Source: Agapetus fuscipes
Taxonomy: Eukaryota; Arthropoda; Insecta; Trichoptera; Glossosomatidae
Length of the DNA stretch: 64,000 nt
Assembly: GCA_951799405.1 (NCBI GenBank)
Contig: OX637343.1
Span: 2,666,001-2,730,000 of the forward strand
Direction of reading: 5' to 3'
A program made the position numbers and the translations under genes. The notes below the pieces were generated by a model. It was given only the letters and a program-made list of their open reading frames with translations, was not told the DNA's origin and did no database searches. Below are positions 1-64,000 of this stretch, one piece after another (the stretch's first letter is position 1; every line of letters begins with the position of its first letter).

Positions 1-209
1 GAATTATTCGTTTCTTTTTAGTTTCTCTCTTATTGTTTTGTTTTTTTTTTTAAATAAAAATAAGTTTATCCAAATGTTATAGCTAAAAGATGGACGTCCG
101 CCATGCTTGCTTATTCTAACACACACAGATGCACGTACAAGCGTGTGGATGACCCTGTTTGGTTTTCCAAGCGCTTGCAAGCCCTTGCCGCAAGCGTGTG
201 GATGAGCCA
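1..209. other. non-coding leader of window
   Basis: AT-rich sequence with no supportable gene. The motif GCGTGTGGATGA occurs twice about 50 bp apart (near 142 and 194), the second copy directly before the foldback that starts at 210. Short ORFs here lack coding character. Confidence 0.5.
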
Positions 210-1702
210 TCAGATAAATGCACCTTTTTTCCTACTGTCTATGAAAAAAATTCGCATGAAAATCCTGTGGTTTAGAAGTTCTTCATGAGCACTGCCTAAT
301 AATTAGTTCACTTCCTATGAGACGCCACACTCAATACAATGTTTGAGGGTGAACCAGCACTTATTCAGTTTTACCTTTAAGGTGACGATATATCTACTGG
401 CCGTCGATATTGTTATACGGGGATGTCGAGCCTCATGTGTGAAGTCTGTGTTCATCAATTCGACAATATATTTTACTATCGATAAATAAATGGTCGATGC
501 AACTTACCAAGCTCATCCATTCTAGCAAGATTGATCGAAAAGTCCAGAATCGTTCAATATCAAAAATAAGTTGCATTCACCTCGTTTTCAACAAATAATT
601 TTATCAAAATTGTATTATATGTGTACTTAGATGACATTATATTCCTTCAATAATAAAATGTTGATTGCAGTAATAAATGCCTTGGAAACGTTTGTTTGTA
701 TCCATTTACTTTTTACTTTTCTGACATTTTGTGATGCCCACGTGATGCCCACCACATGCCCACAAAACAGTGAGGCCACAAAGGTTCCCATTCCGTCAGA
801 TTCTATGGAAAATCCGTCAAACCAAACTGCTTTTCGCCTCAAAATTCTTGTTATGAGTATTTTCTCATTGAAAAACTATCGCGGTGTGTTGTCACATTTT
901 TTTAAACTGGTATTAAATACCACTATCCGCTACACATCGGACGGAAAATCCGCCGTCCATAGAACTCTACTCAGTTACAATGGTATTGGTATTAAATATA
1001 AAATACCAGTTAAAAAAATGTGACAACACACCACGATAGTTTTTTCTAACAGTTTTTCAATGAGAGAAACAAGAATTTCGAGGAGAATAGCTAAAGTTTG
1101 GTTTGACCGTTTGACGGATTTCCCATAGAATCTGACGGAATTGGAACTTTGTGGCCTCACTGTGGGCCTCACCAACAAAATGTCAGAAAAGTAAAAAGTA
1201 AATGGATACAAACGTTTTCAATGCATTTATTACTGCAATCAACGACATTTTATTATTGAAGGAATATAATGTCATCTAAGTACACATAAAATACAATGCT
1301 GATAAAATTATTTGTTGAAAACGAGGTGAATGCAACTTATTTTAGATATTGAACGATTCTGGACTTTTCGATCAATCTTGCTAGAATGGAGGAGCTTGGT
1401 AAGTTGCATCGACCATTTATTTATCGATAGTAAAATATATTGTCGAATTGATGAACACAGACTTCACACATGAGGCTCGACATCCCCGTATAACAATATC
1501 GACGGCCAGTAGATATATCGTCACCTTGAAGGTAAAACTGAATAAGTGCTGGTTCACGCTCAAACATTGTATTGAGTGTGGCGTCTCATAGGAAGTGAAC
1601 TAATTACTAGGCAGTGCTCATGAAGAACTTCTAAACTACAGGATTTTCACACTTTTAGCGATTTCATTCGTAGACAGTAGGAAAAAATGTGCATTTATCT
1701 GA
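210..1702. repeat. large foldback element, about 0.7 kb inverted arms
   Basis: The left arm (about 210-925) and right arm (about 990-1702) are reverse complements over roughly 700 bp with few differences, separated by a loop of only about 60 bp. The outer ends read TCAGATAAATGCAC on the left and its complement on the right. The arms contain no convincing ORF: the ORFs on the two strands are mirror images of each other. I found no clear target duplication. It could be a Foldback-type DNA transposon, a very long-armed MITE, or a local inverted duplication. Confidence 0.85.
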
Positions 1703-1712
1703 GAAACCCACT

Positions 1713-2460
1713 GTTACTGTATCCTGCCGCCGTTCCACTAGGGGTGGCCGGTACCTTCGCAGATGCGTCTCCACGTTGTCTGTCCTTGCATACCTCGTTC
1801 ATCTCTTCAACATTCATCACTTTCTTCATACATACTCTTCTTGTATTCTCACCCTGCAGGTTCCATTCTTTAGCAATCTCACATATTCAATTTTACCTTT
1901 AAGATATCAATGTGTTCTGTCTAGGGAATGCAAGCTCGGGACGAGATCTCGAGGGATCAGAAATTTGATCAGGAATGGTAACAAAATAATACAATTTTTT
2001 ATTCAATTAACACATAAAAACACGTAATTATAGCCCACCATGACAGTAACTGCACAACTGAAACAACTGTAAACAAACAAGTGCCTGCACGCACTCGAAT
2101 ATCTTCCGCTCACTTACTCTAGTCAAAACTATATCACGTATTCTTTTCTATCCCGTTCAACCAACATCGTAAATACTCAGGAATAGTCGGGATAGTTTGC
2201 GTATGCGGTCCGTCCTTTCCTTCGTCAGTCAGCACATAGCTTGCGCGCAGAGAGCACGTGTCATGCATCGCCGACTACTGCCGCTCAATCTCGTCAATCT
2301 CGGTCGAGATCTCGTCATTTTATGCTTCGAGATTGATCTCGAAAAATGAGGCGAGATCTTGGAAGATCGGGATCTCGCGAGATCGAGATTGCATTCCCTA
2401 GTTTTGTCCTTGCACACTTTTTCATTTCCTCGACATCCATCACTATCTTCTATCAGGCTT
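1713..2460 (-). mobile_element. non-LTR retrotransposon 3' remnant, split by a MITE
   Basis: Read on the minus strand, 1713-1921 resembles the C-terminal reverse transcriptase end seen at 11281-11596 and 46158-46908: a charged helix, then MKKVMN, then EVCKDR, then a Ser/Thr/Pro-rich end. The interrupted part resumes after 2401. It belongs to a diverged subfamily, with a second relative at 31505-31655. The piece is 5'-truncated and decayed. Confidence 0.55.
1922..2400. mobile_element. hAT-like MITE, 479 bp
   Basis: Terminal inverted repeats TAGGGAATGCAA and TTGCATTCCCTA bound the element. It is flanked by 8-bp duplications gttctgtc (1914-1921) and gttttgtc (2401-2408), which differ at one base. 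An 8-bp duplication and a YAGGG end are typical of hAT elements. The interior is rich in GAGATCT-like words and has no transposase. It splits the LINE remnant around it, so it is the younger insertion. Confidence 0.8.
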
Positions 2461-2530
2461 ATGCCTGAATAGGCGAAATATAGGAGAAATCAGGAAGAAT
2501 AATCGGTTTTAATTTTTTGTTTCATTTCAG

Positions 2531-4210
2531 ATTTGAAGGATAAAATGGATTCAACTGACATTAAATTAGGAATAGGGGATGATTCCAAAATGCAGAACTA
2601 CACATCAAATAGAGCCTGTCCTCGCAAGTACTTGTGTGACCAGTGCTCCTTCCAAACCTGCCGACTTAAACGATTCACAAGTCACAGGCTGTCTCACTCG
2701 GGACATCTACCGTTCAAGTGCGACAAGTGCGACTTTAAAACTGCTCACTACAGTCATTTAAACATGCACAAGAGATCTCACACGGGAAAGAACATGCACA
2801 CCTGCAGCATGTGCACTTATACAACGTCTTCTAGGGGAGTTTTAAAAACGCACATGTTTATGCACACGGGAGAAAAACCTTTCACTTGTGAGACTTGTGG
2901 ACATAAGACTGTATCTATACACAATCTAAGGTTGCATAAAGCGACACACAGCTCAGAGAGACCGTTTCATTGTGATCAATGCAGCTATAGTGCCAAATCC
3001 TTATGCGGTTTGAAAAATCACAAACTGAGGCACACAGATCTGAAACCGTTTACTTGTGACAAGTGCCCCGAGAGCTTTAAATCAGCGTCTAGACTGAGAT
3101 ACCATCAAAGATGCCATTTTGATCTTAATAGCATCGTGCACAAAGAAGAGTTTGAAATATCCAATCATCACTCATTACTTCAACATCAATGCGATATATG
3201 TGGGTACAAGCAGCCTTCCCCAGCAGCTATTGCAGTGCACATGAGAACTCACACGGGAGAAAAACCATATGCTTGCAGTCAATGTGACTTTGCGACCTCG
3301 CTGAAATCGACTTTGAAAACACACATGTTCATTCACTCTGGACTAAAACCTTATAAATGCAAAGATTGCGAATACGCTACTAGAACATCGTCACAACTAA
3401 AAAAGCATGTTTTGAAACATTCCGGGGAAAGACCGCACGCTTGTCCACATTGCAGCTACACTGCTGCGCTTCTGGCTACTTTAAAATTACACATTCGCAC
3501 ACACACCGGGGAAAAACCGTACGCATGCGATCAGTGTGACTACAGCTGTTGCACTAAGAGTGCCATGAGGTGTCACAGAAAGACGCACAGCTTAGATAAA
3601 AAGCTTTCATGCAATCACTGTGCTTACAGATGCAATACACCAAAACAAATGAAGTGCCATATGAAAGCACATGAAAAAGCAAACAATAAACAAGCAAAGA
3701 CAAGCAAAAAACTTTCTAAAGCGTCGATTATTAAAGAAATTGAAAAATTATGTCAAAATTATGATCAGGATGATTCACTAGAAGATAATTGTGTCAGTGA
3801 TTATGAATCAGTTGATCTGGACGACACATTGCTAGTGATTAAAGAAAAGCTTTCATCAGCTGAGACAGACGTAAAAGATGAAGAACTTTGTGTTAAACAA
3901 GAAATTTTAGACATTGACGAATCATGGAAATTGGGTGAATGCGCTATAAAACCTAAAGAAGAAGTAGATGTTTGCGAAGTCAAAAAGGAAGAGACCTGTG
4001 AAATTGATGGTGCGATTGGTGTCCAAGTTGATGATGTGGCTGTGGAAAAAGACGACAGTAAAGATTTCCAGCCTCTTGATGATGTCCCGCTGTTTGAAAT
4101 GAAGAAAAACAATTTTAAATCGATGGATGAACCGTCACAGAGCCATGTTGAAAAGATTGAAGTTACAGAAAAAACAAAAAATATTAAATATGATTCTTAT
4201 AAAAAATCAG
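2531..4210 (+). CDS. zinc-finger gene exon A (fingers 1-12 plus acidic linker)
   Basis: Twelve Cys2-His2 fingers in order, for example CDQCSF, CDKCDF, CSMCTY and CETCGH in the first four. After finger 12 comes a Lys-rich stretch (KANNKQAKTSKK), then about 160 residues dominated by Asp, Glu, Ser and Lys with VKKEE/IKPKEE-type patches. The patches could be SUMO-type or acidic effector regions, but that is inference. Translation from 2533 needs TTG, so the ATG at 2545 is the safer start unless an upstream exon is joined. Confidence 0.85.
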
Positions 4211-5867
4211 GTAAGATAAAATACGCGTTTGGGTTATTACTGTAACTACCTACGTTGCCATTCTGGCCAGAGACTCCAGATTTGTCTCTATTTCTTACTA
4301 TCCCTTCATACAACTTTGTCAGCTTTCCATACATTCCCTCGATTTCACATTTCATCAATCTAATTGAGCCATATTCTTGGTCTTCCCTTTCCTCTTACCG
4401 CTTTAATATACCCTCTTTTAATACACTTTTATTATTAGTAGGAAATGAAACAAACCTTGTTTCCTGATTGCGATGAGTATAATATATCCTTGTCTGGTTT
4501 AGTTAACATACCCTTCACTAAGTGAATGCCTGTGCAATCACTGCTATTATTGTTCATTTGTTAAATTTCGCAAACGGAGGGATATGTTTAATAAGATTCT
4601 TCTGGTTTGTCTGTTTCTTCCTGGTCTCCCTTGAAGAGGAAGGACAGACATTTCGTTCTAGTATCAATGGACATTCCCAGGATATTTTGGAGCCTTATTT
4701 CTAGCCTGGCCCTTGTGGTCTGTATGCTTATCATATTTTTGTTATTAAATAGTTAGCTTTGTTTTAGGTTTTGGGAACACTTCAAGAAAACCTGGCATGC
4801 GAAAGAAAGAACACTACGGGCCAAAGTCCCGTAGAGTGTTTTTATGTGATCAGTGCTCATACAGATCTTGTCGAGTCAAAGAGTTTGAACTTCACCGCTT
4901 GTCCCACGATGGCCATCAGCCGTTCGCTTGCTCCGAGTGCGACTTCAAAACTGCTCACGAAAAACACCTGACCACGCACAAGAGGATACACCAAGGGAAG
5001 AACTTGTATTCCTGCACAATGTGCACTTTCAGCAGCGCTTCGAGTGGCGCTTTAAAGACCCACAGGTTCAGGCACACAGGAGAGAAACCATTCACTTGTA
5101 AAACGTGCGGATTCGCAACTGTCACGATTCACAACTTGAGACTTCATGAAGTCATGCACAGCACAGAGAGACCCATAACCTGCGACCAATGCAGCTATAC
5201 CTGTAAAAGAATAGGCGATTTAAAAAGTCACAAGCTGAAACATATGAAATATAATTGTGGGAAGTGTACAAAGAGCTTCAGAAAGAAATCCTTGTTAGTT
5301 AAACATGAGACATTGACGCACACAAAATTTAACCATTCGGATAATGCAGTAGATAAAGCATACTTTAAATGTGATAACTGCACGTTCATCTGCACGGATA
5401 AGAAAGCATTGTTGGAACATACTCGAAGTCATTCCATGAAGAAAAGTTTTCCTTGTGATGAGTGCAGCTTTTCAACAACTACAGCTTTCTCTTTGAGAGC
5501 TCACAAACTGATCCACCGTGAAGTGAAACCTTTTAAATGCAATCAATGCGATTACTCATCCCGAACTAAATCCTTACTAAAGAAGCACGCTTACAAGCAC
5601 ACTGGGTTCAAACCGTACTCTTGTCCTCATTGTGATTATCAATGCACGCACGGAGGACTTATAAAAGATCACATTAGACGTCACACAGGAGAGAAACCTT
5701 TCGCCTGTGATGAATGCGAATACCGTTCTGGCACTCTGAGTTGTCTGAAGATCCACAAGTTGGTTCACAACCCTAATAAGCCTCTGTCTTGTGATCACTG
5801 TGAATACAGATGCCATTTGATAAAGCACATGAGACTGCATATGAAAACTCACAGAGATGATGATTAG
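2545..5867 (+). CDS. C2H2 zinc-finger protein, 24 fingers in two homologous exons
   Basis: This is a predicted nuclear DNA-binding protein; the specific gene was not recognised. Exon A (2531-4210) has a good acceptor (polypyrimidine then CAG at 2528-2530), and the first ATG in frame is at 2545. Its donor is CAG|GTAAG at 4210/4211. Exon B starts at 4768 after GTTTTAG and ends at the stop in 5865-5867. Exon A ends in phase 1 and exon B restores the frame exactly, giving 921 aa. Residues about 29-376 hold fingers 1-12. Residues about 377-556 form a Lys-rich then Asp/Glu-rich linker. Residues about 577-918 hold fingers 13-24. Many linkers are HTGEKP-like. The two 12-finger arrays align finger for finger, so exon B looks like an exon duplication. 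If the intron is not removed, exon A reads on to a stop at 4243-4245. An upstream exon outside the recognised sequence is possible because exon A opens with an acceptor, also in phase 1. Confidence 0.85.
4211..4767 (+). other. intron of the 24-finger gene
   Basis: A 557-nt GT-AG intron with donor GTAAGA and acceptor TTTGTTTTAG. It carries no zinc-finger remnants and no repeat I recognise. Retention would add 11 residues to exon A and then terminate. Confidence 0.8.
4768..5867 (+). CDS. zinc-finger gene exon B (fingers 13-24)
   Basis: The exon opens with about 22 basic residues, then twelve fingers, each aligning with its counterpart in exon A (CDQCSY, CSECDF, CTMCTF, CKTCGF and so on). The inter-finger spacer after finger 6 is long in both exons, another sign of common origin. 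Finger 6 has an atypical HETLTH ending. The stop follows the tail HRDDD directly. If used alone, ATG 4797 would give 356 aa, but the in-frame splice from exon A is the better model. Confidence 0.85.
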
Positions 5868-5927
5868 AGGTACTATAATCTGAACTAATTGCATGCTTCT
5901 AGGTCTAGAAAATTGACATTATCTGGT

Positions 5928-6085
5928 GACTGCGCGTTCGCGGATGCAGAACCGTCTGTTTGGAATTGGCTGCCTCCAGATGTGTGGGCCAGGGAAAGTG
6001 TTGAATCCTTCAAATAGGTCAACGCTGAAAGCGCGCTTGCAGTGACAGAAGTCACAAAACGGCGCTCTACAAATCTTCACCATAA
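5928..6085 (+). mobile_element. LINE 3' end remnant
   Basis: The translation shows the degenerate pattern W-N-W-L-P-P-D-V then S-V-E-S-F-K, the end of a non-LTR reverse transcriptase, followed by the tail word GTCACAAAACGGCGCTCTACAAAT. The same kind of tail follows the LINE ends at 17935 and 23310. It lies 60 bp past the zinc-finger stop, so it could fall in that gene's 3' UTR. Confidence 0.5.
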
Positions 6086-6591
6086 AGTAAAAAATTCACA
6101 CCGGCAAATATATTACAGGAATTTTATCATAAACATCTTTTTTATTTTGGATTGGTAAAAATTCACAAAGATTCTGAGGCACTTTGTATCTCATCAACTT
6201 GTAAAGGAAATAGCTTTGCTGTGATGGTTTGTTCGATGAAGGGGGATTTAAAAAGGAGCACACACTCAACAGTTTTGGTTGATATCAGTTAGTCACTAAA
6301 GACGCCGCTATTGATATGGACAGGAGCAATTGGCTGCCAAAAAATACCGCACACACATTGGTCCTCGCCATAATAACAAAGCTCAACTGTTGCAGCCTTT
6401 GTTTAGGTGCTGTGAAAATTATTGGCGCGGCTAACTGTAATTGTGGGACGTATCTGAAATCAGAAATTGCTTTATACAAGTTTTTTCCCTTTTGTCTACC
6501 TCCTTATTTGGTGTACTCTGACCTTACGTGAATCATGTCTCAAGGACCCAAGGTTAGTTTTCAGAAAAAAACCTATTTTCTGTTATTGAAC

Positions 6592-6903
6592 CTTTGTTTG
6601 TCAACTGCGGGTGACACGCATAGGCGTCAAGTGGAAACTTGCATACAGTGCGGCTACCAATCATAGACGTCATCCAAATTTGAACTTATCCCTAACATCT
6701 GTGTTTAAGAATTCAAAAGTCTGCAAGTGGAAATATGTGCAAAACCTTTGTGATTTTCGTTCTTGAATAATTAATACATGTGACTGTTCACATAGTTTGA
6801 AATATTGTCAATCAATTAAGGTAGGAAATCAATGAATGCTTAAAAAAGTATTCCGTACTGGGGGTATTCATATAGCCAGAATATTCAGAAGCGAGAAGGT
6901 TAA
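6592..6903 (+). mobile_element. TTAA-type (piggyBac-like) MITE, 5' end worn
   Basis: A member of the family seen intact at 45119-45446. It has the internal words GGTGACACGCATAGG and ATTCCGTACTGGGGGTATT and ends GCGAGAAGGTTAA. The 5' terminus is degraded. Confidence 0.7.
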
Positions 6904-7164
6904 TAAAGGCATGAAATTTAATCCAAATGTGAATGTGATATGTCACCAAATCAAACTTTTATATGTTGTTTCATACAAGCTTTTTCAATATTTATAAGTT
7001 CATTATTTTTAATAAATAACCTGAATCTCTGAGGTATAGTTTTTTTACTGAAGTCATTCAGTTTGTCCGGAAAACAAACAAAAGAATGTGGCGACATGGC
7101 AAGAACGCAGTTTACGAACTCATTTCCTCGGGCTTCAAGAAAGGAAGAGACCTAATTACACATC

Positions 7165-7413
7165 AATCTAATCTAAGCTGCAAAGATATATATCATTTAA
7201 GATTTACATTAAATGCATTCCCACAAGCAGACATGTATAATTTCGCGCTAACACATGCCGCATGTGGACCTACAATATAAAAACCCAATCTCAAATGAAC
7301 ATAAGCCCTGCAACTCTTGCGGTCCTTCCCTGAAACAGGGGTGACATTGGCAAAGTGAACCATTTTTTACAGTATGGGTGGTCAGCCGCATACCAACCTT
7401 TAAGTCAAGGAAC
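7165..7413 (-). repeat. TTCCTTGACTTATAGG repeat family copy
   Basis: About 250 bp. The 5' end, read on the minus strand, is the conserved word TTCCTTGACTT(A/T)A(A)AGG. The 3' end is a run of TTAGATTAGATT units. The short-tandem-repeat tail with a fixed 5' end suggests retroposition by a LINE-type machinery; no tRNA, 7SL or 5S head is visible. ORFs across it are artefacts. Confidence 0.8.
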
Positions 7414-7460
7414 ATACATGACAAAGTACATTTTTTTTAAATCAATAAAACATCAAGATT

Positions 7461-7909
7461 GTCAACGACGTTAGCCATGTTGAAAGCACCGGTTCCCATA
7501 GATCACCGAAATTAAACAACATTGGGCGTGGTCAGTGCTTGGATGGGTAACCGCTCAGGTACATCGCGTGTCGTTGGCATCTTGGACCGGTCCGTAGTCC
7601 GTAGTGGCGACACTTCGGACTCGTAAATGGAAGGTTGTGGATTCGGATCCCGGCAGAGCACAAAAATATACCATTTATATTTTGAATGTGCTCTTCGCTG
7701 GGTTGAAAAATTCATAAACCTTTACCAATGACCGGTCACCAAAGGTCCATCCAGCCTTACAGCAACTGGGTCTTGCTTGAGTATTGGCGCTTTGTAGCGA
7801 CGACCAAGCTCGTACACCTCTGCGGCACTACAACAAGTGTCATAGACCCCTAGAGTCTTTAGAATCTAGGGAGTCTCCCGCACAGGATTTCTTAAAAAAA
7901 AAAAAAAAA
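7461..7909 (+). mobile_element. composite 5S-tRNA SINE with poly-A-type LINE tail
   Basis: The order is: 5S-rRNA-like head (7461-7578, with the GATCACCGAAATTAA and CTTGGATGGGTAACCGC words of the 5S internal promoter); tRNA-like part (about 7586-7655, A-box CGTAGTCCGTAGTGG and B-box-like GGATTCGGATCCC); body ending in GACGACCAAGCTCG; then a tail matching the LINE end at 15990-16103 and A16. ORFs across it are artefacts. Confidence 0.85.
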
Positions 7910-8270
7910 GATTATTAAAATATTCATAAGCACACAGCGCTCTTTGGGACATAAACCAAGGTGAAGTATTCCATAGTTCAGACTGTTCAGCTAAGCCACT
8001 GACTTAATTATGCTATTACAGACGATTGAGTTCAAAATAATCACAAAATTCAATGAAAATTCTGAATTATTAAGCGTCACAGTTCTATGTAACTAGGATC
8101 TTTACCAATCAATAAAAAATATTAGCAGAGTCCCTACAAAGCATCATTGAGAATAAAATATTGTTAAATAAATAAAGATAATTTATTTGATAACTTTGAC
8201 AAAAGAGCGCGATTCTTGTGTGTGTCACTCCTCAAGGGCCCAGTTACTGACGATGGAATGGAATATTTAA
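7910..8270. other. intergenic, nothing recognised
   Basis: AT-rich spacer of 361 bp between two composite SINEs. No ORF, TIR or RNA gene could be supported. Confidence 0.5.
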
Positions 8271-8705
8271 GTCAACGACATTAGCCATGTTGAAAGCACC
8301 GGTTCCCATAGATCACCGAAGTTAAGCAACATTGGGCGCGGACAGTACTTGGATGGGTGACCGCTCAGGTACACCGCGTGTCGTTGGCATCTTGGACCGG
8401 TCCGTAGTCCGTAGTGGCAACACTTCGGACTCGTAAATGGAAGGTTGTGGATTCGGGTCCCGGCGGAGCACAAAAATATACCATTTATATTTCGAATGTG
8501 CTCTTCGCTGAGTTGAAAAATTCATAAACCTTTACCAAAGACCGGTCACTGAAAAGGTCCATCCAACCTTACAACAAAACAACTGGGTCTTGCTTGAGAA
8601 TTGGCGCTTTCTACAGCGACGACCAAGCTCGCAGAGGGCTCTTGAGGTGTGATACACACAAAAACAGCGCTCACCAAATAAATCATCCTAATATTATTAT
8701 TTTTT
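8271..8705 (+). mobile_element. composite 5S-tRNA SINE with ATT-repeat LINE tail
   Basis: Same head and body as the copy at 7461, but after GACCAAGCTCG it continues into a different 3' module, GAGGTGTGATACACAC...CAGCGCTCACC, ending AATCATCCTAATATTATT. That module matches the LINE 3' UTR at 23563-23640. The 5S segment covers about 8271-8389. Confidence 0.88.
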
Positions 8706-8835
8706 TTTTATGATGTCACCTGGCCGGGCTAAAGACAGTACAGAGCATCATAGTTTCAATACAATATTATGAAGGTAGTGTGAAAAGACACTAAAGAGTG
8801 TGCTGTACTGATTTTAGCATTTCTGCCAACTAAAT
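8706..8835 (+). repeat. GATGTCACCTGGCC repeat, one of three copies
   Basis: Begins with ATGATGTCACCTGGCC and runs through CAATACAATATTATG and GAAAAGACACT. It recurs at 21180-21310 on the same strand and at about 25340-25460 on the other. Class unknown. Confidence 0.55.
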
Positions 8836-9074
8836 CCTTGATTGATGCCAGCAATTCCCTGGAAGATATCATCAACAACAAAATTAACCACAACTCTTCA
8901 ACACTGCATATCTCTATGCTCCAATTAACCCTCCAACTGTGGGTGACACGCATAGGCTTCAAGTGTAAACTTGCATACAGTGCGGCTGCCAATCATAGAT
9001 GTCATCCCACTTTCAACTTATCCATGACATCTGTGTTCTAGAATTCAAAAGTCTGCAAATGAAATGTGCTAAAC

Positions 9075-9692
9075 CAGCCATACTCAACCTGCGGCCTGGC
9101 AAGCTTTACTGTGCGGCCCGCCGACGTGATTTACAAAATCTGGCATGCTATATTTCGTAGGACGTAGAACGTGGACTGGTCCGTAGTCACTGAAAGGTCC
9201 ATTCAACTTTACAACAACTGGGTCTTGCTTGAGAATTGGCGCTTACTACAGCGACGACCAAGCTCGCAGAGGGCTCCCGAGGTGTGATACACACAAAAGC
9301 AGCGCTCACCAAATAAATCATCCTAATATTATTATTATCACCTTTTTCATGCATTGTCTTCTTTTACGTTCTCTTTGTAGGTATATCCCATTCTTTTAGA
9401 ATCTCCTCAAAGTGTGAATCTTATATAACCTTGCAACTTAGATTATTATCGCGGATTTGCCATTGGATCATAATAGAGTGAGTAAACTAACATGAATTGA
9501 TCTAAAAAATTGATTAGATCTAGATTTTTTTTTTATTTTTGTTTTATATTTGTAGGGAGGCATTTTAAAATTACGTGGACAAAATATGCTTTTGAAAATT
9601 ACGTGTCTACCCCCCCCCCCCCCTCGATGACATCTTTTGGTTATACCAGTACAGTGTCGTGGCCCGAAGACAAAAAAGGTTGAGTATCATTG
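9075..9692. mobile_element. hAT-like element, 618 bp, inside the TTAA MITE
   Basis: The ends CAGCCATACTCAACCT and AGGTTGAGTATCATTG are inverted repeats (14 of 16 match). The element is flanked by a perfect 8-bp duplication tgctaaac at 9067-9074 and 9693-9700. It has no transposase and itself contains a SINE piece (9174-9345) and a run of C at about 9610-9622. Confidence 0.85.
9174..9345 (+). mobile_element. SINE 3' part, internally deleted
   Basis: ACTGGTCCGTAGTC of the tRNA-like head is fused straight to CACTGAAAGGTCCATTC of the body, so the middle is lost. It carries the ATT-type LINE tail. It is a third nesting level, within the hAT inside the MITE. Confidence 0.75.
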
Positions 9693-9746
9693 TGCTAAAC
9701 CTTTGTGATTTTTGTTCTTGAATAACCAATACATGTGACTGTGCAG

Positions 9747-9899
9747 TGACGTTTTTAGCACTACCAGCGCCCTGGGCGAGATTTCTCTTTCTGGGCGGGG
9801 CGCCCCCTATCCACCATTCAAATCCATACAAAAGGGGCGCCCTATCCTACCTTGCGCCCTGGGCCGGCGCCCAACCCCGCCCTACCCTAGCGCCGGCTC
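9747..9899. mobile_element. GC-rich short insertion, hAT-like start
   Basis: Starts CAGTGACGTTTTTAGC and ends GGCTCGACTG, with the interior dominated by GCGCCCTGGGC words. It interrupts the TTAA MITE between GTGACTGTG and CACATAG. The duplication is worn (gactgtg versus gactg). Confidence 0.45.
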
Positions 9900-10039
9900 G
9901 ACTGCACATAGTTTGTTCACAAGTGTTGTCAAACAAATTATGGTAGGAAACAATAAATGTGCTTGAAAAAGTATTCCGTACTGGGGGTATATATATATAT
10001 ATAAGGGCCTCAGAATATTCAGAAGCGAAAAGGTTCTTT

Positions 10040-11280
10040 AAGAGTCTACTGAATTGGGAATAAAAGATAAGTACTGGCAATACTGAATTAATCTTTATTT
10101 ACCATAGACTAACAATCATAATAAACAATAGCATAATAAATTTATAACTAGGAATTAATAATAATTATACCTACCTAGCTAAATTAGTACTTTATTATTT
10201 ACATTTTTGATTTTCATAATGTAATTGAATCATAATCTTCAATATAGGCTTTTTAAACATAAAAAATAGTTCTCTTAACGCAATATATGGGCAGGTCATA
10301 TGGCTAGACTCAACAACTTTACATCTGGCTCTTTACTTGCTAGCAATAGTAAACAAAATAATATGTTGGTATAATTATCATTTAACTCTCCCTGAGGACA
10401 CGCCCTCCCTTATAACAGCAAGGAATACAATTACCATCCTCTGACAGCTGCTTTATCCAAGTATATACATTAAAGAAACTCCCCTCGATCGTGAAAATAT
10501 AAAAATATGTAAGAAAATTAAATCACTAGCTAGGGGTGCTACGTATTGTATCTTCCATTGATTTTTCTATTTACGTGATTGAGGGGAATTTGTTTTATAC
10601 TAGGGGTATAATAATTCAGATAAATTTAAATGACACGGTTTATGCAACTAGGATGTATAGCAACCAATAACAAAATATTAGTTAACCTGCGCTCTGGCAA
10701 ACTGGCTGTGCGACGTTAACCTTTCTTTGTCTGTGTTGTTTGTGCAGACTTTATTGAATCTAAGCCATTTCATAAAAAAACCTAGGTTTACAAGAAAAAA
10801 TAATGGACCTACTAATATTTTGACGATGATGATTTGTATGGCGCCGTTTCGTGACTACTTTCACTGCAAGGGCGCTTAAATTTTGTTATTGATTACTACA
10901 GGTCCTAGTCACTGCGACGTTTGTCCTTTGAGAAAAACATCTAATTTCAAATGTTCCGCATAGTCTATTGTTGGAAATTTAATATAAAAAAAATTGCAAG
11001 GAAAGGGCACATTCACAGAGATTTCATGGTAAACGATAATTATATCTTTTCTTTCTTATTTATATAAACCTTAAGGCTAGTTTGAAATAATGAGAAAAAT
11101 AAGTAAGTAAATAGAATATTGTGGTCTTAGAACAAAAAGCATATTTACCCTTGAAAGCGTCAAACGTGAGTCCCGTTATTCTTACACGGTAATTACAACT
11201 AACTTAACATGAGGGCGGAGCCTAACTTACACAAGCTTCACCATTTTATGTGTAAACATTTCATTATAGAAAATTATAAA
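10040..11280. other. intergenic, nothing recognised
   Basis: About 1.2 kb of AT-rich sequence with no supportable gene. A worn piece near 10640-10720 shares AGCAACCAATAACAAAATATT with several loci (see the repeat at 11685). Confidence 0.5.
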
Positions 11281-11596
11281 CTGCAAAAGAACATGATGAG
11301 ACGGTTTGGGCATGTGGAAATAATGAAAGATGATAAGACTGACAAAGTATGTATACAGAGGTAGTGTGAAAGGAAAAAGAGGTAAGGGACGACCGAGAAA
11401 AGTATGGAGTGATCAGATTGTGGAGATTGTAAAAGAATGGGATGTACAAAGCGAGCGTAAAAGAAGAAAATGCATGAAAAAGGTGATGGATATGAATGAA
11501 TTGAAAGAGGTATGTAAGGATAGGAAAAAATGGAGGCAGCCCTGCAGAGGCTCTGGCCACCCCTAGCGGAATGGCGACAGAGTTACAGTTACAGCA
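11281..11596 (+). mobile_element. non-LTR retrotransposon 3' end
   Basis: Encodes the end of a reverse transcriptase: RRFGHVE, then [13 protein letters not shown], then [13 protein letters not shown] and KKWR. This RFGHV / GRPR-W / KKWR order is a hallmark of non-LTR retrotransposon C-termini. The frame shifts between the first and second blocks. It ends in GAGTTACAGTTACAG, the (GTTACA)n tail of this family. Confidence 0.8.
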
Positions 11597-11684
11597 AGGT
11601 CAGAATTTGATATTCATATTCACAAGTGTTGCTACAAGAACTCACAATGGACTCTGCAAAAATTTGAATTTAGACCGTTTTCCT

Positions 11685-11790
11685 CGGCGGGCAAACGCCG
11701 CACTTGTATGGGACTACAATTCTTAGCAACCAATAACAAAATATTTGTTTGCATTTTCTCTGGCAACCCAGCCCAACTTTGTGTATGCCA
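11685..11790 (+). repeat. GCGGGCAAA...AGCAACCAATAAC repeat
   Basis: Shares the words GGCGGGCAAA, CTTGTATGGGA and AGCAACCAATAACAAAATA followed by CTCTGGCAACCC. Related copies lie near 13728-13840, 30649-30755 and, inverted, 41032-41150. Class unknown. Confidence 0.5.
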
Positions 11791-11812
11791 AATAGTAATG
11801 TGCCGAGTCCAT

Positions 11813-11975
11813 CAGTGGCGAAGGGTGTCATACAAGCCGGTTTCCATCGGCTTCCCTTTTAAAATGATGTAACAAAGTAGTTAACAAATATAGGCACAAA
11901 GTAAAAAAAACATTTCTGCCTCATTTTAAACGGGAAACCGATGGAAACCGGCTTGTATGGCACCCTTCGCCACTG
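11813..11975. mobile_element. hAT-like palindromic MITE, 163 bp
   Basis: Ends CAGTGGCGAAGGGTG and CACCCTTCGCCACTG, with arms over 50 bp that are complementary. It is flanked by a perfect 8-bp duplication gagtccat at 11805-11812 and 11976-11983. The CAGTGGCG end and 8-bp target site fit hAT. Confidence 0.92.
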
Positions 11976-12032
11976 GAGTCCATGCTATGCAAATTCTAAG
12001 CATGCTAATTTGCTTGTTAAGAAAGCATTCTC

Positions 12033-12072
12033 TGTGGCCATCACTAGTGGAATGGTGACAGAGGTACAGTTT
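12033..12072 (+). mobile_element. LINE tail scrap
   Basis: GTGGCCATCACTAGTGGAAT then GGTGACAGAGGTACAG matches the last bases of the LINE at 11281-11596. Confidence 0.4.
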
Positions 12073-12747
12073 GTTTAGAGCATTTATTTAAAAAGAAAAG
12101 TAGTGTACTTAGAATTCCAGAGTTACGGTGCTACACAGATTGTAATGAATGCCATGAAAATTTCAACTGCCAGCGCCATCTTGTAAAATGTCACTTTTGA
12201 TAGTTCTTGTGATGTTTTGCTGCTGTTGTTCTATTATATTTATATAAAAAAGCTTGATTGGCAGGCCTCAAGCTGCGTCAAGGAGGTCGTCTTTGAGATT
12301 AAGAAGTATTTTTTTAAAGAAAAACAAAATAATCTCTATGAATGCAATGAATAACATGTTAATATATGCACTGTACAAATAAATGTAATAAAAAATAATT
12401 CTGTTATATTTTCTGCTGACCACAATCCCATCTCCACAAAACACCCGGCCCATTAATATTATCAGTTGGTAGTTCTGAATATCATAGCAGCACCCTCACT
12501 CAACTATCGCCTACGTTCATTACAATCCATGTCACACGGCGGGAGTTTTCATAGTGTTGTTTGTAAATACAGGCGAGTTGTTTTTTGTGTTAAAATAATG
12601 TCACTTGGTCCGTTGATATGAACTGGTAACAAAAATATAAACTGAAAGTGCACGGTGGAAAAGTATTTGTCAAAAGTGTATAAAAGACAAACAAAGCCTG
12701 TAGGTGTAACTCCAAATTATCGCCAGTATTGTAAACATTCTTAAAGT
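12073..12747. other. intergenic, nothing recognised
   Basis: AT-rich and without a supportable gene. ORFs here are short and lack coding character. Confidence 0.5.
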
Positions 12748-12755
12748 CAAGCTTG

Positions 12756-13247
12756 CAGTGGCGAAGGGTGCCATACAAGCCGGTTTCCATCGGCTTCCCT
12801 TTTAAAATGATGTAACAAAGAAGTTAAAAAATATAAGCACAAAGTAAAAATATACATTTAAAACCAAAGAAACAATACATATTTTTCCCCCATTCCCCCA
12901 TTGTTCCTTGACTTATAGGTTGGTATGCGGCTGACCACCCATACTGTAAAAAATGGCTCAGTTTGCCAATGTCACCCCTGTTTCAGAGAAGGACGGCAAG
13001 AGTTGCAGGGCTTTGGTTAATTTGAGATTGGGTTTTTATATTGTAGGTCCACATGCGGCATGTGATAGCGCGAAAGTATACATATCTGCTTGTGGGAATG
13101 CATTTAATATAAATCTTAAATGATATATATCTTTGCAGCTTAGATAAGATTAGATTAGAAACCATGCAGTCTACTTTATTATAATTTCTGCATTATTTTA
13201 AACGGGAAACCGATGGAAACCGGCTTGTATGGCACCCTTCGCCACTG
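12756..13247. mobile_element. second copy of the CAGTGGCG MITE, with nested repeat
   Basis: Same ends as 11813-11975, flanked by caagcttg (12748-12755) and caagctag (13248-13255), 7 of 8 identical. The centre is expanded by the TTCCTTGACTTATAGG repeat at 12904-13160, which therefore inserted later. Confidence 0.88.
12904..13160 (+). repeat. TTCCTTGACTTATAGG repeat family copy
   Basis: Nearly full-length. It starts TTCCTTGACTTATAGG and ends TTAGATAAGATTAGATTAGA. It sits inside a hAT-type MITE, which makes this family active after that MITE. Confidence 0.85.
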
Positions 13248-14024
13248 CAAGCTAGCACTACAATTCAAATAAACAACATTTCATTCAAACATTGTTCAAA
13301 ATGAAGTGCTAAGCTTGTAGTTTCTGGTTTAGGAATGTTTCCATACCCATTCTCACAAGATTTACTTTCAGTTGTTCCATAGGGTCTGGCCAGTCGCAAG
13401 ATGTACGGGATCGCCGGACAAACCAAGCTTGATCGTGTAAGTGCTAACAAACATCCCCATACACTACACAACTTTCAATCTCATAAATGGGGGTTATACT
13501 GGTCTATAATGTTGCTACAAATAAAATAATTAAAGTATGGTTTGTTGAACCATTCTACTCATAAAATTTAAAAATAAGATTTTACATTTAAAATGAGTGG
13601 AATTTCTGACATCTCTAGTGAGTCTATGTTTCATTGCAAAATTAACAGACACACAATATTTGCCGAGCCTCTTTTTGAGAAATTTACAATGAGGTTGGAA
13701 CATTTTTGAATTTGGATCTTTTTTCTTGGCGAGCAAATGTCAGTCTTGTATAGGAATGCCATCCTAAGCAAACAATAACAAAATATTTATATGCCTTTTC
13801 CCTAGCAACCCGGCTGGGTGACTGACACAATATTGTATAATATGCCAATTTACGTGTGGACGATAGTAGATATTTGGATTTTGCCTTTGTTTACTTCGCA
13901 GTGGAGAAAGGTTGTCCGTATTTACTTTAAGGTTGTCATGTTGGCTGTATTTACTTAAAGGTTGTCAAGATAACCGTATTAACTTAAAGGTTGGCTACTT
14001 TTAGTTATTTTTTTTTTTTGTGAA

Positions 14025-14230
14025 ATAGCTGAGCATCCACGGTCTCACCGAGTCAGGTCTCTAATTTTGAAAATCTAAGACCCAAACTCAGGCCCGCCGC
14101 ACGGAGTCAGGATGAGATGGGAGTCACAGGACTTACGACCTGTCTTTGGTTGGTTAAGGATCCTTTTGTCATGACAACGTTCCCAATTCCTCCCAACTCA
14201 TCCTTCCTTCCAATATGTAAGTCCGATTAA
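14025..14230 (-). mobile_element. 3' UTR of the LINE ORF at 14231
   Basis: About 200 bp downstream of the ORF, and repeated at 34500-34700. Shared words include GGTCTCACCGAGTCAGG, its partner GGCCCGCCGCAC, and AGGATCCTTTTGTCATGAC. On the minus strand it runs into an A-rich end near 14010. Confidence 0.7.
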
Positions 14231-14827
14231 CTACGTTGCATGTCCAGAGGTGTCTGGGCTCTCAGATCTTCGCAGCCAAATGTGGTATGATCCCGAGATG
14301 GCCGCTTTTGTTAGTCTTTCCAGAAATCCATTTATTTGGGATCTATTCAGTCCCAGATCCTTAAGGAAAGTATATACCGATTTGGCTGGCAGTCCTCTCG
14401 CTCCCACCTCCACTGCATACAATCTTGTGGTATATCCATTATTTGTGATTTCATCCACTAGTCCTTTATACCTATTTAGTTTGTAGGCATGGTCCTTAGG
14501 GATGTTCATCTCCCACGGCACCGTCAATTCAACCAAGAGTACTTGCTTTAGTTCATTTGAGTATAGAACTATGTCGGGTCTCAAAGCCGTAGTGCATAGT
14601 TCTCCTGGGAAAATGTATCGTCCTGTGGTGGAATCCATCACAAGCCTCCAGTCCTTTGCCTTTTTTATAATGGAAGTCTGGGTCCTGGCCCTTCGCTCTC
14701 CCTTTTCTCCAGGCTTAACAAATTTTATTTTTTCAATGGACTCTTTTTTTTTTTTTCTGACTTTTTTCAATGGACTACTGTGAAGTTTTCTGTATCCGTT
14801 ATACCACAAAAGAGATTTGGCAAACAT
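14231..14827 (-). CDS. LINE C-terminal ORF with endonuclease-like domain, 198 aa
   Basis: Likely the end of a retrotransposon polyprotein, not a host gene. After a basic start, residues about 55-165 show WRLVMDSTTG, TTALRPDIVLYS, VLLVELTVPWE, and then VEVGARGLPAKS. The spaced Asp (RPD) and Glu-Leu-Thr (VELT) next to a hydrophobic strand resemble a PD-(D/E)xK-type nuclease core as in restriction-like endonucleases of non-LTR elements; this is inference from pattern. A second, worse copy with the same 3' UTR lies at 34500-34810. The ATG at 14827 may not be the true start because the element is truncated. Confidence 0.65.
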   Translation of the reverse strand: MFAKSLLWYNGYRKLHSSPLKKVRKKKKESIEKIKFVKPGEKGERRARTQTSIIKKAKDWRLVMDSTTGRYIFPGELCTTALRPDIVLYSNELKQVLLVELTVPWEMNIPKDHAYKLNRYKGLVDEITNNGYTTRLYAVEVGARGLPAKSVYTFLKDLGLNRSQINGFLERLTKAAISGSYHIWLRRSESPDTSGHAT

Positions 14828-15118
14828 TGTGTCTTCATTAAAATCAAGTCAGTTAACATACCCATAATCTTTTTACAACTAAATAATCATATGTACATTA
14901 AAATTTAGACATAATTTTAATATTATATTCTTTAAAAAAAAATCATCCAACATGACTGTCTATGGTATTCCGTGTAATACCATCTTCTACCAAACCTAAA
15001 AACATGAAAATAAGAAGATTCAATTTGCGTAAGAATATCCTAGTGATTGTTGATTTCAATTCCCCACACATCAACTCTAAAGTAACAGTATAATATGCTT
15101 TTCATTGATTTAGGAGTG

Positions 15119-15328
15119 TTCCTCAACTAATAGATTGGTATGAGGTTGACAACACAGTAAAAATTGGTTCACTTTGCCAATGGCAGCCCTGTTTCAGGGA
15201 AGGACAGCAAGAGTTTCAGGGTACATGTTCATTTGAGATTTGGGTTTTTATTTTGCGAGTATGCTTAAGGTATGCATTTAATATGAATTTTTAATTTTAA
15301 TGCACCTTTGCAACATAGATTATAGATT
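15119..15328 (+). repeat. TTCCTTGACTTATAGG repeat family copy (diverged)
   Basis: Starts TTCCTCAACTAATAG, keeps TTGCCAATGGCAGCCCTG and CAGGGAAGGACAGCAAGAG, and ends at TTATAGATTAT. Confidence 0.7.
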
Positions 15329-15744
15329 ATCATTTAGTACTGTACCAACCCATAAAAAAATAATGATCTATATTCGGAATACCAAAGAGTTGATTTGTTT
15401 TGAATCAAAATCAATCAAAATTGCTGCACACCAAAAAAATAATAATACAAGAATGATTGTAAATGTTACAAAAATATATAAACATCAAAATGGCTTGTTT
15501 CTTTTTCTTATTTTGTTGATTAAGTGAAAATAATATATTGGTGAACAAAAATATTTACATGAATATTATTGGTTTGATTCCTTGCTAAGTTAATAAGATA
15601 AAATACGAAGATAACCAGCCCAATGTATGGCATTTCATTTTGATTGCAAGAAATAAAAATAGATGACTCTGGGGAATATATTTAACCCTTTTAGACTGAG
15701 TGGCATGCATGAAATCACAAGCACACTTGTACGGAGTATTTTGT

Positions 15745-16103
15745 GTCCTCAAAGTTTGAGTGAATGTACTTTTGGAGTGGTGGCACCAAGGGCATGAAAA
15801 GCGACTGCCACCAGTGGTTCCAGAGATTGCTGACACCAGTCACAGCAACAGAAAGTCTCAAGACCAATCTGCCATGACTCATTCCTTTGCCAAACTGCCC
15901 GTTTATGGAATGATCTACCAGTATCAGTGTTCCCTTCCCTATTTAATCCGGTTTTATTCAAAACCAACACCAATCGCCACTTCCTTGCAGCGCCTCACGA
16001 CAGAAGCAACAACACAAGCAACACCTCTGCGGCACCCTTCCAGGGTGACATAGACCCCCAAGACTTTCAAGAATTGGGGAGCCTCCCGCACAGAATTCCT
16101 TAA
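15745..16103 (+). mobile_element. LINE 3' end with poly-A, partner tail of SINE
   Basis: One frame ends ARLWNDLPVSVFPSLFNP then LFKTNTNRHFLAAP, the usual C-terminus of a Jockey/CR1-like reverse transcriptase, and reaches TAA just before A12. The last ~75 bp (ACCTCTGCGGCAC to GCCTCCCGCACAG) closely match the tails of the SINEs at 7461, 50909 and 58165. The coding part is frameshifted upstream. Confidence 0.75.
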
Positions 16104-16310
16104 AAAAAAAAAAACTGTTGACGGAATATTTTGTGGCGCCCTTGGAGTGGCAATATTATGAAACGGACCAATGAAAAAAGTCTTCAGTCAGATTCATAAT
16201 CATCATATCTCTGCTATTTGCCATTGTAAAAATGGAGTTTATCTGTAAATAAACATAGGGAATCAATTGCTCCACAAAATCTGTTATTGGAGGCATATTC
16301 TATACGGTTA

Positions 16311-16484
16311 GAGCTCGTTCCCACCTGTCAAGTCGGATCCATATATTAATCGGACGTTCCAGTGGCAGAACATTTCGGACAAAATCGGTTTCCGATAAGT
16401 GTGAATAGCTTCATACATAATGTTCTGCCACTGGAACCGTTGATTAATATATGGATCCGACACCCGACACGTGGGAACAAGCTC
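16311..16484. mobile_element. Harbinger-like palindromic MITE, 174 bp
   Basis: Arms of about 65 bp are near-complementary, starting GAGCTCGTTCCCAC and ending GTGGGAACAAGCTC. It is flanked by TTA at 16308-16310 and 16485-16487. A TWA 3-bp duplication fits PIF/Harbinger. Confidence 0.75.
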
Positions 16485-16489
16485 TTAGG

Positions 16490-17640
16490 GAAAGAGTTAA
16501 AGCAGAAAGCAAATATAAAGGAGTTATGATACTTTACAAAATTCCTCGACAGAGAGACGTCACAGTCTGAGACCAACAAGTTGTGGAACTTTGTTTACAA
16601 TTATCATTATTGGGTTAAAAAAAGTTTCATTAAACAGCACACAGATGGCATCGTACATTTGATTTCTTACATTTCAAACATGTATTGTATAAAATATTAT
16701 CATCGTAATCAAACGGTGTATGTGCAGAGAGCATCTTGATGATATAAGTGCTGTTTTTGTGTGAATCACATCTGAAGGAGTCTTGCTCAGAGGCTGATTT
16801 AAAGCATCAATTTGTTTGTTGTAAGGCTGGGTTATCCGAGCTTAGTCAACCGTTCGAAAGAAAAATAACAAGAATCTGATTTGAATTTCAGCTGTTGGGT
16901 ACGACACTAACGTAAAGTGAAGGATGAAGTAAGTTCTCCAATGAATGGTTCGTCTAACATACAATTTTTTTAATGAATTTTAATAAGTAAAGAATCTTAT
17001 TTAGCTGTGGAGTGAATACGACTAATTAAATTAGATATTATTTTATAAAAATAACTTAACATGTTTACATCTTTCAATAAAACAATGTTTTTTAATCGAT
17101 TCATTTGAAATCTTACATGATTTCCACGAATTGATATTGTTCCTAAAAAACAAAACTTATGCACTATCTCATAAAATGGTTTTGAAACTTAAATGTTAAC
17201 TTACAAGAAAAAATGGCTTGATCCTCCCTTCCCATATACATATAATTAATATTATACCTAACTATATATCTTATATACATTGTTAATTTGTTTTTATAAT
17301 CAAAATAAAGTAAAATTATAATCAACGTTAAGTCCAACATGTAACATTATGCTTGGTTACGCTTAAAAATATTTCAATCAATTTCAACCATAGACAGAGT
17401 TTTAAAAACCTTATCGTACTATCAACATTCCCATGTCTCAATTTAACACAGTTATTTAGTTATTATTTGCTTGCTGGTACTATGATTTTGGTTTTGAAAC
17501 AGGAAATTATTTCTGACACCTTTGATAGGAACAAGCTGTTTTTCTGGCTTTGAAACCAACTGTTCTACAGGTCATCTTGTAAAATTCCACTTTTGATAGT
17601 TCAATGTGGTGTCAATTTTTGTTATTAAAAAAATCACTTC
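16490..17640. other. intergenic, nothing recognised
   Basis: AT-rich. No gene, TIR or known repeat could be supported over about 1.1 kb. Confidence 0.5.
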
Positions 17641-17670
17641 ATCCTCAGTCGTCGTGCAGGGAGGGTGTCT

Positions 17671-17715
17671 CCTGAAGACGTTGGCTACCTCGCCAACGAA
17701 ACGTCGAGAATGATG
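17671..17715 (+). ncRNA. CCTGAAGA-hairpin-GAAAC motif (hammerhead-like)
   Basis: CTGAAGA, then hairpin GTTGGC/GCCAAC, then GAAACGTCG. It resembles the catalytic core order CUGANGA-stem II-GAAA found in hammerheads of Penelope-like elements. There is one extra unpaired base before stem II, and I could not place a convincing stem III and cleavage site, so it may be only a relic or look-alike. A similar motif is at 39349-39385. Confidence 0.3.
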
Positions 17716-17934
17716 TAAATTATTCCATAACGATAGAAAAAGACAACATGAGTTGGTTGAGAATGACGCATGTTTTGTCTTTTAAAACTTTGTCTAAGGC
17801 TGAAATAGATGACAGTTTCACTCCCTGCTCAAAAAAATATGTTTATCAGTATAAAAACATGGCCGCATCGTAGCTCCTGCACAGTGATACATGGATCATA
17901 ATGAATGTGGTTAAAAAAGGCATCGCCTTGTAAA

Positions 17935-18225
17935 CATCACATATGAAAGGGGAGCTACTCTGAGGTCGGCTGGGTCAGGTGCCAGTCTGTTGGAGCTGCC
18001 GAAAAGGCAATCAAGTACAGTCTTCGGGAACCCCTCTTTCCGTGTTGCCGGGCCAGCGGCATGGAATGCTCTCCCAGAGAGGCTGAGAGTCCAGGAAGAT
18101 GAGACAGCCTTCAGGAAGATGCTCAAAGCATTTTTGTTTTCCTCCTAGAGCCCACATGCACCTTTGTAGTGATGTAAATCACAAAAAGGCGCTATAAATC
18201 TAGTTAATTTTTATTATTATTTGAC
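17935..18225 (+). mobile_element. LINE 3' end, third subfamily
   Basis: The frame over 17940-18146 reads PSFRVAGPAAWNALPERLR, then AFRKMLKAFLFSS and a stop, a typical non-LTR reverse transcriptase end. The tail GTGATGTAAATCAC and AAAAAGGCGCTATAAAT is followed by (ATT)n. It is 5'-truncated. Confidence 0.8.
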
Positions 18226-18389
18226 AGATCACCGCGAAGGAAGGTGGGCTGCTTTGGTTTGAAATGTTTAAAGGTATAAAGAGTGGAATCGGGGAGGTTG
18301 TTTCAGAAGTTAAGGAGTATTTTGAAAAAAAAAAAACAAATTCCCATAAATTTTATGTCACTAGTCCCGTATCCCACAGTAGAAAAGCT

Positions 18390-18682
18390 GTACATATTTT
18401 GTTGTCGTCGAAGGGGTCACATGTGTGCGAAACTCATTTTTTTTACAGGTAAGAGGGTCAGTCTTTTGCAAACCACTCCTGTTGATGTTGGGGTTTCCCA
18501 GCCAGCAACCAGGGGGCTGGTTCTCATTTCTTGTGAATGCTGAGTAAACATTGCCGGTATTTTATTTTGGGTTTGAAACAAACATCGAAACGGGAAATCA
18601 TTTGACATCCTTGGTTGGTATCGGACCCTTGTCCTTGGCATGGAATGCAAGCATTCTACCGACTGAGCTATCGACTTATAAT
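18390..18682 (-). mobile_element. tRNA-derived SINE 2, single
   Basis: Read on the minus strand, the head is tRNA-like: GTCGATAGCTCAGTCGGTAG, GCTTGCATTCCATGCC, then a B-box region. The body contains GAAATGAGAACCAGCCCCC and ACCTGTAAAA. The family recurs at 23700-23938, 31230-31470, 36765-37065 and 47777-47950. It also looks like a tRNA gene from one end but lacks a complete cloverleaf. Confidence 0.8.
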
Positions 18683-18825
18683 GCCCTCACTTTCATTATG
18701 ATCCATGCACCACTGCAAATTTATTCCGCAAAGTCAGCCAAACTCATTAAAAGAAATGGTTTCTTTCATTGGATCAACCTTGGAATATTATGTTCACTAT
18801 TAAAATCCATTTTGATTCCGTTATT

Positions 18826-19094
18826 TGAGTCATACAACTGCAAACGCCGTCATCTCTAAATTTTATGATTTTTGATATAACTATTGAATTTGATTCTGCG
18901 TAGTGTAACAAATCATTTGCTGTGTGCAATGTGATGAAAACCTCACTTAATCCTTTGTAATTTTAATTGAAAAAGTATGATTTCGTGCAAACGCCGTCAT
19001 CTCCAACTGGTTCCAAATTGCGTTCAAAACACAAGTTTATTTTTCTCAAAATCATCGCGTAAGGAGTTGACGGCGTTTGCATTTATACGACTCA
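18826..19094. mobile_element. palindromic-ended MITE, copy 1
   Basis: Ends TGAGTCATACAACTGCAAAC and its near complement GTTTGCATTTATACGACTCA, with a shared GCAAACGCCGTCATCTCCAA word inside. Second copy at 57535-57794. No clear duplication. Confidence 0.75.
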
Positions 19095-19447
19095 TTTCTT
19101 CATTTCATGTTTGATTTGTATTATGTACTGGAATTGTATTTTTGCAATAAACATTTGAAGTCTCTCCTTGCTTTTCAGACTTGTAAATTGATTTCCAAAT
19201 ACTTCAGACACAAACAACAAAGTCCCCGTTCAAAATATCCCTTGGCTATGTGATGTCACCCATAGTAAGCATATAAATTAATTAATTGTTTTCATTTGAT
19301 TTGGATACACTTAGTCAAAAGATGCGGAAGAGTTTTGAATAGAGAACACGTCCCCTGTTTGATTCAGAGATGACCTTTCAATGACATTGTCTTAAGAATC
19401 ACATTCTACACAATCTGAGCTAAGAAAAAAACATTAAGCACAATAAA

Positions 19448-19675
19448 TTCCTAGACTTATAGGTTGGTATGAGGCTCACCACCCACTGTAAAAATTGTCC
19501 ACTTTGCCATTGTCACTCCTGTTCCAGGGAAGGTTGGCAAAAGTTGCAGGGTTTATTTTCATTTGAGGTTTGGATTTTAATTTGTAATAACACATTCAGC
19601 ATTTATAAGCGCAAACAAACATGTGCTTGTTTGTGTGCATGCATTTTATATATCCTTGCAACTTAGATTACAGAT
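19448..19675 (+). repeat. TTCCTTGACTTATAGG repeat family copy
   Basis: Starts TTCCTAGACTTATAGGTTGG and ends CAACTTAGATTACAG. Confidence 0.75.
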
Positions 19676-20128
19676 GTGAAATTACCTCTGATGGACATAA
19701 GACAAACAAGCAATAAAGGGACAAAGAGCTAGAAGTATAAGAGTGAACACAAGAGGAGAGACTTCTTCCTGGGATTTTTTAAATTGTTGATAAAAATTAT
19801 GGACGTCAGAAAAGATGCAAAGCTGTATATACAGGTAGAGAATGTAAGAAGAAGCTGTTGTACTTGTGCTGCCTAGTTGCTTTATGCATTTGTCCTCACA
19901 ATGTACAGTACGCAGAGGATAAAACATCGAGTGTAAATCCCCTCGATTGCGTAAATCAAAAATGTATAGAATAAACGACGACACTCCTAGAGGGTGATTT
20001 AGTTTTCGCAATCCAGGCGAGTTGTACGCAATGTTTTACACTAGAGACACTGGTTTCCGCTAACATGTCGTGGAAAGTAAAATAGTTAAAAATGTGAATA
20101 AGTTTGCGTTTCCATTTACGCTCACTGA

Positions 20129-20893
20129 ACTGTAACTCCGTCGCCATTCCTTTAGGGTGGCCAGAGCCTCTGCAGAGCTGCCTCCATTTCTTCTTATCCT
20201 TACATACCTGGGTCAATTCATTCATATCCATCACCTTTTTCATGCATTCCCTTCTTTTATGCTTACTTTGTACATCCCATTCATTCACAATCTCCTCAAT
20301 CTGATAACTCCATTCTTTTCTCGGTCGTCCCTTACCTCTTTTTCCTTTCACACTACCTCTGTATATATAGGTACTTTATAAGTCCATCATCAGAGTTTTA
20401 GGCTTACACGGCCGGCTGATGATGCTGGAGTGAAGTTTTCCGGGATCAGTTGCCGTGGTCTGTGGGAGCTGGAGCTTCCGGACGTTTCTACGATGGGCTT
20501 CTTCAGCGGGAAGTATGATGATGAAGATAATCTTGAAGAGAACTATGAGTTCTCTTCAAGACATAGTTCTCTTCAAGATTATCTTCATCATCATACTTCC
20601 CGCTGAAGAACCCAATCGTAGAAATGGGCAAAACGTCCGGAAGCTACAGCTCCCACAGACCACGGCAACTGATCCCGGAAAACATCACTCCAGCAGTCTA
20701 TCATCATTCATTCTTTTCACATGCCCTAACCATCTCATCACATTCTTTTGTACCTTAACTTTCAAATCCTCTTTCAACTTACATTCTTTCTTTACCCATT
20801 CATTCCAAACTCTATCATTCAGAGTTTTTCCTGTCATGCTTCTCAAATGCTTCATTTCCACCGCCTATTTAGCCACTCTTGTCTATTAAGAGT
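20129..20893 (-). mobile_element. non-LTR retrotransposon end, interrupted by a foldback
   Basis: On the minus strand, 20370 down to 20129 encodes [26 protein letters not shown] and KKVMDMNEL; the preceding LINE sequence lies at 20696-20893. Between them sits a palindromic insertion (about 20372-20695). Tail of the GTTACAGTTC type at the 20129 end. Confidence 0.75.
20423..20695. repeat. foldback of 273 bp
   Basis: The arms begin TGCTGGAGTGAAGTTTTCC and end GGAAAACATCACTCCAGCA and are complementary almost to the centre (GAGTTCTCTTCAAGAC). A fragment similar to its outer arm (GATCTGTTGCCGTGGTCT) lies near 63030. Confidence 0.85.
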
Positions 20894-21179
20894 CACACTG
20901 GGAGCATCTTTATGCTCTTTCTAACTAAGAGCTAGGTAAGAGGTAGGTTGAAACGCACATATGGCATCTATGCCCGTTAAAATACTTTCATAAAAATATT
21001 TGACAGCACCTCCAGTGAGCGTGAATGGGAACGCAAACTTCCTTACATTTTTACTCCCTGCGACATGTAATCACACTTGTTTTGTATACTAGGGTACAGA
21101 TAGCTCCAGCTGGCCGTGCAGAAGGCAATAAAAACTAAACTAATGGACTCAGAATATTTGAAATTTAGGGAATACATGT

Positions 21180-21310
21180 GATGTCACCTGCCCTGGCTAA
21201 AGACAATACAGAGCGTCATAATTTAAATACAATATTATGCAGGTAGTTTGAAAAGACACTTAATTAAGTGCATCGTCCTGCATTTAGGATTACCGCCAAC
21301 TGTATGGGCT
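21180..21310 (+). repeat. GATGTCACCTG repeat copy
   Basis: Matches 8706-8835 over GATGTCACCTGCCCTGGCT and AATACAATATTATGCAGG. Confidence 0.55.
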
Positions 21311-21555
21311 CACAGTGCTGTAAACTAGAAAAAATCCCCATTTTTTTAATTTACATCACATAGCCGAGGGATATTTGAATGTTCATAGTCCATTGTTTGG
21401 ATTCTTATATCCTTAACTTATCATAAATTTAATTAACTTTGAAGATTAAAACTGAAACAAAAGTGTATTACTTTGCCGTCGGGTGTGAAAATTGAAATTG
21501 ATGTAAATATTAGTTGTGTATCCTAGTTAAGGTATTGTTTGTATGTTGGTGGGGA

Positions 21556-22938
21556 TCAATTCAGCAGATGGTTGAGCTCCTCGGTGAGATGCATGCCGGT
21601 GGCCATGGCGTGCGTGGCGTGTGCTGCGTGGGCAGCGTGCCCCGCCTGGCTCATGTGCTGCGCCTCCATGTTGTGCGCCACCTCACTGATGTGCGTGACA
21701 ATGGTGCCGTGGGGAACTTGCCCATGCGGCGCTTCACTCATGTGGGGGGAGTCAGTCATGTGCGAGTTGTCATTCATGTGAGCGTTCTCGTTCATGTGGG
21801 GGTTTTCGCTCATGTGCGGGTTGTCAGTCATGTGCGAGTTGTCGGCCATGTGGGAGTTGTCGGCCATGTGGGGGTTTTCGCTCATGTGCGAGTTGTCGTT
21901 CATGTGGGGCTCGTTGAGGTGCGAGTTGTCGCTCATGTGGGAGGGCGTGAGGCTGACAGGGTCTGCCACGTTGTTGGCGAAGGTGGTGTACATGGCCTCG
22001 TGGGACAGCTTGTGCTTCTTGAGGTCCATCTCCTTGGAGGCGCTGTAGTTGCACTGGGTGCACTCGTAGCGCTTGAGCGCGCCGCCCCCATGCACCAGCA
22101 TGTGGCTCTTGAGGTTGCTCTGGAACTTGGTGGAGTAGGAGCACTCGCTGCACACGTAGGGCTTCTCCTCCGTGTGGGTGGCCAGGTGCGTCTTGAGGTT
22201 GCACATGTGGTTGGCGCGGTAGGAGCAGTGCGGGCAGGGGAACAGCTTGTCCTTCTTGTGGGTGAGCATGTGGGTCTTGAGGTTGCACTTGTGGCGGCAG
22301 CGGTACGAGCACTCGGTGCAGAGGAAGGGCTTGTCCTCGTTGTGCGTGCGCATGTGCATCTTGAGGTTGCAGGAGTAGATGGTGGAGTAGGAGCAGTCGC
22401 TGCAGGCGAACAGCTTCTCCTTGGTGTGGGAGAACATGTGCGTCTTGAGGTTGCACGAGTAGCGCGTGCAGTAGCCGCACTCGCTGCACGTGTAGGCCTT
22501 CTCCTCCGTGTGCGTGAGCATGTGGGACTTGAGGCCGCGCGCGCGGAAGAACGTGTAGCTGCAGTGCGGGCACTCGAAGGGCTTGGAGCCCGTGTGCTTG
22601 AGGACGTGGTTGCGCAGGTTGCCCGCCGTCTTGGTGCGGAAGTTGCAGTGCGGGCACGCGTGCGGCTTCTCGCCCGAGTGGTCCAGCAGGATGTGGTTGT
22701 TGAGGTGCGTGAGCTGCGACGCGCGGAAGCTGCACTGCGAGCACGAGTACGGCTTGTCGGGCGCGCCCAGCCCGCCCAGCGGGCCCAGCCGCAGCCCGTC
22801 CTCGGGGCCCGTCTGGACGTGGACGTGACGGGTCTCGGTCGAGTAAATAGGGCCCGGCCGCCCGATGCCCAGCTGATCCGACACCTTCTGGTCCTCCTCC
22901 TTGACCGCTACGTCCTCGTGGTAGTCCATGGACAGCAT
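21556..22938 (-). CDS. C2H2 zinc-finger protein with HM-repeat tail, 460 aa
   Basis: Predicted nuclear DNA- or RNA-binding protein, gene not recognised. It is a single exon from ATG 22938 to the stop at 21556-21558. Residues 1-62 are acidic then Gly/Pro-rich. Residues 63-313 hold nine C2H2 fingers. Fingers 4-8 are unusually alike, with a CNLKTHM-type helix in most of them, so their predicted base contacts repeat. Residues 333-405 are a tandem hexapeptide repeat of the type HM(S/N/A/T)(D/E)N(S/P), followed by a His/Ala-rich stretch (HAAHAAHATHA) and the end LTEELNHLLN. GC content, especially at third positions, is far above the surroundings and the other zinc-finger gene. A second in-frame ATG at 22929 is possible. 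Upstream sequence offers only a weak acceptor (AATAG at about 22940), so I infer an intronless ORF. It could be a retrogene with its own promoter, or the last exon of a longer gene. Confidence 0.85.
   Translation of the reverse strand: MLSMDYHEDVAVKEEDQKVSDQLGIGRPGPIYSTETRHVHVQTGPEDGLRLGPLGGLGAPDKPYSCSQCSFRASQLTHLNNHILLDHSGEKPHACPHCNFRTKTAGNLRNHVLKHTGSKPFECPHCSYTFFRARGLKSHMLTHTEEKAYTCSECGYCTRYSCNLKTHMFSHTKEKLFACSDCSYSTIYSCNLKMHMRTHNEDKPFLCTECSYRCRHKCNLKTHMLTHKKDKLFPCPHCSYRANHMCNLKTHLATHTEEKPYVCSECSYSTKFQSNLKSHMLVHGGGALKRYECTQCNYSASKEMDLKKHKLSHEAMYTTFANNVADPVSLTPSHMSDNSHLNEPHMNDNSHMSENPHMADNSHMADNSHMTDNPHMSENPHMNENAHMNDNSHMTDSPHMSEAPHGQVPHGTIVTHISEVAHNMEAQHMSQAGHAAHAAHATHAMATGMHLTEELNHLLN
21724..21942 (-). 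repeat. 18-bp coding minisatellite (HM hexapeptides)
   Basis: About 12 units of 18 bp inside the zinc-finger ORF. Each contains CACATG (His-Met) plus an Asn/Asp/Glu codon run. Unit number is likely to vary between alleles. Confidence 0.85.
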
Positions 22939-23309
22939 TCTATTCCTTTTGAATCAATTTTGGTCGGTTATTTTGTACAATTTGGGCAAATTAGTGAAAC
23001 ACTTAAGGTGGAGCGAGGAGAAATGTCATTAAGTATAATTATCACTCCAATAGACAACGGGGACGCGCAGGACATCATAGACAATAAGCACACGACTTTC
23101 CTGCGGAATTTTATACCTACCATGACAATTTCACCAATGTTATTTACATTTCTGTCTATGGTAATGGCCTTCAATTTTTGACAGCTGTCATGTATGTTGG
23201 TGTTTTTTTTATTTGGCCTGATTTTTGTTTTCGTTTTATTCAATTTCTATTTTGGCCTCAATCCAGAATTTCAAATGCCATACTATTAAAATATCTCAGT
23301 TATAAGAGC

Positions 23310-23650
23310 TCTTCTTGAATATAAAGTGACGTTAAAAATTGAGATAGATTTGAGCCGCCAAACTCTCAGATCTGCAGGGTGTGGGGTGGTTGACTTAGTC
23401 CAGCCGTCACGTCAGACACGCACTAATTTTGGGGACCGTGCTTTCCGGTTTGCGGGCCCAATGGAGTGGAACAGACTACCACCTAATGTGAGGAAGGCAG
23501 AAACTGTTGGTGTCTTTGAAGGAGCACTAAAGACGCATCTTTACAAAAAATCTTATCTGTGATTTGAGAGGGCCCTTGAGGTGTGACACACACAAAAACG
23601 GCGCTCTTCAATTATGTGTACCTTATAAATAAATTATCCTTGTATATTTA
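23310..23650 (+). mobile_element. LINE 3' end, donor of the ATT-type SINE tail
   Basis: The open frame ends with TNFGDRAFRFAGPMEWNRLP, NVRK, FEGALKTHLYKKSYL and a stop at about 23560, a typical non-LTR reverse transcriptase C-terminus. The next 60 bp (GAGGGCCCTTGAGGTGTGAC, ACACACAAAAACGGCGCTC) equal the last module of the SINEs at 8271, 32833 and 43650. Fragments of the same LINE are at 34975 and 36190. Confidence 0.82.
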
Positions 23651-23699
23651 TATAAATATATTCAAATCGTGTGATATTTACATATAAACGCAACTAAGC

Positions 23700-24181
23700 T
23701 ACACATATAGTGTAACTTCTTGCCTGCGTTATCCCCGAAGGGGTCGCATGTGGTGTTTCGGGACCTATTTATTTTTACAGGTAAGGGGGCCGGCCTCACA
23801 CCAACCACTTTCAGTTGAAGTGGGGGTTTCCCAGCTCCCGGGGGGGCTGGTTCTCATTTCTTGTGAAGGCTGAGTAAACCTTTGAGATCGAACCCTTGCT
23901 CTCGGCATGGAATGCAAGCATTCTACCAATTGAGCTACCGACCTTTTTACGAGCTTGATCGTCGTTGCTACAAAGTGCCAATTCTCAAGCAAGACCCAGT
24001 TGCTGTTAGGCTGGATGGACCTTTGGTGACCGGTCATTGGTAAAGGTTTTATGAATTTTTCAATCCAGCGAAGAGCAAATTTGAAAATATATATGGTATA
24101 TTTTTTGTGCTCCGCCGGGAATCGAACCCACAACCTTCCCATTCAGAGTCCGCAGTGTTACCACTGAGCTACGGACCGGTC
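23700..24181 (-). mobile_element. dimeric SINE (SINE 1 followed by SINE 2)
   Basis: From 24181 downward: tRNA-Gln-like head (GGTCCGTAGCTCAGTGGTAA with ACTCTGAAT at the anticodon arm and B-box GGTTCGATTCCC), body to CGAGCTCG, then AAAAAGGTCGGTAGCTC opening SINE 2, which runs to about 23700. The junction GAGCTCGTAAAAA-GGTCGG also occurs at 47765-47785. No 5S head. Confidence 0.82.
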
Positions 24182-24494
24182 ATATTATTCACATATTATT
24201 ATTTGAAATATATAAATATAAATGATATTTACACATTTAAAAATAAATCAAACGCAATTTTATTAAAACATTTTATTTTGTATTCCAGTCTGTTTGAAAT
24301 CGTTTTTTTAATATTAAACATCAAACAATAAAATGATTAGTAATAATAATGTCAAATTTAATATTTTACAAAAACACCGCTTTACTCCCTAACCCTAAGT
24401 ACATGTTAACACATAATCATCTTAACTATAGTGCCCTAGAAATACTTTTTATTTAATATTTTAAAATACAATGACAAGGCGAATTGATCCAGAG

Positions 24495-24560
24495 ACAATA
24501 AGGAAGAAATGGAGGCAACCCTACAGTGGCTCTAGCCACAGAGTTGCAGTTACAAAAAAA
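24495..24560 (+). mobile_element. LINE tail scrap
   Basis: AAGAAATGGAGGCAACCCTAC and GAGTTGCAGTTACA match the end of the 11281 LINE family. Confidence 0.5.
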
Positions 24561-24819
24561 AAGAAAATTATAGTATGTAGTAAATCAAGAAAAATTAAGT
24601 CTGAACAGAGTTTCAAATTTTTTTTCTAATACCTATCACAGGTCTATGCGACTAGGGCCATTGACAACCAATATCAATATGAGTCGGATAGATTCAAACG
24701 CGGTTATTGTTATTTTTTCGAAAATGAGATATATGTATGAACATGATTTCCTGCGTTTGAATATTTAAGTATATATTGCTAATTTAAAATAAAAAAAACA
24801 TAAATTATTGCCATCTTTC

Positions 24820-25062
24820 TTTCTAAATGACTCAAGAAACTGACCCACATTCTGTAAAAACTTGGTGCACTTTTGCCAATGCCACCCCTTTCAGGGAATG
24901 TCGACAGGAGTTAAGGTTTAGGTATGTTCATGTGAAATTTGATTTTTTTGTAAGTGCAAATGCAGCATGTGTAAACGGTAACCTACACATGTCTGCCTTT
25001 GGAAGTGCATTGAGTATAAGCTTTAAATGTCATATATCTTCGCAACTTAGATTATAGACAGA
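24820..25062 (+). repeat. TTCCTTGACTTATAGG repeat family copy (diverged)
   Basis: Keeps TTTTGCCAATGCCACCCC, TCAGGGAATGTCGACAGGAG and the end GCAACTTAGATTATAGA. Confidence 0.7.
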
Positions 25063-25339
25063 AATGCTATATATCTATTGTAATTTCTGTTTTAATGTCT
25101 TTACTGAAACAAGCGTCACTTTTCTGACAGTGTTCTATTTATAATAAAGTTTTAAACTTCATTCCCTTGAATTTTTTATTCAAAAAAATGGCTTCAGAGG
25201 TTGAAATGATCAATTCACTTTCCCATCATTGGTGAGATTTTTTTAATTTGTCCTTTAGATACAACATCTTTTGGCACCAATATTGTTTTAATATTTGTTG
25301 AATAAATGAAGTAAAATGGGTTCGACACAACAAAAAACC

Positions 25340-25460
25340 CCTCGGCTATGTGATGTCACCCATAGTAAATATTTCTAAAAAAAATTGTTGAAAATGGTTG
25401 ACAGCAACTGTTATGCTAAATGCAGTAAGTTGCACTTTAGTGTCTTTTCAAACAACCTAC
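25340..25460 (-). repeat. GATGTCACC repeat, inverted copy
   Basis: Reverse complement of the 8706 and 21180 repeats over AGTGTCTTTTCAAAC and CATAATATTGTATTGAA. Confidence 0.45.
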
Positions 25461-25856
25461 ATAATATTGTATTGAAGTTGTGACTCTCTGTCTCGCCTAT
25501 AGTCTGGTCAAGGGACAGGACATATTTTTGCCACATTTTAAATAGCACAAGTCTATTAGTGATATTAGAAATAAAAATTTAGAAAAAATCTGGACGAAAT
25601 TGAGACAGCTCCTTCGCAATCTATCATTTTACAACTCTCTTTCATTGGAAGAATGAATGTCACAATATATCCAGATCTTAAACAATAATTTGATCGGCAC
25701 ACTGTGAAAAGTTTGGCTGGATAATGTCACAGGCTCATAATAAATAAATAATGAGGTGGATTCCCGATAATCAGGGATTTATTTTTATTTTATAGCATTT
25801 TGAAACAAACGTACAGTGGCATCCGATGACAGATGTGATAAATACAGTACGTAGTT

Positions 25857-26077
25857 GATGATGATGAGGATGCAGCATCCATTCTTACAGGCTGACCATG
25901 GTCCAGTATTTCTTCTCAGAAGGCAGTTCAAGTACGAGCCTTGAAGAAATCAGTCACAAGTTCACTGATGAAACGTAGCAGCCTTCTAAGAAGAAAAAAA
26001 CAGCCTTCTGGGAAGAAATACTGGACCATTGTCTACAAGCCCGGAAGAATGGATGCTGCATCCTCATCATCATCATC
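25857..26077. repeat. foldback of about 220 bp
   Basis: GATGATGAGGATGCAGCATC and CCAGTATTTCTTCTCAGAAG on the left mirror CTTCTGGGAAGAAATACTGG and GATGCTGCATCCTCATCATC on the right. Neither strand gives a believable ORF. Confidence 0.8.
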
Positions 26078-26818
26078 TGAAGCCGGCCATGAAAGCCTAA
26101 AAACACTTACAGTTCGTAGTGTTTAGCATCTTTTCAATATACCTGCAAAATAATGATTTAGAGTGTAACTGTATGATCTGTCAGTGTTACATTCTATTTT
26201 GTATTGATGGCAGCACCAGGATGATGGTGGTCAGATTCGGAACTAATACCCTTGGCAACCAATCACAAGTGCCTAGCAACCCGGCTTAGCGACATCTAAT
26301 TCAGCTAAGTAAGCATTTTGAATGTGCGGACTCGGTTGAAGTGATAGTTTACGTTAAAGGCGTCCATTTAATTTTTATTTTAACTTAATCAATTGAAACC
26401 TTTTCTCCTTATTTTTTAAACTGAATTCATCCTGTATTTCTCACATTTTTCAAACGTTTACTGTATAATATTAATTATTTTAAAAGTGACAGTAAATTGT
26501 CACAAAATATATTAATTCTTTGTAAAAATTGCTACCTATTTGAGATATCATTGTAAATTTGACACATGTTTTTACACCTTAAATGTACAAGAAATTTGAA
26601 ACAAATCTGTATTTATAATTTTCTAATATTCACATTTATTAAATGGACATTAAATGCAAAAATCAGTAAAGATTAACTTTTATTTATACTTAATGGTAAT
26701 TAAATTACTTTTAATTATTTAACAAAATATTTAACATTCTTGCCAAAGCAATAAAGATATGAAATTTGTCAAAACAATAATAAATAAAGAGAAGTATGGG
26801 TCCTTAACCTATGGTTAA

Positions 26819-27588
26819 GGTCCCATCTGGAAGAAAGCATTAAATTTGGGATATATCGCACGTTTAATAATAAAGAGCAATAACTCAAAAAATAAGAATA
26901 TTGGGAAATCACGTTTGAAGTTGAGACAACCAGTACAACTTGTATGGGATGAAAAAGGCGACCGATGTTTTATCTCGGTCATATTCGTCCAAATTGAACG
27001 GCTGTCGCATTCTACCTATTCTTCTCGCATTGTTCTTGCGCTTTATTACAAAATCTCGATTTTCTCAATTTTTGAGTTATTTCTCTTTATTATTAAATGT
27101 GCGATATGTAGCTTTTATAGATATGGATAAATTAATACAGAAGATGAAACTGGCTGCAAAAGTGATTTTTAAATGTTTTTAATACATGACTTAAGTTAAC
27201 CGAAAACTGTTATTTATTCACCTAATAGTCTTTTAAGATAAACTTTTTATTTGATATTGAAATTTTTATTTTTTATTAAATCATGATGTATTAATCCACC
27301 TGTTTGTGGCCAGGCAAAATAGTTTGGTGAATTGCATCCCTCTTCACAAATGTGTTTAAAAAATACATATACAAAAGTTATAGTTTTTGAAATATGTTCA
27401 TATGAATATCAACCATATTTTTAAATTATTTTTTGTATCAGAACATTAAAATACATTTGAAATCATTAACAGGAACACCAATAGGATCACAACAACTAGA
27501 AAAATGATTTCCGAGTGTGTTTCTACTTCTCAAGTAAACTTGAAAGGTATGCACATTTAAAGTCTGATGCTTTCTTCTGGATAGGACC
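26819..27588. mobile_element. TIR element of 770 bp
   Basis: Starts GGTCCCATCTGGAAGAAAGC and ends with the near complement GCTTTCTTCTGGATAGGACC. Flanks are TTAA on the left and TTAG on the right, so a TTAA target is possible. Its interior contains another palindromic element. Confidence 0.6.
26852..27109. mobile_element. palindromic-ended MITE within the 770-bp element
   Basis: The left end TATCGCACGTTTAATAATAA and right end TTATTATTAAATGTGCGATA are complementary over at least 35 bp. Confidence 0.75.
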
Positions 27589-27599
27589 TTAGCCTCATA

Positions 27600-29810
27600 C
27601 ATCAGCGAGCTAAGGGCGGGTATTGCAGCAATTTTCCGACTTAACTACAAAACAATGTTTAATTCTACAAATTTCACAAAATCAACACTTAAATATAATA
27701 ATAAATCAGTAAAATCAATTGCATTCCATGCACACTGTAACAAAATAATAACATTTCTAGAGAAACTTTGTGGAAAACATTTTTTCCAAAGAAGACAATT
27801 ATTTTACAGTAAAAAATCTCATCTTCGTATATTAAAGAGATGTATTTTATATTTGTAGCTCCACTTAAACCTTTTTTACATAGTGCTTTGTTTATATTGT
27901 ATACTTACTTAAATATATTTCGTTAGTTTATCATTTTAATAAAAATAGGAAGGTACATTAAATTACATTTATTTAATAAAATAACTCACATTAGACATTT
28001 TACATTGCCATTTTTAATGGAATCTACACATTCAAAATTGCTCTTGGCCAAAAGACGTCACAGGTCACCTATTGTAAATGATAAATTGGTTTCCAGATAA
28101 TCAGGGATAAACGTTCAGTGACCATGCTGAACACCCGTTGTGGTAGGTTCAAAGTCCTGAGCTCCTCGGAGGAATGCCTGCCCATGAGGAGGCCTCCCCT
28201 TCATAGAACTATGTGTCAGCCTATATGTCAATAAATATATGTTGGCAGCACTGTAAATACAGTATGTTGGTAGGCCTGCCGGAACTAACAGATTTTGCAA
28301 CAAAAATTATCAACACACTTTGTAAAAACTGTTGAAATAAAATACCCAAAGTAAACTCCATCTTAAATTATTATGTATTGTAATACTGTCAAAAACAACA
28401 TACCTTTACAACAGTATGCATGTAGCACTCAAGAGTCTTTTCAATTTACCCAAATCAAATTGTGTTGAAGTATAACTGTATATAGTGGCTAGATTCTTAG
28501 CAACCAACCGCAAATGACTAGCAGCCAAGCTAAAGGTCGCGTCATGTAAAAAGAATGCTAGCAGTCAAGCTGCGCAGTAGGCGATTTATCGGTCTATTTG
28601 GTGGTATGAGGTGCGGCGCGGGGCGGGTGGCTCGCGCATCGCGTGGTCCCCCGTGCGCTATTGTTCGTCAGACTGTACCCATGCGCAAACACACCCCCTC
28701 CACTTTTTCTCAGTGTTCTTTTTACACGATGCGACCTGTAAGTGGCGTCAATCTTTCCCCTCAATTTAAATGTGCGGGCTCCATTAAATAAGAAGGATAT
28801 CTACATAGATCATTGTTTTAAACAATAATTCATTTTTTAATTTTAAAAATAAATCACATTTCCAATGTATCTAAAAATCCGTAGTCTTACCTTTAATTAG
28901 GATTTTATTTGAATAATGAAATTTTTTTTAGTTTTCAACAGATGGCAGCAACTTATTTACTTTTTTCTAGTACAATAAAATACGATCATCACATCAACTA
29001 AACTTATGTATGTTTTGATATTAGGCAGTTTTCATGTAGCATTTATTGTTGTTAACATTATACTTAAGTTACATTATCATGGGCGGATGATCTCAATCAA
29101 AACCATATCATCAAACTACATTTGCTTAGATTTCAGTTCAGTAAATCATTGATTTATCTAAGGGTGTGCTTGGAAGTCCAGCTTAAGAGTTACAAAAAAA
29201 ACATGGGCTCAGATTGAAATGCTCATTTTTGTTTTTATCTCTTTTGTTGCTTGTTTTGGCACATATACAGACATTCCTTGGGACTCTAATGACCTTATTA
29301 ACATTTAACAAGACGCACCACCAATTTCATCAAGAACAAACTATATATGTTTCGGAAGTACATATGTAAAAAGTTAGTTTAGGCTTGGAAATTGTGTGTC
29401 AGTTATGTTGTAATCACCCTGAACCTTATTAGGTTTAGTTTTTTAAGATTATATCGGAAACTGCTTTTGTCAATTGAAAAATGATTTAAAAAATATTCAT
29501 TACAAGAATGAAAAAAAAAGAGAATCTGGCACTCCAGTGGATTGTTAAAATCCACAATATGGAAGTAAAAAAGGAAAGAAAATGTCTTTGACCTTCCATA
29601 AGTGTGAACTTGAACAAGCTTGACCTTCAGGAAGTTTGACCTTGAGTAAGGTTAAATGATGATTATTTTTACATTACTTATGAATAGAGAGACATCTATG
29701 AGTGTGAAAGTAAAGTATTTGTACAGAGGAGCTCACGCAGGGGGGCCTTCCCTTATGAAGTAGGACTGGTGGTGCTGGTGCGGGGGCGGGGACACACCCG
29801 GGGCGCGGCG
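27600..29810. other. intergenic, few recognisable features
   Basis: No gene supported. A CpG-rich patch at about 28600-28740 carries an open frame without recognisable domains. A short B-box-like word GGTTCAAAGTCC near 28147 may mark a worn SINE. Otherwise AT-rich. Confidence 0.45.
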
Positions 29811-29873
29811 CTAGGAGCCCCGCAGCTCCTTCAGGGGCAGAGCGCAGCTGTCCCCGGTGCCATACGATAACTC
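29811..29873 (-). CDS. receptor exon 18, C-terminal 20 residues
   Basis: Acceptor GATGGTAG then codons for [20 protein letters not shown] and TAG. GC-rich codon use, with the frame set by exon 17. The Ser/Arg/Leu end could be a sorting or anchoring tail. Less certain than the other exons because it is short. Confidence 0.65.
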   Translation of the reverse strand, partial: ELSYGTGDSCALPLKELRGS

Positions 29874-32800
29874 CTACCATCAAACATCAATGATACATTA
29901 GATGAGAGAGAACAGGAAGCTGGGGTTTTACGGATGCAGAAAATAATTTAAGGTGGACATTAGCCTTCTTGAAATGTCAGATCATCCGAGATCACTTGAG
30001 AGAATGCATCCCGATCTCTTATGGCTCAAAATAAGTCTTCCACTATTCTTATCCTAGACCTATCTCGTATGTTACGGAGCCATGTGACCTGCTTCTTGCC
30101 CACACCTCATATTCCCTCAACCAATCATTCGCCGTGTTGAAAAAATGGACAATATAAAAATATATTTATTACAAGCAGTTTATTCTCCTTAATAATGAGA
30201 CACCAACAAAATAGATTTTCAGCTCTCAAAAGATTGACACATACATAACATCGATTGCTCCAAGGAAGACAGCACTAAGTCAAAAAAGATAGTTTTGCAG
30301 GAAAGCCAATTGAATGTTATTTATTCCATGGAGTACAATGCATTAACTATTTTTACCATTAATTTATTAACGAATTTAAAAAGATAGAGACACGGCTGTC
30401 ATCTTGGAATGAAGATAATGATTTGTTACCTTCAGAAATGGAAATAAGTCAAAAACCTTAATTTCGGAATTACTTCCTTCTTCCTTGGAGCAGTTGACAT
30501 GTTGAGGCACAGCAATATATCATAGTAAGCCATTATCAAATTAAAAATGGAAATTGCCGACTGACTGCAAACATGGGTTTATAATTTGAATCAAACTTTT
30601 TGTGATTCACTATAGAATCAACTTGGCACAAATTGGAAAATAGATTTTCTCAGCGGGCAAATGTCATTGTCTGGAAGTGACTTTGGTCTTAGCAACAATT
30701 AACACAATGTTAAATTTGTTTCCTTTTCCCTGGCACCTGGATCATGCAATGTCACAATTTTGTCATCTATGGAATTTTTACCAAGTTCATTGGATGTCTT
30801 TGATACTTATGGAGATAAAATGAATGCCAAATTTTCAAATAGTGGAATACAATCCGGACAGGATCTAATGTTTAACGATACCAATTAAAATAGAGTATGT
30901 ATTGTCAAATTTCATACATCTAAATACACTTAACGTACTTCTCAGTGTTTTTATGCATCTACCACTAACAACCGTTGTGTAAAAAACAAATAAAAGTAAT
31001 GGCTTGTCCGTGATGACCGGTCCGTAGTTCAGTGGTAACACTTCGGACTCTGAATGGAAGGTTGTAGGTTCGAATCCCGGCGGAGCACAAAAAATATACC
31101 ATTTGTATTTTCAAATTTGCTCTTTGCTGGGTTGAAAAATTCATAAACCTTTACCAATGACCGGTCACCAAAGGTCCATCCAGCTTTACTGCAACTGAGT
31201 CTTGCTTGAGAATGGGCGCTTTGTAGCGACGTGGTAGAATGCTTGCATTCCATGCCGAGAGCAAGGGTTCGATCTGAAAGCTTACTCAGGCTTCACAAGA
31301 AATGAGAACCAGCCCCCCGGGAGATGGGAAGCCCCCACTTCAACTGAAAGTGGTTGGTGTGAGGCCGGCTCCCTTACCTGTAAAAATAAATAGGTCCCGA
31401 ATCGCCACATGCGACCCTTTCGGGGATAATGCAGGCAAGAAGTTACACTATATGTGTAGCTTAGTTGCATTGCGTAGTGTTGCTTAGTGTGCTTGTACTT
31501 GTATACTGCCATCCAGCTAGTGGTGTTTAGTATTTCCGCAGATGCGTCTTCACTCTGTTCTGTCTGTACACACTTCTTTCATCTCCTTGACATTCAATAC
31601 TCTCTTCATGCATACTCTTCTCTTCTTCTCACTGTGCAGATTTCGGTCACATGCAATCTCGCAGATTATTTAAAAAAAATAGATTTATGAAGGGGACTGC
31701 AGTTCATAAACTTGCTACAGCCTTGTTATTAAACAAATATTACTCTGTGACTTGTCAAAATGAATCAAGAGGGAATATTGCTGAGAATAAGTGTCATTAC
31801 ATGATGTCAGTATTCGCAGTTATAGTTCCTTACCCCGTTGTAGTGAGCAGAGGGCACATAGGTAGCTGGGGCGGCGCAGCGGGCACAATGCCTGCGCAGC
31901 GCAGGACGCTGGCGGGAACCTCCTCCACAGCGCACCGCAAACCTCAGCTCCTGGGGACAACAACAGTCATCAGCAATCAATGATAGCCAACAAATCATAT
32001 AAAGGATCCACAGCGGATCAGGAAACAACTTTGAAAACAAAAATAAAGTGTTTTCCAATTTGCTTCGCTTGTGTTGCAAAGATATATTGACATTTAAGGC
32101 TTATATTTAACGAACTTCCACAAGCAGACTTCCATCAGTGTGCCGAACTTGCCGCACAGCGCGGCACAGCGTGCGATGCAAATGTTTGTTTCGGTCGACT
32201 CACGCAAGCGAACAGCAACAAATTGTGCGGGAACATTCTAGCAAAGTTCGCACACAGCTGCGTACTTGTGCGCGCGCACTGTTCAAGCGGTGGACTTGTC
32301 TCGACGTGCACGCACGCGTGTTCACGAACTCAATCTTAGCTTCCGCTTCTCGATCGAAAACATTTGTATTGGATTGGAACAATGATAAAACTATAGAATT
32401 TATTCAAGCAATTGAAACGAATCCTGGTATTTTTGGTCTTAGCAAAAGAGTGACATTAATGAAAAAAATCAGGCATGTTTATTGATTTGTTATCTAAATA
32501 ATCAAGTATTATTTTTTATACAATTTTAAAAAATACGCCACAAAATATATTCACAACAATACATTTTTTTCATTTTATTTTGTTGCTTTATGTTTTGGAA
32601 ATGTTTTTTTTCTTTATAATTATAGAATAATACAATGTCTAGAAAACCCCTGCCCTGCGCCGCATTGCATGGAGGGAGATTAGTTACCTGTCCCATTTCA
32701 CTACACAGCGACTGCCTGCCCTGCGCGGCATTCTTCTTGGAGTTCCAGCAGAACTCCAGGATGGCCACCAGGATGGCGAGGGCCAGGCCACACAGCAGCA

Positions 32801-35800
32801 CCACAAACACTCCACCTGCATCACAAACAGGGTTAATAATAATAATATTAGGATGATTTATTTGGTGAGCGTGGTTTTTGTGTGTATCACACCTCAAGAG
32901 TCCTCTGCGAGCTTGGTCGTCACTGTAGAAAGCGCCAATTCTCAAGGAAGACCCAGTTGTTGTAACGTTGGATGGACCTTTCAGTGACGGGTCTTTGGTA
33001 AAGGTGTTTTTTATGAATTTTTCAACCCAACGAAGAGCACATTTCGAAATTTAAATGGTATATTTTTGTGCTCCGCCGGGATTCAAATCCACAACCTTCC
33101 ATTTACGAGTCCGAAGTGTTGCAACTGGACTACGGACCGGTCCAAGAAATGCCAACAACACACGGTGTACCTAAGCGGTCACCCATCCAGGTAGCATCCG
33201 CGACCAACGTTTTGTTACTTAACTTCGGTGATCTGATGAGAACCGCTGCTTTCAACATGGTATCGTCGTTGACTATACCATATTGAAATAGGGTTCTTAC
33301 ATGACTTCAACAACTAGTTTCTAAACACCATTTCATTAGCTAATAAGCTCTGTCAGAGGAGTAATCAAGTCTCCTGTAGTACCTACACATTCATTTTTTG
33401 ACAAAATATAGGATAGATAGACCAAAACAGGGCCAGTGGCCAAAACCATTTCATATACTGTGGTGCATTGATTAACCACTTACCGATGTTCTGCACCCCC
33501 AGCGCGTTGGCCTTGGAATCCTTGGCCTTGTCCTCTCTGTTGCACACGTCGCCTGTGTTCTTCCACCACTTGTCGTAGAGGATCTGCACGGCGCCCTTCT
33601 CCTGCAGCTGCAGGATGGCCAGCGAGATGCGGTCTCTCCACGGACTGCCCTTGGCCGTGGCAATGCCATAGCCCTGACAAAACAAAAAAAATATCATGTG
33701 TAAGAACGCATTGAAGAGTGGCAATTGCCAAGTGAAGTACCACCATTAACTTATGATACCTGTCTGTGAACTAGAAATTATTTTAACGAAACAGACATTA
33801 TATATATCCGTTTCAACTTACTTACAAAAATGGTCATTAGTAAGAATGAGACCAAATAACTTCACAGTTGCATTTCCATGTCTGCGAAAAAACTCGGGCC
33901 AATGTAAAAACGTTTCTAGAAAGGTGGCAACAAAGGTGCGTACTATGCCTGAACCAGTCTGAACATAGTATGCATGCTTTATAAATCTTGTGATCGATAA
34001 AATTAAAAAAGGATTTTAAAAAATATAAAAAAAAAATTGTGCTCCTAATTATTTAGGTAAGAACACTTCTTTATCTTATTTCTCATTGCTGAGGGTTGTG
34101 ACTCACTTACAAAGATTTTTGATTAAATAGAGATTTGCTGCTGAATTGAATGATTGAATACTTCAATTACAGTTCTAGAGACAGTTGAATAAGACTGTTT
34201 TGTTAGTTAGGTTACCTTAGAGTCCAGCAGGCCGCCGACCTGCGTGAGGTTGCAGTCCCGCTGCACGCGGTGGTCCAGCATGGTGGACTCCATGAGGAAG
34301 GCGTAGCCCCCGCGCAGCACCCGCTGCACTCCCTCCTCGTAGCTCGACACAAACACACTGGGCTGGTGCGAGTCCATGTAGCGCCACATCTGCTTGTATA
34401 TGTCTATCTTGGAGTCCTGGAATGTTACAAATTGGTCTCAATCAACTCAATGGCTTAATTGGATGAACTTTGTTTGGGAGATCTGTAGGTACACAATTTT
34501 TGAAATAGCTAATCAATCCGCGGTCTCACCGAATCAGGTCTTTACTTTTTAGAAAATTCAAGACCCAAACTCAGGCCCGCCGCACAGAGTCAGGATGAGA
34601 TGGGAGTCACAGGACTTATGATCTGTCTCTGGTTGATTAAGGATCCTTTCGTCATGACAATGTACCCAATTCCTCCCAACTCATCCTTCCTCCCAATATG
34701 TAAAGTCTGACTCATTACATTGCATGCTTAGAGGTGTCCTGGCTCTGAGATCTTCGCATCCAAATGTGGTATGATCCCGAAATGGCTGCGTTTGTCTGTC
34801 TTTCCAGAAAGCCATTTTATTTATTTGGGATCTATTGGTATAAAACCATTAAAACCGAACCATTGTATAAAACCAGTTATAATATTGGCGGAGGCAAAAC
34901 AAACTTGCAGCATCGTAACATATTATCAGGCATACTTGTCAACCACAGAGCTGTCAAACACAACAGAATACTTAATTATTTAAAAACACTAATTTTGGGA
35001 ACTGTGCTTTCTAGATTGTGGGACCGATGGAGTGAAATAGACTGCCACCCAGAGTGAAGAATTCGGAATATACCCTGAGTACGAGTTGCAAAACTTGGGT
35101 ATTTAAGTAAAGTTTACGGAAAGTATTAAATAGTGGTTTTCCCCAAAATCTGTCATTTTTGTTTGTTTGAACTTGATTTTCTTCATCACTAACTCTTTTG
35201 CTAAGACCGTAAAGTATAAGAAACAAAAACAGCAGATTTTGGGGAAAATCACTCTTTAACCCTTTGGCTGCGGCTGGCATGCATAGATGTCATGACGTAA
35301 CTTGCATACAGTGCGGCTGGCATCTATACATGTCATCGAAGTTCAAAGCTTTCCCTGACATCGGTGTTCAAATTTTTCAAACTTTTTTATTGCTTACATT
35401 ATAGGTACACTAATAAAATCTCATATTATACATATTTTGAAAATATTATTTCTCAAATATTTCGTCAGAACAGATCGATCTCTTGTCCCGCGCGTGTGTA
35501 CCAATGTTTATAAACAAAATCCAGGCAAGTATACTCTATTCAGATAGGTATAACTGCTTACGTTTTTTGTTTTTTTGTAAAATAACTAATACATTTTTCT
35601 CTTTAGTGATGAGTAAAAAAAATTGTTTAAAACCTAATGGATATAAAATCTACTTATGGAATGTGCGTATAATATATTTTTTTAAGTAGTATTGTTGTGA
35701 TTTACTTGTTTTTATATAAAACAACAAGTGAAAACATGGGTTGAAAGTTTGTGATTTGTGTTCCTGGATCTATCTATCTATCTATAATCTATAATCTAAG

Positions 35801-38800
35801 TTGCAAGGATATATTCATTCAAAGCTCTCAGATGTATGCCCACAAACAAACACGTGTAGTTCGCGCTTACAAATGCTGATTGTGTACTTACAAATAAAAT
35901 CCAAACCTCAAATGAACATAAGCCCTGCAACTCTTGCCGACATTCCCTGAAACAGGGGTGACATTGGCAAAGTGAACCATTTTTTACAGTATGGGTGGTC
36001 AGCCTCATATCAACCTATAAGTCAAGGAATGGATAACTAATGAATATACTTTTTCATAAATTTTGAAGTTTCATCAAGTAATTAAGGTAGGAAATCAATT
36101 TATGTGTAAAAAAAATAACCTTAAAAAAGTAATCCGTTCTGGCAGTGCGTATGTAGCAAATAAATTCAGAATCGAAACGGTTAGTACTATCCGTTGTTGT
36201 ACTACTGTTGGCATTTTTAAAGGAGCACTGATAGCTTACCTTTATAAAATATCTCGCGGTAAGGAGGTGTGATAAGTACAAAAATGGCACTTTTTTACCA
36301 CATAGAAACTGAAATAAATCTTCCTCATATACAGGTACTGTAACTGTAGATGCAATTTGTCATCACTTTGTGGGGAATTTACGTGATGAGGCACAATAGC
36401 TTTGTGGTCTTACCCTGAAGAAGCTCATGGTGCTGCCGCCATGCAGAGTGCCGTACTGTATGACGGACTGTCCGGCCAGGTCGGCCACGGTCTCTATGGG
36501 GGCCACGGTCCGCTCCACGGTGAGGAAGGCTGCCAAGTTGGCCGTGTACGAGGAGATGATGATGAGGGTGAAGAACCACCAGATGCCGCCCACTATCCTG
36601 GTGGAGGTGGCCTGGAAACAATGAAAGCCAATAATAATGCAGATAGCGTCTCAAAGAAAGAACCACTTTTTATTTATAATTATTATATTGTAGATATTTG
36701 TAAAGAGCAGGTTTCTCTTATAGCATTTCATTAAGATACTCAAAACGCAACACAACAAAGCTACACATATAGTGTAACTTTTTGCCGCCTTATCCTCGAA
36801 GGGTTTCACATGTAGTGAGTGGAACCTATTTATTTTTACAGGTTTACGGCTTCACGCCAGCCACTTCAGTCGAAGTGGTGGTTTTCCAGCTCTTGAGGGG
36901 CTGGTACTCATTTATTGTGAAGGCCGAGTAAACCTTGCCTGTATTTTATTTTAGGGTTTGAAATAAACACCAAAACGGGAAATCATTTCTGACACCCTCG
37001 GTGGGAATCGAGCCCGGGCTCACGGCATGGAATGCAAGCACTTTCCAACTGAGCTATCGACCGGACAAAATTAAACTATTTAATTATATCTTTCACTCAA
37101 CATGATGCCATTGCGGAAGAAAGTTACATGAAAAGGCAAGTCAAGACAGTGTTCTCCACTTGCGTGTTTGAAATACAATCATGCTGGTCAATTCCTGTCC
37201 GGCCACTAGACCAAAAGTTTGACCCTAGTTAAACAGATATTGTTTGTTAATAAATAATTCATTAAAATAAATAAAAATGGAAATTTGAATACCTGTTTCT
37301 GGCCAGGCAAAAATAGGTTGTCCTTTTCAAAAATGTATTTAACCCTTTGGCTGCGGCTGGCATGCATAGATGTCATGACGTAACTTGCATACAGTGCGGC
37401 TGGCATCTATACATGTCATCGAAGTTCAAAGCTTCCCCTGACATCGGTGTTCAAATTTTTCAAACTTTTTTGTTGCTTACATTATAGGTACACTAATATA
37501 ATCTCATATTATACATATTTTAAAACTATTCTTTCTGAAATATTTCGTCAGAACAGCTCGATCTCTCGCCCCGCGCGTGTGTACCAATGTTTATAAACAA
37601 AATCCAGGCAAGCATACTCTATTCAGATAGGTATAACTGTTTACGTTTTTTGTTTTTTTGTAAAATAACTAATATATTGTTTTCTTTAGTGACGAGTATT
37701 TAAGTGAGTAAAAAAATTGTTTAAAACCTAATGGATATAAAATCTGGTTATGGAATGTGCGTATAATATATTTTTTTAATAATATTATTGTGATTTACTT
37801 GTTTTTATATAAAACAACAAGTAAAAACATGTGTTGAAAGTTTGGGATTTGTGTTCCTGGATAACTAATGAATATACTTTTTCATAAATTTTGAAGTTAT
37901 ATCAAGTAATTAAGGTATGAAATCAATTTACCTATGTATAAAAAAATAACCTCAAAAAAGTATTCTGTTCTGGCGGTGCGTATGTAGCAAATAAATTCAG
38001 AATCGAAAAGGTTAACAAAATAAAAAGATCACGCTATCTTCTTCCACAAATCTAAATAACTCTCCATCAGGGTGGGACTGGTATCGATGAGGCTGTTAAT
38101 TAAAAAATGTCTACCTTTGGGTTTAGTCCCGAGCCTTGCCTCAGGAATGTTCCCGTGATGAACCAAAATGAGTTGGAGACGGAGAACTGGTTGGTGACGA
38201 GACGGGACTCTCTGGCGCAGGGATGGGGGTTAGACCTGGAATAAATATTTATATCTCATATATACGATTCTCGTGTCACAGTGTTCGTGGTCACACTTCT
38301 CCGAAACGGCTTTACTGATTCTAATGCAATTTTGTACGCATTTTTTATAGGTATGAAAATCAGCCAATAAGTAGTTATATTTCATACAGTTATATGATTA
38401 AGAAGAGCGTACATAGATTTCTTCTCTAATTTTTCTCGTACTTTTTTATTATTTATCATAAAAAAATACATACTTTCTGAAGGATCAGCCTCATACCATG
38501 CCAACATACTAACATACCAACCTATCAGTCAAGGACCAGTCAAGGATGTAACATATATTTGCGATTAAACAATATTCCAGCTATATCAAAAGTTAAGGGG
38601 AAAAATATAAAAATATATTTTTGTTGATAACTAAAGCAACTTGACACTGGTGCCCCTGCTCTCCATGGGAATTCGCAACAAAGAAGAAGATGACTACAAC
38701 ATTGGTTTCCTTACCATTCATAGGGAGAAAATCTTGCCATGACAAACAGGGTGAATGACACTAAGATATACGCAGCCAGAACGTACAACCAGATCTCCAC

Positions 38801-41800
38801 GGCCAGAGGGTTCAGGAAGCTGAAGAGACGGGTGGGCTGAGATGTGGGAACCTGGAAACAATATGAAAATACTTTTCTTAAGAAAGAACTTGTAATTTTT
38901 TTCTCTGCATTAGGTATCACACAACTTCCACAGTCACAAGCAATTGTTCCTCTCTTTTCCTTATCTATCAAGAGGTGCTTTCATGGTCTGAAGCGCTTCA
39001 GTCACACAGCAAAGAGTATTGACTGAAATTGTTTTATTTTTCTGTTCTGGTAGTGCAGAAATACTAGATATTTATATTCACGCTGCTTATCAGGATACAA
39101 TAAATAAGTTTGGATCTTAAGTTGGAAGTTTATTCATTGAAGTCAACGGTATAGACTATAGAGTATGAGCATGGTCAATGGTTAAAACTACATTGTCAAA
39201 AATTCAGTAGGCAGTGCTACCTACTTTAATGTTGACAGTAATGCCAACAGAAATGTAGTAAAAAAAGGATTAAGTATAAATAATGAATATTGTTTTTGTT
39301 TTGGAATTTTTTTTTTTTTTTATAAAAATATATTTGTAACCATGCTGCTCCTGAAGATGCCTCATTAGGCGAAAATGTTCGAGCAAAAACAAAAAGAATA
39401 AAGTGAATTAAAACCATGTTTTACCATTTAAATTTTTTAAATATATAAAAAAAAATTAAAAAAAGGATTATAAATGATTTTTTATGTAACCAATAAGTTA
39501 AGCTGAGCTTGTAGACTTCTCTCGAGGTGTGATTTCCACATAAATACTTCTCACTTGATTACTTTTTGAGTTACTGACCTTGAACAGAATCCCAATACCC
39601 AGGTTCATGAAAGGTTTGGTGAAGTCTATCACTGTTTCTCTGGCGTAGTTGATCGTCATGGAGGCAACGGCCAAGTCAGCTTTCTGTAAGCAAAACAATA
39701 TGCCAATGAGTACTACTCTCCTCACACAATATTGAACAAATACAAGGACAATTATTAAAGTACCTACTTCTAGAAACTTCACAGACCTACAAGACACACT
39801 CACACAAACACACAATGACATAATTCCAAACAGTATCATAAACATCTCATTGTGAACCATCAAACTTCTGAAGGAATAATCAATAAGCCAACTTGGTAAT
39901 AGTATGTTTGTTCTCACCTTATCCACAAGTTCCCTGACAATCCCATTCCACTGGTTGGTCTCTGGGTCCAGCACTCCGTACATGTTATCTGGCACCAGCT
40001 TGAGGGTGTAGCTGAAGCCCACACGAGTAGCGATGCGGTGCAGCAGGTCTATGCAGAAACCCTCATAGCGGTCATTCCCCTGAAGGTTCCAACCCTGTTT
40101 CACCATCACATATGGTTTCTCCTACAAATAAAAGTTGCTTTGAAAGGGATGCATAGTACAACTGTCAATTTTGATTATTACTCAATCGGTGATTTATGTC
40201 TATTGACAATTTTTTTAGTCAAATGGCTTACAAACCGTCAAATAACCTTGAAGGATTTGGTAAGCTGGTACCTTGAGGAACAAATCAAGGATATCTCAGT
40301 TATCGGTACTTGATTTAGGGAAAAAATGGATGAATGAAGATTCTATCGGGGCTATTCTTAGACATTTTAGTCGTCGGTCGAGCCCACGCTTTGACAAACT
40401 AATGATGCATTTGTATGAAGACTTGTCAATCCAAGATGGCTGCAAGTGAACAGCTGATTTGTTTTCATACAAATATTACAAAATTTGGTAGGTAAGAATG
40501 ACCTTGCTTATGAAACTTCCAGCGCAGGCACCATTAAAACATAGGCTTAACCGATGACTAAAATGTCTAAGAATAGCCCCATATGAGTCCAAGAGAAGGT
40601 AGTATGATCTTCATTGATAAGATAAATGAGGGAAGAAAAATATTGCATAAATACATTTTTACCATTTGAAAAATCTTTTTAGATGGAGTAAGTCAAGGGT
40701 CAAATCTAGGCCCAATGCTATCTGTAATTTTCATGAATCAAAAAACTATCTACACACCTCTCTTGTGACCACCACAAGACTGACATTGGGTCCAGGTTCA
40801 TGCCTGAAGGCCGCAGGGTCTGTCAGCTGCAGACCATCACGGGGAGTCCACTCTCCAGTGGGAGTCAGGGTGGAGCCAGCTAGCCGCAGCAGCCGTAAGC
40901 GGATGTCGGTGCGCCGACCCTCCGAGAACTCAATGGGGCCTGTGAGGCCTTGTGCGGTCACCTGAACAAAAAAAAAAAAAAATCTAGGTAAGCACTTAGA
41001 TGTAATGAGGTCCGCACGTGAATTGACATAGACAATATTTTGTTGTCACCTGGCCTGGTTGCTAGGGAAAAGGCAAGCAAATATTTTCTTATTGCTTGTT
41101 ACGGATGGCAGTCCCATACAAGACTGACGTTTGCTCTCCGAGAGAAAACTTCCAAATACAAAAATGTTTGGAGTCCATTTAAAATATTATTGTTTTAAAG
41201 GTGTTATGTCTTCTTTATATTTCAAACAAATTAATATATGATTTTTCCAGTTTCACAACTTGCATGTTAGAAGATGGCTGCAGGGGATAGGATGAGTTGA
41301 AGGAAACGTATTTGCGACATCAAGGCTCGATGCCATTCAGAAACACTTGTATTAGCATAATATAAAGAATTAGTGATTACTCACAGAGCTGATGTAGTTG
41401 TAAAGAGACAGTCCATCATCCCAGGGAGCCGCCGCATCACAGGAGAGGTTGGCGGCCCTGAGGGGAGCCTGCAGAGAGGCCAGGCCCAGCGCCAGGACAT
41501 GGACAGCATCATATACTAGCGCAGGAGTGGTCTGAAATAAAACATAATTAATACTACTTCTGGATTCCTCAAAGAATTTATAGATCTGTGAGAAGAACTG
41601 CCGTATGAGGCGTATAAGAGTACAAACTATATTAATTCCTTACTTATTTCTAAGGCTTGATTTGATTTCAAAGGTTATGGGAGAACTTACATACATAATT
41701 CTCGAAGTTTCGTTGCCAACGTAGCCCAGGTCTTCAAGGAATTCCAAAGTCTTGAAGAATGGTTAATAGCCCCAAACATTCATTCCTAACACATGAAATA

Positions 41801-44800
41801 GGACCAGCAGAAATGGCAGTAGTTGATCAAAGGAGACAAGACCATGCAAATTGTTGTGCTGATTGCTGTGATGATTATGATGATGACACAGTGAATAGCA
41901 GAGGAACCTCTGGTAAGGTAATATACACGAAGAAAAACTGTAAAAGGAAAGCTGTCAAGCTACCAAACACTCTTTTCAGCCCGGATTTTGGTACGGATCA
42001 CTCTCAGGTACAGGTCTGAGAATGTGATGTAGCATTTTGTTATCAAAGACCTGGAGAAATTACTTGTGTTTCTGAGTCAGACTCAGGAATCATATCCGCA
42101 CACACAACTGATCTTGAATATTTAATAAATGAAGAGTTTTATTTTACCTCAATGGTGCCTTTTTTGAGGAGAACATTGGAGCCTAGCTGATGGAACTTCT
42201 CCATTTGGTGCAGGGTTTCTTTGACTTTGTCTGAGTCCAGATCCACCAGCCGCCATCCACTCATGTTGACCCGGTTGAAGTAGAAGTCTTCAAGGTCAAA
42301 CAGTTCCATGTCCTGTAATAAGTACCTAATGGTTTAGTGAAAACGAATATCAAAAGCAGAGTATATGATTGAATGGATAGAAGATAGAGATGGAAGTAAA
42401 CATTGTTTGATTTGTTCAAAATAGTGTGATGGGATGAAGTTATTCTTGTAATAATTGATGTGAATGTGTTACTTTTTTAACAATAAATAGATTGAATAAA
42501 AAAAAATACTTACAAAGGAAGCAAACACATAGTGGTATCGATGGCTGTTCATTTGGAGCTGAAGAATCTGAAAGAAGAAAATATATTCTTTTTTAATTTT
42601 TCTTATAATGAAAAAAGAATTTAACTATCCCTATGTTACAAGGCGATTAAAATTAAATGAATGGGCTCGGCAAATTCCCATAGACAAAAAAATCTGATGT
42701 CCCTCTGCCAGGGTTTCTTGGAAAAGGGTTACCATTTTTTTTTTAATACAAAGAACAACAAGTATTGTTTATTCAAACATTGTTTTATGCAATAATACTA
42801 TGTAAAAATATAATCTTTTTTATTGGTTGCTAAGGATGCTGCATGTGTTGGTATGCGGCTGACCACCCATGCTGTAGAAAATGGTTCACTTTGACAATGT
42901 CATCCCTGTTTCAGGGCAGGTCGGCAGGAGTTGCAGGGTGTATGCCCATTTGAGATTTGGTTTTTATGTAGTAGGTTCACATGCGGCATATGCAAGCGTG
43001 AACTTGTACATGTCTGCTTGTGAGAATGCATGTAATGTGAATCCCCAATGTTACATATATTTGCAACTTAGATTAGATTAGATTAGGACCCTTCTCACTT
43101 AGACCTGTGACGTTTGTTTGTTAGAAAGAAGGCGCATTTCTTGGCTGCGTAATATAAGAGACTAGACTGGGATGAGACATGTTGGGGAGCTGGACTGGAA
43201 GTCTCATCACCACGGTAATTCTTACCTACCGAATATCGGTAATATTTTTATGAAGACTAATCAGCTGTTCACTTGCGGCCATTTTGGATTGACAGGTCTC
43301 CATACAAATATTACCAATATTCGGTAGGTTAAGATTACCGTGGTGATGAGACTTCCAGCCTTGTTCCTTGACGCGCAGGATAGCGAAGCCATTGTCAGTG
43401 CGGTTGACAACATTGGGGGGAATCTGATACAGTAAAAGAAGGAGAAGATGATGTAGGGACTCACCGCTCTGGTGAACTTGTGTATTTGTGCGGCGTCTGT
43501 GTCCACAATGATGTTGGTGATTTTCTTGGCCTTGACCTCCTGCAGCACTTCCCTGTAGGAGGCGGGGCTGTCTGCTCGCCTCACGTACAGCTGCACCCCC
43601 TGTCGGTCTAGGCCCTGGAATCTGAAGTGGTCTGAAACAAAGGAGGTTAATTATAATAATATAATATTAGGATGATTTATTCGGTGAGCGCTGTTTTTGT
43701 GCGTATCACACCTCAAGAGCCCTTTGCGAGCTTGGTCGTCGCTGTAGAAAGCGCCAATTCTCAAGCAAGACCCAGTTGTTGTAAAGGTGGATGGACCTTT
43801 CAGTGACCGGTCTTTGGTACAGGTTTATGAATTTTTCAACTCAGCGAAGAGCACATTCGAAATATAAATGGTATATTTTTGTGCTCCGCCGGGATCCGAA
43901 TCCACAACCTTCCATTTATGAGTCCGAAGTGCTGCCACTGGACGACGGACCGGTCCAAGATGCCAGCGACACGCGGTGTACCTGAGCGGTAACCCATCCA
44001 AGTACTATCCGCGCCCAATATTGCTTAACTTCGGTGATCTATGGGAACCGGTCCTTTCAACATGGTAACGTCGTTGACTTGACGTTAAATTCAACGGTTG
44101 TGATAAACACTCGGTGCAATGGCCGAGCTGCCTAAATCTATTTATTTTACAGGTGTTTTGTGTTTTTTTGTTTAAAATATTAAATATTCACTTTCACAGA
44201 CCTACAGTGAGCGACCGTGAAGACAGACATGTCACTCGCCTTGAGAATGCTTTCTTCTCGTTAAAGCAAATCGTTGGCAGATAAAAAGAGCTGCAAATAG
44301 ACGATGCTCTAACCCAGTGGTGGGCAAACTTTCTTAATAGAACGTTTAGGGAACAGAAAGTTTCAAAAATTCCAGAGGAGTGCCAGAATTTCAGGAAAAA
44401 TGCTACTTTATGTATACTTGTGGACCATCAAAATAAAAATATCGCGGGCTATATAATATTCTTGTCGAAGGATCGTCGGCGGGCCGGATTAAATGCTTTC
44501 GCGGGCCAGAGCTGGAGCGCGAGCCGTACTTTGCCCATCACTGGTCTAACCCAATGATTTCCAAAGTGAGCGCCACAAAATATTCAAAGGAAAAATTTCC
44601 ACTTTTTCAAGTAAGTCAAAAATTTCTGATGTTTTAAGGGTGCCGCAAAAAATAATCAATTATTTAAGGAGCTGCAAACCAACAAGATTGACGAGTTCTG
44701 GTCTAACTGGAAAAAACGCAAAAACAATCAGTTAATATATTATTCTTTCTGACTTACTGTTTCCCGTATCCTCATAGATGACGGCCACTCTGGTCCAGTT

Positions 44801-47001
44801 GAGGTGGGTCATCAGGTCTGCGAAGGCCTGGTCCAGCAGCCTCTGCGCCGGGTACAGGTTGATGGAGAACTCCCGGGGCGCCAGGTGCTCGGGGGCCGCC
44901 TCCATGTGGGGCACATCCAGGGCCTCACACAGACCCTGCACGGTGGAGCCCAGCAGGGCATCCTGGGGACCAAACAGAGCCAGGACGCCTGACTCCACTT
45001 GACCGCAAGCTGGAACGATTATATTATTCTTAAAGAATTGTGGATAAAATGCACATACAAAGTCAAGGGCAAAGAAAGAAACATGTGGAAAAAATCCTGG
45101 ATATATGTAAATGAATTTTTAACCCTTTAACTGCGGGTGACATACATAGGCGTCAAGTGTAAACTTGCATACAGTGCGGCTGTCAATCATAGACGTCATT
45201 CAACTTTGAACTTATCCATGACATCTGTGTTCTAGAATTCAAAAGTCTGCAAGTGAAATGTGCTAAACCTTTGTGATTGTTGTTCTTGAATAACTAATAC
45301 ATGTGATTGTGCACATAGTTTGTTCACAAGACGTATTGTCACTCAATTAAGGTAGGAAACACTAAATGTTTTAAAAATGTGCTTGAAAAAGTATTCCGTA
45401 CTGGGGGTATTTGTATAGCCAGAATATTCAGAAGTGAAAAGCTTAAAAGAGATATGCAAGGGTAGAAAGAAGTCAAGGCAACTCTGCACAGACTCTGACC
45501 GTAGCTAGCAAAATGGCAAGTTGTTAAAAAATGAAAGTTATTAAAATTAAGAAGTTCAGATGGCCGGTTACCTCTCTTGGTGGTCCTGAATGAGTCTTGC
45601 TTGGGCACATACTGTATGTCGTACACCAGCGTGCTGTGAGGCAGGAGAGCTCTGTCTTTGTTGATTCTGTATACCGCGTACTTGAAGGCCAGCTCGGCAC
45701 TGCAGCCTTTCATGTCCTCGGAGAAAATGGCACCTGAAATCACGAGAATATGCAATAAGCTATGTTTTCTAGTGCAATGCAGTGAAGGGCTGGTTGTAAA
45801 GTACCATCTTGCCATTCTTGTGTTCGGTCACTTAATAATTGAACATGCTATGACGTCTTACAAGAATGACTTTTTTTAAAGTAGACCATTTTACAGAGCA
45901 CAACAATTAAAGCGCACAACGTCCATGCAGACATGCTATTTAGAACCCAATTTTGCAGATAAATTTTATATCTCTGTTTACACTGAAGTCACACAGGGAG
46001 CACCTTTGTTCTCTTTCTAACAAAGGACGATTTGTGTTGAAGTCTGTTGAAACAGATAAAGCATCTCTTTGCGTTAAAATAGTTTTGGGTCCACTTATAT
46101 TACCTGTACGTCAATGGTAGTAACTTATCTTGATGACAGGTGGCAGTGCTGTGATGGAGTGACTGTTACTGAGTAGAGGGAAGGGGAGTTGGAAGCGGAG
46201 AATGAAACTGAAGAATACATGTTCATGTTAAATGGTACGAAAGTTGACATTGTGGATGAATTTAGATACTTGGGAAGTATGTTTGAAAAGAATGGTAAGA
46301 TGACAAGGGAACTTGAGAATAGGGTGTAAGGGAAAGCATGAAGTGGTTGGAGTAATATGAAGAATAGCAAAGAACAAGCGATTGACGATGGATCTGAGAA
46401 TGTCTATACACAATGGCATATTGTTACCGACTTTGATGTATGGAAGTGAAGCATGGACAGTGTAGGATAACGAAAGGAGTAAAGTATGTACCGTGGAAAT
46501 GAAGCATTTTAGAAGCATGACAGGGAAAACCCTGAAGGATAAAGTTAGGAATGAATGGGTAAAGAAAGAATTTAAGTTGAAAGAGGAAGTGAAAGTTAAG
46601 GTACAAAAGAATGTGATGAGATGGTTTGGGCATGTGGAAAGAATGAATGATTATAGACTGACAGTATATTTACAGAGGAAGTGTGAAAGGAAAAAGAGGT
46701 AAGGGACGACCGAGAAAAATATGGATTGAGGAGATTGTGAAAGAATGGGATATACATAGTAAGCTTAAAAGAAGAAAATGCATGAAAAAGGTGATGGATA
46801 TGAATGAATTGAAAGAGGTATGTAAGGGTAGAAAGAAATGGAGGCAGCTCTGCAGAGGATCTGGCTACCCCTACTGGAATGGCGACAGAGTTACAATTAC
46901 AGTTTACAGTAGTTACCTATCTTGATGACAGGTGGCAGTGCTGTGATGGCGATGGAGTGGGCCAGCAGCAGGAGGCAGACGGCGCGCGCGGCCGGCTGCA
47001 T
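29811..47001 (-). CDS. KaiR1D: kainate-type ionotropic glutamate receptor, 18 exons, 899 aa
   Basis: A ligand-gated cation channel subunit of the cell membrane. Coding exons (minus strand): 47001-46917, 45733-45572, 45009-44758, 43631-43465, 42567-42514, 42312-42148, 41531-41385, 40961-40758, 40121-39918, 39683-39579, 38851-38715, 38235-38115, 36611-36414, 34416-34216, 33673-33484, 32815-32688, 31950-31834, 29873-29811. All borders are GT-AG and the phases join to exactly 2,700 nt. The signal peptide is residues 1 to about 21. The amino-terminal domain runs to about 405. The agonist-binding halves lie around 413-515 and 655-795, with the classic TINYARE (Arg 495), GGSTMSFF (Ser 661, Thr 662) and FLMEST (Glu 710) residues intact. 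Membrane segments: M1 about 532-552, pore loop about 584-596, M3 [15 protein letters not shown]4 about 800-821. The pore reads FLRQGSG, so Arg 593 occupies the Q/R position. The orthology name is my best reading; GRIK2-like is the safe family call. Introns are full of repeats. Confidence 0.92.
31015..31470 (+). mobile_element. dimeric SINE in intron 17
   Basis: SINE 1 (31015-31233, with a well preserved B box GGTTCGAATCCC and ACTCTGAAT) runs into SINE 2 (from GGTAGAATGCTTGCATTCC). The linker and the first bases of SINE 2 are deleted compared with the 23.7 and 47.5 kb copies. Confidence 0.8.
31505..31655 (-). mobile_element. LINE end remnant
   Basis: Minus-strand relative of 1713-1921, sharing CGCAGATGCGTCT and CATGCATACTCTTCT. 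Confidence 0.45.
31807..31950 (-). CDS. receptor exon 17, with alternative stop
   Basis: Starts ELRFAVRC after CCCCAG. The Cys/Arg-rich tail is [20 protein letters not shown] donor GGG|GTAAGG at 31834/31833 leads to exon 18. Without splicing, the frame adds VRNYNCEY and stops at 31807, giving a second possible C-terminus. Confidence 0.85.
   Translation of the reverse strand, partial: ELRFAVRCGGGSRQRPALRRHCARCAAPATYVPSAHYNGVRNYNCEY
32360..32483 (+). pseudogene. possible MADF-like domain fragment
   Basis: A frame reads [19 protein letters not shown] and then a basic stretch with MKKIRHVY. The F-I-x-x-I-E-x-N-P-x-I start resembles the first helix of MADF domains, which occur in insect regulators and in some DNA transposons. 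It stops after about 40 residues. The preceding 250 bp are rich in CG and GC-type words. Weak call. Confidence 0.25.
32688..32815 (-). CDS. receptor exon 16 (M4)
   Basis: Encodes [20 protein letters not shown], the fourth membrane segment, then FCWNSKKN and SLCSEMGQ. Its acceptor lies only 17 nt from the tail of the SINE at 32833. Confidence 0.93.
32833..33273 (-). mobile_element. composite 5S-tRNA SINE in intron 15, next to an acceptor
   Basis: Complete in order on the minus strand: 5S-like head from 33273, tRNA-like part, body, ATT-type LINE tail ending at about 32833. Same orientation as the host gene. The tail's ATTATTATTAAC lies where the branch point of exon 16 should be. Confidence 0.88.
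33484..33673 (-). CDS. receptor exon 15 (end of ligand-binding S2)
   Basis: [20 protein letters not shown] then [14 protein letters not shown], characteristic of kainate receptors. Ends in phase 1. Confidence 0.95.
34216..34416 (-). CDS. receptor exon 14 (S2 with agonist-contacting Glu)
   Basis: [11 protein letters not shown] to GGLLDSK. FLMEST carries the Glu that contacts the amino group of glutamate in this family. Confidence 0.95.
34500..34810 (-). mobile_element. LINE 3' end, second copy of the 14 kb element
   Basis: Matches 14025-14335: GGTCTCACCGAATCAGG, GATGAGATGGGAGTCACAGG and GTGGTATGATCCCGAAATGG. It covers only the UTR and the last 30 or so codons, inside intron 13. Confidence 0.75.
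34975..35090 (+). mobile_element. LINE fragment
   Basis: ACTAATTTTGGGAACTGTGC and GGACCGATGGAGTGAAATAG match the TNFGDRAF / GPMEWNRLP coding region of the 23.3 kb LINE. Confidence 0.6.
35256..36184 (+). mobile_element. TTAA MITE, longer variant, with nested repeat
   Basis: Starts TTAACCCTTTGGCTGCGG and ends TCAGAATCGAAACGGTTAG. It is a longer relative of the 328-bp element and about the same as 37339-38015 once the insertion at 35775-36029 is removed. Confidence 0.78.
35775..36029 (-). repeat. TTCCTTGACTTATAGG repeat family copy
   Basis: Tail units TATAGATTATAGAT at the left, TTCCTTGACTTATAGG at the right end on the minus strand. Inserted in the TTAA MITE. Confidence 0.85.
36190..36320 (+). 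mobile_element. LINE end fragment
   Basis: Encodes [13 protein letters not shown], matching FEGALKTHLYKKS of the 23.3 kb LINE, then GAGGTGTGATAAGTAC of the tail. Confidence 0.55.
36414..36611 (-). CDS. receptor exon 13 (M3 and start of S2)
   Basis: [20 protein letters not shown], then [15 protein letters not shown] (the invariant M3 gate motif), ending GGSTMSFFR with the Ser-Thr pair that contacts glutamate. Confidence 0.96.
36765..37065 (-). mobile_element. tRNA-derived SINE 2 in intron 12
   Basis: Head at 37065 (GTCGATAGCTCAGTTGG, CTTGCATTCCATGCC), body with GGTTTACTCGGCCTTCAC and AATAAATAGGTTCC. It ends near 36765 in AGTTACACTATATGTG. Confidence 0.82.
37339..38015 (+). mobile_element. 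TTAA MITE, longer variant, full length
   Basis: TTAA at 37339-37342 and 38012-38015. Ends CCCTTTGGCTGCGG and CAGAATCGAAAAGG. TTAA sites plus a CCY-type end suggest a piggyBac-related non-autonomous element. Confidence 0.82.
38115..38235 (-). CDS. receptor exon 12 (pore loop, Arg at Q/R site)
   Basis: [19 protein letters not shown] then [19 protein letters not shown]. The Arg codon AGG is at 38141-38139. Confidence 0.95.
38715..38851 (-). CDS. receptor exon 11 (M1)
   Basis: [20 protein letters not shown] followed by [20 protein letters not shown] (M1) and FSPYEW. Phase 2 end. Confidence 0.95.
39349..39385 (+). ncRNA. CCTGAAGA-hairpin-GAAAA motif
   Basis: CTGAAGA, stem GCCT/AGGC, then GAAAA and TGTTCGAG. 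Same architecture as 17671-17715, antisense to the receptor gene. A relic at best. Confidence 0.25.
39579..39683 (-). CDS. receptor exon 10 (S1, agonist Arg)
   Basis: [20 protein letters not shown] to GILFK. Arg in TINYARE binds the alpha-carboxylate of glutamate in the family. Confidence 0.96.
39918..40121 (-). CDS. receptor exon 9 (S1 start)
   Basis: [20 protein letters not shown] then [11 protein letters not shown], the normal entry to the agonist-binding domain. Confidence 0.96.
40348..40580. mobile_element. MITE with 31-bp inverted ends in intron 8
   Basis: GGGGCTATTCTTAGACATTT at the left and AAATGTCTAAGAATAGCCCC at the right are exact complements. Inside is a half copy of the palindromic MITE seen at 43193 and 47115. 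Flanking duplication unclear. Confidence 0.85.
40758..40961 (-). CDS. receptor exon 8 (end of ATD)
   Basis: [19 protein letters not shown] to [17 protein letters not shown] is the family's conserved ATD segment. Confidence 0.95.
41032..41150 (-). repeat. AGCAACC repeat copy in intron 7
   Basis: Inverted relative of 11685-11790: CTGGCCTGGTTGCTAGGGAA and AGACTGACGTTTGCTC. Confidence 0.5.
41385..41531 (-). CDS. receptor exon 7 (ATD)
   Basis: [20 protein letters not shown] to SLYNYISS. Confidence 0.95.
42148..42312 (-). CDS. receptor exon 6 (ATD)
   Basis: [20 protein letters not shown] to LLKKGTIE. Confidence 0.95.
42514..42567 (-). CDS. receptor exon 5 (ATD, 18 codons)
   Basis: [18 protein letters not shown]; an 18-codon exon in phase 0 with clear CTTTCAG and GTAAGT borders. 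Confidence 0.94.
42847..43086 (+). repeat. TTCCTTGACTTATAGG repeat family copy in intron 4
   Basis: Has GTTGGTATGCGGCTGACCAC and ends AACTTAGATTAGATTAGATT; its first few bases are lost. Confidence 0.8.
43193..43360. mobile_element. palindromic MITE in intron 4
   Basis: GGAAGTCTCATCACCACGG is mirrored by CCGTGGTGATGAGACTTCC, with arms of about 70 bp. A second copy is at 47115-47423. Confidence 0.85.
43465..43631 (-). CDS. receptor exon 4 (ATD)
   Basis: [19 protein letters not shown] to [10 protein letters not shown]. Acceptor TTTGTTTCAG lies 18 nt from the tail of the SINE at 43650. Confidence 0.93.
43650..44078 (-). mobile_element. composite 5S-tRNA SINE in intron 3, next to an acceptor
   Basis: 5S head from 44078 (GTCAACGACGTTACCATG), tRNA-like part, body, ATT-type LINE tail to 43650. 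Same strand as the receptor gene, and the same position relative to an acceptor as the copy at 32833. Confidence 0.88.
44315..44543. mobile_element. hAT-like MITE, 229 bp
   Basis: CAGTGGTGGGCAAACTTT and GTACTTTGCCCATCACTG ends; flanks ctctaacc (44307-44314) and gtctaacc (44544-44551). Confidence 0.85.
44552..44693. mobile_element. second hAT-like fragment, adjacent
   Basis: Starts CAATGATTTCCAAAGTGAGC directly after the 8-bp site of the previous element and ends before gtctaact near 44700, so the same target seems used twice. The ends match each other poorly. Confidence 0.45.
44758..45009 (-). CDS. receptor exon 3 (ATD)
   Basis: Reads [20 protein letters not shown] to [22 protein letters not shown] is strongly conserved in kainate receptors and carries an N-glycosylation sequon. 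Confidence 0.95.
45119..45446 (+). mobile_element. TTAA MITE, short variant, full length (reference copy)
   Basis: TTAA at both ends; TTAACCCTTTAACTGCGGG at the left and CAGAAGTGAAAAGCTTAA at the right. 328 bp without coding potential. Confidence 0.85.
45447..45530 (+). mobile_element. LINE tail fragment
   Basis: GAGATATGCAAGGGTAGAAA and CTCTGCACAGACTCTG correspond to EVCKGRKK / LCRGSG of the LINE at 46158. Confidence 0.5.
45572..45733 (-). CDS. receptor exon 2 (ATD start)
   Basis: [20 protein letters not shown] then [15 protein letters not shown] to [16 protein letters not shown] is the usual first strand of the family. Confidence 0.96.
46117..46157. repeat. left 41-bp target duplication of the intron 1 LINE
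   Basis: Matches 46909-46949 in 39 of 41 positions and is a copy of the end of receptor exon 1 plus its donor. In this copy the donor reads AAGTTA rather than GGTAAC. Confidence 0.85.
46158..46908 (+). mobile_element. 5'-truncated non-LTR retrotransposon, 751 bp, in intron 1
   Basis: Codes, with frameshifts, for [14 protein letters not shown], then [41 protein letters not shown] and [11 protein letters not shown]. These are standard reverse transcriptase C-terminal blocks of non-LTR elements. Ends GAGTTACAATTACAG. Antisense to the receptor. Confidence 0.9.
46909..46949. repeat. right 41-bp target duplication (functional donor)
   Basis: Holds the last 33 bases of exon 1 (codons for TALPPVIKI region) and the donor G|GTAACT. 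Confidence 0.85.
46917..47001 (-). CDS. receptor exon 1 (start and signal peptide)
   Basis: [20 protein letters not shown], a clear signal peptide, then ALPPVIKI. A further acceptor TTGCTGCAG lies 33 nt upstream of the ATG (exon edge 47034), suggesting a separate 5' UTR exon. No stop-free upstream extension. Confidence 0.9.
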
Positions 47002-47114
47002 TCTCAACCATCACTTAACACCAACTGTCATCATCTGCAGCAACAACACGTCAGACCAGTTATTACACAAATAAGGTGACCAAGCCAATGAGGTAAGCAA
47101 GCTTAACAAGTCTG

Positions 47115-47423
47115 GGCTGGAAGTCTCATCACCACGGTAGATCCTTCCTACCGAATATCGAGAATATTTGTATGAAGACCCACAGGCGTACTTAGGATCA
47201 AAAAGGGGGGGGGGGGGCAGGTTTAGGAAAATTGAAGATTATCATTAGCAAAATATATCTCGTCGATGTGGGGAGGGGGGGGAAGGCCCTGGCCCTTCCT
47301 GGTTACGACCATGTGAAGACCTGTCAATCCAAGATGGCCACAAGTGAACAGCTGATTAGTCTTCATACAAATATTACCAATATTTGGTAGGTAAGAATTA
47401 CAGTGGTGATGAGACTTTCAGCC
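47115..47423. mobile_element. palindromic MITE, copy 2, with nested hAT
   Basis: GGCTGGAAGTCTCATCACCA at the left and TGATGAGACTTTCAGCC at the right. Interrupted by 47181-47313. Confidence 0.82.
47181..47313. mobile_element. hAT-like insertion of 133 bp
   Basis: CACAGGCGTACTTAGGATC start, GGTTACGACCATG end, flanked by perfect 8-bp tgaagacc (47173-47180, 47314-47321). Contains a G run and GGGGAGGGG. Confidence 0.82.
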
Positions 47424-47519
47424 CTGGTTCACTTTAAAAAAACTAGCCGAAACCAAGACAAACCCTATTTTCTAGCAATTTGTATTGAATTAGAAATGTA
47501 TTTTTATGAACCATTTTTA

Positions 47520-47950
47520 GACCGGTCCGTAGTCCATTATGCCGGCGGAGCACAAAAAATGTACCATTTATATTTTCAAATTTGCTCTTCGCTGGGTTGA
47601 AAAATTCACAAACTTTTACATTAAAGGGCTCTTGAGATGTGATACACACAAAAACAGCGCTCACCAAATAAATCATCCTAATATTATTTTATTATTATTA
47701 TTATAAGACCGGTCATCAGAAGGTCCATCCAACATTACAGCAAATGCGTCTTGCAGCGTTGACCAAGCTCGTAAAAAGTCCGGTCGGTAGCTCTGTTGGT
47801 AGAATACTTGCATTCCATGTCCAGAACAAGGGTTTGATCCCCAACGAGGGTGTCAGAAATGATTTCCTGTTTCGGTGTCTATTACAAACCCAAAATAAAT
47901 ACCGGCAAGGTGTACTCAGCCGTCACATGAAATGAGAACCAGCCCCCCCA
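47520..47950 (+). mobile_element. dimeric SINE with extra internal LINE tail
   Basis: SINE 1 head and body with an ATT-type tail module inserted at 47633-47702, body end GACCAAGCTCGTAAAAAG, then SINE 2 (GGTCGGTAGCTCTGTTGGTAG). The head has an internal deletion. Confidence 0.78.
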
Positions 47951-48018
47951 GCTACACAAACTCGAGTTTAAAAAAAAATCTTATATTTTTATGTTAGATC
48001 ATTGAGTTATTGTTAGAT

Positions 48019-48192
48019 CAGCGGTTTCCAAACTTTATGCTACCATGCCTCCCTAAAAAGATTTTTTTTTCGCGCCTCCCTTTCTACGTTTTATTTCTTA
48101 ATATTCATTACTATAGACACATTTTTGGCGCCTCTCATAGCCCTAGCTCGCGTCTCCCTTGGGAGGCGCGCCCCCCAGTTTGGAAACCGCTG
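48019..48192. mobile_element. hAT-like MITE, 174 bp, intact
   Basis: CAGCGGTTTCCAAACTTT start and AGTTTGGAAACCGCTG end; perfect duplication tgttagat at 48011-48018 and 48193-48200. Confidence 0.93.
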
Positions 48193-48200
48193 TGTTAGAT

Positions 48201-50331
48201 ACATTTGCATACATGCATGTAAGTACGGTGTATCGTTTCGCCTCAAAAAAACAATTATGAAAAAAAAGATTGACAACGAAATCTTAAAATATCATGCAAA
48301 AATGTAACAACCTATGTACATACTTGAAAGGAACATCATTTTTTAGCAACCTTATTACGGATTTTTGTTGCCAGTTAAGTAAGCATTTTCCCGCCTATTT
48401 TTGACAGTATGAAGTGGGATACTCCGCCATGTTGGAATTTTCAAAGGCTTTCGAAAAGATTTCGCAAGGATTACGAAGTATTCCACAACAATATTAATTT
48501 AATTGATATTAAATAGAGCAACGTGACGGATAACAAATCCAAGAAACACTCGTCAAAATAATAAAAATGCCATCAACCATTATTTATGAGGGACGATTGT
48601 AAGTTTTATTTAAATGACTGATGAAAAACAACGTCCAATAAAAACGAGTTCCATAAAAACTTTAGCCATCTTCTTTTATTGTAGCCAATTTTGTAATATA
48701 TTTGTTTTAAGTAAATACAATTTCAACCAAAACAAAAACAAAAAAAACACTAAAACTAAATTTCTAATTGAGGACAATTTTAAAAAAAAATCAATTGGAA
48801 AAACAATGTTTTTAATTCACGTTTATTTTATTTTTTGCGCAAACTTTTTCGCCTAATATCTTCCGGAGCATAATTGTAAAAAAATAAATATATATAAGTG
48901 AATTAAAACTTTGTTTTTCAATTGATTTTTTCAAACATACAATGGACTTTCACTGTGTGAACAGATATTTAAGTACACTTTAAAATATGTGAGGAATAAT
49001 TTGTTTACAAAAATGTGTGTTTCCACACAAAAGAAAATGAGCGATGGTTTCCCAGAGTCGACATTAAATTAACAGGGACTTTTCCTACAGAACTTTTATT
49101 TCTAACTTTTTCCTCAATCTCTAACTTCTTGTAATGTGTAACTTCTTGTAGGAACAAAAACAGGCTGGTTTTTCGTGTAGTTTTATTTTGCATTAAGAAA
49201 AACCAACGCACCTGGTAGAGCGGTCTTGTTGCATTTTCAAGGCAGTTAAATGTACGAAATAGCCATGAATATAATATAATGGAAGTGTACATTTTTTTTT
49301 GGAATGCCATTTTATAAAGCCATTAAAAGTGTTTTTTTTTAATCAATATTTCCTTTTTTACAGAAACGTTGGTCTGTGTTATTATTTACCTCCGGGACAA
49401 GAACCTTCTTAGAAATATATTTAAAATTAGAAAAAAATCTCATTTCCGGTAAACATAGAACACCTTCTGGCATTTAATTCCTCCAAAATAAATAGCAAGT
49501 ATTTTTAAATGAAAGAATATGGCGGTATTGAAATCTATTTAGGGGAACTTGTTTGTTAAATGATTCTAATCCACGGTTTAATTTATTTAATTAGTAGGTA
49601 TATCGTCGTTATAAAAATATTCTTGAGAATAAAATTATCATTTAAATTCTTAAACCTTTTTGCAACTCTTTTTAAAAGATGAATCCACGGCTCTAACCTA
49701 TGGCTCTAACATGCTTCAGGGTGAGACGCCAAAAAACAAAACAAGAACCCTCAATAGTCAGCTGCAGTTGTTAATGATTATTTTGTTCCATTGTGAGGAG
49801 ATTAGGAACAAAATGAGAATATGCGAATAATATTATATCCAATTGGATCAGTTTCACAGTAGGTACCTATGGTTAAAATTACTGAACATCTTGCTATTAT
49901 TAATAATTTTGAGGTGGAATATAATTTCTCCTAGTTAGTAAGTTAGTAATAAAGTAAGTAGTTAGGTATCCATTAGTTATTCTTATTAGTAAAAGTAAGT
50001 AGCGCACATTATAATATAATCCCGCCAGCACTTGCTGTGATTCATCCCTCCTGCAGACTACACAAGGAGACAGTGTGTCTGCAAGTAGGATAGTTGGTGA
50101 CGGCGAAGTTGCCCTGTCAGTTGATATTTTGCACATTCGCCCAAAGCGCCGTCGAGTTTATATTTATTGAGGAAGTGAGTGAGTATTCCACATTCTAATG
50201 AAAATTTTATGCACACTTTGGAATTCCTATTTCCTACTCGTAAAAAACGTACCTACTCGGAGTTTCCAATCCAGAACCTGCCAGCTGTTGTAACTTCGTG
50301 TAATGTAACTTCGAATATTGTGTTATCACAA
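48201..50331. other. intergenic, nothing recognised
   Basis: AT-rich 2.1 kb. The stretch near 48830-48900 resembles the sequence around 39350-39410 (GCCTAATATCTTCCGGAGC, AAGTGAATTAAAAC). No gene supported. Confidence 0.5.
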
Positions 50332-50585
50332 TTCCTTGACTTATAGGTTGGTATGAGGCTGACCACACATACTGTAAAAAATGGTTCACTTTGCCAATGT
50401 CACCCCTGTTTCAGGGAAGGTCGGCAAGAGTTGCAGGGCTTATGTTCATTTGAGATTGGGTTTTTTTATATTGTAGATGCGGCATATTGTGTGAGCGCGA
50501 AATTATGCGTGTCTGCTTGTGGTGTGGGAATGCATTTAATATAAATCTCAAATGATACATATCTTTGCAACTTAGATTTAGATTT
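50332..50585 (+). repeat. TTCCTTGACTTATAGG repeat family, good copy
   Basis: Full-length, from TTCCTTGACTTATAGG to AACTTAGATTTAGATTTTAG; a fair reference for the family. Confidence 0.88.
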
Positions 50586-50908
50586 TAGACATCAAAAACG
50601 CAAATAAATTCGAATGTGAGGGAAAAATGTATGATTGAAAGGACGATAACGTGTAGGTAATTATGTTGGTTAATAAAGTAAAAATGTAACTGAGAAAGCA
50701 GGAAAGTGGAAAGAATAGCTAATTTAGATTAGTGAAGGTTTTAACTTTTAAAAAAATATGTAAGGCTATTGAAAGCAATGGATACAACTCTGCAGAAATT
50801 CTGGCCATTTGGAGTGACGAAAAAGTAATAGATACCTACAGTTTTGAGACAGTGAAATGAGCTTTAATACGTCAACCATAACAGTCGTGAACGAATTACA
50901 ATAAAACC

Positions 50909-51222
50909 GACCGGTCCGTAGTCCAGTGGCAACACTTCGAAGTCGTAAATAGAAGGTTGTGGGTTCGAAATGGGTGCACAAAAAATACCATTTATATTTT
51001 CAAATCTGCTCTTCGCTGGGATGAAAAAATCATAAAACTTTACCAAAGACCGGCCACTAAAGGTTCATCCAGCTTTATAGCAACTGGGTCTTGCTCGAGT
51101 ATCTGCGCTTTGTAGCAACGACCAAGCTCGTAAACACCTCTGCGGCACTACAACAAGTGTCATAGACCCCTAGAGTCTTTGAAAGATAGCGAATCTCCCG
51201 CACACGATTTCTTAAAAAAAAT
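50909..51222 (+). mobile_element. tRNA-headed SINE 1 with poly-A-type tail, no 5S head
   Basis: GACCGGTCCGTAGTCCAGTG head, GGGTTCGAA B-box region (partly deleted), body to CAAGCTCGT, then CACCTCTGCGGCACTAC to A8. Confidence 0.83.
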
Positions 51223-51274
51223 GGCAGATATTCTCCCAGAAAACTACCCAAAAGATGCTACATTATAGTACCTA

Positions 51275-51461
51275 CCCCTAGTACGAGTTTTTTCACAATA
51301 CTCGACGTATTGAGTATTCGAGAAAAATGTATGTGAACTTGAAAAGCACCTCTGGCAAAAAAAGTTTCGAAACTTGTTTCACCAGAGGTTCTTTTCAAGT
51401 TCACATACATTTTTCTTGAATACTCAATACTTCGAGTATTGTGAAAAAAAAATACTACGGG
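51275..51461. mobile_element. palindromic MITE, 187 bp, TA-flanked
   Basis: Arms of about 75 bp: TTGAGTATTCGAGAAAAATG mirrors CATTTTTCTTGAATACTCAA; TA on each side fits a Tc1/mariner-type target, although TA alone is weak evidence. Confidence 0.8.
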
Positions 51462-51469
51462 TACAGAAG

Positions 51470-53287
51470 TCAACGTTACAGGAGAGAGCAGTTATGTGAA
51501 TACACAATACATAGCAGCTCTCTTCTGTAACACCCAGAGACAAGGTCTAAACTGAGAAGAAGAGGAAAACACTGCTGCCCTGGTCTGAACGCGGCATATC
51601 ACTCTGATATGTGCTTCCAACTTCTTCATTAATCTGTCCGTTGAACGTTGAACAATGTTGGCAGGTACTACCAGGGAATGAGGTTAAATTTAAACTACTT
51701 ATATACGTTTTGATTGCTTTTAAAATAATATTAATATGACTCATGACCGGTATCATAATCACCCCGAAGCGAGAGATTCTCTTCAAACATGAAAAGATAT
51801 TTGGGAAATAGGTACTCAAGTGAATTGTAACAAAGTTAAAAAAGTATTTTAATTAATTAAAATGTGCTTTCACAAAGTTACTGCCCAAAATCTAAATAAC
51901 CTATTAGGTATATTAATATGATATTATGGTAGGTATAATATTTATAACTGGCAACTTATTTGAATTTGGAATGCAAGTATATTTGAATTAAAACAAAAGA
52001 ATATAGAAATGTAGGAAAACAAAACGTCAAAACTTGAGGTGTGTTATTTATTTTGAATCAAATAATAATCCAGTAATCTTAGGTAAAAACAATAATAAAA
52101 TGTAAGTACAAGTTAAAAGTAAAACTATAAATAACACATAGGTAACTATAAATAATAGCGGTGTTTAGTGTAGGTGGCTGTTAAATATATAAATGGTATT
52201 TGTTCAGGCAGTGCTTATTTGAGCTCCCACTTTTATTTGAGTTTGACTCTAAATTTCATAAAAGTTTGACCCCTAATTTTATCATTATTTTGATTAAATT
52301 ACATCCACAGCTTCAATGTATATTATATTTCAAAAAAACTTTTATTTTTCTATTTCATTAAGATATTTTTCATTTCAGAGTTTGATTCAAGTTTCATCAA
52401 ATTTTGACTAACAAAATAATTTCGAGGAATTCTTATGAATTAACCGGTAAAAATATAAGTAGAAATACCAGTTTTAATCTATCTTTAATCGGGTCTAATT
52501 TAATTTAATTTAAAATAAAATTCTTATTTAAGTTGCAAAAATATTTTGACATTTAAAGCTCATATTAAATGCACACCAACAAGCAGAACGTGTAAGTTCG
52601 TACTTACTGCTGTACTGTGTATGCTGCACGTGTCTTGTCAGGGTTTCCAGGGATTCCAGGGATTCCAAAGACAGTATGATTGTGTTTTGATTCTTCTGCA
52701 GAGTACTTTATTGTTCTCTTACGACAGTTTTTACAGAATGATTTTCTTAGGACTAAACAAGGTTATATATTATGTTTCCAAAATGAGATAACACAAACTA
52801 CTTAGATGAATAATTAAGGTGAATAAGTTTGTTTTCTTATCAAAGGTATGACATGAGGTAAATGTGTTTTGGATGTTCAAAATATTATCGTTTATCTATG
52901 CATTGATTGTTTTCTCTAATGCATTTCAGTGGTTTTAAACATGGCCTGTTGCACCAACCTCCAATCAATATTTAATTCAAAAATCAAATTTGATTGCTTA
53001 GTTCTGGTAAGGACCTCGGTTAAATATTTCTCGAAAGTTGGTAAAAATGTGATGGAATTTGAACAGGAAATATGATTCACATCAGCTGACTTTATTTATT
53101 TATTTATTAACGGCACTTAGTGCCTTTTACATTAAATAGATACAGAGTTTCAAAAATAATACAAATACATAAAAATTAGACTTACGTATATGCAATCAAT
53201 TGTTTGATTTGAAAGGGAGAAATCACACTTAATTTTGATTTTCGTCTGATTGGAGTTTGGTGCAACAAAAATATTATTCTCTGACAG
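51470..53287. other. intergenic, few features
   Basis: No gene. A partial TTCCTTGACTTATAGG repeat lies at about 52531-52630 (minus). A retroposon-like end (TTTATTTATTTATTAACGGC with hairpin GGCACTTAGTGCC) is near 53093-53140 but the class is unclear. Confidence 0.45.
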
Positions 53288-53512
53288 TCTAATCCTAATC
53301 AAAATCTAAGCTGCAAAGATATGTATCATTTGAGATTCATATTAAATGCATTCCCACGAGCAGACAGACCTACAATATAAAAACCCAATCTCAAATGAAC
53401 ATACGCCCCACAACTTTTGCCGACCTTCCCTGAAACAGGGGTGACATTGGCAAAGTGAACAATTTTTACAGCATGGGTGGTCAGCCGCATACCAACCTAT
53501 AAGTCAAGGAAC
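53288..53512 (-). repeat. TTCCTTGACTTATAGG repeat family copy
   Basis: Full 3' tail TTTTGATTAGGATTAGA on the minus strand and TTCCTTGACTTATAGG at 53512. Confidence 0.85.
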
Positions 53513-54341
53513 AATTTATTTTGAAAAGAAAATTGTACCTATCGCTAATTTGGTTTCTACATTTTATGCAAGCATAAAATTTTTCTCAAATTATGTTCTT
53601 GCTCAGATTATGTGATTCAAAATTATTGTTACTTGATAAACGTCGTATTATCAGAATATATAAATCAAAGTATTTCTACCCACTGTTACAAGTTCTCGGA
53701 GATTTCGTCTAACCTGTTAATTAAGAATATTTTTAATTGAAAACATAATATATTTCAGTTCACCTAAGCATTCTGCAATAATTTCAAATCAAATATTTAT
53801 CAAGAATTGCTACCTTGAAACAGCATGTTCCATATCGCACGGTACAACATTCAAAGCTCAACAACTCACCATTTTGTCTAGATTTCCTATCGTGTGCATC
53901 GGGAAGTAATCCTAAATTCCTAATAACGTCGCGTTCATCACAATTTCCATCGCGAAACAAGCATTTTACAACAAAAACGAGACACGAGAGCGCCCAATTA
54001 TCACAATATTAAAACACCAAGTTCTAGACACATTCACTCATGTTTCACACATAAAATAACAATATTTCAACGGTATATTTCGTTGGTTTGCTATAAAAAT
54101 ATGTTTTGATATATTGAACTATGTTATTGTAAGGTTTTTTTGTATAAAAATCAACAGCGCGAGTAGTTATTTGGGCACTGTCATTGGGGTATAGCTAAAG
54201 TACTTGAGAGAGGTGGGGTGCTGGGTTTTCCAGGGGATGGCGTTTCCCTGGAAAATTTCCCGAGTGTGGGGGAAATCGCAGGCTTTCTAGGGAGAATAAA
54301 GCTATTTTTAACCTCCCTTATAGAAAATAACATTTTTTTTA

Positions 54342-54423
54342 AAACGCCTAGCTTATAGGCAATTTCAAAGTTATTTTATTACCTATTTCTGCACTTTGAA
54401 ATTGCCTATAATCCAGGCGTTTT
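54342..54423. repeat. hairpin of about 80 bp
   Basis: AAAACGCCTAGCTTATAGGC then AATTTCAAAG pairs with CTTTGAAATTGCCTATAATC then CAGGCGTTTT, with a 23-nt loop. Short MITE or structured element. Confidence 0.7.
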
Positions 54424-54689
54424 ACTAAAAGATCCTTGATTATTTCACGAAAGTGACCGTGTAGCTTTTATATTGCAGCTTTACCGTACTGCACTTGGTC
54501 ATGTCATGTGGGAAATCAAATTCAAAAGTATTATAGGAAATCGTTCTAGGTGAGATTTTCCTAAAACCATGAAATTGTTTGCCACCTAGATACCGAAAAA
54601 AAATCGAATTTAAATAGTTTAGTTATTCTGTATTTGTTTTGATGTTTATAAATATTATTATTTGCGATTGAAAAATTGTAACTTGTATA

Positions 54690-55200
54690 AAATGTTGGTA
54701 TGTGGCTGACCACTCATGCTGTAGAAAATGGTTCACTTTGCCAATGTCGACCTTCCCTGTTTCTTACTGCGCTCAGCGCGGATGGCAACTCGTTCGATAC
54801 ACGTCAATGAAGGGCTCCCGTCAGGCACAGCTTCAGTAACCTCGACGTTCTGGGGAGGGTGGGACTTCTTAGAGTCATGCGTTAGCCCCTGATTTGAGGA
54901 TTCTCTTTTTCCTTTCTTGAGTAGAGTAACTTTAGCTGATTAACTTCAACGGGAAGGCCTTCCGCCGCCAAAAACACATTGCAAGTGAAGTATCACCAAG
55001 TGAAGCGACTCCGCATGAGTTTTATGAACTTGGTGGGTAAAGTGCCTTCCCTGTTTCAGGGAAGGTCGACAAGAGCTGCATGTTCATTTGAAATCTGGGT
55101 TTTTATGTTGTAGGTTCACATGCGCATGTACAAGCGCGAACTTATACGTGTTTGCTTGTGAAAATGAATATCATGTGCATCCCCAATGTTGCATACCTAT
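54690..55200 (+). repeat. TTCCTTGACTTATAGG repeat split by an insertion
   Basis: Left part 54690-54763, right part 55045-55200, joining at CCTTCCCTGTTTC. Confidence 0.82.
54764..55044. mobile_element. unclassified 281-bp retroposon-like insertion
   Basis: Flanked by perfect 13-bp copies of ccttccctgtttc (54751-54763 and 55045-55057), a length typical of LINE-type insertion. GC-richer than its surroundings; contains GGGAAGGCCTTCCGCCGCC. No match to other repeats here. Confidence 0.7.
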
Positions 55201-55687
55201 CTTCAAACACATTTTGTAGAGATTTATTATATTTTTGGTTTTGCACTGCAAGACTGAATCTTTTGTTGAGTAGGTACTTACTTTTTTAATAATATACGAG
55301 CTTTTGACAGAGTTATCAGAATATTTTCTTCCTCAAGAATCCACGTCCTTCCCCATCCTCCTTGAGCTGCTCTCATCTGCTTGCTGTCTATCCAGTTTCC
55401 CTTTATTAAACCAGGCAAAATCCAATCTTCTTTTGAGAAAAAAAGCTGATGAAAAAACAGGCTTCCATATTATTTTATGAAATTAAAAATATCCATTGAC
55501 ATTTGTAAGACAGCGTCAAAATAAAGACCAGCCGTACACTAGCTTTTGTCTTTCCAGTGATTCCTTGATCAAACAAAGCAGAGTCTATCAACTTAAGATT
55601 CCTCAGCCGTAATACCAATATTTTTTTGCACCATATTATTATTTTTTTGAACTGAAGGTACTAGCTTTTGTCTTTCCTTTCAATGTC

Positions 55688-56714
55688 TTAACCTTTTCGC
55701 TTCTGAATATTCTGACTATATGAATACCCCCAGTACAGAATACCTTTTCTAGCACATTTTCAAAACTTTTATTGTTTCCTACCTTAATTAATTGACAACA
55801 CTTGTGAACAAACTGTGGTGCAGTCTGTCTTCATATACATACAATGTAGCGCCACTGCGTTTCCCCCAGTCAACTACAACAGAACGCCACTGGTCACTGC
55901 CCGGCGAAAACAATAGACGGCCCGGAACAAAGGGATCTACGGCGATCTCTCATTGGCCGGCACTAGCTAGGAGCCGACAGTGGACTTATTAACTGTAGTA
56001 TAAAGATAGGCCGCTGTCGGCTGGGAGGGCAGTACAATCTCAACACTCGACGAATACACACGCTCGCCCGCTCGCTCTCGCCTGACACCAACACTTCGCC
56101 TGACGACCGGACACTGCCAGCACCCTCTCCGCCACTCTTCAACCGCAAGAAACTCGAGGAACTGCATTGCTGCCTACAATACCTGGCCACCACAGCTAAC
56201 TGCTCTCAGGATCGAGAAACCTCTCCAAACCCATCCTTTCCTTCCGAGCTCAACAGACGCGAGTTTCAATCCCATAGTGGACCTTTTCAGGACCACTCTT
56301 TCTCTCAAAAGTTCAAGCCTTGCGTCTAGCAGCTCACTCTTCTTTCCGCTAACCTTCACCCTCCTCCAAACTCTTCCGCACTCTCGGACATCCTCCGTGA
56401 GACCATGGGAACTATTTGGAAACCGGAGATCGACACGCCGCGACAGTCTCTGGAAACAAGACTGCCGAACGCCCTTCAAGAAATCACAACAATATTGTAA
56501 AAAAGCTGTACACAGAATTTTTCCAATAAACGAAGTTTCCACAAAACTATGTGCACAGTTACACGGATTAGCTATTTAAAAACAACAATCAAAAAGATTT
56601 AGCTCATTTCACTTGCAGACTTTTGAATTCTTGAACACAGATCTATGATTGACAGCCGCACTGTGTGCAAGTTTACACTTGACGCCTATGCGTGTCACCC
56701 GCAGTTAAAGGGTG
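55688..56714 (-). mobile_element. TTAA MITE carrying a solo LTR
   Basis: Both halves match the 328-bp element in reverse: TTAACCTTTTCGCTTCTG at the left and GTGTCACCCGCAGTTAAAGG at the right. Interrupted at 55814. Confidence 0.85.
55814..56543. mobile_element. solo LTR, 730 bp
   Basis: Ends TGTGG and CCACA, flanked by the 4-bp duplication aaac (55810-55813 and 56544-56547), as for Gypsy-type integration. Contains a TATA box TATAAAG at 55999-56005 and AATAAA at 56525-56530, so it reads on the plus strand. Body is C-rich. No internal region or second LTR, so the element was lost by LTR recombination. ORFs across it are artefacts. Confidence 0.88.
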
Positions 56715-57534
56715 ATCTCTGACAACCAAAATACTGAGACTCCAACTCCTCCTGTCCCCTGCAGCCGTCCTCCAACCTGCCACCTGGAGTAGCTGTGTGG
56801 CATCTCTCTTCCCTCCATTTCCCTATCCAACCTGGGCTTCCCCTCCAGTTCTTTCCTCTTGACCATTTTGTTTTCGGAATTGTTTATTTTTAATTAGAAA
56901 CAATCAGGTATACAAACATTTGAATGAAAAGATGCAATTTTCAACATGATGTATCATTTATCTGGTAATAGTTAAGTTATTTACACAGTCCAGTGGAGTT
57001 CACAAATACAGTGGGGGAGAATAACGTCCAGGCGTTCTCAATAAAAAAATACATTTCTTATTATCTGAACAATTCCATACATTACTTACATTTCACTATC
57101 GGTACTAAACATAACCTAAACTTTAACACAAGTCTTACAAATAAATAAAAAATAGTAACAAAGAAACCAAAATTACAACAAATAAGAAACAAGGGCCAGT
57201 ACTCACAACAGGCATCTGTAGATCTTACCGTACATATTTGAAGATAGCAAGCAATAAAACACAGCTGATGGCTGTAACATTAAGTTTGAAGGGAAAAGCG
57301 ATCAGCTGTTCAAGCGTCATGCTTTATTGCTCGGTATCTTAAAATAAATATGGTAAGATTAACCGACGCGGGTTGAGAGTACGAACCCTGTACCCCAAGT
57401 ACAAGTACATTACGTTTAAACTAAACCTTAGTGTCAACCAGAAAATATATGAAAACTAAAACAGCAAATCTAGTGAGCGCTGTAGTTTCCGTACATTTTA
57501 CATAAAATGCCATGTTTAATCGTAAAGCTTATTT
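56715..57534. other. intergenic, nothing recognised
   Basis: AT-rich, no supportable gene or repeat. A weak inverted pair lies near 57223-57358 (GATCTTACCGTACATATTTG and AAATATGGTAAGAT). Confidence 0.45.
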
Positions 57535-57794
57535 ATGTCGTATAACTGCAAACGCCGTCATCTCCAAAATTATGATTTTTGAGATTATGATTGAATTTGA
57601 TTCTGCATAGTGTAACAAACCATTTGCTGTGTGCGATATAATGTAAACCTCACTTAATCCTTCATAATTTTAATTGAAAAAGTATGATTTCGTGCAAACG
57701 CCGTCTTCTCCAACTGGTGTTGTCGTTTTACAAGTTTATTTTTCTCAAAATCATCGCGTAAGGAGTTGACGGCGTTTGCATTTCTACGACTCAT
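57535..57794. mobile_element. palindromic-ended MITE, copy 2
   Basis: Same GCAAACGCCGTC ends and interior as 18826-19094. Confidence 0.75.
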
Positions 57795-58164
57795 TTGGGG
57801 GAGTGAAGACAAACTTATTATTGTACTAAAGAAGTCAAAGTAGATTATAGTAGATTAGAATCAATACATTAGAACAGTCTATAAGGAGTAAAGCAAAAAT
57901 AATTTATTTTTCATGGTCACGGTCAGATTCAACATATGCTTAACCGAGGGCATCGCTGGTTCAAATACTCAACAATGTCTGTCTTACAGATGTAATGGGA
58001 TACTTATGAATTAGGAAGTAAAAGCTTTCCCTATCAGATGAAACAATCTTTTAAACACCAACCAAAAACTATCACAATTAAAAACAAGACCAAACAAAAT
58101 GATTATTTTACGGAAATGAAAACAGTGCAGAAATTATGATAAACAGGAGACAGTGGATTGAAGA

Positions 58165-58481
58165 TTTTTTTTTAAGAAATCCTGTGCGGGAGACTCCCTA
58201 GATTCTAGAGACTCTAGGGGTCTATGACACTTGTAGTGCCGCAGAGGTGTACGAGCTTGGTCGTCGCTACAAAGCACCAAAACTCAAGCAAGACCCAGTT
58301 GCTGTAAGGCTGGATGGACCTTTGGTGACCGGTCATTGGTAAAGATTTTTATGATTTTTTCAACCCAGCGAAGAGCAAATTTGAAAATATAAATGGTGTA
58401 TTTTTTGTGCTCCGCCGGGATTCGAACCCACAACCTTCCAATTCAGAGTCCGCAGTGTTACCACTGAGCTACGAACCGGTC
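58165..58481 (-). mobile_element. SINE 1 with poly-A-type tail
   Basis: Read from 58481: GACCGGTTCGTAGCTCAGTG, ACTCTGAAT, GGGTTCGAATCCCGGCGG, body, CAAGCTCGTACACCTCTGC and the tail to A9. Confidence 0.86.
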
Positions 58482-59095
58482 AAATATCAAATATAAGATA
58501 TATTTTTTTCGGAACAAATTAAAATGGATATTTCATTAGATCCATTAGTCTGAGACTATGGAGTTTTATTCGTGTTTTGTCATTTTTCTGGCCTCTTAAG
58601 TCGCCTTAATCGGGAGGCTTTCTTGCTGAGCGGACAAGAAAGATCTAAGTAAATAAAAAAAGAGTGTCATTTCATGAATCAAAATAATTAAATTACAAAG
58701 TTTTTATTACTATTATACAAAAAAATATGAGATCTTTAACATTTAAAAAAAATCTTTTAAGTGTGAGTAACATTCAACTACATTCAGTCAGGAATTATAA
58801 ATACATACATTTCAAGTGCTAATTACAGTGGTGCAAGGATCTTAATGAACTCATGTGCTATACAGAGCTACCAACTTAAAAAAATAATGTGGTCCGAATG
58901 AGACGTCATCCACAGTAAATCCCCGATTATCAGGGAATTTTAGTTAGTTTACAGCATTTGACAGCCACTTGGCAGGTCGAAGAAAGCACTAACAATACAT
59001 AATTTTTCATAAAAAAAATACACGCAAATGCACATTTATATGATATCAATATGTGAAAATATTTATGGTTGTGAAATTACTATGCTAAATTACTA

Positions 59096-59331
59096 GAGGT
59101 GTACGAGCTTGGTCGTCGCTACAAAGCGCCAATACTCAAGCAAGACCCAGTTGCTGTAAGGCTAGATGGACCTGTGGTGACCGGTCATTGGAAAAGGTTT
59201 ATGAATTTTTCAACCCAGCGAAGAGCAAATTTGAAAATAGAAATGGTATATTTTTTGTGCTCCGCCGGGATTCAAACCCACAACCTTCCCATTCAGAGTC
59301 CGCAGTGTTATCACTGAGCTACGGACCGGTC
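59096..59331 (-). mobile_element. SINE 1, tail lost after CAAGCTCGTACACCT
   Basis: Well preserved head (GACCGGTCCGTAGCTCAGTG, GGGTTTGAATCCCGGCGG) and body; the LINE-type tail is absent. Confidence 0.82.
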
Positions 59332-60094
59332 AAGTGAATTGTGTTTGAAAATATAAAGTAAGATCCACAAGCAAAACACAGCTAATTTAACAATCAACCG
59401 TCTAAAGTAATGTATTTAAAAGATGGCGCCCGTAGTTTGGTTTTAATCACATTAAACATGATTTTTACGTTACTTTTAAATGTAAACTATGACATGTTGA
59501 TTTGTTTACAGTAAATAAGTATACTTATGGAATGTTTCATTTATGTAGATTATTGATTAAGAAAAAAGATAAATAAGAAAAGAGAGAAACTTTCAACCAT
59601 TCATTGAAGTTTTTTTTTTATAATTGAGTCATATAGAACCAAAGATCATTATCTAGGATTTTTATAAAAAGTCAGATAAATAAATGTTAACACAGATTAC
59701 TGTATTCTCAATACTTTAGTATATTATTGTTATGTAAATAGTACTTAGGTATAAACAAAATAAATAGGGTAGGTGCATACAGATTCTAGCTGTAGGATGA
59801 ATTATTATTAAGTACCTAGAGTAAGGAAATATTATAGACGTTTCCAGGCGAAATTAAGTCTAGAAAGTTTGATAGCCGTAGCTTTAAAAGGCGTAAATCG
59901 CCTGCAGGTCAGGCAGTCTCCAAATACTAGTAGCCGTTACAGGCCAAGTCAGCGAAAGTCAACCATACATGTGAATTGTAAAATAAATTGTGAACAAAAT
60001 AAATTACTTTAAAATAAATCTCCGGCAGTTTTAATCAAGAAGACCAATATTTAAAAATTTAAAAACATTAAACCCTAAAAACACTTCAATATGT

Positions 60095-62061
60095 CGACCC
60101 CTTAGAATAACAAGGTTCCAACTAACAATTTGAGCTGATTTGAGTTAGCGCGATAAAATGATTTAATTTTCATAGATCTTTATTTCGTCCATACATGCCA
60201 TCATGATCTGATGGCTAATTAAGGAATTAAGTAGTGCAAAAAGTTCCAACTGAATCATATATTTCATGTCATTTGGTGAACAGAGTTCCAACTGCGCATG
60301 GAACTTTATTACTCTTATTAATAAAAAAAACTATTTTGTTGCTAACTTCACACCAGTCAGCAAGACGGTTCCATCTGCTGAGCTGTCAAACTTTCACCGG
60401 CCTGTTTACTGTTACAAAAAGTGGTTTTTTGTGATTTTTATATCAAAATGTATGAAAACAAAGACTTTAGTACTCTACATCATCTTATAAACCACCTGAT
60501 AGTGATTCGGATTCATCTGTCAACAGCTTAAGGTAAATCAAAATTTCGAACATTTTTAGGTTATGATTCAGTCTTACTTGTTTCGAAAAAATGTTAACTA
60601 GAAATGAATGTTCTTAAAAACTATGTTTTTTTTTCTTTTAGGGGACCAGTAAGAAGGCATTTCACCAATATGAAGACATATAGCAGAGCCCATCCTGTGC
60701 CAAGCACTTCAACAGCTTTAGCTTCAGTTTCAGAAATGGGTTTAGCTGTCGAGCAGAACATTGAAACATGTACTGCTATTGAAACATTTTCCTACATCTC
60801 ATGCTCAAGATACTGTACAGCTCAATCATTCTGTATTGGCTCCTACTTTCAATTCAGAAAGCCCATTAGTGTCTTCACCAAATCCACAGAAAAATAAAGT
60901 GAGAAAAACCGTGTCCAACCGAAAGTTGTGGAAAACAAACGTGCTCAAAACACCAAGCTGGCCAGGCATATACACATAGGCGTAGTAAAACTGCATCAGA
61001 GAAAAAAGGCAAAAATTTGAAAGATTGCATGAATAAATGTAAATTGAAATGTGCAAAAAAAAAAAGTGACGAACGACCAAATATTTTCAAAAGTTTTTGC
61101 AAGTTGACGCAAAATGAAAAAAACTTTTTACGTTACCACAACAGATAGAATAACTCCAATTCGTCCTAAAATAACCACTGAAAATACAGCACCAATTAAA
61201 AAATATTCCTACAAGTACGGGTTTAAAATAAATAACGAGAGGATCAAAGTATGTAAGAAATTTTATCTTGGAACACTCTGTAGGTATCTCACAGAAACCG
61301 ATTTACAATGCCCACCAAGGCAAAGATTCAAACAACATACCCAAGGGGGATAAAAGGGGAACTCCCAACAGGAGAAATAGTTTACTAATACCAAAAAAAA
61401 TATTGATTAATATTGACAAAAATGTGTCTGATTTAAAAATAAAAGATATGTTTGATACCATGCCTTTGCAAGATCGCAAATATTATCAATCATTGTTAAA
61501 ATTTTAAGCACCATAGTATTCCAAAATGCTATACTATTATGTTATTATCCATTTTAGAAGGAATAATGATTGTTGGCGTTTTTTACATAAAATTATCGTA
61601 GTTTTAATGTGTTTAAGTTTTTTTTATTTACCATGCTTCATCTGTTAATATAATAATGTTAATATAATAAAATGATAATGTTTTTTTTGTCTTTTATTCT
61701 TTAATCCATACATACAAAAAATATTGTTGCAGAAAATAGCAAAATTGTGTAAGTATTATTTGCGCAAAGTAAGTTTAAAGTCATATTTTTATGATGGAAC
61801 CTTGTTCACTTACTTTTTATCAACAGATTGCGTAACAAGGTTCCAACTGATAAAGTGACTTTTCCAGATTTCCCATTTCCAACCTATTTGGAACTTATAT
61901 TTTGCTGAAAATAAGTAAAGGCCTAAAATCTGAACATATTTGCATACTCAAAACTAAAAAAAACATTAATACTTTATGAAATACGAACCTCCAAAACTTT
62001 GGAGCTCATTATCTCAAAACAGGGTCAGTGTCAGATGGAACCTTGTTATTCTAAGGGGTCG
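60095..62061 (+). mobile_element. DNA transposon, 1,967 bp, with terminal and subterminal repeats
   Basis: Inverted ends CGACCCCTTAGAATAACAAG and its complement, 26 bp exact, flanked by ATGT (60091-60094, 62062-62065). The word AACAAGGTTCCAACT or its complement recurs inside near 61799 and 61840, and shorter AGTTCCAACT words at about 60240 and 60285, as expected for transposase-binding sites. The coding core is at about 60640-61507, with frame breaks. Superfamily not assigned. Confidence 0.82.
60640..61507 (+). pseudogene. decayed ORF of the 1,967-bp transposon
   Basis: Blocks in different frames: VRKTVSNRKLWKTNVLKTPS, a Cys/Lys-rich stretch, INNERIKVCKKFYLGTL, and GDKRGTPNRRN followed by a charged end with stop at 61505. 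The order basic W-K block, KVCKKFYL, GDKRG resembles proteins common in insect genomes that I cannot name securely. At least two frameshifts, so non-functional as it stands. Possible introns would change this view. Confidence 0.55.
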
Positions 62062-62069
62062 ATGTATCT

Positions 62070-63050
62070 TTTATTTAAATCCTAGATAGCCGCCTTTGGT
62101 TCTACACAACTCAATGAACACAGTCAAAGTAAAAAATGTCTCTTTGGTAATGCCAACAACTTTCTTTAAAGTAAAAACAAATATAAGTACAATGAGAAAT
62201 ATTGCATGCCTAACTGAATAACAATTCATTATAATGAAAACAAAGCAATCAATTTAATTAAATTTACAAAAAAAAAAGTTGTTTCTTCCATATTCCATCA
62301 ACATGATTTATGGGTCTTCATTTTCAGGTCCACACCTGTTACTTTGGCGGGCAGAAATAAATTTGTGAAATGCATTCTTTTTCACAAATTTGTGAGTTCA
62401 CCCAAAGCATGGACACAATGCTACAAATTGGAATTTTTCTTCAGCAAGCAAAAGTCACAGGCCTATGTGATTAAAGCCCTTTGCAACCAATTACTGTTAT
62501 TAATTATTTGTTATTGGCTGTTCAGGACGCTACTTACATAGAATTGTTACGTTTGCCTGCCGAGATTATTTTTTTCAAATATTCTTGCAAAAAACATTCC
62601 AAATCCATTGTTTACCTAATTATTCAGTTCATTTTCAATTTACTTACATAATTTGTACAAAAAAATACGCAAACAAAATTATATTACAAAAATTACTATG
62701 CCGCAATTCACTTAATATTTTAAATTGAGATAAATGCATAATTAACCTAATCGATGAATAATGAGGAAACAAATCATGACATGACATTTTTTTCAAACAC
62801 ATGATTTGGTTTTTAAAAGCCATAGAACAATAATAATTAATTGGTAACTAGAAATGAAAAAGAAAAATCTGTTTTTCACCCTGTAACATTTATTTTGAAA
62901 TTGGCATAATCTTGTCACTTAACATCATATAACATCCACTTAACCAAAACACAGTAAGTTTTTTTTTTTATGAAACGGTAGAATATTGTAAAATGTGTTT
63001 ACGGTTGACACTGGAGAGTTGCTTTCCGAGATCTGTTGCCGTGGTCTTGC
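62070..63050. other. intergenic, nothing recognised
   Basis: AT-rich. A worn AGCAACC-type repeat may lie at about 62430-62540 and a foldback scrap at about 63005-63050. Confidence 0.45.
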
Positions 63051-63052
63051 GG

Positions 63053-63300
63053 AAATCTAATCTAATCTAAGTTGCAAAGATATGTCACATTGGAGATTCA
63101 CATTACATGCATTCTCACAACCAGACACGTACAAGTTCGCGCTTGCACATGCCTCATGTGAACCTACAACATAAAAATCAAATGGACATACACCCTGCAA
63201 CTCTTGCCGTCCTTCTCTGAGACAGGGGTGACATTGGCAAAGTGAACCATTTTTACAGCATAGGTGGTCAGCCGCATATCAACCTATAAGTCAAGGAACA
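63053..63300 (-). repeat. TTCCTTGACTTATAGG repeat family copy
   Basis: Tail TTAGATTAGATTAGATTTC and full head. Confidence 0.85.
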
Positions 63301-63610
63301 TACACGACAAATTTCATTTTTTAAATCAATAAATAATAATATATATTGACATCAAAAACTAAAACATAAAACAATTTTCCCTTTAATAAACCCTAGCCGC
63401 CAACATTACAGATCAACCGCCATTTCTTCCTGTCCTTGCAGAAACAAAATCTTATATCTGTTACTCATGCATGTTAAAAATTTCATCAACCCAAAGCCCC
63501 TTTTTTCTCTTTCCAACTAAGAAATATTTGTATTGAGGTAGATTGTAACGGATATAGCGTCTACTTGTTTTGGTTCCACTATATTTTCAAAAATGTAATT
63601 TGCTGTGTAT

Positions 63611-63723
63611 GTTCCTTGACTTATAGGTTGGTATGCGGCTGACCGCCTATGCAGTAAAAAATGGTTCACTTTGCCAATCTCACCCCTGTTTCAGGGTAGT
63701 TCAGCAAGAGTTGTAGAGTGTAT
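63611..63723 (+). repeat. TTCCTTGACTTATAGG repeat, 5' part only
   Basis: Ends abruptly where the next, inverted copy begins. Confidence 0.8.
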
Positions 63724-63724
63724 G

Positions 63725-63976
63725 TCTATAATCTATAATCTAAGTTGCAAGGATATATTCATTTAAAGCTCTCAGATGTATGCCCACAAACCAACACGTG
63801 TAGTTCGCGCTTACAAATGCTGAATGTGTACTTACAAATAAAATCCAAACCTCAAATGAACAAAAGCCCCACAACTTTTACCGACCTTCCCTGACACAGG
63901 GGTGACATTGGCAAAGTGAACCATTTTTTACAGTATGGTTGGTCAGCCTCATACCAACCTATAAGTCAAGGAATAC
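63725..63976 (-). repeat. TTCCTTGACTTATAGG repeat, inverted to its neighbour
   Basis: Complete copy with TATAGATTATAGAC tail. The 5' word is partly duplicated after it (to about 63996). Confidence 0.83.
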
Positions 63977-64000
63977 CAACCTATTAGTCAAGGAATGTGC

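Follow-up and report, generated by a model that had tools for sequence, protein, structure and literature searches.

A SINE core combined with 5S-derived heads and three 3' modules in 64 kb of a caddisfly-like genome

The window analyzed here, a continuous stretch of 64 kb, carries a minus-strand GRIK2-like gene, with matches running from 46977 to 29814. The joined GRIK2-like exons are 83% identical to a protein of the caddisfly Arctopsyche grandis over the whole 774-residue query (1508 bits), and the next entry in the list of matches is Bombyx mandarina (1350 bits). Given this similarity, the host is most likely a caddisfly, in agreement with the insect host supposed in an earlier note on this DNA. 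Two introns of the GRIK2-like gene hold a 300-bp direct repeat (35255-35554 and 37338-37637, plus strand, 96% identical). The window further contains three long C2H2 zinc-finger frames (2503-4245 and 4749-5867 on the plus strand and 21556-22953 on the minus strand, the last overlapping an 18-bp tandem array at 21734-21909), an inverted repeat whose 405-nt arms are 98% complementary and lie 583 nt apart (257-661 and 1245-1649), and a 205-codon open frame at 14231-14848 (minus) that gave no significant Pfam match.

Spread over the window are 11 clear copies of a SINE core of about 228 bp, which runs from GACCGG to CAAGCTCG and consists of a tRNA-like promoter and a unique body (Table 1; copies are referred to by the coordinate of their 5' end). 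Four copies carry a 5S head, six are headless, and one is a deletion derivative. The presence of one core with swappable modules is confirmed as an observation: motif counts, Rfam matches, and junctions all bear out the earlier description of a common core with 5S heads on four copies, six headless copies, and three different 3' modules (the positions 32833 and 43650 given in that description mark the lower-coordinate ends of the two 5S copies on the minus strand). When up to 3 mismatches are allowed, the motif GACGACCAAGCTCG has 12 occurrences where 1.6 are expected, and none of 100 shuffles reached 12. Ten of these matches fall inside clear core copies; the two outlying ones, at 13424 and 16837, are both on the minus strand with 3 mismatches each, and the motif is missing from copy 31015. 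At 16837-16850 (minus) a decayed CAAGCTCG-like motif is followed by a decayed tail-B-like stretch at 16777-16747 (minus); together they may be an old tail-B copy. All six headless copies have GACCGG exactly as their first bases (31015, 47521, and 50909 on the plus strand; 24181, 58481, and 59331 on the minus strand). Candidate target-site duplications flank several copies but are weak: compared with random flanks only 1 of the 11 falls below 0.05, namely 47521, which has an uncertain 3' end. In a search for relatives beyond the window, a 19-base pattern gave no match in viral contigs and one match in a bacterial MAG contig, and a 14-base pattern, too short to be informative, gave at least 120 stretches in viral contigs.

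Table 1. Coordinates of SINE copies, LINE-like remnants, and 5S matches in the 64-kb window
Feature	Position	Strand	Remarks
Mosaic copy, 5S head + tail A/poly-A	7461..7905	+	5S head 7461-7579; CAAGCTCG at 7805-7812
5S head + tRNA-like part + body + tail B (ATT repeats)	8271..8702	+	Rfam, alignments
Internal-deletion derivative	9173..9337	+	First bases of tRNA-like part fused to 3' body + tail B
5S head + tRNA-like part + body + tail B	32835..33273	-	5S head 33150-33273
5S head + tRNA-like part + body + tail B	43651..44078	-	5S head 43961-44078
Headless, body, tail A	50909..51217	+	tRNA-like part of TAGTCC type, as in 5S copies
Headless, body, tail A	58169..58481	-	tRNA-like part of TAGCTC type
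Headless, body, tail A	59095..59331	-	TAGCTC type; tail A stops after ~10 bp
Dimer	23687..24181	-	Core 24181-23950, TAAAAA linker, second SINE with body deletion
Dimer	31015..31471	+	Deletion across CAAGCTCG junction
Dimer	47521..47950	+	CAAGCTCG, TAAAAA, second SINE; 3' end not sharply defined
Second SINE alone	36749..37066	-	GTCCGGTCG on its 5' side
Second SINE alone	18401..18675	-	More diverged; no GTCCGG start
LINE-like remnant A	15900..16113	+	C-terminal frame RLWNDLP... to stop + poly-A; final ~80 bp = tail A match
LINE-like remnant B	23425..23614	+	C-terminal frame GDRAFRFAGPMEWNRLPP...LKTHLYKKSYL stop
5S match	8271-8389	+	82.2 bits, Rfam
5S match	44078-43961	-	79.7 bits, Rfam
5S match	7461-7579	+	69.2 bits, Rfam
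5S match	33273-33150	-	66.4 bits, Rfam

The four headed copies match Rfam positions 1-120 of 5S rRNA with 66-82 bits, against a gathering score of 38, and the window thus holds several copies with the 5' 5S rRNA head that characterizes SINE3 elements. In every headed copy, 5S positions 1-120 are followed by a short spacer (CATCTTG or CATTTCTTG) and then by GACCGG, the point at which headless copies begin; the 5S head stands in front of a retained tRNA-like part. Two sense-oriented 5S/tail-B SINEs stop about 20 nt upstream of two GRIK2-like exons (32812-32860 and 43630-43680, minus strand), so that their ATT tail and CCTAAT sit at the place expected for a branch point. With two cases, this placement could reflect target preference or chance.

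The promoter boxes of the tRNA-like part were scored against A- and B-box consensus sequences in five headless copies (the sixth, 47521, lacks the region) and the four headed ones. The A box is intact in 4/5 headless versus 0/4 headed copies and the B box in 3/5 versus 0/4, counts too few for significance. Three of the five headless copies have both boxes intact, spaced about 32 bp apart in 58481 as judged by eye. All four 5S-headed copies have a G-to-A change at the second B-box base, which is what replacement of the promoter by the 5S head would leave behind. The internal pol III promoter expected at the 5' end of a SINE is predicted here both from the boxes and from the 5S matches. As to a tRNA-derived head of the SINE2 kind, the boxes and their spacing fit one; ARAGORN called no tRNA in the tRNA-like part, and Rfam gave no tRNA at E ≤ 1 around copy 59331, so the label "tRNA-like" refers to the A and B boxes and their spacing.

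Directly after CAAGCTCG, tail A follows in copies 7461, 50909, 58481, and 59331 (about 10 bp only in the last), and tail B in copies 8271, 9173, 33273, and 44078. Both tails match the ends of LINE-like remnants in the window, as expected of SINEs that share a 3' tail with a LINE, and the earlier claim that one core carries two different LINE-like 3' ends holds. Tail A is 78% identical over 79 bp (E 3e-10) to remnant A at 16021, whose reading frame, RLWNDLPVSVFPS..., continues through to a stop and poly-A, and tail B is 87.5% identical over 48 bp (E 2e-12) to remnant B at 23567, in a match that starts a few bases past the stop. The remnants are termed LINE-like from their C-terminal reading frames: a Pfam scan gave nothing at E ≤ 1 for either, and for a third open reading frame in the same scan it gave a sub-threshold DUF1127 match only (E 0.19). 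Our impression is that LINE B is CR1/L2-like. Tails and LINE ends largely have hairpins in common. The folding z scores are -4.0 (7461) and -3.4 (58481) for tail A and -2.35 for LINE A, and in a hairpin consensus of tail A and LINE A (four sequences in the tail A fold analysis) 5 of 24 pairs are preserved via double changes; tail B (z -2.64) and LINE B (z -2.63) form the same hairpin. The tail of 50909 does not adopt the tail A structure (z -1.37), a LINE-like copy at 8241 does not adopt the B structure (z +1.27), and the overall RNAalifold covariation terms are unfavorable (+0.12 for A, +1.08 for B).

The third 3' module is a whole second SINE, which follows CAAGCTCG in 24181 and 47521; in 31015 a deletion spans the junction. 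The second SINE of dimer 47521 opens with GTCCGG after CAAGCTCGTAAAAA, like the free copy at 37062, and dimer 24181 has the same linker minus four bases. The GTCCGG start is found in one of the two free copies (present at 37062, absent at 18675). Dimers 24181 and 31015 have a deletion in the second SINE in common and so probably descend from one dimer master. The core SINE of 47521 has a deletion in its tRNA-like part and, in its body, an insert at about 47622-47704 (plus strand) made up of tail B only. This piece is 98.4% identical to SINE tail B over 64 bp and is cut a few bases from the core/tail joint.

These combinations recur: 5S head with tail B in three copies, headless core with tail A in three (one short), and dimer in three (one with its junction deleted), at separate sites and on both strands, and the earlier claim that the modules are multi-copy is upheld. 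The same note held that its modular model would fail if each combination proved to be a single rearranged locus; within the window this is true of 5S with tail A, seen once (7461), and of none of the other three. It is accordingly very improbable that there is no modular family and that nested insertions or single rearranged loci account for the combinations, even though the one-off 5S/tail-A copy and the tail-B piece in 47521, which resembles a nested insertion, speak for such an account. Pure nested insertion is rejected on the recurrent identical joints, and the account is largely refuted within the window.

The modules had been said to begin exactly after CAAGCTCG, and this is so in the 10 of 11 core copies that retain it, the exception being 31015, where the junction is deleted. 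CAAGCTCG is best read as the former 3' end of the core, with modules attached end to end, and GACCGG likewise as its 5' end, which received the 5S head. End-to-end joints at both core ends are compatible with template jumping, and juxtaposition followed by read-through is a live rival: the core would have inserted into the T-rich terminator that directly follows a 5S gene, the second SINE into the A-rich end of a core, and the fused units would have been amplified without any jump. The spacer at the 5S-core joint, CATCTTG or CATTTCTTG, could be leftover 3' flank of a 5S gene, and the dimer has an A-rich linker. By itself, however, juxtaposition leaves unexplained both the LINE 3' ends attached at an identical base and the mosaic structure of 7461, and we regard it as unlikely, though clearly worth keeping in view.

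Copy 7461 joins a 5' side of the 5S/tail-B type to a 3' body of the tail-A type. We chose 18 diagnostic columns that distinguish 8271, 33273, and 44078 (5S/tail B) from 24181, 31015, 58481, and 59331, leaving 7461 out of the choosing. In 7461, nine columns have the 5S/B state, all at or before 7688, and nine have the other state, comprising all eight from 7729 on and one at 7683. The order is 8-1-1-8, with a single column out of order, and this column, at 7683, fits the loss of a CpG. The breakpoint lies within the body, between 7688 and 7729. Over columns 1-106, the identity of 7461 is 96.2% with 8271 and 80.2% with 59331, versus 87.1% and 95.4% from column 100 onward (the two ranges overlap by 7 columns). 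The half-trees differ in the same way: in the 5' half all four 5S-headed copies group together against five headless ones (support 79), and in the 3' half the three tail-B copies group together with 7461 outside (support 96). Taken with the conflicting insertions described below, the diagnostic columns and half-trees indicate that heads and tails were reassorted via a switch inside the homologous body. A switch exactly at CAAGCTCG as the origin of the 5S/tail-A combination is rejected on the diagnostic sites and conflicting indels.

The insertions also bear on whether the copies could descend stepwise on one tree, with a core plus tail A gaining 5S (7461) and one 5S lineage then swapping to tail B. 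Headless, tail-A copy 50909 shares its tRNA-like variant with the 5S copies and might resemble the ancestor, and 7461, without tail B, could represent the ancestral state. However, 8271 is tied to 7461 by private insertions (GT at core columns 17-18, within the tRNA-like part, plus another within the 5S head), yet to 33273 and 44078 by others (G at column 166 and TC at columns 225-226) and by tail B. These conflicting indel sets speak against one single tree, as do the 83 of 325 informative-site pairs that show all four combinations, and we consider stepwise descent improbable. A stronger competitor for the origin of 7461 is DNA gene conversion or crossover in place of switching by a reverse transcriptase, a possibility of some weight that we nonetheless lean against and that would be compatible with our preferred explanation of the family. 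Copies 7461 and 8271, which have the same orientation and are 810 bp apart, have the two private insertions in common, but they still differ by about 4-6% in their common part, which makes a recent conversion unlikely. The whole mosaic is also flanked by a possible 6-bp duplication, AAGATT, which counts against conversion, although it is not significant.

The only visible reassortment, in 7461, therefore happened within the body, and the earlier proposal of repeated template switching at a fixed junction finds no support in the form given. Body type and tail type are linked in the remaining copies, so the constant junction is no sign of repeated switching there. The earlier interpretation as a whole is partly supported.

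We favor, as rather likely, a SINE family built on one pol III core, to which modules were added by template jumping and in which switching inside the body came later. A LINE reverse transcriptase engaged in target-primed reverse transcription would have jumped from the RNA on which it started to the end of another. In this way the core could have gained, at its 3' end, the 3' end of LINE A or LINE B or a whole second SINE and, at its 5' end, a complete 5S rRNA; joining at both core ends would make both of them constant joints, as observed. The 5S head would then act as the promoter of its lineage, with the tRNA-like boxes decaying. The LINE-type 3' hairpins on tails A and B suggest that the family can draw on two LINE machineries. 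The 5S/tail-A mosaic 7461 would have arisen afterwards, when switching took place between similar copies within the body. The window shows directly the modules with their exact joints, the matching of each tail to a LINE-like 3' end, and the mosaic; it is template jumping as the process, 5S-driven transcription, and the use of two LINEs that we infer. More tentatively, and less probably than not, LINE reverse transcriptases may habitually land on the two ends of the core RNA, in which case promoter (tRNA-like or 5S) and tail (from two LINEs or another SINE) would be drawn combinatorially, replacement of the tRNA promoter by 5S would be in progress, and switching inside the body would reshuffle heads and tails among live lineages.

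Lepidoptera are the sister order of caddisflies, and combinations of a single body with either a tRNA or a 5S head and with varying tails are already known there. In Helicoverpa armigera, the HaSE families are described as having one body under a tRNA head in HaSE1 and a 5S head in HaSE3, and in HaSE2 the HaSE1-type tRNA part and central domain with another 3' region, which comes from a mariner-like element; the 3' tail is LINE-derived, and the authors propose template switching to 5S rRNA (PMC3272025). The present SINE resembles these families in having one body, tRNA or 5S heads, varied 3' regions, and a LINE-derived tail, but in HaSE3 the 5S sequence replaces the tRNA head and here it stands before a retained tRNA-like part, and the HaSE2 3' region is mariner-like whereas the third module here is a whole second SINE (PMC3272025). 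In Plutella and Operophtera, PxSE4 and PxSE5 have a 5S head and body in common and different 3' ends, the tail of PxSE5 matching a LINE, and ObSE2 has a tRNA head on a PxSE4-like body; in the sections consulted, these three are without the stacked 5S and tRNA head and the dimer that the present SINE has (PMC8010984). 5S SINEs are listed from further Lepidoptera (PMC10886601). The HaSE and PxSE families were compared with the present SINE by their descriptions. HaSE1/HaSE3 and PxSE4/PxSE5/ObSE2 weaken the earlier suggestion that a tail-swapping insect set would itself be notable.

Vertebrate 5S-tRNA chimeric SINEs such as AmnSINE1 consist of a 5S part, a tRNA part, a unique central domain (Deu), and a LINE-type tail. 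The present SINE is AmnSINE1/DeuSINE-like in its composite 5S and tRNA-like head, found in 4/4 headed copies, and differs in its host lineage, in the several tails on one core, and in the dimer. Hagfish SINE chimeras are described as having arisen step by step, as SINEs and RTE-type elements exchanged heads and 3' parts through DNA recombination or RNA template switching, but these vertebrate elements combine a 7SL-derived head with RTE parts, in contrast to the 5S and tRNA-like heads of an insect SINE (PMC7245038). A limited literature search found no description of a stacked 5S and tRNA head in an insect. New here are the 5S head stacked on a tRNA-like part with decayed boxes, the dimer, and the mosaic. 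These features extend the head and tail exchange of moths to a caddisfly-like genome. The intermediates occur together within 64 kb, namely headless and 5S-headed copies, tails from two LINE-like sources, a dimer, and a mosaic, which makes the order of tail gain, 5S gain, promoter decay, and reshuffling testable.
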